A program made the translations under genes and the position numbers. Below the pieces are notes generated by a model, which saw nothing but the letters and a program-made list of their open reading frames with translations, made no database searches and had not been told where the DNA came from. Below, piece by piece: positions 1 to 64,000 of a stretch of 64,000 bases of DNA. The stretch covers positions 22,907,000 to 22,970,999 of the forward strand of contig JAVTVX010000013.1 of the NCBI GenBank assembly GCA_033439265.1, written 5' to 3'. Origin of the DNA: Dillenia suffruticosa (lineage: Eukaryota; Streptophyta; Magnoliopsida; Dilleniales; Dilleniaceae). Each line of letters begins with the position of its first letter. The first letter of the stretch is position 1.

Positions 1-81
1 TTTATTTACTTTATTCTTTTAATTATGTTGCCATGTTTTCATATTAATCATTACTCATATGCCAGTCAATTGGGAAATTTT

Positions 82-458
82 AATAACACCCATGTTGCTG
101 GAAGTACACTTTCATTAAAAGCTGTTCATTGTGTCAAGATTATGAGATTTTTGTCCTCCGCAATTTTTGGCTCTTCCCCCCTCCCATTGCAGAATACACC
201 CATGTTGCTGGAAGTACACTTTCACTAAAAGCTGTTGCTGCATATCCATTGTGTCAAGAATATGAGATTTTCTTCCTTAGCAATTTTTGGCTCTTTTTTT
301 TTATCCCCCCTTCATTGCAGAATAACACCCATGATGCTGGAAGCACACTTTCATTAAAAGCTGTTGCTGCATATCCATTGTGTCTAGAATATGAGATTTT
401 CTTCCTTAGAAATTTTTGGCTCTTTTTTTTTTTTTTTAAACCCCCCCATCGCAGAATA
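82..458. repeat. Three-unit tandem repeat, ~110-130 bp period
   Basis: Three imperfect units begin near 82, 193 and 320. Each starts with ACACCCATGNTGCTGGAAG, continues through TTCATTAAAAGCTGTT and GAGATTTTCTTCCTTAG, and ends in a pyrimidine tract followed by TTGCAGAATA or CGCAGAATA. The growing T/C tracts explain the length differences. Each unit end resembles an intron acceptor and the block lies just before the first recognisable RNR1-like segment, so it probably arose by unequal duplication of an intron end. The frame through it stays open but looks repetitive rather than coding. Confidence 0.85.
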
Positions 459-465
459 GGATTGA

Positions 466-2125
466 TGAGCAGTGGGGAGTTGTTAGATGAGAAAATTGAA
501 AAGCATGCTCTTCAGAGGCACTATTGGAATTCAGGAAGGATTCAGAAACGGTACTTCTTGCAGTTGCTCAAAAACCTGTTGGGAAAAAGAGCTGGATGGT
601 GTTAGATCAGGTTCTAGTTGAAACAACTAATGCGGCATTTTAAATAGGTTTCTAGGTGTTGCAATTCATATTTTCTGTTTTCTCCAATTTTGATCAGTTG
701 GATTTTATTAATTCTTCTTTTTCTGGTTACATTTTCCTTTTCTCTTGTTGCTGTCTGGAAGCCGAATGGCATCACATCCTCCATTTCCTGGTGTAAAAAT
801 TTTTTATCATACAGATATCTCTGAGTTTATTCAAAAAGCTCAAGATAATTTGGTTGGTTACTGTGAAGAATACAATGCTGATAATTTTTGATATGGTTAA
901 TTTATTATCTCTGAGTTTATTTTGGATCCAGCTCTACTTGAATATGCTTGGGTTGAGGTTCTTGAAAAGAACAAGTCAGTGAGAGTAGCAGAGTTAGCTG
1001 AGGTACTTCAAACGGCAGAGTCTTTTTCAGATGACCTATATCTTCATGATTGTTCACTGCTCGTTAGGATTTTGTCTATCATGCCGTTGTCATTCTGTTT
1101 TTGAGCAGATGTTGGCCTAAATCTAAAATAGGCTTCTAGTTGTCTCTCTGCTTTCAGATTTCCTACCTCCTGTCTCTTCTTCATTTTCAAATGTTATCCT
1201 TTTAATCAGTGATGCCAACTGATGCTGATTTAAATGGTCGAAAATGGTGAGTTTGGTCACCTCTTTTATTAGTCTCCTTCCTTAGTGATATAGTTTTGCA
1301 CTTGGCTAATATAGTAAAGGTGGATCTCAAAATATACAGTCAATCTCTGTTGCCTAAACTGGAGAGTCAACAGCTAATTTACTCGAAAACACAATGGATA
1401 TCCATGGAGAATGAAGGTTGCGATGGCTAGGGGATAGGGTACGGGTTTCACTTGGGGATTGCTGGCACTGGCAGGGGCAGGAGGTTGAGCAAATATTTGC
1501 CATGATCAGGGAACTGGGGCTGGGAGGGGGGACGATGTTCCTGTATTCACTGCATATTACCTCAGGAAAAAAAAAAATGTTCTTATATTCTACTGTCACC
1601 AAGTAAAAAGGCATTAAATAGATTAATTTGTATTCTTGACACAAAAATGTTGAAACATTTCTCTGAGTCCAACATACACAATTACTAGGTAGAAGAACTT
1701 ATATGTAGGAAAGCTTGCAAAGGAGGTATATTGCAGGAGTTTATTCATTTACTGACATCTGCTAGGGCAATGCCTTTGGGTTCTAAACCTTCAAAATCAT
1801 CATGGAAGGCTGAAACATGCCTAAAAGAGACTGCACTGCTAATATTCTGTTATCTTCACAATGTATCTATTCTTCTTGACAGATTCTTAAGGAAATGGGG
1901 CTTCCAAGAACTGCCTCAGCAGCTGTAAACCTGCTTATAGATATTGGATAGTTCCCTGATCACGTCAATCTTGACTTGTTGAAATTGAACATTCCTACGG
2001 ATCACCCAGACGACATTATGCTAGCTGCAGAAGGTCTCTTGTCTGAGTCAACTGATCCAAATGAGATGAGCCTGCTTTTGCCAGAGATTTTTATAATTTG
2101 TGAAGCTGAACATAAGTATGACTTG
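466..2125 (+). pseudogene. RNR1: RNase II (RNR1-like) N-terminal half, broken
   Basis: Exon-like blocks appear in the order of plant organellar RNase II (the RNB exonuclease that matures and degrades plastid and mitochondrial RNA). They are: SSGELLDEKI near 470; LLEFRKDSETVLLAVAQK from 521 in another frame; NGITSS and then TDISEFIQKAQDNL near 775-850; DPALLEYAWVEVLEKNKS from 925; QEFIHLLTSARAMPL from 1734; and MGLPRTASAAVNLLIDIG followed by FPDHVNLDLLKLNIP near 1892-2000. Several frameshifts are needed, about 25 bases are missing in the NGITSS block compared with the copy at 54.2 kb, and a TAG replaces the Tyr of a GYFP motif near 1950. No RNB catalytic segment follows. Block order and motif identity are visible; the family name rests on recall of RNR1. 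It may be the left part of a longer copy cut by the window edge. Confidence 0.8.
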
Positions 2126-2388
2126 TAAGGGGGAGTGATGCACCGTGAAAAAAGTGCCTATGGAGTACCTATTGAACAATGTTTTGAATCTGTCTTCTAA
2201 TGTAAAAGAACCGTGGAAGGCAAAAAGTTTAGTAGTATAAATAAAATGAGAGAACTCCCCTATTGTTCTTGTTAATTAATACAGACACAAAGACTGAATA
2301 ACTTGAGAAGCAATTGAGAAGCTTTACTGTTGTTTCTTCCTCTTCTTCTTTGAAAGCCAATCCTATGACTTTTAATCATGTTGAGATT

Positions 2389-2720
2389 ATCTTGGCCTTG
2401 TTTTGTGAGGGTTATAATTGATACTGTTTATTGACATGGATGCACATCCAACAGTCTAGAGGAGTTCCAAAAGCTTATTTGAATCTATCACTGTTGGACT
2501 TCTTGACTTGAGCTCCACTTAAGCCAGTCTTTGATGCTTCAAATATTAGCACTTCATGTGCATAAATATATGCATACACATGCATTTCCCTAATAACCTT
2601 GTTTTTAGATTGCTTGTCTGTAAGCATCAATATATTTTGCACAAGTTTTGAGTTGGCTTTGTTTTGGTAGGTTTAAATTTGGGATTTTCACTTCTATGTC
2701 ATGATTGTGGCTTGGTGATT
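2389..2720 (+). repeat. Left arm of inverted duplication (matches 52.65-53.06 kb)
   Basis: This non-exonic stretch is clearly related to the reverse complement of about 53062-52650. Shared landmarks in order are CCTTGTTTTGTGAGGGT, GACATGGATGCACATCCAAC, ATCTATCACTGTTGGAC, GCATACACATGCATTTCCC and CATTTTGCACAAGTTTTG (one mismatch here). It continues the RNR1-like duplicate beyond the last exon block and probably represents intron 5' of the DLTHLKVYAI exon. Similarity fades near 2720. Bases 2721-3068 are AT-rich, with no gene seen. Confidence 0.8.
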
Positions 2721-3068
2721 TTGGTTGAAAATCGCTTAAAACACCTTCTGCAAGAAAAACCAATGGTAATTTTTTTTATATCAACCAGTATTCGAAATCA
2801 TATTTTGACAAATTCGATTTGAGAGCTTGTTGGGCCCATTTTAGATGACTATTTTTTCAATATAATTTTTTTCATTTCTAAGTTTCCATATTCGAAAACT
2901 AATGGCAAAACTTATTTTTAGATTACATCTTCCAAAATCACAAGGGGAGTCTGCTGCAAAACTATAACGGCAAAAACTAATGGATGAAGCATTTATGCTG
3001 ATGGCCAAAAGCACATGAGGGGGGTACTTTGACATTTTTTGAATCACATGGTGGTTCAGAGGGACAGT

Positions 3069-3394
3069 ACAAAGCTTTTATCTAATTAATCACGTCTACA
3101 GGGAAGCCAACAGATGCAGCTGACAAGTTGGTGAAGTTGGGTTTGAGCTTACTGAGGCAAGGTGACAATGTCGGCATTCAGGAATCAGACACCCCTCCAG
3201 CAGAGCTGAGCCTGCTGCTGGGTCTGGATGCAGCTGAAACCTCTTGGTCTAGGATGAAAAAAGGGAACGCTGCTCCCTGCCCCTCCGTGAGGGGTTAGTG
3301 TTCTTTTGGTGCTGTTTGTTCCTCTGTGTGGGGTTCGTTTCCCATCGATTTCAACCAAAAAAAAAAAAAAAAAAACAAAGCTTTTATCTAATTT
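3069..3394 (+). mobile_element. Retroposed insert with poly(A) and 19 bp target duplication
   Basis: The sequence ACAAAGCTTTTATCTAATT occurs at 3069-3087 and again at 3376-3394. Between them lie about 270 bases of GC-richer sequence ending in a run of some 19 A. Direct repeats of this length plus a 3' A tail are the hallmark of target-primed reverse transcription. The insert has an open stretch (GKPTDAADKLVKLGLSLL ... TPPAELSLLL) ending at a TAG near 3297; it resembles the C-terminal tail of the RNase H region of plant L1-type LINE ORF2. I therefore read it as a 5'-truncated LINE; a retroposed host transcript is the alternative. The insertion mechanism is well supported, the family less so. 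Confidence 0.75.
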
Positions 3395-5735
3395 ATATGA
3401 AGAGTTGATTGTTTCATTGGTATGTTTTACTTTATGACCTTCCCCAAGGCGTAGCCTCCATTTATCAGAATATACTCCAAAGGAGAGGACAAGATATCCT
3501 CAAATGCTTTCCAATCCCTATTAACCTTTAGAAGCTGCATTCGTAACACATTGGCATGGCCAGGTACATGATTTTGTCCTGGAGAAGAGACCCTTTAAAA
3601 ACAATTTTTATACGTATAACAAATTCTCAAATTTGCCTTTCTTGGTTTTTTTTTTTTTTTTTTATATGCTTTGTGCATCTTGATATACCAAGAAAATATA
3701 TGAAGTTTAATACATCTTTGGAATGTGAAAAATTGTAAAAACAGGTAAACTTTTAAATGTTTTTGACAAATTTTATCATAATTCATTTTTTTGCAAATAT
3801 ATATATCAATCTTCATATAGAATATATATATATATATATATATATATATTTCTTCACATTGAAAAGTTGATTCTTGAACATTTTTTTTTTCTTTTTGAAA
3901 CATGCAAAGCATCATTGTTGATTGATCAATCCATGCAAAAACATTTGTGGCTCATTATGTTAAATCCGAGGTGGTGAGTAGCTTTACAATTCCATTGACA
4001 ATTCAATTCGTTGGAAACCTTTTTATATTCTCTTTATGTTTTTATTTCAAGGGGCAGGTAAATTCAAAAAATCCAAAAGCGAAACAAGTGCCGTTGTCAA
4101 TATGTTTCTTACTGGAAAAACAATGCGTTCAAATAAATACTATTAAGTTTATAAAATTACAAAAACACCCATCCACACTAATAACAAAGAAACCATGCGA
4201 GTGTCCTCCAATAATTTCTTCTGCTTCTAACTTTTGCAAAAGTGGCACCCCAATCCAAAAGTAGAGAGAGAGAGAGAGAGAGCAAAGAGATATTCAACAC
4301 AAAAATATTGGGTTCGCGGAACCATACATGATTTCTGAGACCGGAGGAAAAGAAGGGCAGCTGCTGGTTTTTGACCGACAAATAGGGGGTTCCAATCTCG
4401 CAGAATCTATAGTAATTGCCTGAAAATCTTGCCGTAGTCGGAGAAGGTTATCGGGTATAAATTAGATCCCGGGTTACGGCGAGGTTGGTCCGACTAGGTT
4501 GACCAAGTGAGGAGGGATGTGATGGCAAAGTCGTTATTATCAAAATTAACTATTTCTTTTCCCGAAAGAAAATTATTCTCTTTTGTCAAGTACTGGCTGG
4601 GCAGAACCGATGCGGCGAAAATAGCAGGACTGCCAAAACGGGGATTAAACATAAGGAAATTATTTATTTATTTATTTGGGTACTATTCATTTGTTAAAAA
4701 CTTATATACTAATTATTATTTACTTACTTTTCAGTCATTTTATTATGTTAATTGCGCCCACAGCTTTGGCCTTAGGTGTAGTCATCACCACGGGCGGAAC
4801 TGAGAATTTTTGCCTTTGGGGCCAAAACATAAACAAAATATTATATGTACTTTATACACAAAAACTTTCTTTTCAATTACATGTGCCTGCATCCAGAATT
4901 TATATGTTAAATTTTATCACTTTCTTTCTCTAAATTTTGAATTTTTGTCTTCGGAAAAAAAGTAAATAGTTTTATATTTTATATTACTAAATTTTAAAAA
5001 GTAAATAACCAAAGTCTTAATTTTAAATTTCGTAGCTATTTATATAAATCAAAGACAATGACGAAAATGTATAAAAACAATTCTTATGATCACAAACTAA
5101 TTGACATGTTATGATATTTCTCGATATTAATAGATGGAAAAGAACTTTTGATTCTTATATGAACACTTATATTTTCATGTGTTTTTTGATTTTTATAAAC
5201 AAGTGAATCAAGTGAGACGAATTTTTAATGGTAATGAGTATATTTCCATGATAGTGAAGGAAAGGGGTATGTGCTATGGCAATTTGTGACAAATTGCCAT
5301 TTTCTTTTGGGGGGGGGGGATAAAAAGATTACAAAATCTCCAAGAAAGCAATATGATAAAATAAAATGAAAAAGAAGAACATTGATGTCAGGTAGCTAGG
5401 AGAGGTGGATCAGACCACTTAGGGGAAGGGCAAAACTGTGTACTTGTGCTACCTTAATTATGAAAAATCATGTATCCAACCTCATGGCATGATTCTTATC
5501 TTATTACCACGAAATCAACAAAACCTTGCACATCCTCATTTTTTTTTGTGATTTATATGTTTTTATCAAGTTTTAATTCTTAAAAAAATTTACAACTCGA
5601 GAATAAATCTTCGCACATCAAACTGATACTGATTCATTATACAAATATCTTATAAAATCAGACTGAATAATACAAAATAATTTTAAAACATTACAAATGT
5701 ACCTTTTCTTTTTCTTTCTCTCCTCCGCTTTTCTC
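3395..5735. other. AT-rich spacer
   Basis: No gene recognised. It contains T and A runs, an (AT)n tract near 3822-3850, a short (GA)n tract at 4264-4281, and a poly(G) run near 5312. Small ORFs near 4507 and 4676 have no recognisable motif. The spacer ends at the promoter of the gene beginning at 5830. Confidence 0.6.
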
Positions 5736-5743
5736 TTTAAATA
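5736..5743 (+). promoter_or_regulatory. TATA-like box before the MBD-like gene
   Basis: TTTAAATA lies about 90 bases upstream of the ATG at 5830, followed by a pyrimidine-rich leader (CTCACTTCTTATCTCTG ... CTCTCTCTAC), which is usual for plant 5' UTRs. Inferred from position and composition only. Confidence 0.4.
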
Positions 5744-5829
5744 AGTCCGTCTTCGCACAAAAGAGAATCTCACTTCTTATCTCTGATCTTTTATTTTCCT
5801 CTCTCTACAAACCTCCTATTTATCATACA

Positions 5830-8390
5830 ATGGAAAATACGCCCATCAACAACTCATCAATAACCACACCACAACGTCCAATCATGGCAATTCCATTGAC
5901 AGTATATTGTCCAGCACCAGAACCAAAAAAACATCGAAAAGGTCGTCCTCCTGCCGACCAGAGTCAACTCCAACGAGGATATTGGCAGGTGCTAAGGAAA
6001 CCTCGAATAGGAAAAGATGGAAAACCGGATGGAAGAATTGATAAGGTCTTGTGTTTTACATCTCTCTCTTCTTCCTCTACGGGGGGTTCGATATAAAGTC
6101 TTTGAAATTATAATATCTACTTTGGTGTAATTGCAAAAATGTAATTTTTTGATTTTACGGTTTTGATTGCCTTGTTGTAGGAAATTAGACCCCGATCCTA
6201 GTTTTCTTTGAAGAAATCTAGCGATACAGAAAACTTGAGATGAGCAAATTATTTTTTCATAAAAAATAATATTAGATCTAATCGGCTATGTTAGTGATAA
6301 CATAATTTTCATTATTTTTTAAAATGATTTTTGCCATATCTACTCAACAAATTCAGATGGTATGAGTTACAAGTTTCATGACTTACTAGAAATATGTATG
6401 TGTATATGTATCAGGGTAAAATTAAGTGTTCTGTGTGAAAGCTTATCAAATTCACTTCGGAGTCACAATCTAACTAATTTACCTATTCAAAAATAAGTTT
6501 ATTACGGGAAGAATAAAATTACTTTTAGGGAGTGATTTTTTGATAGAATTATTGGATTTTTTTTAATAATCGAAACAATAAAATTATTAGTAGGAGAGTT
6601 TGTTTAGATTACTTTGGGTACAGTTCCAAGTAATTTGTGTTTTGAGAGTGTTCAATAGTTTATCAGGGTTTGTATTGTTTGCTTATTTGATGTTATTTGA
6701 AATTTTGGGTGCTTTTTTTTTTTTTAAATCTCTGCACAAGTTTCTTACAATCAAAAGGAAAGAAAGGAAGAAAATAAAAATTTTGTATGTAATTCTGAGA
6801 GGGGGTTGATTGGTCGTAATTAAGCTACAAAATTTTGTCTCAACGCCCTCTAATTTTCTAGGGGCTCTTTTAGCTCGAGGGACGTTATCAAGTTCCCTGC
6901 TAAAAACTATTGAGTCCAATCATGAAATATGAGGCACTTGATGAGTCCTCAAATACTACTTTTTTTACTCAATAATGGTAAACCATCCAAACTAATAACT
7001 ACAGTAAACAAATCCATAGTGTTATGCTAAAAGCCTTCGATTTACAATTCCTAAAAATTGAATTTTAAATTTTGTTCAGAGAAAAAAATATCTCATATAA
7101 CATGAATTGAGATTTCGATACGCTTAATAACTCTTTCAATATACTCGTTATCTTTATAGTGTTAAATTTTATAATTTTTTTTTTCAGTAAATATTCCATG
7201 TTTCCTGCATCTTAATCTTTATAAACATGTTTATGGCTTAAGAGACCCATTTGATATACATAACAAGTGAGCCTTTTGACAAGTTAGCATTAGGAATTTT
7301 TTTTTCTTTCTTTCTTTTTTTCCCTTATAGTTTTATTGTTTTCTCCCCCAGCAAAGAGTTGAGTTCTAAATTCTAAATAGTATAATTTCAAGCTAGCGTT
7401 AGGATTATATATCTTCTTTATTTATAATTATCATGTCATATTGTTTTGCTGTACCAGGCATACATATACAAACCAACTGGAAAAAGGTTTCGTTCCATGG
7501 TCTCTGCACTTGAGCATGAAGAACAAGTGGGATTAGGAAGCAAAGCAGCAATACCTAAGACTCGTAGGCGAGCACAGGTCAACTCCAGACTTTAAAGAGT
7601 TTTCTAATGTCAAAATTGAAGCCAAAAATAGTTGCCCTCTTGTGGATTTTGTGTCAGAGTCACTTTTATTCCATGTTTTTTAGGCTTCAAAAGCATGTAG
7701 CAATGGGCCACCAGGGGTCGATGAGCCACAAGGTTAGTGCTATTTTGTGTCCTTTATGTCACTGTATTATGTCAGAAATGCTATTTATTATAACTTAATA
7801 TATCAGTATTGACGATTTTTTATAACACAGTAAGGTTTTAGTGGATTCAAAGGGACCTTTTTATAACAAAACTATCACTACTTTTTCTGTTTTTGACAAA
7901 TGGTACTACTCTCATCCTTTCTTTTAAAATAGCGTAAAGTTGATATTTGACAGGCAGCATCTCTTAATAGTGTCCACAGTCAAAATTAAGAATGCAAATG
8001 TCGGCCATCAATAATCTTTTTTTCTTTGGCGATCAGTTATCATTTAATATTCTATTTTCGAGTTCCTCAAGGCTTTCTTATCTTATATTCTTCTATTTTC
8101 CTCCTCAAATAGATTGAAGTTGGTCCGAAACACAAGAAATGCAATATCTCTTTGTTTTGTTGATACAATCCAAATTATTTTTATTTGTAGGATCAACCAA
8201 GCAGAAAAGCCCAAGCAACAAGGTGGGGTTTTTTGCAAAGGCCTGGGATGGTCTAATGAATCTGCACAACCAAGTAAATTATATTACTAAACCTTCTCTC
8301 TTGCTTTAATTTACATGCTTAGCACACGATATGCTGGTACTCCTCTCTCTCTCTCCCCTTAGATCTCTTCTTAACGTCATGCAGGAGTAG
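5830..8390 (+). CDS. Small AT-hook/MBD-like protein, five exons
   Basis: Exons 5830-6045, 7458-7577, 7684-7732, 8191-8273 and 8385-8390 join in frame with GT..AG borders, giving about 157 residues with stop TAG at 8388. Residues ~38-46 (KKHRKGRPP) look like a degenerate AT-hook core. Residues ~54-90 contain RGYWQVLRKPRIGKDGKPDG, then AYIYKPTGKRFRSMVSALEH across the first splice. The pattern D/K-x-Y-x-x-P-x-GK-x-FRS is the central part of plant methyl-CpG-binding domains, so a nuclear DNA- or chromatin-binding role is inferred, not shown. The rest is basic and low in motifs, ending with GFFAKAWDGLMNLHNQE. Intron 1 is long (1.4 kb). Retention of intron 2 would give an early stop (VNSRL). An AATAAA-like signal lies near 8602. 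The exon chain is convincing; the family call is tentative. Confidence 0.6.
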
Positions 8391-8394
8391 GGAA

Positions 8395-11031
8395 TGGGAA
8401 ACCATAGGGAAGGATTGCGTTTATGTCCATACTTTGGAGGAAGGTTAACATATGATGGAGGACGGCTCAGCCAAGAAAAGGTGGTGCTCTTTATGGTTCA
8501 GCTTTTTGTAGGACAAGCCAATCTTGTCCTGATATCCTATTTCTTTGGACATTGCATTAATTCTGAAACAATATGGGACTTCTGTTTTTATTTCTTTTCA
8601 TAATAAAAGGGGTTTCGGTGTTTTACTTTTCCAAACCAATTTATATATTTTTCTGAATGAGAAGTCTCTTGATATTGTTTATCCAATAAAGTGAAACGTA
8701 AATGTACAAGAAAATAGAAATAGAAATGAAACATATCGTAGATTATATGAAACGGAAATAGATACGAAATATAATTATACGGAGCGGACATAGATACGGA
8801 ATATATATATATATATATATATATTTGTGCATCAAAGATGATAACTCCTAATAAGAACCTCTCAAAAAGGCAGCATCACAACATCAAGTATTATACTAAT
8901 GGTCAACCGGTTGATTAGACAACGTCACTCATCCGCTTAAACGAACGACTCAAATTTGATATTTAGGAACGAAATAAATTACGTTAGAAGAACTCTATCC
9001 TCTTAATAGAGACCTCTAGACGGATCAGACTGAATTAGTGGGGATAAAATTTCAAATACTGATCGATCGAGAAAATATCCCGTGTAGATCAAAAAAAAAA
9101 TCAAGTACTGTCAACAAAAACCAAAACTAGACCTAAAACACTCCCAACAAAGAAGTCAACAATTAATGGGGGGGAAAAAAAAGGTTAATAACTTCTCACG
9201 AGTTTGAATGGCCATAGTCGTGCATAATTAATTTTATGGTAGCTAGCATTCCCTAGCAATTTTTTTATTATTACTTCTTTATCTTTTATCTTCGACTTGA
9301 AAAAACAAAATATATATGTAGGTATATATGTATGAAAGTGAAAACATATTTTTAAATAAGAATTTTTTTATTATTATTATTATTGTTTTCGACTCGTGGA
9401 TATTCATATACGTCGCAATGATGATGGTAAGAACAATGGATTTCAAAGTTGCCAAAATGAAAATGATAAAATAAAAAAAAATGATTCTCAAAATTATTTC
9501 CAATACAAGGGGAGGTGGGATCGAAGAGGTACTGTTACAAAATGAATTTGCACCAACTTTATTAAGAAAAAACCATGCATCCTATCTCAAAATAGAGTAG
9601 ATATATTCTTTCTTTATTTTTTTATTTAAATATTTTTTTATTAATTTTTGCCCTCTTAATTGATCAATAAAATTACCACATTAATTAAGTGTAAATCTTC
9701 ATACGCCTAAATAATTTGACACAGATTTTCGCACCTCTAGTTGATTACGCCGAAATCTTTTAATATCAAAAACAAAAGGGGGTAAGAGATGATGATATAA
9801 TGTTACTATATATTTATGAAAATATTTTTTAATTTTTTACTAAGGGAAATCTAAAAATGGTAAGTATTAAAATTAATTTTGTAAATTTTTTAGTTTCTTA
9901 CTATTAAAAATTAAGTACTAAAAATTAATTGTCAAATTGATTTTGTAATTTAAAACCAATTGTTGATAAAGTATAATTCATCATAGTTTTAATAAAATTT
10001 CTGATTAATTTTATATTCCTATTTTAAATTCTATTTTTACCATTATCAAACGTTAGGAATGAAAATCATTCTCAGAAGCAAATTCCCTTCCTGAAAATTT
10101 CAAACAAGAACTGACACTCATTCTCAGAAATTTGAAATGAGAATGAGAATCATTCTAAATATAATTCCTACTAGCATCCAAACTATGCTAGATACGTACA
10201 ATGCGCAAACTTAGTACTTTGGTTCAAAACTTCGTATTTTGTCTGGGAAAAAGTAAATCTCCTATCCCTGAACAAGAATTCGGATGCACATTAATTTTTG
10301 CTTGTTTTTTCTTTGTATAACATATTTGAGCTCTCTCTTACCTGTCATGGTTGTGCCATGGTTTTTATTTTTAGTTCGGCTTGGTTTGAGTTTTTATAGT
10401 ATTTAAGCACAATTTTAAACAGTATTTCTCTTTCTCATTTAAAGGAGAGAGAGAGAGAGAGAAACACGATATACAACAAAAAAGACAGGCAAATAGCCAA
10501 TGCATATGAGGAAGATCACTTTCCCTAGGATAAGTTCAGTGGGACTATATGAAAGGCTATCAAACATCTGATCTGAATTAGTAAATGTACCTTTCATTTT
10601 AGGGCTCATTAGTGAGCCATTTCATGTTTGGTGGAATTGTAGCACCTGCCAATAAATCACCCATTTATGAGATCTGGCATGTCTTGCAAACACTTCAGTT
10701 ATCAGGCATATGATTTTATCAAGAGGGATGGTCTTGTCCACACGAGTAGCAGCATTGCATTCGGTAATACAAAGATGATGGAAGTGGATTGCACATGACC
10801 TGGAGAAGATGGTATCCTACTCAGCGTTCTTGCGTGAGCAACTCTCAGATACAAAGAGACTTCCCACATGGTAAAGTATAAAGTCTATAGTAGAATATTA
10901 GAATGGAATGAACATGGTATCAGCCAAGAAAGGGGCGCTAGCAGCCAAAAAAATTACTTAAAAAACGAGTAGACAACAGGGTAGCTGATTCCCAATTATA
11001 TGGCAGCCTGTCCCAGTTCAAGAGATCATCC
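8395..11031. other. 3' flank and AT-rich spacer
   Basis: No gene recognised. It contains an (AT)n microsatellite at 8801-8824 and a (GA)n tract at 10444-10462. At 10058-10165 there is a region of short inverted motifs (CTCATTCTC with GAGAATGAG a few bases away, GGAATGAAAATCATTCTC nearby) that could be a decayed MITE. The last few hundred bases before 11032 are the presumed 3' UTR of the AS1 gene on the opposite strand. Confidence 0.5.
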
Positions 11032-12111
11032 TCATCGTCCATTTGGCTCTGGAAGCCTGGTTCTGCAACCCATTTGTTCAAGGAACTTGCCAAGGCGCAA
11101 GTGCTTTACCGCCCATTGCTCAGCCAGTTTCTGCTCCTTAGCTTCAGCGTCCCTTCTTAAACCAGCTAATTGTTCCCTGTATTCAGCTTCAATCCGATCC
11201 AAAGAAGCCTTTTGCTCCTCTCTGAGAGCCTTCACTTTCGCTTCTATCTCTTCCATTTTCTCCCTTCTTCTAGTTGCCTTCTCAGACTCTAGTTGCAGCT
11301 CTACCCTTCTCAACCTCCAGGCTGCTTCCTTTTTATGCGCAGCCCAAGCACGGTGGCCTTCTTCTAACTCCTTGCAACACTCCATAAGCTCAGAAACTAG
11401 GAGATTCTCCGTGCAAGTTGGTACTGGCCCATGAGGCGACAAACTGCCTAAAACTCGCGGTGTGTTATCCATACCCTTTTCAGGATGTAGCCATGGAATT
11501 GCATTTGCAGAAGGGGGAGCAACAGTTGAAGGTGACAGACTTAAAGTCACCGACGGTGAGGGTGGTCTAACACTGGATGCCCTAGTGGTGCTAGAAAGCC
11601 ATGAAGGAAGCAAAGTGGGTGGTGGAGTAGGTGGATCAGTATGAAGAAACCCCCCACTGGAGGTCGCCATGAGATAGGCTGGGGCTTGGCGCTCCTTTAC
11701 TATCTTCTCTGCAAATGTCTCTAGAATACTATCATACTTGCCATCGTCTAACGGCTCAACAGTCTTGTTCTGCTCTTTTTGTTCTCTCTGTTGTTTCTCC
11801 TTGAATACTTCCCACCACTTTCCCAACCTCTTAGCAGTTCGCCCCGGTACTTCAGCAGCAATTTTCTTCCATTTATTACCGTGCTTGGCCTGAAGACGGA
11901 TGACAAGACGCTGCTCCTCTTCTGTTAGGGATCCTTTTTTAATTCCAGGTTTAAGATAATTCTTCCACCTTTCCAAGCAAGATTTTGCGTCTCTACGAAA
12001 CGGTGTGTTCATGCGCTGCGACACAAGGTTCCATTCCCTTGGGCCATATTGCTTCACATAAGCCCGTAATAATGCATCCTCTTCCGCTCTCCAACGCTGC
12101 CTCTCCTTCAT
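11032..12111 (-). CDS. AS1: ASYMMETRIC LEAVES1/PHANTASTICA/ROUGH SHEATH2 MYB
   Basis: Intron-free 359-residue protein starting [19 protein letters not shown]. Two MYB repeats follow: R2 with W-x19-W-type spacing ([23 protein letters not shown]) and R3 ([45 protein letters not shown]). The middle is Pro/Ser-rich with a [10 protein letters not shown] motif. The C-terminal coiled coil has [36 protein letters not shown] and LEQMGCR. This is the AS1/PHAN/RS2 family, which acts in the nucleus with the LOB protein AS2 to repress class I KNOX genes and set leaf polarity. The ORF extends 10 codons upstream (to 12141), but the family starts at MKERQRW, so 12111 is chosen. Length matches the family (about 360). 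No lesion is seen. Confidence 0.95.
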
Positions 12112-14100
12112 TTCCAGGTGCCTCCGCCCATGGCCCGACAATCTTCATAATGCATCTATTTCATAACAAGAAACAGACACGTTAATTCCCAATCATCAAA
12201 CTAAAGTCAAAATGTGTACATCAAAGTTAAAAGTTGCAAGTTTTCAAAAACGAGCTATGTAAAATTGAGGCAGGAAAAATGGCACCGAGAAAGATCAAAA
12301 GGTTACAGGACAATAGAGAAAGAAACTTAGATCTCTATGTAGTGGCAAACTACAAAGGGCCGTCAATAAGCAGTATCTATTCCCATAACCACATAGATAA
12401 CAGTCCTGAACTATTTAGTCTATGGAAACTCTCTCTACCTCACTATTTGTTCAAGCAACTACCAGTCTTCCCATTGCATCTCACACATTTTAAGTATAGG
12501 AGATAACCTAACACATATAGAGCAACTCCAAGCCACTAAAAGAACAACTCCGTCAGCAACAGTTACCCAGCACATGCACAAATTACTTACAAACTAGAAG
12601 GGTTCTTTAGCAAATCCAAATCAGTAAAAAGAAAATTCAAATTACCACCGTAAATCTATAAGTAGAGAATCATTTGTCAGAAAACAAAATTATGATTAAC
12701 GATGCAACACATGTACCACAAACTTTTTCAGATGGTACAAATCAAATGGAATCAGAATTCTTCGAAGTATTGCAAGCATCAATGAACATACATAAATGGT
12801 ACCAATTTTGACATTATCATGGAACACATCAGCCCATCACAAGGACAACTAACAAACTCTTCCATCTTAGTAGGATCTTGAACTTGAGAATTTGCAAGCA
12901 TGTGATGAACATTCATCATTAAAATTTATAAAATAAAGAAGAAAGAAATTTCAAAAAAAAGAGGACTGGAATTGATGGGCAAGGACAGACACCTCTGTCC
13001 TATGGCCGCAGGATTTTTTATTCAAAATTTTTTTCCACAAAGGAAGAGAATTACCATATGCAGACAGTTGAAGATGATACGAGCAGCAATACCTTGTACC
13101 TAGAGCCAAAAATTTCTCTGCAGTAAATGATTACTCCATCAATGCACTCTAATCAGGGATTTACCACTCAACTGCGCAATTGCAAGTCAAAAATTCAAAG
13201 ACTTTCAATCCAAGAAAATTCTGCCCGGTTTCACGAACACTTACTAAAAATAACCATATTCGGGAGTTTTTAAACAAGAATGTTTAATGACATACAATAA
13301 TAAAAAATTCTTCATAACTTTATCCTCTGTAAATTCTTCACCTTAACAACAAAGTGTGTGTCTTACAATATCCTAAGTCAAATCACTAAACATTTACTTG
13401 AAGCAAAAAATGTTATATATTACAAAAGAGACAATGAAATTAGAAACTTTTCAAACGAAAGAAAAATTTTAAGCTTAGATTTATGATGTGCTTCGATAAA
13501 ACAATCCAAAACTCTGCGAAATAATTGGCAAATTCACACGAGGAAAGCACTTCAGATCTTACTTTCGCTGGTTTGAGAGGGCAACTGTTAACAGGGAGAA
13601 ACTTAATTGACTAAGAAGACAGCATTCTTCCCCATTAACAGAAAACAGAGAGAACCCAGAAACAATTAAATACACGAGTAAGAAGAAGAGTGAGAAAGAG
13701 AGCTCACGTTGTCCTAAATATTAGGTATAGAAGAAGGACTTCGTTCTTGGATGCATCTCCCGGCTCTGTTTTCTTTCTATCTAATGCAACAGAGAACTTT
13801 ATCAATATACGGCAAAGATCACAAATTATGTCCAATTCGGAGTAATAGGAACAATAAGATCGCTATGAAGACAAACCCTAGCCTAGAGAGAGAAAATATA
13901 CCAGTCTAGGGAGGAGAGAGAGAAAGAGAGAGAGAGGGAGAGTTTTGAATTAAGAAGATGAGCTGGAGAAGCAGATTATAAAAAAGGGGTCAAGAAGGGA
14001 GACATCTGACAGACGGAAAAGGAGCGCACGCGAATGGGAGAGAAGAAGGGAAGAGAAGTGGGCGGAGAGGGGTCGAGATTGAGGGTAACGTATGACGTTT
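12112..14100 (-). promoter_or_regulatory. AS1: AS1 leader, probable 5'-UTR intron and proximal promoter
   Basis: About 2 kb upstream of AS1 with no other gene. Reading the minus strand, a pyrimidine-rich segment and TGAAATAG lie ~50 bases before the start and could be an acceptor, so a long leader intron ending near 12163 is likely; AS1 genes commonly have one. The far end (13.68-14.0 kb) carries GA/CT tracts at 13914-13943, in keeping with a leader exon. The exact transcription start cannot be fixed from sequence alone. Confidence 0.45.
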
Positions 14101-14224
14101 TTAGAGGAATTTGATGAGGTCACATATGCCCGTATTTTTACTGACTTTTCCTCCCTAGCAAAAGTTATTTCCTCCGTTTCAGTCTAGAGAGAGAAAAAAA
14201 TGTGATTGCGAAAGTGGGAAAGAC

Positions 14225-14272
14225 GATTACGATTACGATTACGATTACGATTACGATTGCGATTGCGATTGC
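14225..14272. repeat. Hexanucleotide repeat (GATTAC)5(GATTGC)3
   Basis: Five perfect GATTAC units (14225-14254) followed directly by three GATTGC units (14255-14272), upstream of AS1. Two adjacent runs differing by one base suggest expansion of a mutated unit. Confidence 0.95.
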
Positions 14273-14360
14273 TACTGCTCCTCTTACGGTATGCACACTG
14301 TGCAGCGTTAACAGAGCAGAAAAAAACAGAGTGCGACGTAAAAGAGGAGACTAAGACTGG

Positions 14361-14415
14361 TCTCTCTCTCTCTCTCTGTCTCTAGAGAGAGAGAGAGAGA
14401 GAGGGAGAGAGGTAG
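14361..14415. repeat. (TC)n tract followed by (AG)n tract, inverted repeat
   Basis: A TCTC tract with one TG interruption runs to TCTAGA, and an AGAG tract follows at once. The two arms are complementary across the central TCTAGA, so this can form a hairpin with about 20 bp arms. It lies in the distal promoter of AS1. Confidence 0.85.
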
Positions 14416-14419
14416 AGGT

Positions 14420-16940
14420 GTCTCGGTATCAATGAGACCGATAGATTAATTTCATGCGAGTGTTTCCGAGGAGCAAGACTGCGGTGGGAACGATATATTA
14501 TTTCCAATGAGGTATTAGCCTTTTACGATTAACTTTGCCTTTGCCTTTGCCTTGAACATTTAACGTAGAAATTTTTCTACTTTTCATCGTATTTAGGAGT
14601 TTAGTTTACTCCAAGTGGAACATGATCCGATCCGTCGATGCATGGAGACCGGATTGAGACGTTATATCTATCTCTGTATCCCATTCATATGAGGGTCCTA
14701 AAACAATAATAATAATAATAAAAATGGTGCGTGAGCCATTTTACTAGTATCACCCTTTTATTTGCCTTATCTTTTGTTTTTATGAATTTTTCTTCTCACT
14801 AGTTGAATTGGGAAAAGATTTGTGCAAAGAAAGAGCATACTTTGATTATTACATACAAGTGAATTTACTTCAAAGAAAAGATTTATGAATTTCCAAATTT
14901 TTTGTTGCAGGAACAAAGAATTTTGAAATTTAAAAATAAATAAAAACATACAAGTGAATTTGGTTTAAAAGAATTTGTAATAATAATTAAAACAGAGTCT
15001 TGCATCAGTAATCAAATTGAAAGATAAGAAAATGGTTGAAACTCTTTCAATGAAAAAAAAAAAAGAAAAAAGGGAAAGATTGAGCTGAAACTGAGATCGG
15101 GTATCAGGGAATTTTCATACGTATACAAGTGTCGATTTTTAACATCGGCCCGATTTTTAACAAGCAAGTGTAATAATTATCGGGTCATTTATTTCGCAAA
15201 CAAGGAAGGGAAAAAGGATATTTTGGTGCCTAGCCCGGAAATGGAATTTCAAAAAGGAAAAAAGAAAGGGGTGAGCAGTGTTTGGTCACCTGGCACAAAG
15301 ACAGCCTGCACAGCTGGGGTTCGGCTGGAGGGGTTTCATTGAATTGTATCTGCAAAAATGATTTTTCATCGCTGCGCCATCTCTCTCTCTTCCCACTTTT
15401 GTTTTGATTGCTCAGTACCCAATTCTGCAACTGCTGAGAAGTGACTAGAGAGAACCAAGTTATGGAAAGTCCTGAAATGTAATCCTCTTTTTCAGAAAAA
15501 CATGAAACCTCCAATACCCACAATCTCCTGCCGTCCCTTCATCAGTTGCATTACCCCTCTCTCTCTATTTGATTCATCCCCATTTGCGTCACTGCCTGTC
15601 TTTAAATATTATTAAATTATTGTTGAATCGCCAAGAAACACTCTTCAAATGTAGTTATGTATTAAATAAGCTTTCTGTATAGGAAAATGGAATGTTCCAT
15701 ATTTACAAAGAAGATATATTGTGTAAAGTAATGTTAAACACCGTTGGCTAGTAATTGATTGATAAATTATGCTAAAACCCATCTCTCTCTCATTTCTATA
15801 ACCAGGTTTAAGTCCTCATGTACCATCCTAGCCTAGCTCAAATAATAATAATAATAATAATAAATTAAGAATAATGTTCGAACATGTCACAAAAAATGTT
15901 TTTATGTTTTATATGAATTATTTTCAGTTGCCTTTTTTGTATTTAAATATTATTGGACTTATATCATTTATCAATACATCGAAATACAAAAAAAAAAAAT
16001 TATTCAATTATATAATAATTATTACTAAAAAAAGAAAAAAGTATTTTGTACTAATAAATACTATCAACAAATATGTGAATTGAGAAAATTTATGTATACC
16101 AAAACAATAAAAGTGAAGAATATATGTGAATTGAGAAAATTTATGCAAACTAAATTAATAAAAGTGAAGAATAATTAATTAAGTCTTTTCAATTAATTAA
16201 TTATTGATAGTATGAAAGTTTATCATTTTGAACTTAAATTAATAACCTAAATGTTTTTTTTTACATTTTAATTCATTACTTTCTTAACAATACTCCAAAT
16301 TAAGTAATTTTTTTTTTGAAAATTAGACTTTCAAAATTTTATATCACATATGATAAAAAGAATTTTATTAAAAATTGAATTTGTAACTCTTAATTGAAAT
16401 GATTAATAGTTCATATGTAATACACCGAATCGATTATATAATTATACGCTATTATTGTTTACATAATTTTCAAAAATCCAGTGAAGTTTGAACCATTAAA
16501 TATCAAACTCGTAGATCTTTCGAAGAACGTGTGGTTATGAGTATTTTTATGCTAAATGGGTTCTACAATAACATTTTAAAGTGAGGTTGAACTATTATCA
16601 AAAACTGAAGTTATGCTCGGTGATGATGACCCGAATCCATTTTTTCATGCCTTTTCCTCGTGCTGTTTTGATAAAATGCTGACAAACACTTGGGGTGAGT
16701 TCTTACGAGCTTAAAGACAAAAGGATAAAGAGCTTTTAGCATATTCTCGAGCCATGTTATCTTCGTAGGTTATGTCAAGTATTTTCACTCAAGGACGTGC
16801 GTTTTCATGATCGTAATGTCATGCACCTTTCTATGTTATTTTTTAAAGAGAAATCATACATCACGCTTATTGTTATTTTTTCACCTTGATTTCTTAATAA
16901 TATTTTTGTGTATTTTTAATACCATAATTTAAAATGATTA
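14420..16940. other. AT-rich spacer
   Basis: No gene recognised. It includes (AAT)n at 14707-14720 and 15841-15862, a repeated ~35 base motif (TGTGAATTGAGAAAATTTATG) near 16071 and 16121, and the unassigned minus-strand ORF 15230-15523, which has no recognisable domain. Confidence 0.5.
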
Positions 16941-16943
16941 GAG

Positions 16944-16945
<2 letters not shown>

Positions 16946-17012
<67 letters not shown>
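16946..17012. repeat. Long (GA)n microsatellite
   Basis: About 62 nearly perfect bases of AG repeat with one GGGAGAG interruption at the end. ORFs crossing it in either direction are low complexity and not counted as genes. Confidence 0.95.
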
Positions 17013-17016
<4 letters not shown>

Positions 17017-17250
17017 CATGAGAGGGTGCATCGAAACGGGGAATTGAATGGAAGACTCGAAAGGGATCCTGGCTAGGGGCTAAGATGATCATGAGAATTG
17101 GGGGTGGGGGTGGTTCCCGATGAAATCGGAGGGATGCCCCAGTGGGGGGCGGGACCAAGGGGTGTTAAAAAAGCAGGACTGTAGTCCGCGTTTCCCGGCA
17201 CTAGGAGACGAGTCTGATGTTGACTCGACCTTCTCTGCCCCCTCCGCCCC

Positions 17251-17252
<2 letters not shown>

Positions 17253-17293
<41 letters not shown>
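17253..17293. repeat. (TC)n microsatellite
   Basis: About 38 bases of CT repeat within a GC-richer 17.1-17.7 kb stretch. With the (GA)n tract 240 bases away it forms complementary arms. The flanking ORFs are driven by the repeats. Confidence 0.9.
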
Positions 17294-17295
<2 letters not shown>

Positions 17296-17299
17296 CCCT

Positions 17300-20141
17300 T
17301 CAGAGATGTCAGTGATACGTTACGTCTTTCTCTCTCTCTCTCCCCCCACCATACCCACAAGCTCAATAATGGTAGGTCATCAACATGGTCCCCGCCTTTG
17401 TTTTAATTTTTGCACAGAAAACCCTCTTTGACTCTCTTCTCTTCCATTTTTGACCCTCTCTCTGCCTCTTGCTTTTCTGATTCTATCCTTCCCTCCCATC
17501 GTCTCTCTCTTCTTGTTTGGCTTGAAAATCCGAGCCTACTTCTAGCTGTGAACAAGTTCCAGACAAACAGGTAGCAGAGAGAGGGAGGGGGTATTATGGG
17601 AAAGAGAAAGTGTTTGATTTGACGTATCATACGATTGTAAAATGGAGGGAGATCCTCCCCCGTATCTGCACCGAGCCCCACTTACTGAAAAGTGAGCGAA
17701 AGCCATTTTTCTTGCACTGTAAAATGTAAAATTGAGGAGCGAGGGTATTACGTGAATTCTGCCCTCTCAATCATTGAACTTATGTTTGAATTATAAGAAT
17801 AAGATAATAAGATTTTATTCCGAGTATTTGTATCGAATTAATAAAAAAATTCATTGATAAAAAAAAGAAAAAAAATGTAACTGTGAAATTCTAGTAAGGA
17901 AGAATTTATCTTTTCTTAAATTTTTAGGAGTAATGTTACTAATATAATAAAAAATAAAATAAAATAATTCTATTATTATTAAAAAAAGTATACAGAGTTT
18001 ATCATAAAATTTAACAAAATTACTTTCATTAAAAAAATATTTATTTAAACTAGTAAAAATTAACGCAAACATTTATAAGCTCCACTGAGGCAAACAGGTA
18101 CCTCTAATGGATCGGAATAGACCACACGCTAAAGATGCGAAGGAAGAAAAGATGAGATGAGAGAACACGAAATGAAATCCTAAAGGCTGTGTGTGCAGTT
18201 TACCTTTGGTCATAGGAATATGAGAGAGAGAAGTATGAAAAACAATTATTGAGGGTAAAATCAGTACAAGAAAAAGGCTGCAGAGAGAGAAAGATATTGG
18301 GATTGGGTGAGGAGAAGAATTGTTACGTTATTAAGAATGGAAGCGATTGAAAAGAAATGTGTTTGTCTGCTTGAGCGGCTGCGAAAAATATGATGCAGGT
18401 GCTTCATAATCCGGTTGATTAAGAGTAAGATTTACAAATTTTCCTCGGTTCTTCTACTCCCTCCATCCTATTTCATAAAACATGTGAATATATATATAGA
18501 TTACCCAATTAAACATGTAACAGGTACCTGCTTTCTTAATAAAATACAGATAAATTAATAAAAATTAAATTAAATCGAGATTTTTATTAATAAGAAAGAA
18601 AGCAGGCAATAGCCAATTATTAATTTTATTAATATAAATCTCTAACAATATTACTAGAAATTTAAAATTGAATTTTATTTGTACAAGTTACAGACAGATT
18701 ATAGAGGTACAAAATCTTTGTCTAATATATAATTCTCCCTCTTTTTAAAAAATATAAAATATAGAACCCTCCATTTTATGCGAGTAACCTTACCTACGTC
18801 TATTGAATGCTTGGGTATGAAAAGAGCAGCTCGAGTATGGGCCTCTAAATTGGGTTAAGACCATGGGCCTCCAGAGGAAAGCCTGTAGGCTTGATTATGA
18901 AAAAAACTTCATTACATGGTAACCCTTTAATGAACTACTGTAAGTCCCGAACCTAATTAATTAAAGATTATTTCGGATACCGGTTGATATAGTACAAAAA
19001 AAAAAGAAAAGACCAACATCTCGGTGGTGTAACACTCGTAATCTTTTAAGCAAAAAAAAAAAAAAAAAAAAAATCCAATTTTTAGGCATAAAAACATATA
19101 TATTTTTTTAATGATACCGCTATATATCATGTTTCAAAGTTCATTACTTTTTATATTTGCGTATGAAAAGAATTTTGGAGTTTTTTTTTTTTTTTTATGT
19201 GTTAAGAAAAATAAAGAGAGATAATTATTTCTATCTCAGTAATCGTGATAAATTAATAAATTTTAAATAGTTGAAAAACAAATTATTATTCACTTTTATG
19301 ACCATCTCCCAAATTTGCCCCAAGAAATATTATCAATATTTTCGTAAATCATTTACTTTAGACTATTTACCTAAAATTAACATTTTTCTTTTCGGGATGG
19401 GGGCAGAGTTCAACAAAACAAGCTGAACACTCATAAAAAATACTCCGGGGAAACCGATGAGAGGCAACAAATCAGCAACATTAACTTTTATCTTTTTGAT
19501 AAAACACACATTTTTCTACTTGTAGATACTCCTACCATGGCAACTTGCCTGCTCCTAATCAATGTTACGTGCTCAAAGAAGATATTTAATCTGCATATTG
19601 AAAATTTTTTGGTGGGAGGGCCCAAAAAAAAAAAAAGCATAGGAAATATGTATACCGAAAGTAATTCCTCCTGTGTATCAAAAATAAAAAATATTAGAGG
19701 GTTAATGATGGGTTGCAGATTAGTGTAATAATTTTTATTGATTTTGTATTTATTTTGTATTCTAGAATTGATGAAAAAAATAAAAAAAAATTGAATTAAT
19801 TTGTAGCATTTATGCAATGGATGAGAAAAAAATGAACACCAATGTTCTTTCGTGGCGCGTGGGAATATTGCAAGACTTTTTTGAAGACCGAAATAACTAG
19901 TTTACTTTTCTAGTTGCACAAGAAAACAGTGAGATCGATTTGAAAATATGAAAAATTCAAAAAATATATTCATTTGTTCATAATATTTAAGAATTCTAAT
20001 TTTTGTATTATTTTATTTTAGTTAATTTATTTCTTTGGTAAGTCAATTAGATTATTTAGGTAAGAAAGATTTTCTTTTTATTTATCTAATAGTTGACTAG
20101 ATTTAAAAGGATTTTTCTTTTAAAAAATAAAAAACTCGTTC
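17300..20141. other. AT-rich spacer
   Basis: No gene recognised. It contains A/T homopolymers (19052-19072, 19180-19196) and short ORFs without domains. Bases 17380-17720 are less AT-rich but carry no recognisable product. Confidence 0.5.
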
Positions 20142-20142
20142 C

Positions 20143-20150
20143 TATATATA
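20143..20150 (+). promoter_or_regulatory. TATA-like box
   Basis: TATATATA followed within about 20 bases by CAGGGCACATTCCC and a GC-rich leader-like segment (GCCGGCGGCGTCAGTCAGC). It looks like a promoter, but the TRIM element begins 80 bases later and no coding exon follows until the kinase pseudogene 2.5 kb downstream. Confidence 0.3.
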
Positions 20151-20231
20151 CAGGGCACATTCCCATTCAAGGGAGCAGCACGAAAGGGCAGCATTAGCCG
20201 GCGGCGTCAGTCAGCGGCAGGGCTCAAAATT

Positions 20232-20712
20232 TGTTAGGAATCTGATGTTGGATCTATAAAATATCATAAAATAATATTTAAGTGTAATATATTTTCTCAC
20301 TTAACATATTGATTTTTTGATCTGAATTCTTCTATTGAATTTTAGTCCATTATTTGGTCCGTAACAAATTAGTATCAGAGTCTCTGATCTAATATGGAAA
20401 ATGGTTACCTGGTATCAGAGTAAAAGCTATCCAAAATAGAAAAGGATTATTTGGTGTCGGAGTGAGAGTCATCCGAAAAGAAAAAGGGTTACTTGTCAGA
20501 GTGAAAGCCGTCCAGAGTGTGAGTTGTCCAGAGTAAGAGTTGTCCGTAGACGTCCAGGTTCTCAAGAAGAGGATAATGTTACGAATCCCATATCGAATCC
20601 CAAAAAAATCATAAAATAATACTTAACTTCAATAAACTCTCTCACCCAATATGTTGATCTTTTGGATTGAATTTTCCTATTGACTTTGAGTCCATTATTT
20701 AGAACCATGACA
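20232..20712 (+). mobile_element. TRIM: miniature LTR retrotransposon with target duplication
   Basis: Two related direct repeats, 20232-20366 and 20577-20712 (~135 bp), start TGTTAGGAATC / TGTTACGAATC and end in ACA (TG...CA ends). AAATT flanks both outer ends (20227-20231 and 20713-20717), a 5 bp target duplication. Just inside the first repeat is TTAGTATCAGAGTC, a variant of the initiator-Met tRNA primer-binding site TGGTATCAGAG, which itself recurs near 20411. Just before the second repeat is a purine tract (CAAGAAGAGGATAA). The ~210 bp interior has no ORF and holds diverged repeats of a CAGAGTGAAAG-type motif. Such an element must use proteins supplied in trans. The LTRs have diverged, so the insertion is old. 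Confidence 0.85.
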
Positions 20713-20717
20713 AAATT

Positions 20718-22748
20718 CATGTAATCCCATCGAATTTTGTCAATTTTTTCGATATTTATTTAAGCGGTATTTTATTTCTTACGTGATACGTTTTTCCTTT
20801 GCATTTTCTTTCTAAATTTATTTTTTAATCAAATGATTATTAAAATCTTAATTTTATATAATTATGAGATCTAATTGAATATAATATATTAATATATCAT
20901 AAATATTTATTTAATTTTTATATTTTATTATTTATGATTTATTTTGAGTTTATTAAATAAAATATTTATATTTGATAGTTTTAAAATAATTTATAATTAA
21001 TTAAAACGATAAATTTATAATTATTTATTTATTTTAATATAGTGGTGAATGATATAAATTTATGGCTTTATTAGTAGTATAATCTATGTCATTGAATTAA
21101 ATAATTTAATTAAAATAAACATATTGTGTATTTGTTAATTAAAATTAGATCTCTCTAAATTTTTATGCCGTCGAAACATTAAATTTTAAAAGTTTTTTAG
21201 AGTTATCTTTCGATTAGAAAAATAATTAATGAATTTCTCTTAATTATTAACGAAATAAGAAGAGATTGTTTATTATTGAATGACTATAATTAATTTATTT
21301 ATGATTTGTTGATTTATTAAATAGATCGATAATAAATCAATTTGAATCAAAGTGGATATAAATTCTTGGCTAGAAATTGATTTTCCATAAATTTTTATTT
21401 CTTTAGTTTCGAGTATTTATTTAATTTCTTTTAGTCAAATATTTATTTTTGTAATTTAATTTATTAGTTTTGTTGATTTTCCGATCTCTCATATTTATAT
21501 TTATATTTATATTTTTATTTCTTTAAAAGAAATAAATCTACGATTTTATGAGGAGATGAAATTATTCACTCTATACCATATGCTGTGAAATAAGTTAATT
21601 TATTTTTGATTGTTGGACCATCTACCAGTAAATTTAAGGGTTTTGGTTGCGAAGGAACTAATGGAGTTTTCCTGGGCAAACCAATCAAAGAGAGTATCAA
21701 TTTAAGTCTGGTTTTTCGACATTTTGGACTTTTGATTTATCTTAATTTCGCCTTTTGTGGGTGGGATATATGATCTTGATCTGATGCAAAATTTTGAGGG
21801 AAATTTTGTACATTTCTAGGTATGGCTATAAGAATTTAGACTCATAATTCCTACTTGTGGTTTGATTTAAGATATTTGAATCCTAAATACAAGTTTGGAA
21901 GATTAATTTAGATATCCCTTCTCTTTTTTATCTCAACTATGTATGGTTTAGTGTTAGCATATATGCATGGTATGCCGCTGACATATTTTCTGGATACAAC
22001 CACTCATTTTTCTGCGTTTCATGTTCTGAATTATTCAATGATTGCAACACAATTTTTTTTTTTTTTTTTGGAAATATAATAGTAGCTCTATGAACGCTAG
22101 GGTTGATCTATAAGATGGGGCTTTTCGGGGTTAACTTGAAGGGCCAGCTTGGAATTTGACAGGTTTTCGTTTTGATTCAACCTAAAATTTGAAAGTACAT
22201 TAGTTGTTAGAAATGATTAGACTGGGAAGTATATGTTAGTTTAGTACTTGATATTGCAAGTTTGAGTTCGCTTATTTGAAGAAATTGCGGGTGGAACGCC
22301 AACCCAGAACACTGCGGCTATCGGTTTAGGAGCACTCCCAACTTGCTAGTCTACAGCCCCGTGCGGGAGGAGCCAATTTCGTGCTTTTGGCCCACGACAG
22401 GTAGGAGAACTCCTCTTGTGCTTAGTCCTTTCATTCTTTATTGTTGAATCATCTGGTGGAGCTAGGTTCAAGGAGTCTTTTCATGAGATTTTTCGATTCT
22501 TCTCCAAGTACATCATTTTCAATACTGAAATGCTATATATCCTTGTATACTATTAAGAAAGGAGAAAATCCTTAAAAGTTCATTGGTATATGACAAGGTT
22601 TTCTTGCAGTGAGTGACCGGGGTCTTATGGGGATATCAAACTGGTATGCTCGCACGATTTTGTAACATCTTCATGCAAGTATTCTGTCAGTGCTCTCTCT
22701 TTCTCTTGCATTGTAAAATTTAATCTTTCCTGTAGCCTTTGTGAACGT
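20718..22748. other. AT-rich spacer upstream of the kinase pair
   Basis: Bases 20.8-21.5 kb are extremely AT-rich with no ORF. Bases 22.27-22.43 kb form a GC-richer island (CGGCTATCGG, CCCGTGCGGGAGG) of unknown nature. No product is recognised; it could hold leader sequence of the former kinase gene. Confidence 0.4.
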
Positions 22749-23473
22749 TTGGCTTCAGAATGTGTAGGGAAGTATGCAAAACATGGCGGTAAATGTGGCA
22801 CTCCTCACAATGAGGAGGAGATTTTGGATGATCTTAATTTAAAAAACTTCAGCTTTCTAGAACTCGAAGCAGCAGCCAGATACCTCTCTCCCGATTGCAT
22901 ACTGGGAGAAAGTGAATCCGGTGTAGTTTTCAAGGGTTGGATTGATTAGCAATCGCTTTCCCTGTTACACTTTAACATTGACTCGTGAAGATCTTTATTG
23001 TTAGACATTGAGTCATGTGGTTCAAGTATCATATTTCTAGTTTATTTTTTCAATTTTAGTTTTTATGAAGTCCTCATTCCATCTCACTTCCTATCCCTGA
23101 AGTCTTATGGAACATAAGATTAAAACATTAACCAAAGTGCACCTGACTTATGAATTATATTTTTCTGCATTCTAAGGGCTTCTGTCTATGAATAGCTTTG
23201 GAATTCTTCTTCTGGAAATGTTGTCCGGTCGACGTTTATTAGACATTTAACAGACCATCTGGTGAAGAGAATCCGGTTAATCGGGTAAAACCCTTCCTAT
23301 CCAGCAAACAGAAAATTCAGTGTTATGGATGAGCAACTGGAAGGCCAACATACTTATGTGATACTGTACTGAATGTAGCCAAGGTCACAAGAAAATGCTT
23401 GTCTCGAGAACCTAGAAGCAGGCCAACAATGAATGAGGTGGTTGCAACACTGGAGCAACTTCAGGACTCTTAA
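22749..23473 (+). pseudogene. Kinase pseudogene, paralogue of the 24.6-27.3 kb gene
   Basis: The 5' part encodes NEEEILDDLNLKNFSFLELE, SPDCILGESESGVVFKGWID then a stop, matching the glycine-loop exon of the downstream kinase, but with loop glycines altered (GESESGVV for GEGGFGVV). The 3' part (from ~23180) matches the last exon: [18 protein letters not shown], then a stop, and after frameshifts [17 protein letters not shown]. The intervening intron near 23040-23170 matches the downstream gene's last intron (CACCTGACT, TTTTTCTGCATT). About 800 bases carrying the catalytic and activation segments have therefore been deleted. It cannot encode a kinase. Confidence 0.85.
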
Positions 23474-24558
23474 GTGGGGGGTGATTTACTGGTGTGATAC
23501 TTTTTACATTGATGAATGTACAGCATGCGTTCAAGATTTAACCCATGTTAGAAAAGCCTTTCACATTAAAATACTGCATTTACTGTCGCATGAGATCTGA
23601 TGATATTGAAAAGCATATGATACAACCTTGATCAATAAGCTTTAAAGTTATCAGAGTCTAATTAGAAATATTTTTATTCTTGATTGCTTTGGGACTGCGA
23701 GTGTTACTTTTTAATTTCATCACTATAATGTTTGACTATAGTTTTGGCTTTTGCTGAACTTAAGTACCTTGGACTCATGAATCTAAACCTGGATTTACTG
23801 GTTGGTGGTCATGCCTTTTCTGTTTTGACTAGATGATAAACACACACTCATGATGTCAACTTTTGTGTTCCTGTGAAGATTTGAGGATTACATCTCTGTG
23901 CCCAATTATCTGACTACTGTTGAAATCGCGCTTATGTAATCATAATTTTGGTCCAAGAATAGTAGAATGAAGGCCCCACGTAAATTTTTTCTCTGAAGCT
24001 GATTTTGATTTTATCAGTTGAGATCAAAATGTGATTCTCAAAAGAGAGATGCTCTCGAGAGCTAAATTTCCTTTGATAAAGATGTCTATCAAGTGTTACT
24101 TTGAAAAGTTAAAAAACATATAACATTAATAATGTTGTTGTTCCTCTATGAATTTGTATTACATCGTATCTCTCAAATTTTGAATTTACACTAAGCTATA
24201 TAGGTAATATATGGGGTCGAAATTTCTTCCCAAGTTCTTCCCCAGAAAATTAAGCTTAAAAAAAAACGTGTAGACTCCGCTGTTTCTTTTGTCATTTTCT
24301 TCGCTTTAGCTTACCAAAAGAGGTGGAAACCTAATCAAAACATTCACACTGAAAGTACAAGTGACCTGCTAGGGTTTCCTTTTGCCTTTTTTGTCCTCTA
24401 TCATGTCTTCACTGAGCTCACCTGGTTCATTTTTGTTTTTTGTGTGTGTGTTTGTGTGTTTTAAAATTTAAGATTTTTTTTCTTTCCTTTTTTGGTTTTC
24501 AGAAACAGGGGTTGGGTCTGGAAAAATAAATTTTTTGAAGTTTCGGGACCTTGTACAA

Positions 24559-27335
24559 ATGGGAAATTTCTGTTCTCGTACCAATCGTGTCCAGGCCGTG
24601 AATTCATCAACATCATCTTGTACAGGTAATTCCACAAGTGATGATTATATTTTGGACTTGCTTTGGCATTTTTTAGGGAGATTGAGTCATATTTCTGTTG
24701 GTTTTACAACTTTGCGCATAACTCTGGTAGAATGTTTTTGTTTTACTTTGCGCAATATCTTTCGAACTCATACTAATCCGAGTTAGGCTTTAGATATGAT
24801 TATTGAAGAGAAATTTATCGTAGTAGAAGAAAAAGTGGGAGTCAGAAAGATAAATAAGTGGCTTCATGAAGAAACTGGCAATACCTCCTCTAATGGCTAA
24901 GAAATGATAAGATTAACAAGGCTTTGTGACTTGTTTGAATTGACTTAAGACTCTAGCAATTGGCATCACATTTCTACTTTTCTAGACATTTAGATGATCA
25001 AGACTCCTCTGTTTCAAAGTTGCCCAATTTTCCCCGATAAGTTTATGCTTTTTGTTTACTTCTAATTCTAAGATGACGCGGTTTATCTTAACCTCCCTAG
25101 TTTCGAGTTCGTTCTTTCTTTGGTTTATTATTTTTGATTGCCTTATTAACATTAATCTTCAGTATACCATCGCTTGAATTCGTGGGCATCTCGAGGGATA
25201 CAGTCGCTATCCTTTGCCGAGAGAAAAACCTTCATCTCCTTCGTCTTTTACCTTGGGCTTGGGTATTATGGTTTCAGATTAGGGTTTTGACTCTTTACGG
25301 CTGACCCTTTGGAGGTGTTGAAGTTCTGCCAATGTTATCCCGATAGGGTCTGGGTCCTTGCCACTTCCTGATTTTGGTGTTGTTATAAGCCGATGAAATT
25401 TTTATTCTAATCCTTAAACCTAGAGCTTAATCTCTTAGTCAAAGGAGGTTCCTAGACTTCAATCGGCGAGTCTCTTTGCCACAGGATGGTCGATTTTGTC
25501 AGGTTCCTTCGCTAGATGGTGACCGGTTTGTCTGTGAGGGTCCTTCCTCAAGGGTTTTGATCGTGCTTCTCTGTCAGCATAAGTCTTGAGTTTGGCTGTT
25601 GATGCAATTACTACTGTTCTTTGTGAGTTTTTTGCTTCAATTGTGTTCAATTGCTTCGTAATTGTAAATCTCCTAATGGAATAAGTTAAGATTGTTAAAG
25701 ATTATTTGTATGTTGTAAGGGGCCTGAGCTCCATTCCAAGTCGCCTGTCATGTTGGCCATGCTAGGTTTCTTTTCTCAGGATGTGTTAGGCTTCCTATTT
25801 TCTCTCTGTTTTTCTGCCCCCATTGAAAGAGAGGAAAAAAAATAAAAGGAGAAGTATAACATCTGTCTCTCTCATGCTCATCTACTTGGGCAAGAGAAGT
25901 CTAAAGCAAAAGGAAACCTTGGGATCTGAGTGAAAAGTTCACATTTTGCTTCTGCAGATCAAGCACCTTGCACTGAGGAGGAGATACTGCAAAATGCCTC
26001 TTTAAAGAGATTCAGCTTTCAGGAGCTCAAAAAAACCACCGGAAACTTTTGTCCTGATAATTTACTGGGAGAAGGTGGATTTGGTGTGGTTTACAAGGGC
26101 TGGATTGATGAGCATTCAATGGCTGCTACCAAGCCTGGAAGTGGTATAACTATTGCTGTGAAGATGCTCAAGCAAGACTCATTGCAAGGCCACAATGAAT
26201 GGCTGGTGAGTATAAGTTTTAACAATTTCATCTGCCTATCTATTAGAGATAGCTATAGATGAAATTAATGTCTTAGGTGCTGATAGTCTTTTAATCGACA
26301 GGTGGAAATTCAATTTCTAGGGCAGTTGCATCATCCTAATCTTATAAAATTAATTGGATTCTGCTTTGAGAATGAGCATAGGCTCCTAGTCTATGAGTTC
26401 ATGCCAAGAGGAAGCTTGGACAATCATGTTTTCAGGAGTGAGTTTCCTTATCGTTCCCCATCATTTGGATCTATAAGGAACCTACGTGTAATTAGCTTAT
26501 ACACAATAGTTGTTTTGTTGACATCAAAACAGGAGATTCACGCTTTGGATGGGGCCTGCGGATGAAGGTGTGTCTTGATGCTGCAAAGGGACTTGCTTTC
26601 CTTCACAATGCCAGCCCTCAAGTGATATATCGAGGTGTCAAGACTTCTAATGTTCTCCTTGATTCAGTAAGCAGCCCTTCACGATTGCATTTCTTGCCAT
26701 CTTGGATCAACTTCTTGGTTCCAGAATGAAGTAAAACTGTTTTCTTCCTATTACTTTATGAATTGCAGGACTACAATGCAAAGCTTTCTGATTTTGGGAT
26801 AGCAAGGTATGGTCCTACAGGCAATCAGAGCCATGTGAGTACTAGAGTCATTGGTACATATGGATTTGCTGCTCCAGAATACATTGCAACAGGTGCTAGT
26901 TACTTCGTATTTGCAATTTTGGTTCTTATGAACTCTTCATTCCATTAAGTCTCATTGAACATGAAATTAATACATTTATCAAAGTTCACCTGACTGAATT
27001 ATTTTTCTGCATTGTCAGGGCATCTGACTACGAAGTGTGATATTTATGGCTTTGGGGTCGTCCTTCTAGAAATGCTATCTGGTCGACGTGTACTAGACAC
27101 AAGCAGACCATCTGGAGAACAGAATCTGGTTGAGTGGGCAAAACCGTATCTAGCCAGCAAGCAGAAAATTTTCCGTGTTATGGATGCACAACTGGAAGGC
27201 CAATACTCGTGGGATACCGCACTGAAGGTGGCCAAGGTCGCACTAAAATGCCTGTCCCCCGTACCTAGAACCAGGCCGACAATGAATGAGGTGGTTGCAA
27301 CATTAGAGCAAGTTCAGGACTCGAGGATCGCGTGA
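24559..27335 (+). CDS. Receptor-like cytoplasmic kinase (RLCK VII/PBL-like), altered catalytic loop
   Basis: Exons 24559-24625, 25958-26205, 26302-26437, 26533-26666, 26769-26892 and 27019-27335 join in frame with GT..AG borders to 341 residues. Exon 1 (MGNFCSR) is a classic myristoylation/palmitoylation N-terminus, implying plasma-membrane attachment. Kinase landmarks: Gly loop GEGGFG (60-65), Lys in AVKML (91), DFG (203-205), APEY (230-233), and the C-lobe [12 protein letters not shown]. The catalytic loop, normally YRDFKTSN in this subfamily, reads YRGVKTSN, so the general-base Asp is Gly185 (codon GGT for GAT). The family relays immune and developmental receptor signals. The frame is intact over six exons, so this may be a pseudokinase; recent loss of function is the alternative. 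It lies 1.1 kb after a broken paralogue, from tandem duplication. Intron 1 (1.3 kb) is long. Confidence 0.85.
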
Positions 27336-27342
27336 TGAACCT

Positions 27343-30300
27343 TGGTGGTATACCTCTTATGTCCAGTAAAATCGGTTTGTGGCTATTGTTTTCGTCACTG
27401 GTGTGTCTGTGTCTTTTCAGACCCGGGAGAAAAGGGGACTGGAATAAGAATAAGATGCAATATAGGCTTCCAAACTCTTCTAAGCAAGCTATGTACTCTC
27501 ATATATAATTTAATATCTGTGTTTTTCATGGGGTGGGGTTTCTCTCCAACTGTTTGGAAGTGCTTTAACTACATAAATAAATGTAATGAATGTATTCATG
27601 ACGAGGTCATGTTTTTCCCTTGCTATGTTATAATTAAAATATTAAACCTTTTTAAATTAAGTAGTTGGTTACTCTCTCTCTTAATTAAAGATCTTAATTT
27701 TGAGTCTTAACAATGAAAAAAAAAAGATTTAGAAGAGTCATATCTTCAATGGATCTTATAATACTCAAATCGGATTAATCGAATAAATATCGAATACCGA
27801 TCGATGAAAACAAAAAAAAATATATATTACAATTAAAATTAAAATTATTGATTTTTTAGTGGTTTCTATAAATGCATAAACTTATCAGTTATAGAGCCTA
27901 ATATTATAGCTCTAAAGCCTAATATTATTATTTGAAAGCTTTTAATATTAGCATTTCAGGGTTTAATATTATAATAAATTCTAAGTTGTAATATTTGGCT
28001 TTCTAACGAAAAATATTAGATTTTGGATTGATGATATTGATGGGATGGAAAATTTTTCCCATGTTTTTATCTTTGGTCAAAATGATTCGTTGAGGATGGC
28101 TATCAAGTCATTCAAACCTTGTACTAAACGTGTCAGAGGACCCCAAATTCCAGTCAACTATGTACGAGGAACGAAGCAGCGTAAATGTAAATTAAGCGGC
28201 TCTTTTGACCATTTCCTTTGGGTTTTTGTGAAACGTGTAGGGTTTAGGATTGACTCTGTGAAATTGAGTATCTTTAAATATAATTAAAATTTAATTTTTG
28301 TTGGGAGCATTAAATCTTTATATGTATAGAATATTTTTTATTGAAAAATTCGTCATTTGAAGGAATCACTGTAGCGATCTATTCGAATTAATCGGTATGA
28401 AACCCTATATAACGGTGTCCAAGACATAATAAAAAAAAAGAAACGTGTAGATTTTGAACTTGAAGGGTTCTACCGTTTTGGCCGGAGAGGAAGGAATATG
28501 AAAGGAAATACAGTGGAAAAAGCCCACGATGGAGCATGACCTAAGGGCCCATTTTAATAAGGATAAAGATCTGCCAAGCCCATGGTCGCATAGAAAAAAC
28601 ATATCAAAACGTATCGTTGATACAGACATATCTCCTAGTAGGGTAGACATGATCCACCCTCTTGGTACCTATCAACACAATTCTTCTTGGTTATTCATTT
28701 GGTGGGTTAGATTCTCAGGAGAGCACCCAATCGGTGTTCAGTATTGTTATTCGATTCAGATAATATTCACGTTTTCCTGAATCACGGAAACATCTTATGG
28801 TTAGAAAAGAGATTTTTAACTATTATCGATAAATAAAGAAATCTCTTGACAATTTGGATTTTTTCTAATCAATAAGATTTTAAATTTTTTAAAAAATTTT
28901 CACTAAAAATTCATAATCTCATAACCCTTTCATATGGAAATTAGAGTTTTTATACCTCAACAGTATACGAACCTACCATGCAAGCAATCTATATATATTA
29001 TGAAGGTCATCGGCCAAATATGTTCTCGAGACTAAACAATTAGCACACAAAAGACAACATAGAATTCTCTCTCTGGCTTTGTCTCTCGTTCAGTTTGTTT
29101 CTTTTTCTAAAACGTCTCTTTAACTTGAGTGTTAGAATTTCCTTCGCTGGAGCACCTTTTAGCAGTATTTTGCAAGTTTCATCATCTAGAAGACTCAATA
29201 ACCGCACATCCCATCGGGTTATCATATTTATTATCTGTGAAGCGAAACCTACTTCCAACGGCCCTATTTCAAATGCGAATTATAAGCTGAACAAAAATTT
29301 AGGACAAGATCCAGAGAATCTATCTTACCTGTCCCTCCAAATCCAAATCATTATTCTTATTATTGTTATTTATAGCATTATCATAATTTTAAAGGTTAGA
29401 TTGATTGTTAAATTTATTATAGAATGAGTTAAACGTCCAAATAAACAAATTTTATGTATTGTTAAATATTTAAATAATTTTTTTATGTTTTTGATTTATG
29501 AGGCTTATGAACTTATAGACAGACACACGTCAATTGGAAACGAAAAAGACTATTTTGGGAGACCTCCCCTCTATAGGAGGCCCAACAATCAGGTTGACTT
29601 GAATTAGTTAGAGTGAAACTTAGAATACCAGGGTCAGGGACAAAAAAAAAAGACACTTAAAAGGATTGTGATTAAAATTGTAGTTATTAGATATTAAATA
29701 AAAGCATTTAAATTAAAAAAGAAACAGAAAAGAAAACGTGTTGTAAAAATAGAGTTGGAAGTTGATTCTCATTTTGTTCTTTTCCGCAAGGGTAGATACA
29801 CCCGGACACATCTAGGCCTTTTTCTTGTTTGGTATCGAACTGGAATTAAAACCAGCAATTTTAGTTCTACCCCAACAGGGTCCATCCATTACACTACTGC
29901 TAAAAGAGATTCACTTCAGTAGTGTGATTGATTCGGGTTGTTTGGCCATGATTTTGCAAGATAAGAAGAAGAAGAAGAGGAAGAAGAATGGGAGGAGAGC
30001 ATTGGAGGATGGAAACGGAGTTACTGTTAAAACAAGAAATAGGTGAAGCTGGAAACTTTCTTATTAATCACCCAATCATGTGTTGTTGTAGTTGTACCAC
30101 TCACCAAAGATGTAAAAACCCCACTTGGCCTTTTCAACTGCATTGTATTTTTCTGTGTCTTTCTTCTTCTTCTTTTTTCTTGAGTATTTACTTGTACAAA
30201 ATTACATATCTTCAATTAAAGTATGGTCATGTAGGAGTCGTTCACATAATAATCCCAAGCATCACCTTCAAAGGGCCGACTTAGCCGAAGCGATTCGTTT

Positions 30301-32359
30301 GTTGAGATATCATACCTTCCTTGAACGATTCAACCGAATTATTTTAACAAAGTAATCATGTACTAGGAAAGAGGGAATAAATTAATTTTAAAAAAATGGA
30401 AAAGAGAAAATGTCGAATCTTCTCTGATTTAAGATATATATAATTCATCTCCCGCCAAGCCATCTTAGCTCAGCAGTCTCTGTTTTTTCTCTTGTTTGTT
30501 GGGTAATGAAAATGAAACGGATGGCACAATAAATAAGTAGTAAATAGGGCGGGCAAGGAAAATGAAACAGACGGCCTAAAAACTAAAAACTAAGCAGTAA
30601 ATAGGGAATTGAGCCATTTGATAGATTAGGGTTTCCAAGTGCATGTTTTATGGGGTATATGTTCAAATTCCCTTACAATACTATCCATATTATTAACCTT
30701 AGACCTCCACTTTGAAAAAGATTCCAATCCCATTTGTAGTCAAGATATATAGTTTGGCATCAGCCATCAACATTAAAGTGAACAAATTCACAACCGACCA
30801 ACATCTCCAATGTTGTAGTCACAAGATTCACAAGATTAGAAGAAAAGGAAAGAAAAATCTAGGGACTAGGATTAATATTCTTCTAGGAAAGTTGGTAGCA
30901 AAAAAAATTTGATGGTGCGGTATCACGCTAGCCATTTATTTTACCCACCGAAAGTAATTTTCTTATAGATATGGCTTATGGTAGATAGAAAAGGAGGGTA
31001 CAAATACCATTCCATTTTTTTTTTCTTTTCTTTTCTTTTGCACTACAAACCAGACAAGGGTTGCTTACTTCTTCCATGCTTGACAGAAACAGAGCGTATC
31101 TTAAATACTTGACTTCGGTTGCGCTACTCTTTTTCTTCTCTCCATTTTTTTTTTTTTTTTTAAATTTGATCACTGTTATCCAGATTACACAAGTAATTCT
31201 GTTTGAGCATTGTAAGGTCTAATTTTAGAGATAGACTCTCCAATACCTATTTTCTATTTTCAAAACTTGAACTCGATATCTTGATTAAGGAAATTTAATA
31301 TCAGACCCCTCATAGCACGTTTGTGCTACTTGTATGACTTATTGCTTAGTAAAAAGATGGACCATATGTCTTAACATGGGTTTGGTATGTACATGGTTCT
31401 CTAAATCATAAGCGAACAATGAAAGGGTGCCCAATTGCAAAATTGCCCGAGTTGAAGGACTCAACGGTGGTATCAGTTCCACTTCCATTCCCCAAGTGTT
31501 GCGTTTCGTTAGTCCACCACATTAGAGAATCCTTAAGGTTCAAATTCTTTGCTTTAGAAGGTCTTATCAATCCTCTCTTATAGTAAGAGGCCTTAAAAAA
31601 TGTCACTATTCAGAGAAGACTTCACAAACAAATACTAAACTAAATCGACCGTTTCCCTCCTTTAACAACTATGTCCTCAACTTGCTGCATTCACGATTTA
31701 TTGTTCACAAGATTCCACTACGTATTATGTGAGAGGTTTAACACTTGTATAAAAGGTGAACCCTCAAAGCCGCAGGTGCATTTAATTGTAGAGAAGAGAA
31801 GTGAGTTTTTTGATTTAATTCACTGGGTTCCACCCCCACACTATCATCATCAACCCTCCAACTCTTGGGCCCCCCCACATATCAGTCCTCATTAACATAA
31901 TTTATGATCCCAATTCCCATTGGTGGGTGCCCATAAATAATTGAACAACCAAACAAAAGCCTTCAATTAGTATTAAATAGAAACTTAAAATAAACAAACT
32001 TTGGACTGGGTTCTTTGACAATATACCATATAACACCATGGAAAAGCTGCGGGCTACATGGTATTTTTTTTTTTCTGCGTTGCTGCCGCTTCAGCTTCTA
32101 CAACCACTGCTATTACAACTTTCACTTTTGCTGGCACAACTCCAAAGAGAAAAAAGGTGACACCCAACATGGCAACACAAATACCAAAATTAGTAACCAA
32201 ACACTAGGACACACTTTTCTTCCTATCAACTAGCACACTATTCTTTACTAATTAGTAAATCACCCACCAAATTTAATTTTTCAATAAAAATGAAACATTA
32301 AAATGTGGGCACAAGGGTATTATATTTATATCATATATCATATGAGCTAACGCGAGGGG
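27343..32359. other. AT-rich spacer and 3' flanks
   Basis: No intact gene seen. 27.34-27.7 kb is probable kinase 3' UTR. 28.45-28.8 kb is less AT-rich but unassigned. 29.04-29.29 kb may be a retrotransposon LTR relic (listed in the findings). Near 29956-29987 there is an (AAG)n tract. The end before 32360 is expansin 3' flank. Short ORFs in both directions have no domains. Confidence 0.45.
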
Positions 32360-34384
32360 TTAAACCCGGAAATTTTTTCCGGTGAAGGTCTGACCAAATT
32401 GCCAATTAGAAGGAGCAATGTTCCAAGATGTGGAGGTCCGGCGATCGCTTCCGGTGACACGGAAAGAGAGAGATTCGCCAACAAGAATGGCATTGGATTG
32501 CCAGTTTTGACCCCAGTTACGACTCATGCTCAACCAGCCAGTTTTGGACCCTTTGATGCTGACCCTCACGATATCACCTGCACCTCCGACGTTGGTGACC
32601 AAAACCAGGTTGAAGTAACGGAAACCGTTGATGGTGAACCTGATTCCCCCCTGCTTTCTACACGGTACCCTGTTAAGAAAAGCAAACCTTTTCAGAATAG
32701 GATAAAGGAAAACCTTACGTTGGTTTTCTTTGACCGGCAAATACCGGTGATTAAGGTTGATTGGTCGATTCCAAGTGGGCCAATTTGAAAGCTCGCGTAT
32801 GGGGTAATGTGAACTTTGTCTCTCTGATTCTCTCTCTCACTCGCGAAAGAGTGAACTTTCATACAGCCCTGATTTCCCGGTAAAATGTTCAACAAAAAAC
32901 ACTCTCTGCAATGCCGCGTTAAAAGGAATTTACCAGAACAACCTTAACTCACGCGTAAAGATTTGCTGTTAGCAAAAGTTTTTGAGGGTATAAAGGGAAG
33001 ACGACGAAAAAGAACCAAAGCCCCATCTGCAAGTGGACGACAGACAGTGAAACGGAGTCTCAACCATCATCTCACCGAGCAGTGCTGGTTTGGTGGGTTT
33101 ATGGCAGTTTTTGCAAATTAAAAAGCACAAAGGCAAGGGCATTACGGCCAACAAAATGACATTGTGGTTAAATGGCAATGGTCACAATTATAACACAAAT
33201 CAAAGGGCATTTCAGAATTTCAACAAGGGCGGAAGGTAAAACAAGGCATTTTAGCGTTCACAACGCCAAAAATTCTGAGCCTGCCGCACACAGCAAGAGA
33301 GTGAGAGAACTGATATACGTCCGTGGGGAAAAAGGGAATCTCAACCATCGATAGCAAACTAAATGGCAGAAGTAGTAAATTCAAAAGCAACCCAAGGGCA
33401 CTCCAGTAATTTGGCAGAACCCACAAAAATATATCGATGAGGCCGAGAACGAGACGGAGAGAGACCATTCTCGAGAAAACAGAATCCCAACTATCACTAG
33501 TGACGCACCATTGGACATGGAATGGGAGTAAATTGCAAATAAAGAAGCAAAACAATGGCATTACAGCAATTATATTAAACCCCAAAGAATATATATATAT
33601 AGAGAGAGAGGGAGAAGTAGGAGAAGGAGACCTGCGATATGCAACGGGAACAATGCCGGCACGGTACTCAGCAATCTTCAAGAACATAGGCATAGAGAGG
33701 TCGAAGTGAGGACGAGGAGGGTTACACCAGCCTCCATTGTCGTTGGGCAAAGCATAATTCGGAGGGCAAAAGTTGGTTGCAGTGATGAGGATGGAAGGAC
33801 TTCCCGGGTGACACCAACTTGGATCATTTGCACACTTGAGTTCAAAGCACGCTCCGCAACTCAGCCCATTGTTGAACAGAGCCGTGCTCAATGCTGCTGT
33901 GTTTACTCCATATCCTTGACTATACAGATTCCCATAGCCACAAGCCCCACCTGTACATATACATAAAGGTACTTTGTTTATTCGAGGTTTTTTGCTAAGA
34001 AATTGAAAATTATAAATGGGTTTTTGGTCGAAAAATATGTGGGTAGTGATTATGTGAGTTTCTGTCTACTTCTAACTATAATGTAGGCTTGAAAAGCGAG
34101 AAAGCAGAACAGAATTCAGAAGGGTCTGTTCTAGTAATTAATTGAAGAAACAGAGTGACACTTACAAAACGGAGAAGTCACGTTAAAAGCAGAGAAGTGA
34201 AATATATAGATATATATATATAGAGAGGCATTATACCCATGGTTCCAGAGGCGTCGCTTCCTCCATAGAAGGTGGCGTGAGCATTCTGCCACGACCCACC
34301 AGTGTAAACACCTGGAATGCGAGCATTTACTACTCTCAATAACGAGATTAGAAAAACAATGCAGAGGAATTTCACAGCAGCCAT
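32360..34384 (-). CDS. EXPA: Alpha-expansin
   Basis: Exons 34384-34237, 33950-33632 and 32669-32360 join in frame (GT..AG) to 258 residues, the usual alpha-expansin size with the usual two introns. Residues 1-21 are a signal peptide ending VVNA before RIPGVYTGG. The GH45-like domain has [40 protein letters not shown] and the HFD motif (131-133). The C-terminal CBM63-like domain has [51 protein letters not shown] and ends GKNFRV. The product is secreted to the wall and loosens cellulose-xyloglucan contacts without hydrolysis. Sequence is closest in my recall to the EXPA4/EXPA6 type. The start at 34384 is the only Met giving the signal peptide. Nothing is broken. Confidence 0.95.
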
Positions 34385-37300
34385 TCTCCCGCCTTTCTGT
34401 ACTCTAGAGAGAGAAAGACAGAGAAGGATAGATAATAGGGTTGTGGGTGGAGGAAAGAGGGGCGAAACTGAAGGGGTACTTATGGGGAAAGGTAGGGGAC
34501 TAAGAATAGAAGGATCTCATTCATTTTTGTCATTTACACTAGGGGCAAGCGCGTACCCCTAAAATTACCAACCTTTTGTAATTAATGCCCCCTCCCTCTC
34601 TCTCCCTTTGCCACTCTCTCCTAACAATAAACCCCTCTGCCCTCTCCGACCCACACACAGATTGGTAATTAGAAATCATAATCGTCATTTTAAACCATTT
34701 TTGTGTTTTAAGTTAAAATGAGGGTCGGCAAAAAGTGTGAGCAGACGAATCTGATTGACACGTGGCCACTTCAGATACTTTATTTGATCAAAACAGGGCT
34801 CAAGACTCTATGTCTGTGCCCTAAATACGGACTACGGTTGTCATACTAGGAAAAGTCAAACCTTGAGTCGAACATTTGCTTTTGGTTTCAACTTTCACAC
34901 CCACTAATACCATATCCAAAACCCTAGTTCAAAAATCCACAAAACCTTAAAATGTTATAAAATTTCATGCGGGAATGCCATTTGCTATTGTCGTTATTTT
35001 GGTCTTGTTTTCTAAACATTCATTTTGATTGATTGTATCACATATTACACATGACATAATCCTAATAAGGAATGCAGGGACAGGCTGTCCTTGTCATCTT
35101 TTCTTCAAAATTTGAGAAGGGGGTACCGAGTTTTTTAATTGCAAGATTTTTAACTATCAAATTAATATGAAGGAGATCATTACTTAGGATAGTAGAGAAA
35201 TTTAGGCAATAACGAAAATAGTTCTCAATGAAATATCTTTAGAATCGGGTCCATTTTCATGCAACTGATTTCCATCTAAAAATTGGACTTGATTTCCTTT
35301 TTCTTTCTTCTCCCACAAAAACAAATGTCTATCTGGAACATCCACTTTAAATATTGGAGGCTTGAACTCCTGTTCAGAATGGTTATGTCACTGGTACGTA
35401 GTTGTATTTCTACTATTTTTTGACCAAACCAAATTAGTGAAAATGTCAGAGGAGTGGTTTTGGGTTCAGAGGGGACACAGGAGATTGCTGACTTGCGCAC
35501 TAACAGCAACAGGAACAGATTGTTTGTTTAAGAGCTCTGTCCTGGATGCATAACCATTAAATACATACATACGTACATGCATGCGTGCATATATACATAC
35601 ATATATGGATGATATAAAGTTTTTGTGACAGAAGAAAGCATGCACAAGTGCTGTACTTTTACTCGACATTGTCGGGTATACGTAATGTTTGAATCATAAG
35701 ATTGTTCTTATAATGTCTCTTCCTTCCTATGTTAATATATATGATTGCTAGCATCATAATATAGATCGAATGTGTTCCTTTGCTTCTTCGACACTAATTG
35801 GCCTCATATGCAATTCTCTACCAGATTATCTGAGTTAGAGCAGAGCAAGGCACATTCTTAACAGTTTTACATGCTAGGAGGGAAAAGGATGTATTTGGTG
35901 TCTCATTTGGGTCTGAACTGGGTTTAATCCCTAAAAGTGCCCCAAATAATGACACTTTATTAGAAATGCTCTCTCTTTTAAAATAGAGTGCTCATCTAAT
36001 TACATGCTATCGAGAAAATCTTCAGACAATAATTTTCGTTTAAAATGTTGGTACTTAATCGACAATATGATAAACAAAATATCACATTTACAGTTTTTTT
36101 TTTTTTTTTTTTTTTTTAATTTCTCACAATGCAAAAGTAGTTTTAGCCAAGACAAGAGGAAAAAGATAGATCTTTTTGGTCAAAAAGAGCATTCATGGAC
36201 TAAAAAAAAGACTTACAGGCGTAGCCGAACACAGTCCCCATGAGCCATGACTACTTCGTTTGTAGTGCTTCACAGAATCCTCCATAGGGAAACGTCAAGT
36301 TTTTCATCTATCGTAAGACTTTACACAGAAAACCCTTCCAGATTTTACCATATCCATCAAGATGCACTTTGCATTTGCAAAATGAGATTAAAATGAGATC
36401 TTACCGTAAAAACTAGTAAGATAATGATAATTTTAATCTCTTTTAACCTGATAAAAAATAATATAAAAATTGAACTAAATTCATAAATTTGAGTCACCTC
36501 AATTGTAAAAAGAGAAAGGAAAAAGGATGTGAAATAGTCAACTACATATGAGTAGCTGATGCATGCCAAATTGCCAAATATGCAGTTGACGCCAGAATAG
36601 GAGCGGCAATTATTATGTTGAAGGTTCTGTGAGTGATTGGTTTAGACAGCAAAATCAAAGGCAGGGGCTACCTTTTTAATTTTGGGGCAATCAAGATTTG
36701 GCATAGCCTTTACTTTGATTGCAAGTTTTTGCTATTATCAGCTAATACCTCGACCTCGACCTCGACCTCGACCTCGACCTCGACCTCTTCTCTTTGCATG
36801 AGTACAAGAAGTGACCATCTGGTGACCTTAACAGGAACAAGAAATTTTGTCAGAATATTGAAGAAAAAATATCAGAGGCATACCAAATCAGTGTGAACAC
36901 TCCGCGTAGATGGTGGGACCAGGGGGTCTTAAAATGGGGCTGGCTCATGGTGTGGGGGCTCACCACCTGTGGGACCCACTTGGAGACCCACTTTCAAATC
37001 CAGTAATTTTTAATCTTTTACACCGTAAAAACATTGAGATAATCTGAGTTAATTAATATTTTTGATACAATATTATTTTATTAGGCACCACATAATTAAA
37101 AATTTTAACACAGTTTTCCGTAATCAACAGAATTATTGGCAATTATACCCAACATCTCTTATTTTACTCCTCACAATTAAATTGTCATCCACAAGCAACA
37201 TCTCTTCCTAATATTTCTTTTTATTTTTCATTTCCCGAGGTTTTTTTATTTTTTATTTTTTTTATTTTTAATTAATGAGATTGGAATTAAATAGCCAAGA

Positions 37301-40247
37301 TTAAAGTAAATCGTGAAATAACTTTTGAAGGAAAAAAGGAGAATAAGCCCAAAAGTCTCTCATTATCTCTTTCCCATGAATAATATTGACCAAAGTAAAC
37401 TCTAAGACATATTATTTTTCATTGCCAAAATAATCTCTCAAAATACATTAATGGTGTTTTCGGATGATTTTTTATTTTGTATTATTGTATTTATAATTTT
37501 TTAAAAAAAATATATATTTACCATAGTAAATTAAATTTGTCATTATGTCAACAACTTTAACATGGGAAGCCCCACACGATCTGTATTTTATTCAACCACT
37601 GTTTGTCCCGAACATCACAATTGTTTGGTCCAACCAATCACAATCTAGGATTTTACACTTTTTCAGGTTTGAATTGGGAGGGAACACATGTGCCCTCTCA
37701 TCCTCACTCTCACTCTTACCCCAAGAGTCAAAAAGCATATAGAGTGCGATGAAGTGGTGAGATGGGATAAATAGTGTTGACAGTGTGGTGAATGGTATGA
37801 TTAAGAGGCAACACAATGACTATCCCACTCTCCCAAAAGTCCCCCAAGTTTCTTTGCAGTTCAGATGTTTGAATTTTTCGATCCCGCTTCTACTCTCCCG
37901 GTGGCCCCCCAAACCAACTCATTTACTTACACTTCAGAGTCAAACTTATGTCTAACAATTTAATGCCCTAACTCATTAGTATTTCTTTAATGGGGGAGTG
38001 TGGTTTCCACACCTGAAGAGCGCTTATGCAACTCTCTCATGTATTAGGAAAATGTGTTCTGGGTTTTACAGTTTTACGAGAAAATTGTATTTCTTTACGT
38101 ATTGAAGAAATAGGAGAGTGATACGTTCAGTAAGAAAACATTTACCAAGCATTTTTGTAATATTATTTAGTAAAAGAGTCGTCCAATTAATTAAAAAAGG
38201 ACCAATGTGCCCAACAGCATTCATATTTGGTCAAACATGTTTGCAATGCTTTTTATTAAATTTATACATGACCTGACCTTCCAACTAGCTTCTCCGCCCG
38301 CATTTATTAAGCTTACCATATACAGTCTATGTAAATATTATTGTTCATCCCTTATAAAATATTTAATTAAAATAATACTTAATATTTTCTTTATTATTTT
38401 TTTGGCAATTTTGTTACTATTTGAAATGGGAGGCACTTTTTCACACGTAAGACCGGCGGGGGGGGGGGGGGGAGTGTGAACTGTTAACCTTTTGAACTGA
38501 AAATAGGCGAGACCCCACCTTCCCCCGACCTATCAGATCGAGCAGGTCTGCTACGTAGGCTTGCATTCAAGTTTGCTGCAACGGAAGACACACCAACCGA
38601 CCCCGAGAGTGAGTGTGAGACGAGTGGATGAAGCCATGCATTGACACGAGCGTGCCACCAACAACACACGCAAGCTGCTCTCTAAGATTGCTCCTCTTAT
38701 CAAATTCTTTTAAAATAAATAATAAGACACTTTATCTTTTTAATAAGAGATTTTAAATTCAAACACTAAGAATAACGAAAAATGATTTTGAAAGTCAATA
38801 TCTAAAATAGAGCTTACAGTGCTTGATTTAGATTAATTGAACAAGATTCAGATATCGATAATAAAAATAAAAAAAAAAAAGATTGATCCTCTCTCTCTAT
38901 CGAAAGTAATATAATAATAATATAGGACTCGAATTAATAATAAATTTTCCAACATGCTATTTAATAGTTCTTGTATGACATTTAATTCGTTGTTTTCATC
39001 ATGAAATAACAATAAGAATGCTCCATTTAATGTATTTAGGTAGGGAAAAGTTCTGAAGTTTAAATAATAAAAGTGGAATGTTTGATTGTCTACTTTGAGC
39101 AAGGAGCCATTACTTTGGATCCCACTCTTCGAACAACTTACTGCATCCATTAGCATTTTCTTCTTTCTCATTATGATCCACCACACTATATTTAATCTAA
39201 TTTTAAGTTTAAGTTTTATCGTCTTCCCCTTTTTTGGGGTCCCCTGCTAGATAGAGAGAGAAAAGAAAGAGAGAGAGAGAGAGAGAGAGAGTGCCCGCAA
39301 AGATTCAAGACACTTGACATTGTTGATGTGGGTGGAAGAGAATGCCATATTTCTCAATACCTTCTTTATTTTTAGAAAATATGATATTTTCACAGATTAG
39401 GTTTAATGATAAGCATATTTGTAATTGACTGCAATTCTTATTCTTTATCATTCATATAATAAACAAATTTTAATATTTTTTTGTCAGCATAAGCATGTGT
39501 CAGTATTATTCACAATTTTAATATTTTGTATTATTTAATCATTTTCATTTCCCTCCTTTCATCACCAGAGATCTCACTGACCTCCGATTTTGAAGATTAC
39601 GGGGGCCAACCCCCCGGGGGCCGGGGTTTACACACCATTAATCAAATTGGCCGACAAAATATTCTCTGCACAAATTGGCCGCCGACACCATCATTTGCCT
39701 TCTCCAATTAATTATATTAAAGTTGAAATTTTTATAAATCTATTAATATGAAATAATGAATACGATAATAAATTTATTAGTTTTTGAAAAAAATATATTT
39801 TAAAAGTTTTAGTTAAAAATATTATAAATAAAATAAGATAAAATATGAATCAATTACCATTTTCTTTTCCCAAAACTCCAGCAAAAACCAATTATAATCA
39901 GGAAAAAGATTTCAAAGTTGAAATTGCAGCCAATTGAAAAATATCTGCAGCTTTTGCATTTAGTAAAATTAAAGAAAAAAAAAAGAAAGAAGAAATTTTA
40001 GCTGACTTTATTTTATGGGTACAATACCGTACTATATACTATGCTAGTGCTTGGAAAATAACCAAGGAAAGGAAAGCCACATCCAATCCAACTTCATGGG
40101 ATGAGAAATTTCCTTACTAAGTTTTTATATATATATTTTTCCCATTTTACTTATTTATTTTGATTTCTCTCTCATTCAATTGTACTGGAAAGTGGTACAT
40201 CACACCATTAACCCAGAGACACGTTGTGTCGGGAGATAATTAATAAA

Positions 40248-40278
<31 letters not shown>

Positions 40279-43008
40279 TTTTTCTGAAAAAAAGATATTG
40301 AAATTTGTCTTACATGAAAGAATCCTGAAAATCAATTCGGACCCTATGCTCCTTACAATTGTGGAAGATTGCGAGACAAAAGAAATAAAAAAAAAAAAAA
40401 AAATGCCAAAACAATATTTTCAAGCTTGCAAAAATGGGGTCGTACTGTAACTCCTCGAAATGGTGCTATATAGACGACAAAGATGGAAATCCTTGCAAAT
40501 ACTCTATATTAAATTTAAAGAGGAAGGTGGGGAAATGGTGAAAAATTATGAAATATACCGCACCATTATCTTGCAAAATAGTTGTAAAGTTTTTTCTCAT
40601 TTGAACATTTTGTGTATATTTTAAAAAATAATTTTTATTAATTATATTTTAACATAAAATCATGTATAGGACACATTTGGACAGATCTTCCCGTTAGGTT
40701 TATTTTTTGAAACAGATCTAACCATACAAATGGAAGAGATGCTAAAAGAAAATGAAAATGAACAATTTCAACAATAATACGTTAATCTGAATGTGTGAAT
40801 AATAAAAAATTTTCAAAATTATCATAATAAAAATTATCACAGCATGAGAATCATCACCCATTGCCCATCGATGGGGCGCAGGACCCCATGGCACATTGCA
40901 CATGCTACGCAATGCTATTATTATATTTTTGTCCACAAATTTTGGTTGCCCACAGAATTCTTTTTTTATTATTAATATATAAGGACATTCGAACTAAAAA
41001 CCTTTACAGGAAAAAAAAGGACAACACCAATTGATATATAATTCATTCATCTTTTTGACGGAATATCCTAATTTGTATCTGGGAATAACCAAATACCTAA
41101 ACTAAATGATATTTTCCAAATTTGTGCTCTCTCTCAACATTCAACAATTCCATCAAGTGGATAATTTTTTTTTTTTATAATAATTTAAATCTAGAATTAT
41201 CAGGTTGGAAAAAGAAAATTTATACCACTAGGCTATTTCTTTGGGAATATCAAGTGAGTAATGTTATGACACACTTTAATCAAGTGCAGTGTCGGTATGT
41301 AAGACTGGTATATGACCAACTACCGCACTAACCAACCTAACTACCTTTCATAATTTTAGCTTTAAAAGGGCCTAAAGTAGTTGCCTTGCAAAAGCTAGGG
41401 AACATAAGGGTACAAACTGCAGTGGTGGCCTCTATGGGGTCATGATGTTTGATCCAAATAACTACATCGCAACCACATTACTCCCTCCGCCCTCCATTAT
41501 GCATGATGAATCATAAATCAATTGCTTTGTTTTGCACCCCAAAAATTTTGAAGACCCTCCACTCACGTGGAAAGCACGTGTTAGGATTAGCAACTTGCGG
41601 ACTATGATATACGTACACATTTCACTCACTAGTTCTTATTAAGATAACAGTCCGAGTCAACCTGAATACAACTAGGCAAATGAAGTGTGCAAGTAACATA
41701 TCCCAGATACTGAAAACCTGCAATATGGGATTGGCTCGAAACTCGTGAAAAGCCCTCCATGTTCTTTTTCACGTACTGGACTCTTGAAGTCACCATGTTG
41801 AGCACTAACATGGTAAAACACCAACCTCGTTAGATTCAAAGTGTAGTCTCACACAAGGACCATCTACCCTCCAACTGTAATGAAACCAAATGGAGATGCA
41901 TGACTTCACAAACAATTGCCCCTGGGTTTAGAAAGTGCATGAGCAAAAATTACCTCGCACACTTTAAAAAAAACACACACACACACAATGCACACACGTG
42001 GGCAGGCTCACCTTAAGATTAGCATCAACTTTTGAGGAATGTTATTCCTGTGATGCATCCTCCTGATTTCCTTCCCTAAGACGCCTCTTTTGGGAGTGTG
42101 AATTTCAACTCCGCAACTAGGGCATCTTAACATCAACTTCCAAACTGAGGCTTTTGATATTGCCTTAAGCTGCAAAGACAGCGCAAGTTCTATTGTTTCT
42201 CCTTTGTGGGACAATATTCCACTTTTCAGGTCAATTACTTTACGGACGAACTCTACATGATCTTTCAACTTCAGTTCATTACAGAAGCATCTGATGCTAA
42301 GGTCCTCTATAAGCAAAATATTAAGGACTTCATGTACATCTCAGCATTATAGAACAAGTACGAAACATGATTTTTACGGTCAGGTAAATACAGTGAAAGA
42401 ACTGGAGGGGGTATTGCAACCTTTCTTCTGCTTCTCAGCTGAGTTTGAAAATCGAAGTCAGCAATTATGGAAGTGACTTCTGTAGCATGCTGCAGATGTA
42501 ACACTTCTCTGCAAATAGTATGAGACAGTGCACCATCTGAGAGTGATTGTATCTGATTCTTCTAGAAATTCTTAAAAGATCTATAAAAACCGAATGCCTG
42601 GTTAATATAGTTCATTTTTGCTTTCACAGAGCGAAAGAAAATGCATCCAACATGGCTCAATAGGTTCATACAGAGCAGCCCTCAAAACTTCGTTGGATGC
42701 ATGTATAAATGTCAGATGACATAGTGAAGGCAACTGCAATAAGAGAAAGGCACAAAAAATGGTTCTCAGTTGTTTGCAGAGACAGGATTTTATACCTACA
42801 AATGTCAAAGAGCATCCCTCTAACGACAATTCATGTTTGCAGTTGTTAGATGATCATGTTATGTCTTAGTGTCGGCATCAATCGAAAGAAATGGCAACTG
42901 AAGACAGATTTCACGGTAGAATTTGAAAACACCTTTGGCTTACCTGTTTATAAGATTGTAGCATCTGGTGAAACATATGTGCTGTTATACCAGAGTCTTC
43001 ACATTCAG
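34385..43008. other. Expansin promoter, then long spacer
   Basis: 34.39-34.7 kb is the presumed expansin promoter and CT/GA-rich leader. The rest has no recognised gene. It includes a CATA/CATG-rich tract at 35558-35610, a poly(T) at 36096-36118, (GA)n at 39262-39292, (AT)n at 40249-40270, a poly(G) at 38457-38472 and a GC-rich block at 39600-39625. 38.5-38.67 kb is GC-richer without a recognisable product. 42.0-42.9 kb flanks the RNR1 remnant and holds an open minus-strand frame (42008-42316) without a domain. Confidence 0.45.
36747..36782. repeat. Hexanucleotide repeat (ACCTCG)6
   Basis: Six perfect tandem units. The ORF crossing it reads as alternating Ser-Thr and is not considered coding. 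Confidence 0.95.
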
Positions 43009-46000
43009 CTAAACAACCTCCTTCTGGGCAAGACCATCTTCGCATCGATGAGTTTCTTCCACCTGAAAATCAATCTCATCTCCTATCTGTACTCCCACAA
43101 ACACCCAAGCAGAAGCCTGCTATCCTACCTGTAAGGTTTCAAATTATATTTCCATTATGTTTTGAGCTTGTATTTGTGTACTTGAATTAAGCACAAAACG
43201 AGAGATATATCATTTATATCCAGCTCTGATTTGTATAAATGAACCTTAAGTGGGAATGCATGGTTTCCTAAGTTTTGGGATTGAGAGTGGTTATCTGACC
43301 ACAAAAATTAGAGTCAGTGCAAAATATATTAAGCAAGAAGCAAAAAGGGATTAAAAAGAAAAAAACACAACCGTTAAAAATGACCCATATAGAAACTTCA
43401 AAATTTCCCCACACACACACATACTAGGGGAGCTTCCTTCCACTGAGTAATGAAAGACTAGACAGACAAGTGGCCTCACATATCCAAATAAATATAATAA
43501 AAAAAAGTCATGAAAAAACCATAAGAGAATATATAAAGAAATACAAACCTTAGCTAGCAATCAGGAAAGGGAAAGGAGAATATTCATTTGCAGAGAAGTT
43601 AGGAAATTCCTTGATATATTGGTGGCGTAAGATTTTAGAATTCTGGACATTTCTTTTTGTCTAAGAATTTTGGACATTTTGGAGTCTTATGTTGATGGAC
43701 TGCTGTATTAGTTTGCATATTTTATATGTATGTCTCATGATGTCCACTCAATATCCTTACTCAAATTCCACCCAATCATCTTCCTCACCCAATGCTGACA
43801 AATCTTTCAAAAGTTTGTACTCACCACATCCACTCAAGTTAATAGCCTGAACATTACTCTATTCTCCATATAAGTCAAACTTGATATATCTTCATATTAA
43901 ACATGTCCAACACCCCAACACACAAACAACAATACAGATAAGTTTATCTAATTCTTTAAAGTAAGACTTTATATTAATGTAGTTAAGAAAACTAAATAAA
44001 AATTGAATCCATGCAGGGTAAAGACAGGCTATCTCATTATTTCATTGAAAGAGAGTATAGTAGGGGATCAAAACTGCAACACCAAGAATTATCAAGAGAT
44101 CTGTAATCCATACTGGACCGATGATCATGCAGGTCGAAGTGGAAAGGGACAATATCTTATGGAATTGGGAAGAAATGGATCACTTGCCAGGTGTCTCTAC
44201 AATTCAAGAATAAAATATACTCATGCTTGAGGACAACAAGTTCTCAACAAGATTTCCCTAGTATTGCAACCTCAAACCATCCCTTGCATGCCTTTGAGCA
44301 TGAACTTAGAGCCATGAAACAACTAACCACTCAAAAGCTTAAGCTAAATAGAGAAGTACATTTATTTTTGTATATCTTAACAAAACCTCTCACAGATGAG
44401 CTGATGATCAACAAGAAACAGAAGAAAATATTAGATGGTGTTCAATGAGCTTTGCAATGCACTTGGGATCTCCTCCTTCAATACCACGTGAAAGAACCAA
44501 TTGGTTCAAAAGCTTGAGTTGATGGAAAGAGATACTTATAATTTGATTTCACAGAGCTTTAACATGAGAAATTATAATTCATGTTCTCTCTTAGAAATTG
44601 CAATAGAATGGCAAATTTCTCATTTCATCTGTGCTTACACCCAGGAGCAATAATGCTGCAGTAGGATATTTGATATATCTAAGAACCAATGCACGAAACC
44701 TCTTTCCTTTTGGCTGTCTTCTTAGAAATTCTAATATCCAATACTTAAGACTGCAGCTGAAGAGCCTTTTTGCCACTCGAGCGTTCATGTTGACTGATGA
44801 GGCAATGCCTTCCAGCAGACCAGCTGTAAAACGAGGAGAATCACCCCTGAGAAAAGCCTTCACCTGCAGTTAAATGTCTTGATATTTAGGGAGTACTTTC
44901 TAATCACCTCCCCTCTTCCAACTATATACAGATGCAGCAGATAGCAACTACCAATAAGTTTTTGTCATCAATAAGGGAAAGAATTTCGTGAAAGAATCCA
45001 AGTTCGCATCTGTACCCATATCAGAGATAATGAAGTGCTAACTTGCCTACCACCAGCTTCTTGGTCAAGCAGTAGCAAGGCCCTCAAAATCCTGATCAAG
45101 ATTGCTACCACCCCCCCGCCCCCCCCAAAGAAAAAAGAGACAAGAAATCACCTCCTTCCTGTAAATAATATGTAAGAAATATATTTGAATAGGAATAGGA
45201 AAACAGGGAGGGAATGTAATTATGCCCATGAAGAAAGAGACAGAGCAAAATTGTTGTCAGCAGTAGAAAGAAGGCAATGAATTCCAACAGTGGACACAAT
45301 CAGCTTAGATACATAAAAGCCTTGAAACTTCTCACCCACACTCTCAGGTCATTATTTAACACGGGGATTACCAGAAAAGGCCCAAATACCTTACCATGAG
45401 CCGTTGCTGGTTATATAAAAATGGCAAACAGAAAACACTGCCTGTGGCATAATGCTAATGAGATATATTGCCAGAAGCTGGAAGAGACATTTCTGATGTA
45501 AAATCTCAATTAACTTTACCTACCTAAGAACTATTGTAGAAAAGTGAAGGATTAAAAACAGAACCTCCATCAACAAACTAACAAAATGTTTAAATTGATG
45601 GCAAAATACTAATTTTTCACATGTTATCTGTTTTTTGTCTAATGTGAAGGAGACTCTCACATTCCATTTTTTTATCTTTCGGAATTATGTTGCCTCCTCA
45701 AGAAGAGAAGGGTCCGCCATCTCTACAGCTCTATATTATGCAGCCAACTGGTAATGTCATTTTAAAATCCATCTTAAAAATGAAAATACATTCTTCAAAG
45801 TCAACTTTTACAAGCTAATTACGCTTGCCTTTTAGAGAAAAGATATAATTGCAGGCAGAACAGATCTTTAATTTGGTGTATTAACTCTGATCTGTAAAAC
45901 CTTGATCAACAGCCATGAAAGTACTAACCTGGTAGTGAGCAAGAAAATCCATGCAACTGCGGATAGGGGATGTAAATTGAACATAACCAGGAAGCCCAAG

Positions 46001-49000
46001 GACCCGATGTCTTACAGGTTTCTTGAAATCTATTTCAGCAGCACGCATTATTCTAACATAAGCAGAGCCCCTAACAGGTCCTTCTGGAAGATAAGCGAAC
46101 AAAGACGCATCTACATGTGATTGGAGCTGTCCTCTGTAGGATAAAGGAATATTATTGTAAGAACCAAAAGTCGCTAAAACTTCACCGCACAATACCATCA
46201 TCTCATAGACAAGCCGCATTGCAGGATCTGCCTGGTTTTCTACATACAGACTGATTGATGGCTCTGGATCATCTGGATTGGCCACCTCGATGCGCGTTTC
46301 CAAATCAGCTGTATCAATAGCACCCTACAGAAGATGATATGCTTGAACTTAAGTCTTAAACTGTGTTACAAAAATTAAAAGATAATCCTGTTAAATGCTT
46401 TTAAAAGAAAATTCATGCAGATTGTTTTGCATTCATATAAGAAATACATCAGGAGAACTCACTTTAAAAGAGACCAAGTAGCATAAGAGACAATATAGTA
46501 TACATTGAAATCAAATTGAGATATCAAGGACCTAGTAACCCAGAACAATTCCCTCGGGATTCTTCAGGCACTATTTTTGCTGCCTCCCTTTATTGGTAGA
46601 GGTAAAAATGAAAGTCACAAATAAAGTCAACCAAGACATCTTAACAAAGACTTAAATCACCTATTAGAAATAAATCAGGTTTGGCAGTGACAGAACTTTT
46701 CCCCATCTGGCTTCAAGTAAGGCCATACTTCATTCAACAGATTATGAATCGTCAAGTCATTCTTTACAGATCTACTCTATCCTATGTTCACTTGCATCTA
46801 CCTGCGATAAATGCATAAAGATATTTCTATAAAGATGATAAGTCTCTTTTACAGTCCATGTGCCCAAATCATTCAAGATTTTGTTGTTGACTTTGGTAAG
46901 ACCAAAGATAGATATAATATAGAAGGATACGCCATGGACAAGTTTATGGTGTCTTTGGCCAGAGAGACACACAAGAATTTTTCAAGGAACAGTCAACAGG
47001 AGAATCTCTTCTCCAGGAAAAAATAGTGCACTTGGCAATGTAATGTGTATAATGAATGCAGCTTTTAAAGGTTATAGGGATTGGAAAGCTTTTATGGATA
47101 TCTTCTCCCATCCTTTGGTGTATGTTCTTTTTTTTACAAAATGTTCCACATTTTTATTGCAACCATAATCCTTAAGTTAATCAGAAGAAAATCATTCACA
47201 ATTTTGGACAAACAAACTAGCCCACAGCAAATTGCTAGAGCCTATCCCAGATGGGCCTAGAAACATTGCAACAAGGAATAAGCAAACTCCGAACACACTA
47301 TTACTCTTCCACATGGCAAACTTTAGGAGAGAGAACTGTGAGACACTATTTAAAAGCAATAGATCATCAGTCTTATTTCTCAGAAATCATGGAGTAAGTC
47401 TTTCTTAAAGGTGTGGTTCCTTTGTATGGGGTGTCGATATCGCTGATATTTTTGGATCCTGCTTTTCGTCCAGTTGGTGTTCTTTTCTTGTAATACAATT
47501 ATTTAAGTTACAAAAGAAGATTGACCCAACAAATGACAAAATTGGGTATAACCCTCTTTTGACATGTAATAGAAAGCTAACCTGTTGACGACACCATTGT
47601 AACCGAAAAGTTACAGCCTCCGTGAGAACTTCCAGTTCAACCTCCTCTTCTAGATTCAAGTGAATCAACACGGATGCACTCTCATATGTCAACATATAGG
47701 TTGGTTTGATGATTGAATTATCTATTGTGTATTCTGTAATGCTAAAACAACAAAACATGGTTTGAAATTGGCTCCAGAAGAAGATTATTCTCAGCAACCT
47801 TCAATATGCACAAATATAGTGCACAAGAGGGGTGAGAAATTTAAACTAATGCATAATGGTCCAAAAGTTCTATTAAAATGGATTATGTGTGCCAGGATTT
47901 CAAGACTGTCTATCAGTTTGACTTTAAACTAACCATAATATGAAATACAGATTCAAGCAACTACAACCCAACTAATTTGGGACTTTAGGCTTAGTGCACA
48001 AAGTCATCATGGCTTCTGATTGTAATTAACTATAGACAGTTTAATTCTGAGCCAACATTTTGAAATAGTTCCATCAGTAAGTACAAACTCGAATCTCTAA
48101 ATAACTCTTTAAGCTTAAATGACCAAACAAAATCAAGAGCACACTAAATAGCTGAAATGAAAAGCTTTAGACTTCATCAAGAAACGAACAATTGATTTAC
48201 ACGCAAGACATACTTGTGTAAAATATATATAAATATATCATATTTAATCAAAGGTTAGGTAATTGCCTAAACTCTACTGATTTAACGTACCTCACAAAGG
48301 AGAGTATAATCTAAAATTGGCATATATCATCCCCACTTTAAGTCTCAGGCTCTCAGCAGTCCAAACAATAACTAAGCTCATGCAAATTTTAACTCCAGCT
48401 GTCCAGTGTTTGTGCAATAGACCAGTTATTTGACTCAAAATATTGTTTGAATTGACTTCTAATCTTGCCAATTCCCAGAATTACACCACCTGATCATCAC
48501 CAAATGTCATTTATCTTTGGCACTTTAATAATGGATAAATGAAAACTTTTGGGCATGGTGACATCCTGGAAATTGTAGGACTGAAAAACAATTCAGGATA
48601 TGCTCCCTCTGCATGAAGGAAACAGTGTTATTTTTATTGCCTTCTGAAACTGTTCAAAGTGTATGTGAATATAGACCATGTAAAATTATCCTTTTAATGT
48701 TACCTATAAAAACCTAATGCAGACCATGATTGAGGATGCCATTAAAAGTGTATTTTGTCATAAAGATAAACCAAGTCATAGTCAGGCATGCATTGCATCA
48801 CCTCACAACAAGTGAAGTGAAACATACTCGAGATAGCATGCCAAGAGTGGAAGGCACTGATCATTCCAGGGTTACCTGGCAGCCAAGAAGTATCCGAACC
48901 CATTCTAAGCCCCTAACGTCTTTGATTCCTTATGAATGGTAATCTAGAACTAATCTTTCTTTTAGGCCAAAAGACAGGGAGATTGAAATAATGGACTACA

Positions 49001-50030
49001 ATAGTGGTTCTAACCTACTTAATTTTCTAATGGGGAGAACAAGCTTTGAGTTTAGGGCTTTAAAGAATATATCAGTAACTTCACCTTCCTTAGGTTTGAT
49101 ATACTCCACAAAGGGAAGATTAGCAGGAGTTTTCATTTCATTCGTTGTGGCTCAAGAACTTTAAGACCCAGCTAAAAGATTTTTAAAAGTACGTAAATCC
49201 TATACTTGCAAAAAAAAAAAAAAAATGTACCTTCCATCAGTCTGAAGTACCCCAGACATTATAACAGCCTTGCAAATTTTTCCTTGTTTCAAGCTCATCC
49301 CCTCAATTGCAAGCTTCTCAGGAAACATGGGGTAAGGTGGTAGGCAAGAAGAGTGAAGTTCCTCTTCTCATTGCCCCTCTACAAAAAAAAGGACACATTG
49401 TTAATACCGAGAACATACTTTAGATCCATATGACCCACGGTATCTAAATTTTACCTATCCATTCTGCTCCCAGGCTGAATAAGGCAGGATGGATTGGCAA
49501 CATGTATCCAAACTTTAATCCAGCCATCCTGCATTAGCATATGAGCAGGCTTGATGAATGTGACGAGATGAAATCACAGCAGATTACAACATTGAAAAAG
49601 GTTCCCAAAATGTGTGAACTGGATCCAAGAAGAACCATTCCTCATCAGCCTCATCTACATCGATGGCATACACCTTCAAATGAGTAAGGTCCTTTCTGTC
49701 TATCTAAACAGAGCAAACAATTAGTAAAGGTTACACTGATGCCACATTGAAAATATATATATGCAAAATATTCCCAATCTTGTGATGGCGAAAAAGAGAA
49801 ATGTTATCCCATTCTACGTTCTTCACTAACCATTCCTTCAGGGACCATACGGACAACCATGTGGGCAACAACAACAGCCACAATAATAATGACATATAAG
49901 TGAAAATCCTGACATTAAAACCAACCATAATAAAGCCAACACAAAACTTGTGCAAAATGTATTGATGCTTACATGTTGTCTAACAACAAGGATATTAAGG
50001 AGATGCATGAGTATGCATACATTCATGCAC
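43009..50030 (-). pseudogene. RNR1: RNase II (RNR1-like) catalytic and C-terminal half, broken
   Basis: On the minus strand, blocks run in family order. 49698-49620: DLTHLKVYAIDVDEADE. ~49540-49455: [15 protein letters not shown] ... SRMDR. 49378-49231: RRGTSLFLPTT, then YPMFPEKLAIEGMSLKQG in another frame. 47741-47582: ITEYTIDNSIIKPTYMLTYE. 46324-45929: GAIDTADLETRIEV ... GLPGYVQFTSPIR. 44863-44641: VKAFLRGDSPRFTAGLLEGI ... KYWILEFLRRQ. 43128-43009: S1-like tail QASAWVFVGVQIGDEIDF. Lesions: loss of ~50 bp carrying the catalytic LDDGLSATR segment; a 2-base deletion after FLPTT; SPIRSCMDF where the family has SPIRRYMDL; TAG for Phe in the GFQA motif. Several splice borders remain. It would have been an organellar 3'-5' exoribonuclease; it cannot be functional. 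Confidence 0.85.
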
Positions 50031-50738
50031 ATTAAGTGCATGAGTATGAAATCAATTGAAACCAAGCCTAAAGTGCACTGTGTGGCGATCGTCCCTGAAA
50101 TCAAAGTTGCCTGAACTATGTGAGGTGGCAATTTCTAACATCTATAAGTCGTATAGCATTCAAATCAATCGATATTGCCCCCTATAAGTCCAATTTACAA
50201 GATCATTAACCAAGAAAAGTGGGGAAGATAGACCGGAGTAAGCGTGAGATATCCCAAGAAGACTGAACTATGTGAACTCGCGATCTCCCCTCAAATAGGA
50301 GCAATGCACACCATCAACCCTGAGAACGCATGTCCTGCATTTGAGAATCTGTCAGATTCGACAATGTATACAGTTTGTATCTCAAATTAGTTGTACAAGT
50401 TATGTCGTACTGGTTGCCTCTCTGGATGGAACATCAACAAGAAGAAAGAACAAAGAAAATAAGAGATGCTCCAAATCATAATCTACTTGTTAAGGATGAT
50501 TTTTGTGTTTCTTTTAGTAAGCTTCGCACGAGTGCAAATTTGTATGAAGTTACCATCCACTCTCATCTTATTGACACCTCAAAAGACCACAAGAGGTTCC
50601 ATTGAAAACACTAGATATCCCGGAACAAATTTGGTTCAAGAAGAGTTGCCAATTTTCACAAGACAGAAAGGAAGGGGGGGGGGGGAGGAGGAGGAGGACA
50701 AGAAGAAGAAGAAGAAAGTTGAGCAGAACTCACTGTGC

Positions 50739-50788
50739 AGGGTGCAGGGTGCAGTGTGCAGGGTGCAGGGTGCAGTGTGCAGGCTGCT
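50739..50788. repeat. Heptamer minisatellite GTGCAGG/GTGCAGT
   Basis: About seven units of GTGCAGG or GTGCAGT in a higher-order 14/21-base pattern, within the rhomboid remnant. Nearby are a poly(G) run (50675-50685) and a (AAG)n tract. Repetitive ORFs over it are artefacts. Confidence 0.9.
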
Positions 50789-50799
50789 TGCAGCTCCAT

Positions 50800-52194
50800 C
50801 TCTTTGTGGACAGTGATCATTTCCATTAACCCCTTTGAAGAGCATAATTCGGCCAACTGCATACCTATCAAAGTTAGAAACCAAAGCAGCTGATTCAGAG
50901 ATTATGTTAAACTGCTAGGTAAATCGCATATAGGCACATACGCATGATTAAATAAGCTAGCCTTTTGTTTTGACATAAGCAGTGCATGGTATACAAATTC
51001 TCAGAATGCATTCTGTTGACCGAGTGACCCAAGTCGCACGAAACAGACAGATTAACACTCGAGGAACTACTGAGCCCCTAATATCTTAATTTCTTCCCAC
51101 ACAGCAAAGAGAACAAGTACACTTGTACGCTCCAAGTAAAACTTAAGTTACCAGACAAACAAACAGACCTTTTTCAATGGCAACAGCAGTGAAGAAGGGA
51201 CTGATACACCACATGTCAGATATCATGCACATACCAAAGAGAACAAATAGAACAGACTTATGGCTGTCATAGAATTGCTGGGCATGAATAATACGGTTCT
51301 TTATTCAAAGGCTACAATAGATAAGAAACTTTGGGAGGATGTTTTGTTTCAATTATCTTCATAGAGGGTTCTATTTTACCATGTGCCACACTTATATACC
51401 TTAAGATAGAAGCTAGACAGATTAAAAAAGCATTTCAAGTCTCTCACTAAGAGATGATTTAACCTTCATAATGGTTATTGTCATTTAAGCTATGTGCTAT
51501 TAAGCTACTATACTAATTTAGTCATATGCTTCTTTTCTTCTGCTACAACATTCTGCTTTTTGGTCAAAGGCAACTTGTGATTTACTCTTCAATCATGTGC
51601 ATATTGATTGTATGATGATCTCCATGATCTGATATTGGTGGTCATGAAAGGAGCAGCTTTAGCATATAGAACAAAACTAGTCAAAGGCTTACCCAACTAT
51701 TAGAAGAATCAAAGAGATGGACCACAGGACATACTGATAAGACTTGAATTTAGATCAAACTGGTGCAGAAGCATCACCGGACTGTGTGTATCTCTGGGCA
51801 ACCCACTTAAACTGGGGACAAATAACAAACACAAAGCCAAGTAGAAATTCAGACACTAGTCCTCAAATATGAGCAAAGATGTCCACATTAGGAAAAATAC
51901 CAATAGCTAAGTTGGTTACAATGATGATGAGGAAGGTCGCGAGAAATCCCACCAAAACATAGATGCATAGATGCATCATACATGTAGATCATCATTGGAC
52001 CTAGAATATTACCGACCAGACAGTAAATAACTCATCTTCATAAATATCTGTCGATATTTATTAAATGCTGTTATCATAGCTCATTAGCATATATCGTCCA
52101 ATTTGTAATGAGTTCAGAGAGCATGGCCCCAAGTAATCCAAAAACAGCACCAGAAGAACCAACAGAAGTCGCAGTCTGATTGAATAGGCCAGCA
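50800..52194 (-). pseudogene. Rhomboid-like serine protease, 3' half, broken
   Basis: Minus strand, from 52194: [37 protein letters not shown] is the catalytic-Ser helix (family GASG, here GSSG). From ~51940: TNLAIGIFPNVDIFAHI then TGA where the family continues GGF, so the catalytic-His helix is interrupted just after its His. FLLGFVFVICPQFKWV follows, a second stop, then SYQYVLWSISLILLIVG with a donor-like GTAAG near 51685. Near 50870-50810: YAVGRIMLFKGVNGNDHC, the last-exon motif of plant RBL1/RBL2-type rhomboids. These intramembrane proteases have six to seven membrane spans, and the 5' half is absent. The fragment begins within the intron donor region of an RNR1 copy. Motifs are seen directly; the family name is from recall. 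Confidence 0.8.
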
Positions 52195-53062
52195 GTATCT
52201 AAATTATACCTATCTATTCTGCTCCCAGGCTGAACAAGGCTGGATGGATCTGCAACATGTATCCAAACTTTAATCCGTCCATCCTGCATCCTTGTTGCAC
52301 TTAAGCATCATCAAGCTGCAACCTTTCCACCAATTAGCATGCGAGCAGGCTTGAGGCATTTACAAGAGATGAAATCACAGCAGATTATAACATTGAAAAA
52401 GGATCCCAAAATGTGTGAACCTCCAAGAAGCACCATATCTCATCAGCCTCATCTACATTGATGGCATACACCTTCAAATGAGTAAGGTCCTTTCTGCCTG
52501 TCTAAACAGAGCAAACAATTAGTAAAGTCTACACTGATGCCACAATGAAAAAAATTTTAAGCAAAAAATTCCCAATCATGTGAAGGTGATGAAGAGAAAT
52601 GTTAATACATTCTAAGTTCTTCACCAACCATTTTTTCTGGAGCCATATGGACAACCACATGGGCAACAGCAGCAGCCACAATAATAATGACATATAAGTG
52701 AAAATCCTGACATTTAAACGTACAATAATAAAGCCAACACAAAACTTGTGCAAAATGTATTGACACTAACAAACCTGTTATCTAACAACAAGGACATATA
52801 TATTTATTGTTTTGGTACAATCTAACAACAAGGATATTGGGGAAATGCATGTGTATGCATATATTTATGCAGATGAAGCACTAATATTTGAAGAACCAAA
52901 GACGAGAGGTCAAGTCAAGAGGTCCAACAGTGATAGATGCAAATAATCTTTTAAACTCCTCTAGCAAAACACCTCTAGGATATGTTGGATGTGCATCCAT
53001 GTCAAAATAAATAGCAACAATTATGACCCTCACAAAACAAGGCTAAGATGATCTTGGCATGA
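52195..53062 (-). pseudogene. RNR1: Second partial RNR1-like copy (catalytic exons)
   Basis: Duplicate of 49.44-50.03 kb. 52497-52420 encodes DLTHLKVYAINVDEADE (acidic Asp changed to Asn). The next exon holds CTTGATGATG then CTTAAGTGCAACAAGGATG: LDD followed by a 1-base deletion before [25 protein letters not shown] follows, then SRIDR and a GT donor. The intron carries on for ~14 bases and joins rhomboid sequence at ~52195. The upstream part (52650-53062) matches the left-edge copy at 2389-2720 in inverted orientation. The distinct lesions show it was broken independently of the 49.5 kb copy. Confidence 0.8.
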
Positions 53063-53587
53063 TTAAAAGAAAGCTCAGATAGTCATAAAATGAATCTCTT
53101 TAAGAGTAATTAGCAAAATAAATTGGCTTACTTAGCAATTACAATTGTCAATTATCCAAGAATCAAGTGCTTATATATATATAATTAGTTTTCACATGTA
53201 AAACTCAGTTGGTATGCTACACACTTGTACCTTTTGGTCATTCCATCAAAATCCACCCCTATAATCGACATAAAAATGCCATCAAAAAAATCAATATAAA
53301 ATCATAAAAAATAAAGTAGAGACAAATTTATATGATTTGCCCAATATGCTTAAATCCTCGGGCACACAGAAAACATGATTTCACTATATCAAACAATAGA
53401 TATAAAACATGTAGAGATAACAACAAAAATATTACCTAATACCAAAAAGAGGATTCATGAAAAACCTACAAAAACCTTACCAGGGAAACCCAAAACATAA
53501 TCTCCAAAACTCAGTAGAGAATCTGAATTATTATGTTGACGCCAGTTATGCAGTTTTCAGACATTATTATAAAAGATAACACATGAT

Positions 53588-53880
53588 AAAACCAACCCAG
53601 TGCATTTCTTCCCAAAAAAAAAAAAAAAAAAAAAAACTGAAAGAAAGGTGTTTTTAGGGACTGACGCTAAGACCCATATACCGGCAACAAGATGAACAGC
53701 CCCACAAAACAATCCACAAAAAATTCCCACCACTTGCCTCATCCAGTGTGACGTGTTTCCCAATTGATCCTTCAAAGTTGTCCAAAAAATTAAATTCAAT
53801 TGAATGAAATCCATCAAAATTTATGAAACCGAGAGAGAGAGAGAGAGAGAGGAATTAATTACCTTGTCCCAATCAATAGC
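53588..53880 (-). pseudogene. RAB5IF fragment (end of exon 1, intron 1, exon 2)
   Basis: It matches 59003-59277 of the intact RAB5IF gene. On the minus strand it has TGGGACAAG with its GT donor, intron 1 including a (CT)n tract, exon 2 encoding DQLGNTSHWMRQVVGIFCGL ... AVHLVAGIWVLA with donor GTCAGT, then the start of intron 2 with its A-rich tract. Exons 3-4 and the N-terminus are missing. Its upstream end is joined to RNR1-like intron and exon sequence. Confidence 0.85.
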
Positions 53881-54410
53881 ACCCTACAGAAGATGATATG
53901 CTTGAACTTAAGTCTTAAACTGCGTTACAAAAATTAAAAGATAATCCTGTTAAATGCTTTTAAAAGAAAAATAATGCAGATTGTTTTGCAGCATTCATAT
54001 AAGAAAAACATTAGGAGATCGCAGTTTAAAAGAGACCATCAATTTCACTACAATCCAAAATAATTAATTAACCATATAAAAAATCATCAGCATTGTGTTT
54101 TTCACAACAACCAGCCAAATTATCTTGAGCTTTTTTAATAAACTCAGATTTCTGTATGATCAAAATTTTCTACACCAGGAACAATGCATCTGATTTGCTG
54201 TGGCTTGATGGAGGATGTGATGCCATTCTGCTTCCGAAAAGCGACAAGAGAAGAGGAAAAATGTAACCAGAAAAAGAAGAGTCAGCAAAATCCAACTGAC
54301 CAGAATTTGAGAAAAAACACAAAATATGAATTGCAACACCTAGTAACCTATTTAAAATGCCACATTATTAGTTTCAACCAGAATCTACGAAACTGTGACA
54401 CATTTAGCAG
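53869..54410 (-). pseudogene. RNR1: Third RNR1-like piece (5' exon block plus a distant intron)
   Basis: 54227-54117 (minus) encodes NGITSSIKPQQIRCIVPGVE, NFDHTEI, then a 2-base deletion giving TGA where the family continues SEF. The upstream intron (54230-54410) matches the left copy at 612-770. Bases 54035-53872 match the intron before the GAIDTADLETR exon (46480-46318), so everything between those two introns was lost. The first 12 exon bases (GGTGCTATTGAT) then join RAB5IF sequence. Confidence 0.85.
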
Positions 54411-56326
54411 GTTCACACAGGCCTAAAGCATTGGCATTGGTATATATTATTCTGACAAATAAATAAATAATCCAAATTATCCCCAAAATCATGTCAAAAC
54501 CCTAAAATCAAACTGGGTGAAGACTAATTCTCCAAGACATTACAAAAATTCAAGAAACCAAATCTTTAATCGACCTTTTTGACATTCAAACAATAACCAA
54601 CAAATAACTCATATTCAATTAGAAAAACAAAATTAAAAAGAAAAGAAAACGAACGAAGAAAACAAACTTGGTAGTTGTATTGATTCATTTTCGTTTTCGC
54701 AGAAAGTCGAGCTCTTCCAAGACGCTGTCGAGGATGCTGTGAATCTACGAAGGTTTTAGAGAGAGAGAGACAGAGGGTGGTTTGAAGATAAAAACCCAAA
54801 TCTTGAAAGTGTTTGAAGGTTTCAGATAGAGAGTGGGGGGAGGTTTGAAGATAAAAATCCAAATCTTGGAAGTGTTTGGGTAATGGAACCATGGGAGGGC
54901 TATGACCTATGAGAGACGTTCCGTTTTTTAAGGAGTGACCGCGTGGATAAATTACCTCATTTGCCCCTCCGTGTAACGGTCATATCGTTGCACACATTCT
55001 TATGTTTCTATCTGATATTCCATTTAAATTTTGACTATTATTTGTTATATATTCATTCATTCAATTATATATCTAAAACAAGTAGATACAAAACTAGTAT
55101 CAGTAATAGCTTGACATGGGCTACCATCTAAGTCAATAATCAAGTAAATTATGATTATCCTTTGTTATTTTAAGAGAAATACTATTATACTAAAGAAATT
55201 TTCATTAATTAATATCTCTATTTTTTTATAAAAATTTTAATAACAGATCAAGTGAAATCTTTATTTTATACTATCAAAACCAATGAATTTAAAACTTCAA
55301 AAAAACAAAAAATGAGCCCTTTTTTTTTATAAAAAAAAAAAAAAAAAAAAAAAAAAGGAGGAGCCATTTCTGCCAAATTTTGACATCCACTATTCATCTA
55401 ATTGCACTATTTGAGAAATGGCAAATAGATTAAAATTCCCGTAGTATCCTTTTTTTTTTTCTCCCCCAACCACAATTTAGATCCTAGAAAAGTTAAAATT
55501 TCTCGCAAAAGAAAATTTTATATTTTATGTTATTCATTACAAATATTTTCTTGAATACTAATAATACGATAGAATTAAGAGTAAAACTTGTAGAAATGTC
55601 ATTTATAGGTCATGATGTGCATCATTAGATAGGGCTTCATGTGTAAAACTTGTAAACATTATCTTCATTTTTATAATATTTTTCACTTACTCCGATTCCT
55701 TCTGGTGTATGAAATCAAAGGGTTGGGTGGTAAAAAGCATTATGCTGTTAAACATGGTAGAGAAATTGAGACCCCTATCCCAGCACGTCACACCGGTTCA
55801 TACATCAATGCGCCTCATCATCAATGCTCGTTGCCTTGGAACTCGGTTTCATTTAGTAAAATAAGACTCTGTTTGTTTAGTAAGCAAAAGTGAATTCGTT
55901 TAAATCGAGGTTGAACTCGAGGTATGAAATTTATACCTGCAGGGAACACCACAGGAGCAATTGTAATATCAGGTCCAAATACATGAAATCAGAGCAGCAA
56001 TGGAAAAATACAAGCAAAATCACCAATTTTCCTCTGGGCAACCAGTAATATTGTTTTTGGGGGGGGGGGGGGAAATTATCATCCCCGCATTACAACAACA
56101 AACAACTGTTTAAAATTACAAAAACAGTCCTGATAAGTTACAACTTATGCATCTCCGGAAGATGGGAATAGGTAACGATGGCATCAGGCATGCTTATTCT
56201 ATGATGACAAGGTGTAATATGTTGGGCACACTTGACTGAAACCCATGAGCAAACAGGAATCATTTGGGATATAGAAAGGCAAGAGCAGCAGGGGAGTCCG
56301 TTGCAGTTTTAGCAACATCTAGTCAA
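54411..56326. other. Spacer with a leader-like block at 54.6-54.9 kb
   Basis: A ~45 bp motif (TTTGAAGATAAAAA(C/T)CCAAA) is tandemly repeated at 54781-54826 and 54843-54885 next to a (GA)n tract. On the minus strand it precedes AAAATGAATCAATACAACTA, possibly an exon 1 of unknown identity fused to the RNR1 piece. 55-56.3 kb is AT-rich with poly(A) at 55328-55356, poly(G) at 56060-56071 and no recognised gene. The last ~300 bases are RAB5IF 3' flank. Confidence 0.4.
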
Positions 56327-59300
56327 TCAGAAATGTGCTAAGCTGTATGCTAGGATCCAACAAAGCTGCAATAAGATATCTCAGCTATTATAAGATGCAC
56401 CTTGGACAAGTAAATATAAGTGTTAACGTTGAGCACCAGCGGTGAAGATTAAACAACGTAAGCATTACCAGAAAAAGAGTTAAAGAAGCAAAAAGCCCTT
56501 CTTGAAGGAGTGCACCGTGACCGCCAAAATCCTCTTCATCTACCTTGAGTATCAGGGAGTAGTACCCATATATTATTCCGGATGATAATGCTAGGAACCT
56601 GGAAGCCAGAATTTAAGAAGCACATCAGACCTTTTTTCTCGGACCATATCCTAAAAGCATTATAAAGCATTTTTACCAGCCACACTAAAATTTGGATCAA
56701 CTCATTCACCTTTTAGACACAACTGGTGAGATGATAATTGTGCCTGGCAATTTCTTTAACATTACTATTGAAAAAGGCTTATAAGAACCACAGGACCGAT
56801 CACATTATTCTGGAGTGGGGTGTCTAACCCCAGGCTAAAGTTTTACACCCATGATGAACCACTGGAAACCAACTTGCTCTTCCACTTTGAGGTGTGTTCA
56901 AGCAAACAGAATTATCAATGGATATAAGCATAAAAGAAACATATCATTGGTCAGTTAAATTATACATTGAGATGACTCTCTGTCCACTGCCTCTAGATTT
57001 TGGGGTTACACCAAATAATATCCACGGCAGATTAAAATCCATATATAAAAGTGTTCTTTATCATTGACTCAACTGGCACTCAGGGCTTTACGTTTTAGAA
57101 AATTCTTCATCACATTGCATGATAGCGAATAATCTATGTATTGCCATCACCATCGGTAGTTCTGTGGATGGTTAGTTGAGTATACAAAGATTTATTTGAC
57201 AAAATTTGAAAGGCCTAATAACACATGATACCCAACATATGCACAGCAGGAAAAGCATAATGGGGCCATAATACAAGAAGTGGGAGAACTTGTGAGCAGA
57301 AAAGGTAATAATTTTTAGGCTCCTGTTGCTTAATGGAAAATGTGGTTCTTGAAAATATCCGAATCATCTTTTCCATGTTCATGTGCTGAAAGGATGAATT
57401 GGTTTAAGAGAATATGTTCCACAACCTGGAAAAAAATATAATGTTCTTTTACATGCATTTTCTTTTTTGTTTCTAAGGGGTGAGGGGAAGGGTTTGGAAC
57501 AAACTGCATAGGATAATAGAGTATAATTGAAGAACATTGCAAGAAACAAATATTGGTAGTTTAAGTTTATTTTTCTCTTTTCGGTGGTTCTCTCTCTCTG
57601 TCTATCCATTCTTCCTACTCTTTTTTCCTACCTCATTCCTTACCCAATTATATGTGCGCCCCATTTGCAAGTGTTTTCCTGGGAAGGTAAGAGCTAAGAA
57701 TTTGTTTTTGTCATGTAAAGTCCAATCACCAGCAGGAGAGAAGGAATTCAGGACTGGTAGGGTGGATGGACCAGTGATGGCATAGTCTTGACCAACAAAC
57801 AGCCTACAGCTCCTAGTCCTATTACTACGACACCAACAAATATAGAGTGATAGAGGTAGAAAAAGAAACTGATTCATCATCTATGACATTGACCTATCCT
57901 ATGGTTCTGAATTAACAGATTTAAAAATGCCAATGACTCTTGGATCTAGGGGTACCAAATGCTCTTCTCTCCTGAGGTCTCGAGTGCGAGCCCCTATCCT
58001 CCCTCCCAAGATGATGCCCTCCTTTGTAGCTGGGGGAAAAAGAAAATCTATCTAAAATAAGTGAACTTTTCTTGCTGTATAACTCTATCAGTCAAAAAGA
58101 CTCAGGCATCTATGGTGAAAAGTACACAAATGTACCACCGTAGGGATAAAAAGCAAACCACAAAATCCTGCACCATTTGAGAAGGCTGACTTTTGTACAG
58201 GTATAGTAACTGAAAAATATATATCCTAATCATCCCTAATATTCTTTGAATTGTAATCTCCTCCCAATACATTGCATTTGCTCCTACAAATGCATGTCAC
58301 CATAGTAAAAGGGTCAGTGGTGTATTCCAAGGTTAGTATCCAAAAAGGGGCAAAACTGCCACATACTTATAGCCACGGGTGCTTTGGGACTCACAAATAA
58401 ATACAAACACAACGGTGCAGAGCGCAGCATGCTTTGCAGTTGGATAAAGCAAGCATAAAACGTACTGTCTGGTGCTCATAGTTCCACTTCTCCATCCTTG
58501 CCATCCCAAATGACAATGTGGCGTGACACTTACGATCCCTCACCCGCCCTCCAACGAAAAAGAAACAACAGACACAGAATAATAATATAAACCAAATGCA
58601 TCTAGTAGCCAACAAACATTGGGTCTTTAAAACTGTATAGATGTGTAGTCTCCTTCTTAGCATCGTTCAGTCATTTAGGAACTTGCACTACATTGCTCTT
58701 ACCTATAAATTATGTACGAGGAGAAAGAACATATTGCATTGTCAATTTCATAAGCAAACACGAATAACTTGATCAAAAACATCCAACAATTAGAGCAAAA
58801 GTTTGTGCAAGCATGGCATCTAGTTGAACCAGAACATGCTTGCTACATAAGCTTACCAAACAAAAATTAACTGAAGTATGTCTTTTAAGGTTAACAGCCG
58901 CTTTAGTTATCAAGATTATTAAATAACAATCGAGGGGATAAAAATCAAGCCGCACCAAAAATGAAGGAAGATCTATGAAGAATTAAGGCTTGACTATACG
59001 AATTAAGACCAACCCGGTGTATTTCAACCAAAAAAAAAAAAAGTGAAAGAAAGAAATGTGTTTTTAGGGACTTACGCTAAGACCCATATACCGCCAACGA
59101 GAGGAACAGCGCCACAAAACAATCCACAAAAAAGTCCCACCACTTGCCTAATCCAGTGCAATACGTCTCCCAATTGATCCTTCAAAGTTCCCAAAAAATT
59201 AAATTCAATTGAATGAAATCCATCAAAATTTACGGAAGAGAGAGAGAGAGAGAGAGGAATTAATTACCTTGTCCCAATCAGCTTCGGGATCGAACAATTT

Positions 59301-59384
59301 GGAGTAAGTAAAAGGAGAGGCGTTGTCGTTGTTTTGCAGTTGCTTGAGACTCGATTTGTAGTTTCCAGATTTCGATTCTTTCAT
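56327..59384 (-). CDS. RAB5IF/OPTI-like membrane protein (Rab5-interacting family)
   Basis: Exons 59384-59268, 59179-59076, 56598-56469 and 56365-56327 join in frame (GT..AG) to 129 residues, the plant family length. The N-terminus (MKESKSGNYKSSLKQLQNND, then FTYSKLFDPEADWDK) is cytosolic. DQLGDVLHWIRQVVGLFCGL leads into a first hydrophobic hairpin (~50-80, VPLVGGIWVLAFLALSSGII). YGYYSLILKVDEEDFGGHG is the signature loop, and LFASLTLFLLCWILAYSLAHF is the C-terminal span. Animal homologues (C20orf24/RAB5IF) act in the ER multipass translocon with TMCO1 and in respirasome assembly; the plant role is inferred. Intron 1 is only 88 bases with a CT tract; intron 2 is 2.5 kb. A broken copy of its 5' end lies 3 kb downstream. 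Confidence 0.92.
57926..58045 (+). mobile_element. Possible tRNA-derived SINE remnant
   Basis: Within RAB5IF intron 2. CTCCTGAGGTCTCGAGTGCG followed by AGCCCCTATCCTCCC resembles a degenerate pol III B box region (GGTTCGAnTCC, as in SINEs reading AGGTCTCGGGTTCGAGCCC). An A-box-like TCTTGGATCTAGGGGTACC lies ~45 bases upstream and an A-rich segment follows. No target duplication was found. Tentative. Confidence 0.35.
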
Positions 59385-60960
59385 ACTCGATTTCTGAATA
59401 AACACTGAAAATGATGGAAACAAGTGTTTGTTCGAAAGAAACTGCCCCTTGATTTTGTTCTTAACTTGAACAACAGGGTATACTAAGGCTAGGGTTATTC
59501 ACTGTTGATCGACGACACGCGGAAAACTTAGAACTGGAAAACTGAAAAAAGGCTAATTTTTTTAAGGATTTTGGAGATGTTAATGCAGATTGGAGGAATA
59601 ATTAAAAACTAATACTATTTAACTGTCATTAATAATAATAATAATAAAAAAGCTTTAGGATTAATCAAGTGAGGGCTCTACTCGGGTCTCGTGAAGGTCA
59701 AAATGATGGGGTGTCGTAGCCGTCGGATGGGAACGTCCCACTTTGGCTGGTGATGAGAACAAACACGAGAACACAGACCCAGAGAGAGATAGAGAGAGGT
59801 GCTGCGTGGTCGGACGGTCGATGATTACGGAGAGAGAGAGAGAGAGAGTGAGTGAGGTTGGGGTGGGGAAAGAAAGTACAAGTAGAAAGGTTCGAGTCCT
59901 TGATTCCCATTCCCTTGCATGTATGGGAATGGAAGACTTTTCTGTCGCTGACGCTGTCGCTGACGAAGGGTTGAAAGCTCCATCTCCTTCGGGAAGGAAT
60001 TTCCTTTCCCAATCAGAATCAGGGAAACTATGAAAGATGTGCGCCTTCTGCAAAGGTAATTATTGGCTGTCTGGTTTGATTTATTATTGTTTCATTTTTT
60101 AATTACATAAATTGAAAACTATATTATTAATAAATTTAGTTGTTGGATAACTTGATTTGAAGTATTTAATCAATTAGTTCACTTTATTTCATTTAAATAA
60201 TAAATATATTTCATATTTTATATTTAACTCAACTCGATTCATAAAATTAATATTTCAAATAATTCAATAAAATACTCATTTAGTAAGATTTTTTTTTTCG
60301 ATTTTTCTTCTACTTGTAAGAGAAGGAAACGAGTTTTTTTTTTTTTTTTTTTATAATAAGAGTGTTTGATTAATAACAATTAATAATCTTTTTTATTAAA
60401 TTTTATTACCCACAAAAAACGAGTATTTGATTAATAACAATGGGTAAGCTTTTTGTTTCTTTTTTCTTTAGAAATGTGAGAGTTTTTTTATGGTAAAAAA
60501 AGAGGTAATTCATGAAGAAAAAAGAGATAATGGCAAGAAAAGATTAGGAGAGAGTTTTCAAACACAATCAACAAAGTAAAGATATTGATTTTTTTTTTCC
60601 TGCTACTCAAACATTTTATTTACATATGAAGAATTTTTATTTTCGTGGCACTTCTCTACTCTAATATCAAGAAAAAAATAATTAAGTCATTCATTAACTT
60701 GATGTTACATCAAATTTCAGATAAAAATAGGATCAAAAGTCATAAATGAATTTTTACCATGAAAATTTGGATGTTTATTAAGGAATTGTATGGGGTCGGA
60801 GTGTGATGTGGTGACGTGGTGGGTCGGGTCTAGAAATAAACAGGATTAAACGGGGTCCAAGTTAGCTTCGCAAGTCCGAAGTAATAGGAAACGCGTGGAG
60901 GTGGACCCACGTTACAGAAAAATCTTCTTCAATCCTGTTCGATTCATTTTTGGCTTTCAA
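59385..60960. other. RAB5IF promoter side and AT-rich spacer
   Basis: Includes (AAT)n at 59629-59648 and a (GA)n tract at 59829-59847. ORFs near 59661-60053 occur in both strands; none has a recognisable domain and their pattern is shaped by GA repeats. 60.06-60.78 kb is very AT-rich. Confidence 0.45.
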
Positions 60961-61012
60961 ATGGAAGAACCGCCAACACAACCCTCTCCTCTCTCTCTGT
61001 GTTTTCTCTCAT

Positions 61013-61021
61013 CTTATATAA
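61013..61021 (+). promoter_or_regulatory. TATA box of the ORP-like fragment
   Basis: TTATATAAG is followed by CCCCATCC and a CT-rich leader (61051-61071), a typical strong plant promoter layout. ACGTG-core motifs lie upstream (GACGTGG near 60812, CCACGTTA near 60907). Confidence 0.55.
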
Positions 61022-61090
61022 GACCCCATCCAAATTCCACATCTTCAACTCTCTCTCTCTCTCTCTCTCTCGATCTCGACCCCGACCCTG

Positions 61091-61297
61091 TCCAATTTCA
61101 GCAACGCTATGCACGAATCTGTTACTGGGTATGTCCTATCTATGTACTGTGTAGTATGACTTTTATGAGCAAGATTTTCTATACGAGTAATCTCGTCATC
61201 GTCAGGCGGTGGGTTATGAAGGGCTTGAAGTTATAAACCAAATGGAGGAACGGATGATGCTGAGGAAGAAGCCCACAAAGGAAGATGGAAACGAGAG
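61091..61297 (+). pseudogene. Oxysterol-binding-related protein (ORP3-type) N-terminal fragment
   Basis: Exon-like 61091-61128 reads SNFSNAMHESVTG up to a GT donor. 61206-61297, after CGTCAG, reads AVGYEGLEVIN and, one base out of frame, NGGTDDAEEEAHKGRWKRE, ending at GAG|GTGATT. This matches the N-terminal region of plant ORP3-type lipid-transfer proteins (MHRSVNG..GYEGLEVINPEGG..DAEEEAxxGRWKQE). A 1-base deletion and a phase mismatch at the splice break the frame, and the following YWKMMQ / OSBP-domain exons are absent, so only promoter, leader and first exons remain. Family from recall; lesions seen directly. Confidence 0.6.
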
Positions 61298-62030
61298 GTG
61301 ATTCATTTTTCAATTTGATCTTTGGGACCCAAAAATTAATTTGATTTGGAAGCACCCATAAGAGGAAAAAAAAAGGGGGGAAAATGGAAGAAAATAATAT
61401 TCAAGATTTTAGAAGCAGTAAATTAAAACTCGATTGACCGGTTTTTAAGAGCCCGTTATCACAGCTGTAGAAGAGATAAACAAAGAAAAGATTTATTCCA
61501 TCAGGAGTTTCACATCCAGGAGTTTGCAAAGAAAAATTAAACCTGCAAACATTATCTAAAGAAGAAAAGATTACAAAGGAAATGGCTCCCCGTCTCCATA
61601 GTATGTGTTAAAAGGATGAATTTATCACAATGGGCTTATGGAATGAGACGGTTATGATTTATTCCATCAGGAGTTTCACATCCAGGGGAACAACTTAGGT
61701 GTTATCAATCTCAATCTTCCATAAAGTATTCGGAAAGATAATCTTGATGTCAACTACATGAACAATCCTACCTTTGAGGGGAATACCATTTTCAATTAAT
61801 TAATCCAGAACAACCAAGTGAGGGAAGCAAATACATGTCATAACTTTCTCTGGGCTCAGAAAATCATTAAACAAGCGACAATGAAAAACCTTAAAATCGA
61901 GCCCCAAAATCATCAAAGTGAAGCAGAAACAACCGAGACAAGAAAACCCATGCTTGGCCAGTGGTATGACCAGAGTTCAAGTCAATTCCCCCCCCCCCAC
62001 CAACTTCCCGAAAAAAACAACAAAAATTGG

Positions 62031-62078
<48 letters not shown>

Positions 62079-63110
62079 GAAAAGTGGAGAGACATGTTCT
62101 TCAGAGGTGGCCCGATTCCAAAACATTAAATTCTGGTATGACTTTTGTATACAATCTTGGGCATAATAGATTATATGCATTGGAATTAGAATATTACTTT
62201 TTCTCCCCCACCCCCCCCCCCCCGCCCAAAAAAAAAACCTTTTTTTCTGACCATGTGCCGCAGCCATAGTTGCCAAAAGTCTAGGATAACACCCTGTATC
62301 AGTGCCAATACTTACCCACATCAATGAGCATGGGCAATATGGGCCAACAGGGTGCGGCCGGCAAACAAAAATCTATATTGTTCAATTCTTAATAAGGCAA
62401 CTTGACAGAGAGGTAACTGTAAGGATTTGCATGTTATTGAATAGGCAAATAAAGTAAATTTACACTCAAAAAGGAAATGAGCAATGCTAATTGAGGTCCA
62501 TTCAGGAGGGTCCAGTAATTCGCCAGAGGACAAGATAAGGGGAACAAACACAAGGAGCATGGGCCTTGGAATATAACAGTTCAATATTCTAGTAGGTTTG
62601 TACAAGGATTTGCAACATAAAGATTGATGAAACTTCAATTTGTTGGTGAGTTTACAGTCCTTCCATACCTGCATAGTTGAGCACCAGCTTAGTTTGAGCG
62701 AGGATAAGTAACATATGCGAGTCCATTTTTTATCAACTGATGTATTTGGGATACTTTGCTCACGCATCATTTCCAACCAAAACATGGTTTATTCCTTAAG
62801 GAAATTCACATCCAGAGGAACAAATTAGGTGTTACCAATCTCAATCTTCCTTAAAATATTCAGAGAGAGAGAACCTTGATGTCAACTAAATGAATAAACC
62901 TACCTAGGAGGGGAATGCAGTTTTCCATTAACTAATGTAGAACAACCAAGAGAGGGGAGCAAAAACATAACTTTGTCTGGGCTCAGATAATCATTAAACA
63001 AGCAACAATAAAACATCTAACAATCAACCACCGAAGTCATTAAGGTGAAACAAAAACAACTGAGACTAGAAAACCTACCATACTAATCCTTTGAGCAGGG
63101 AAGCAAAGTA
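61298..63110. repeat. Direct ~300 bp duplication and simple repeats
   Basis: 61661-61955 and 62786-63085 are direct copies, sharing TTCACATCCAG, CAATCTCAATCTTCC, CTTGATGTCAACTA, CTGGGCTCAGA and AATCATTAAACAAGC. A shorter third copy of the first ~30 bases is at 61493-61522. The right copy lies just 3' of the YidD stop codon, so this is YidD 3' flank duplicated next to the ORP fragment. Also present are (AT)n at 62034-62072, poly(C) runs at 61989-61998 and 62211-62223, and an unassigned minus-strand ORF at 62321-62785. Confidence 0.8.
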
Positions 63111-63595
63111 TTAAATATCTTCATCATCTTCAGAAGGTCTTGGCTCATCAAACCATCTGGGAGGATCAAACCCAGACCCACCTAAATCGAAATACATATG
63201 ACTGACTTCAGTTTTCAGCCAAAAAGTTTTTCATTCCAAAGAACAAACACCTTGGACGCAACTTTATAGTCCAAAAAACAAAGTCACTCACCGAGGGGAT
63301 TACACCGACAGAGACGCCAAACAGTCAAGACGGTGCCTTTTACAACTCCATATTTCTCATAAGCTTGCATTGAATACTCACTACATGTCGGCACATATCG
63401 ACAACTCTTGGGCAACAACGGCGATATTTCCCCTGATTCATTTCACTGATCAAATGTTAATCGAGAGCAATTAAAACCAAATTAAACCCTAGGAAGGCTA
63501 ACTCACTTTTGTAGAACTTAAGCATTGATAACGCAGCTTTAACTCCTAAACTGCGGGTTTCTGCTCCTTCTGCACAAAGTCAATAAATAGTTAAT

Positions 63596-63643
<48 letters not shown>

Positions 63644-63858
63644 ATGCCTTGGAGAGAAGTTTGGTCGGAATTTTCGTCGAGAGCGCATGGGTTCGGAAGA
63701 AGACGAAGGGTTTTGGGAGAAATGCGGAAGTTAGGGTTTTGAAAATAGGTGCGCCTTTTGGAGGTGAGAGAATTGAAGCAGCTGGTCTGTGAGGTTGGAG
63801 AGGAAAAGGGTTTACGGCAGTTGAGATTGAGGAGAGAGAAAACTCCAAAACCCGCCAT
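63111..63858 (-). CDS. YidD-family membrane protein insertion efficiency factor (DUF37)
   Basis: Exons 63858-63648, 63569-63507, 63432-63292 and 63181-63111 join in frame to 161 residues. Residues 1-~70 are Ser/Arg-rich without a domain, consistent with a plastid transit peptide. Residues ~84-145 hold the YidD signature: LSMLKFYKREISPLLPKSC, RYVPTCSEYSMQAYEKYG, WRLCRCNPLGGSGFDPP. The tail is acidic. Bacterial YidD is a small amphipathic protein that works beside the YidC insertase; a chloroplast counterpart with Alb3-type insertases is inferred. The first intron (63647-63570) has the donor AAG|GCATGC, a GC-AG border, and about 46 of its 78 bases are a (CT)n repeat. Other introns are GT..AG. 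The start at 63858 gives the only frame joining exon 2. Confidence 0.88.
63597..63642. repeat. (GA)n microsatellite inside YidD intron 1
   Basis: About 46 perfect bases (CT)n in the sense strand. It starts within six bases of the 5' splice site and fills most of the intron. Confidence 0.95.
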
Positions 63859-64000
63859 TTCCAGCTGGTACCGAACTGATTAGTTTGTTCGGTCATTAAT
63901 TATTATTATTATAGAACCACTGGTTTTACGTGTCGAGCTTATTTTTGCGCCTAACACTGGTCGCGAGAATCATATCAATGTTTGGTCGGACCAGTCTGGC

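Follow-up and report, generated by a model that had tools for sequence, protein, structure and literature searches.

A split RNR1 pseudogene and locally copied gene pieces at the ends of an apparent inversion in a duplicated block of Dillenia suffruticosa

How did one strand of Dillenia suffruticosa DNA come to carry interleaved pieces of an RNase II-type gene, a rhomboid protease gene and RAB5IF within a few kilobases? The locus lies at positions 43009 to 54410 of the 64,000-nucleotide stretch analysed here (the window, C13:22907000-22970999), in an assembly of 596 Mb and 37 contigs. A first-pass annotation had named seven pieces, and all seven were observed in the order it gave, on the minus strand, with matches far beyond chance, as between window 49440-49995 and 52195-52797 (E 2e-173) and between 53587-53875 and 59004-59280 (E 1e-95). 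A genome search with 43009-54410 returned 36 matches, 11 of which were in a block on contig C35 or on C13 in or beside the window, while the other 25 were at most 255 bp long and 69-100% alike, many of them simple repeats. In this search no closer copy of the right-hand pieces was observed outside C13 and C35, and Rfam and tRNA scans of the window gave no matches.

The C35 block (2.46-2.55 Mb) is a collinear duplicate of the C13 block with an RNR1-like gene, a rhomboid gene and RAB5IF, and was used as the reference map for the orientation and source of the C13 pieces. Whole-genome duplication is the most likely origin of the two blocks. Intact donors were searched for genome-wide, and RNR1, as we name this RNase II-type gene from its observed domain set, was found unbroken on C35. 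Thirteen exons (A-M), counted from the first that could be placed and hand-joined at GT-AG sites, encode 702 residues with a single terminal stop; the model excludes the transit-peptide exon or exons. The product carries the CSD-like, winged-helix, HTH and RNB domains of RNase II, with the RNB profile covered at positions 1-325 of 326. For the rhomboid gene, profile matches on C35 were observed at the domain level in three neighbouring stretches (profile positions 2-50, 43-133 and 94-141). An LTR retrotransposon (C35:2536001-2541615, LTRs of about 489 bp, 96.5% alike) was observed in an RNR1 intron, and a large direct repeat array with a unit of about 18 kb (C35:2551675-2605150) lies just past RNR1. 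RNB matches over the whole profile were also found at C20:6155168 and C17:5528188, in single open frames of 735 and 766 residues, respectively, and these loci are therefore without introns there.

Comparison with C35 placed the mosaic at one end of an inverted block. Window 9783-50039 runs parallel to C35 2493.7 to 2543.1 kb, interrupted by unmatched gaps and by the C35 LTR retrotransposon, while window 55365 to 63906 runs antiparallel to C35 2485.5 to 2461.3 kb and the RNR1 pieces on the left run antiparallel to C35 2548.6 to 2542.9 kb. A block of about 40 kb (window 9.8-50.0 kb) thus lies between flanks of opposite orientation, as judged against C35 only. Its body (9783..43008) is parallel to the plus strand of C35 from 2493732 to about 2530.5 kb, again with unmatched gaps; within it, at 22808-27322, blocks duplicated locally at a spacing of about 3-4 kb (71-76% alike) have C35 matches that are out of order. 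The RNR1 exons are divided between the two ends, A-F at the left and G-M at the right, the cut lying in intron F-G, where the left part stops at C35 2542923 and the right part at 2543082. The opposite-orientation RNR1 pieces occupy window 1-3596 and continue 2115 bp into the left flank, about 40 kb from the mosaic, and these matching pieces identify the mosaic as one end of an inversion. Since C13 is the contig with the broken genes, its order is probably the derived one. Further out the block order is still antiparallel, yet C13 22.897 Mb runs parallel to C35 2675 kb and C13 23.04-23.05 Mb to C35 2436-2446 kb (part of this second C13 block has a further match at C35 4.02 Mb). Changes of orientation are numerous in this region, which may therefore have been rearranged more than once. 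A candidate C13 join at 48602/48608 was rejected, as it reflects the LTR element in the C35 intron and not a break on C13.

At the left end, a first copy of the RNR1 5' region starts in the flank, 2115 bp before the window, and its tail occupies 1-53 (plus strand; C35 2546276-2546224, minus). A second 5' copy follows at 63-1029 (plus), with exon A, the end of exon B and exon C (C35 2547557-2546773, minus), and then part of exon E together with exon F at 1251..2706 (plus), ending at the intron F-G break (C35 2544731-2542923, minus). Intron pieces separated by unmatched gaps come next at 2705..3469 (plus; C35 2546126-2546074, 2545904-2545792 and 2545739-2545683, minus), followed by a downstream intron piece at 3469..3596 (plus; C35 2534538-2534409, minus) that is 83% identical to 47128-47005. 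The pieces from C35 2544731-2542923 and 2546126-2545683 may be resident. Window 175-431 holds 129-bp tandem units, 93% alike, derived from the end of the intron before exon A. The adjoining stretch, 3597..9782, had no match in the C35 block and belongs in part to a dispersed family on C31, C8 and C21 (about 64-79% alike); the tail of a basic open frame in it (5671-6096) had no Pfam match.

At the right end, the resident 3' part of RNR1, exons G-M and now a pseudogene, extends over 43009..50039 (minus) by its C35 match and by tblastn exons, and includes a first copy of exons G-H at 49.45-49.70 kb. A 7-bp filler (50040..50046), read from the join sequence, links it to the 3' half of the rhomboid gene at 50047..52188 (minus; C35 2489966-2487872, minus; Pfam Rhomboid), which we count as resident because it runs antiparallel and is collinear with RAB5IF, as in the C35 block. 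The rhomboid piece starts 50 bp inside the second C35 rhomboid-domain stretch. C35 2485.5-2487.9 kb had no match in the window. None of 33 rhomboid profile matches came from the window, and since the list misses the short remnant at 52.1 kb as well, it is by itself no proof of the loss of the 5' half. A second copy of RNR1 exons G-H follows at 52193..53085 (minus; C35 2542437-2543281), 81% identical to 49440-49995, and then a partly repeat-like stretch at 53086..53586, for which a source search gave only repeat-like matches (69-74% on C1, C17, C10 and C37).

Next is a RAB5IF piece at 53587..53875 (minus), comprising the end of exon 1, intron 1, exon 2 and the start of intron 2, which is 87% identical to 59004-59280. 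It is followed by the end of RNR1 intron J-K with the first bases of exon K at 53872..54038 (minus; C35 2533700-2533866; 93% to 46313-46476), by exon B with flanking introns at 54033..54386 (minus; C35 2546900-2547250) and by a much altered RNR1 5' region at 54390..54978 (minus; C35 2547782 to about 2548608, in pieces). The resident flank with RAB5IF resumes at 55365..60273 (minus; C35 2485501 to 2480348, minus). The first-pass annotation had taken the neighbouring RAB5IF for an intact local donor; this putatively intact gene shows exon-like open frames with weak, single-exon Pfam EMC6 matches below the cut-off, from which we take it to be RAB5IF. An open frame with a Pfam YidD match (E 2e-20) was also observed further along this side, at 63284-63442 (minus).

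Among the matches listed, parts of all 13 modelled RNR1 exons were recognisable in the flank and window, and several were present more than once: A-C have a second copy at the left, and the right end holds a further copy of B and two copies each of G and H. We count five copied-in pieces on the right and between two and four on the left, and the sources of all traced pieces fall within 67 kb (C35 2481.3-2548.6 kb) or its C13 counterpart. The three-gene mosaic by template switching or nested duplication and deletion that had been proposed for this locus fits the data in part: RNR1 exons G-M (43-50 kb) and the rhomboid 3' half in line with RAB5IF are resident, and the inserted patchwork is confined to 52.2-55 kb and some of the left end (0-3.6 kb). 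Capture of gene fragments by a transposon (Pack-MULE or Helitron) would produce fragments of several genes with introns kept and on one strand, as seen at 43-54 kb, but the assembled pieces have no second genomic copy, all sources are local and matching pieces sit at the other inversion end. A search of 48.5-56 kb gave 24 inverted pairs of 16-30 nt and no long terminal inverted repeat, which speaks against a Pack-MULE in particular, and we regard capture as very improbable.

The inserted pieces could also have made a working fusion gene. One open frame runs from RNR1 exon H through 17 bp of its intron and a 4-bp filler into the rhomboid exon with GxSG, matching Pfam Rhomboid above the cut-off (E 6e-6) and RNB below it (E 1e-5), and near 53.87 kb an RNR1 acceptor and a RAB5IF donor enclose 21 nt. 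The fused frame, however, stops shortly past the rhomboid exon, and the RNR1 parts are damaged: exons F and M contain stops, A, E and I are frameshifted, and SPIRRY, which we take to be a conserved active-site motif, is changed to SPIRSC. For exons G-M of C13 against C35 we obtained a dS of 0.19, a dN of 0.08 and a ratio of 0.42 (398 codons, two of them dropped for stops), an estimate inflated by the poor alignment of exon H; exons J, K and L alone gave 0.41. These values fit a C13 copy that has decayed neutrally for much of the period since the blocks parted, if C35 has been under ordinary constraint. The C13 RNR1 is a pseudogene, and a working fusion is hardly to be expected. From the sequence, RNR1 function appears to be left to C35, and we see no present function in the C13 locus.

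The joins were read base by base for the ten cases with both sides defined, in ungapped comparison; five further joins with one unmatched side (53085, 53587, 54978-55365, 1029-1251 and 3596) were left unscored. Microhomology was observed at six of the ten (1, 1, 1, 2, 4 and 6 bp), two of the 1-bp joins belonging to the 129-bp tandem units, and filler at the other four (3, 4, 7 and 9 bp). In 200,000 random joins drawn in the C35 block, the probability of at least 4 bp was 0.022 and that of at least 6 bp was 0.0026, so that 0.2 joins with at least 4 bp would be expected in ten, against two observed. The 12-mer around the 7-bp filler (50040..50046) recurs 33 bp upstream, a repetition found equally near by chance at 162 of 20,000 random window positions. 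The join data give modest support to the use of microhomology without proving a pathway.

The age of the copying was judged by dividing the distance between duplicate C13 pieces by their mean distance to C35. Seven sets gave ratios of 0.96, 1.04, 1.03, 1.08, 0.65, 1.15 and 0.75, of which the two low values have wide intervals, and the pooled ratio was 0.96 (0.85-1.09; 1808 columns) over six sets, two of which have columns from one copy in common; the left-end pair L1-L2 was not pooled. Also left out were a four-way subset of the middle piece, which is small, and 54390-54905 against its left counterpart, an alignment we doubt because the right copy is much altered (p-distance 0.21 to the left counterpart). 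The pooled value suggests that the bulk of the copying dates from roughly the time of the C13/C35 split, and that the copies are not recent assembly duplicates. The tandem units, at 93% identity, look younger, and together with the two low ratios they mean that the pieces need not share one age, as they would in chromoanasynthesis from a single event.

The first-pass annotation had raised the concern of an assembly chimera, and the closeness of several joins would fit such a chimera or collapsed haplotypes. The compared C13 copies are 5-21% apart, there are no N bases in the window or in the left 10 kb, and 25 of the 36 genome matches, those outside C13 and C35, are the short and partly simple-repeat ones noted above. 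With no closer copy elsewhere and joins that carry microhomology or filler, the concern is weakened if not removed, and we hold an artefact of this kind to be very unlikely.

A more serious alternative is stepwise decay, in which an inversion from staggered breaks, closed by end joining, was followed by separate insertions, tandem duplications and deletions without selection. About 160 bp (C35 2542923-2543082) are found at both inversion ends, as would be left by staggered breaks of the kind treated in passages of PMC3355041; the age ratios, which span 0.65-1.15 with broad intervals, and the 93% identity of the left-end tandem units are also what such a history would leave. It accounts less readily for the right end, where several separate pieces copied from one source block lie in a chain inside 3 kb, and the pooled ratio shows no spread of ages, though a spread is possible. 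We rate stepwise decay as a tenable reading, at somewhat less than even chances.

The explanation we consider probable is an inversion that broke RNR1 and the rhomboid side, followed by repair that copied nearby templates in around the two ends. On C13, which carries one of the two duplicate blocks, about 40 kb would have inverted fairly soon after these had parted, with one break in RNR1 intron F-G and the other beside the rhomboid gene. These two breaks would cut RNR1 into exons A-F on the left and G-M on the right. Repair would then have drawn on the 67-kb source region for inserts of about 0.1-0.9 kb, most of them taken from RNR1 and a single one from RAB5IF, and in its course the rhomboid gene would have lost its 5' half. 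The inversion and the insertions would thus belong together, and the likeliest route would be polymerase-driven end joining or template switching at a replication fork, with the ends held close together. Against templated repair, four of the ten joins are without microhomology, and fillers and short overlaps would also suit plain end joining.

Related events have been described in other organisms. In Drosophila mojavensis, inversions 2h and 2q arose from staggered breaks and carry inverted duplications at both breakpoints, according to passages of PMC3355041; likewise, single-copy C35 RNR1 DNA (2542923-2543082 and 2546.9-2548.6 kb) occurs at each end of the C13 block, the two copies facing opposite ways. 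Unlike what those passages describe for 2h and 2q, the right end on C13 adds several short pieces, one of them from another gene. Double-strand break repair in Arabidopsis involves templated insertions and microhomology, according to passages of PMC5217109, and the C13 joins resemble it in their short microhomology and filler, one filler having a copy nearby; the C13 inserts, in contrast to the templated insertions of those passages, reach several hundred bases and sit at an inversion. PMC9911071 also concerns Arabidopsis. Chromoanagenesis in poplar yields a mixture of microhomology, perfect and insertion joins in passages of PMC8423247, and shares with C13 the clustered local rearrangement, the duplicated and inverted fragments, and the microhomology and filler joins, whereas the poplar fragments given there range from 10 kb to megabases after irradiation and those on C13 are about 0.1-0.9 kb, old and natural.

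The kind of event is already known, and this case is a well preserved one. Among the literature matches listed for RNR1 cases and for inversion breakpoints in duplicate blocks, this locus was not recognised. Such blocks also carry a warning, as annotating them can yield false fusion genes. A bolder version, which we think doubtful, is that a single kilobase-scale replication catastrophe struck one duplicate block at roughly the time of the parting of the chromosomes, by polyploidy or a parental split, inverting 40 kb, copying at least seven local pieces in around both ends and deciding which RNR1 survived; if true, the locus would preserve, as a fossil that can be dated, template switching linked to the loss of a duplicate gene. 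Duplicate genes are usually thought to be lost through small mutations and deletions; here a duplicate gene would have been dismembered early by a complex local rearrangement. As most source pieces are recognisable and the unbroken duplicate serves as a map, steps of an old break and its repair may be read base by base.
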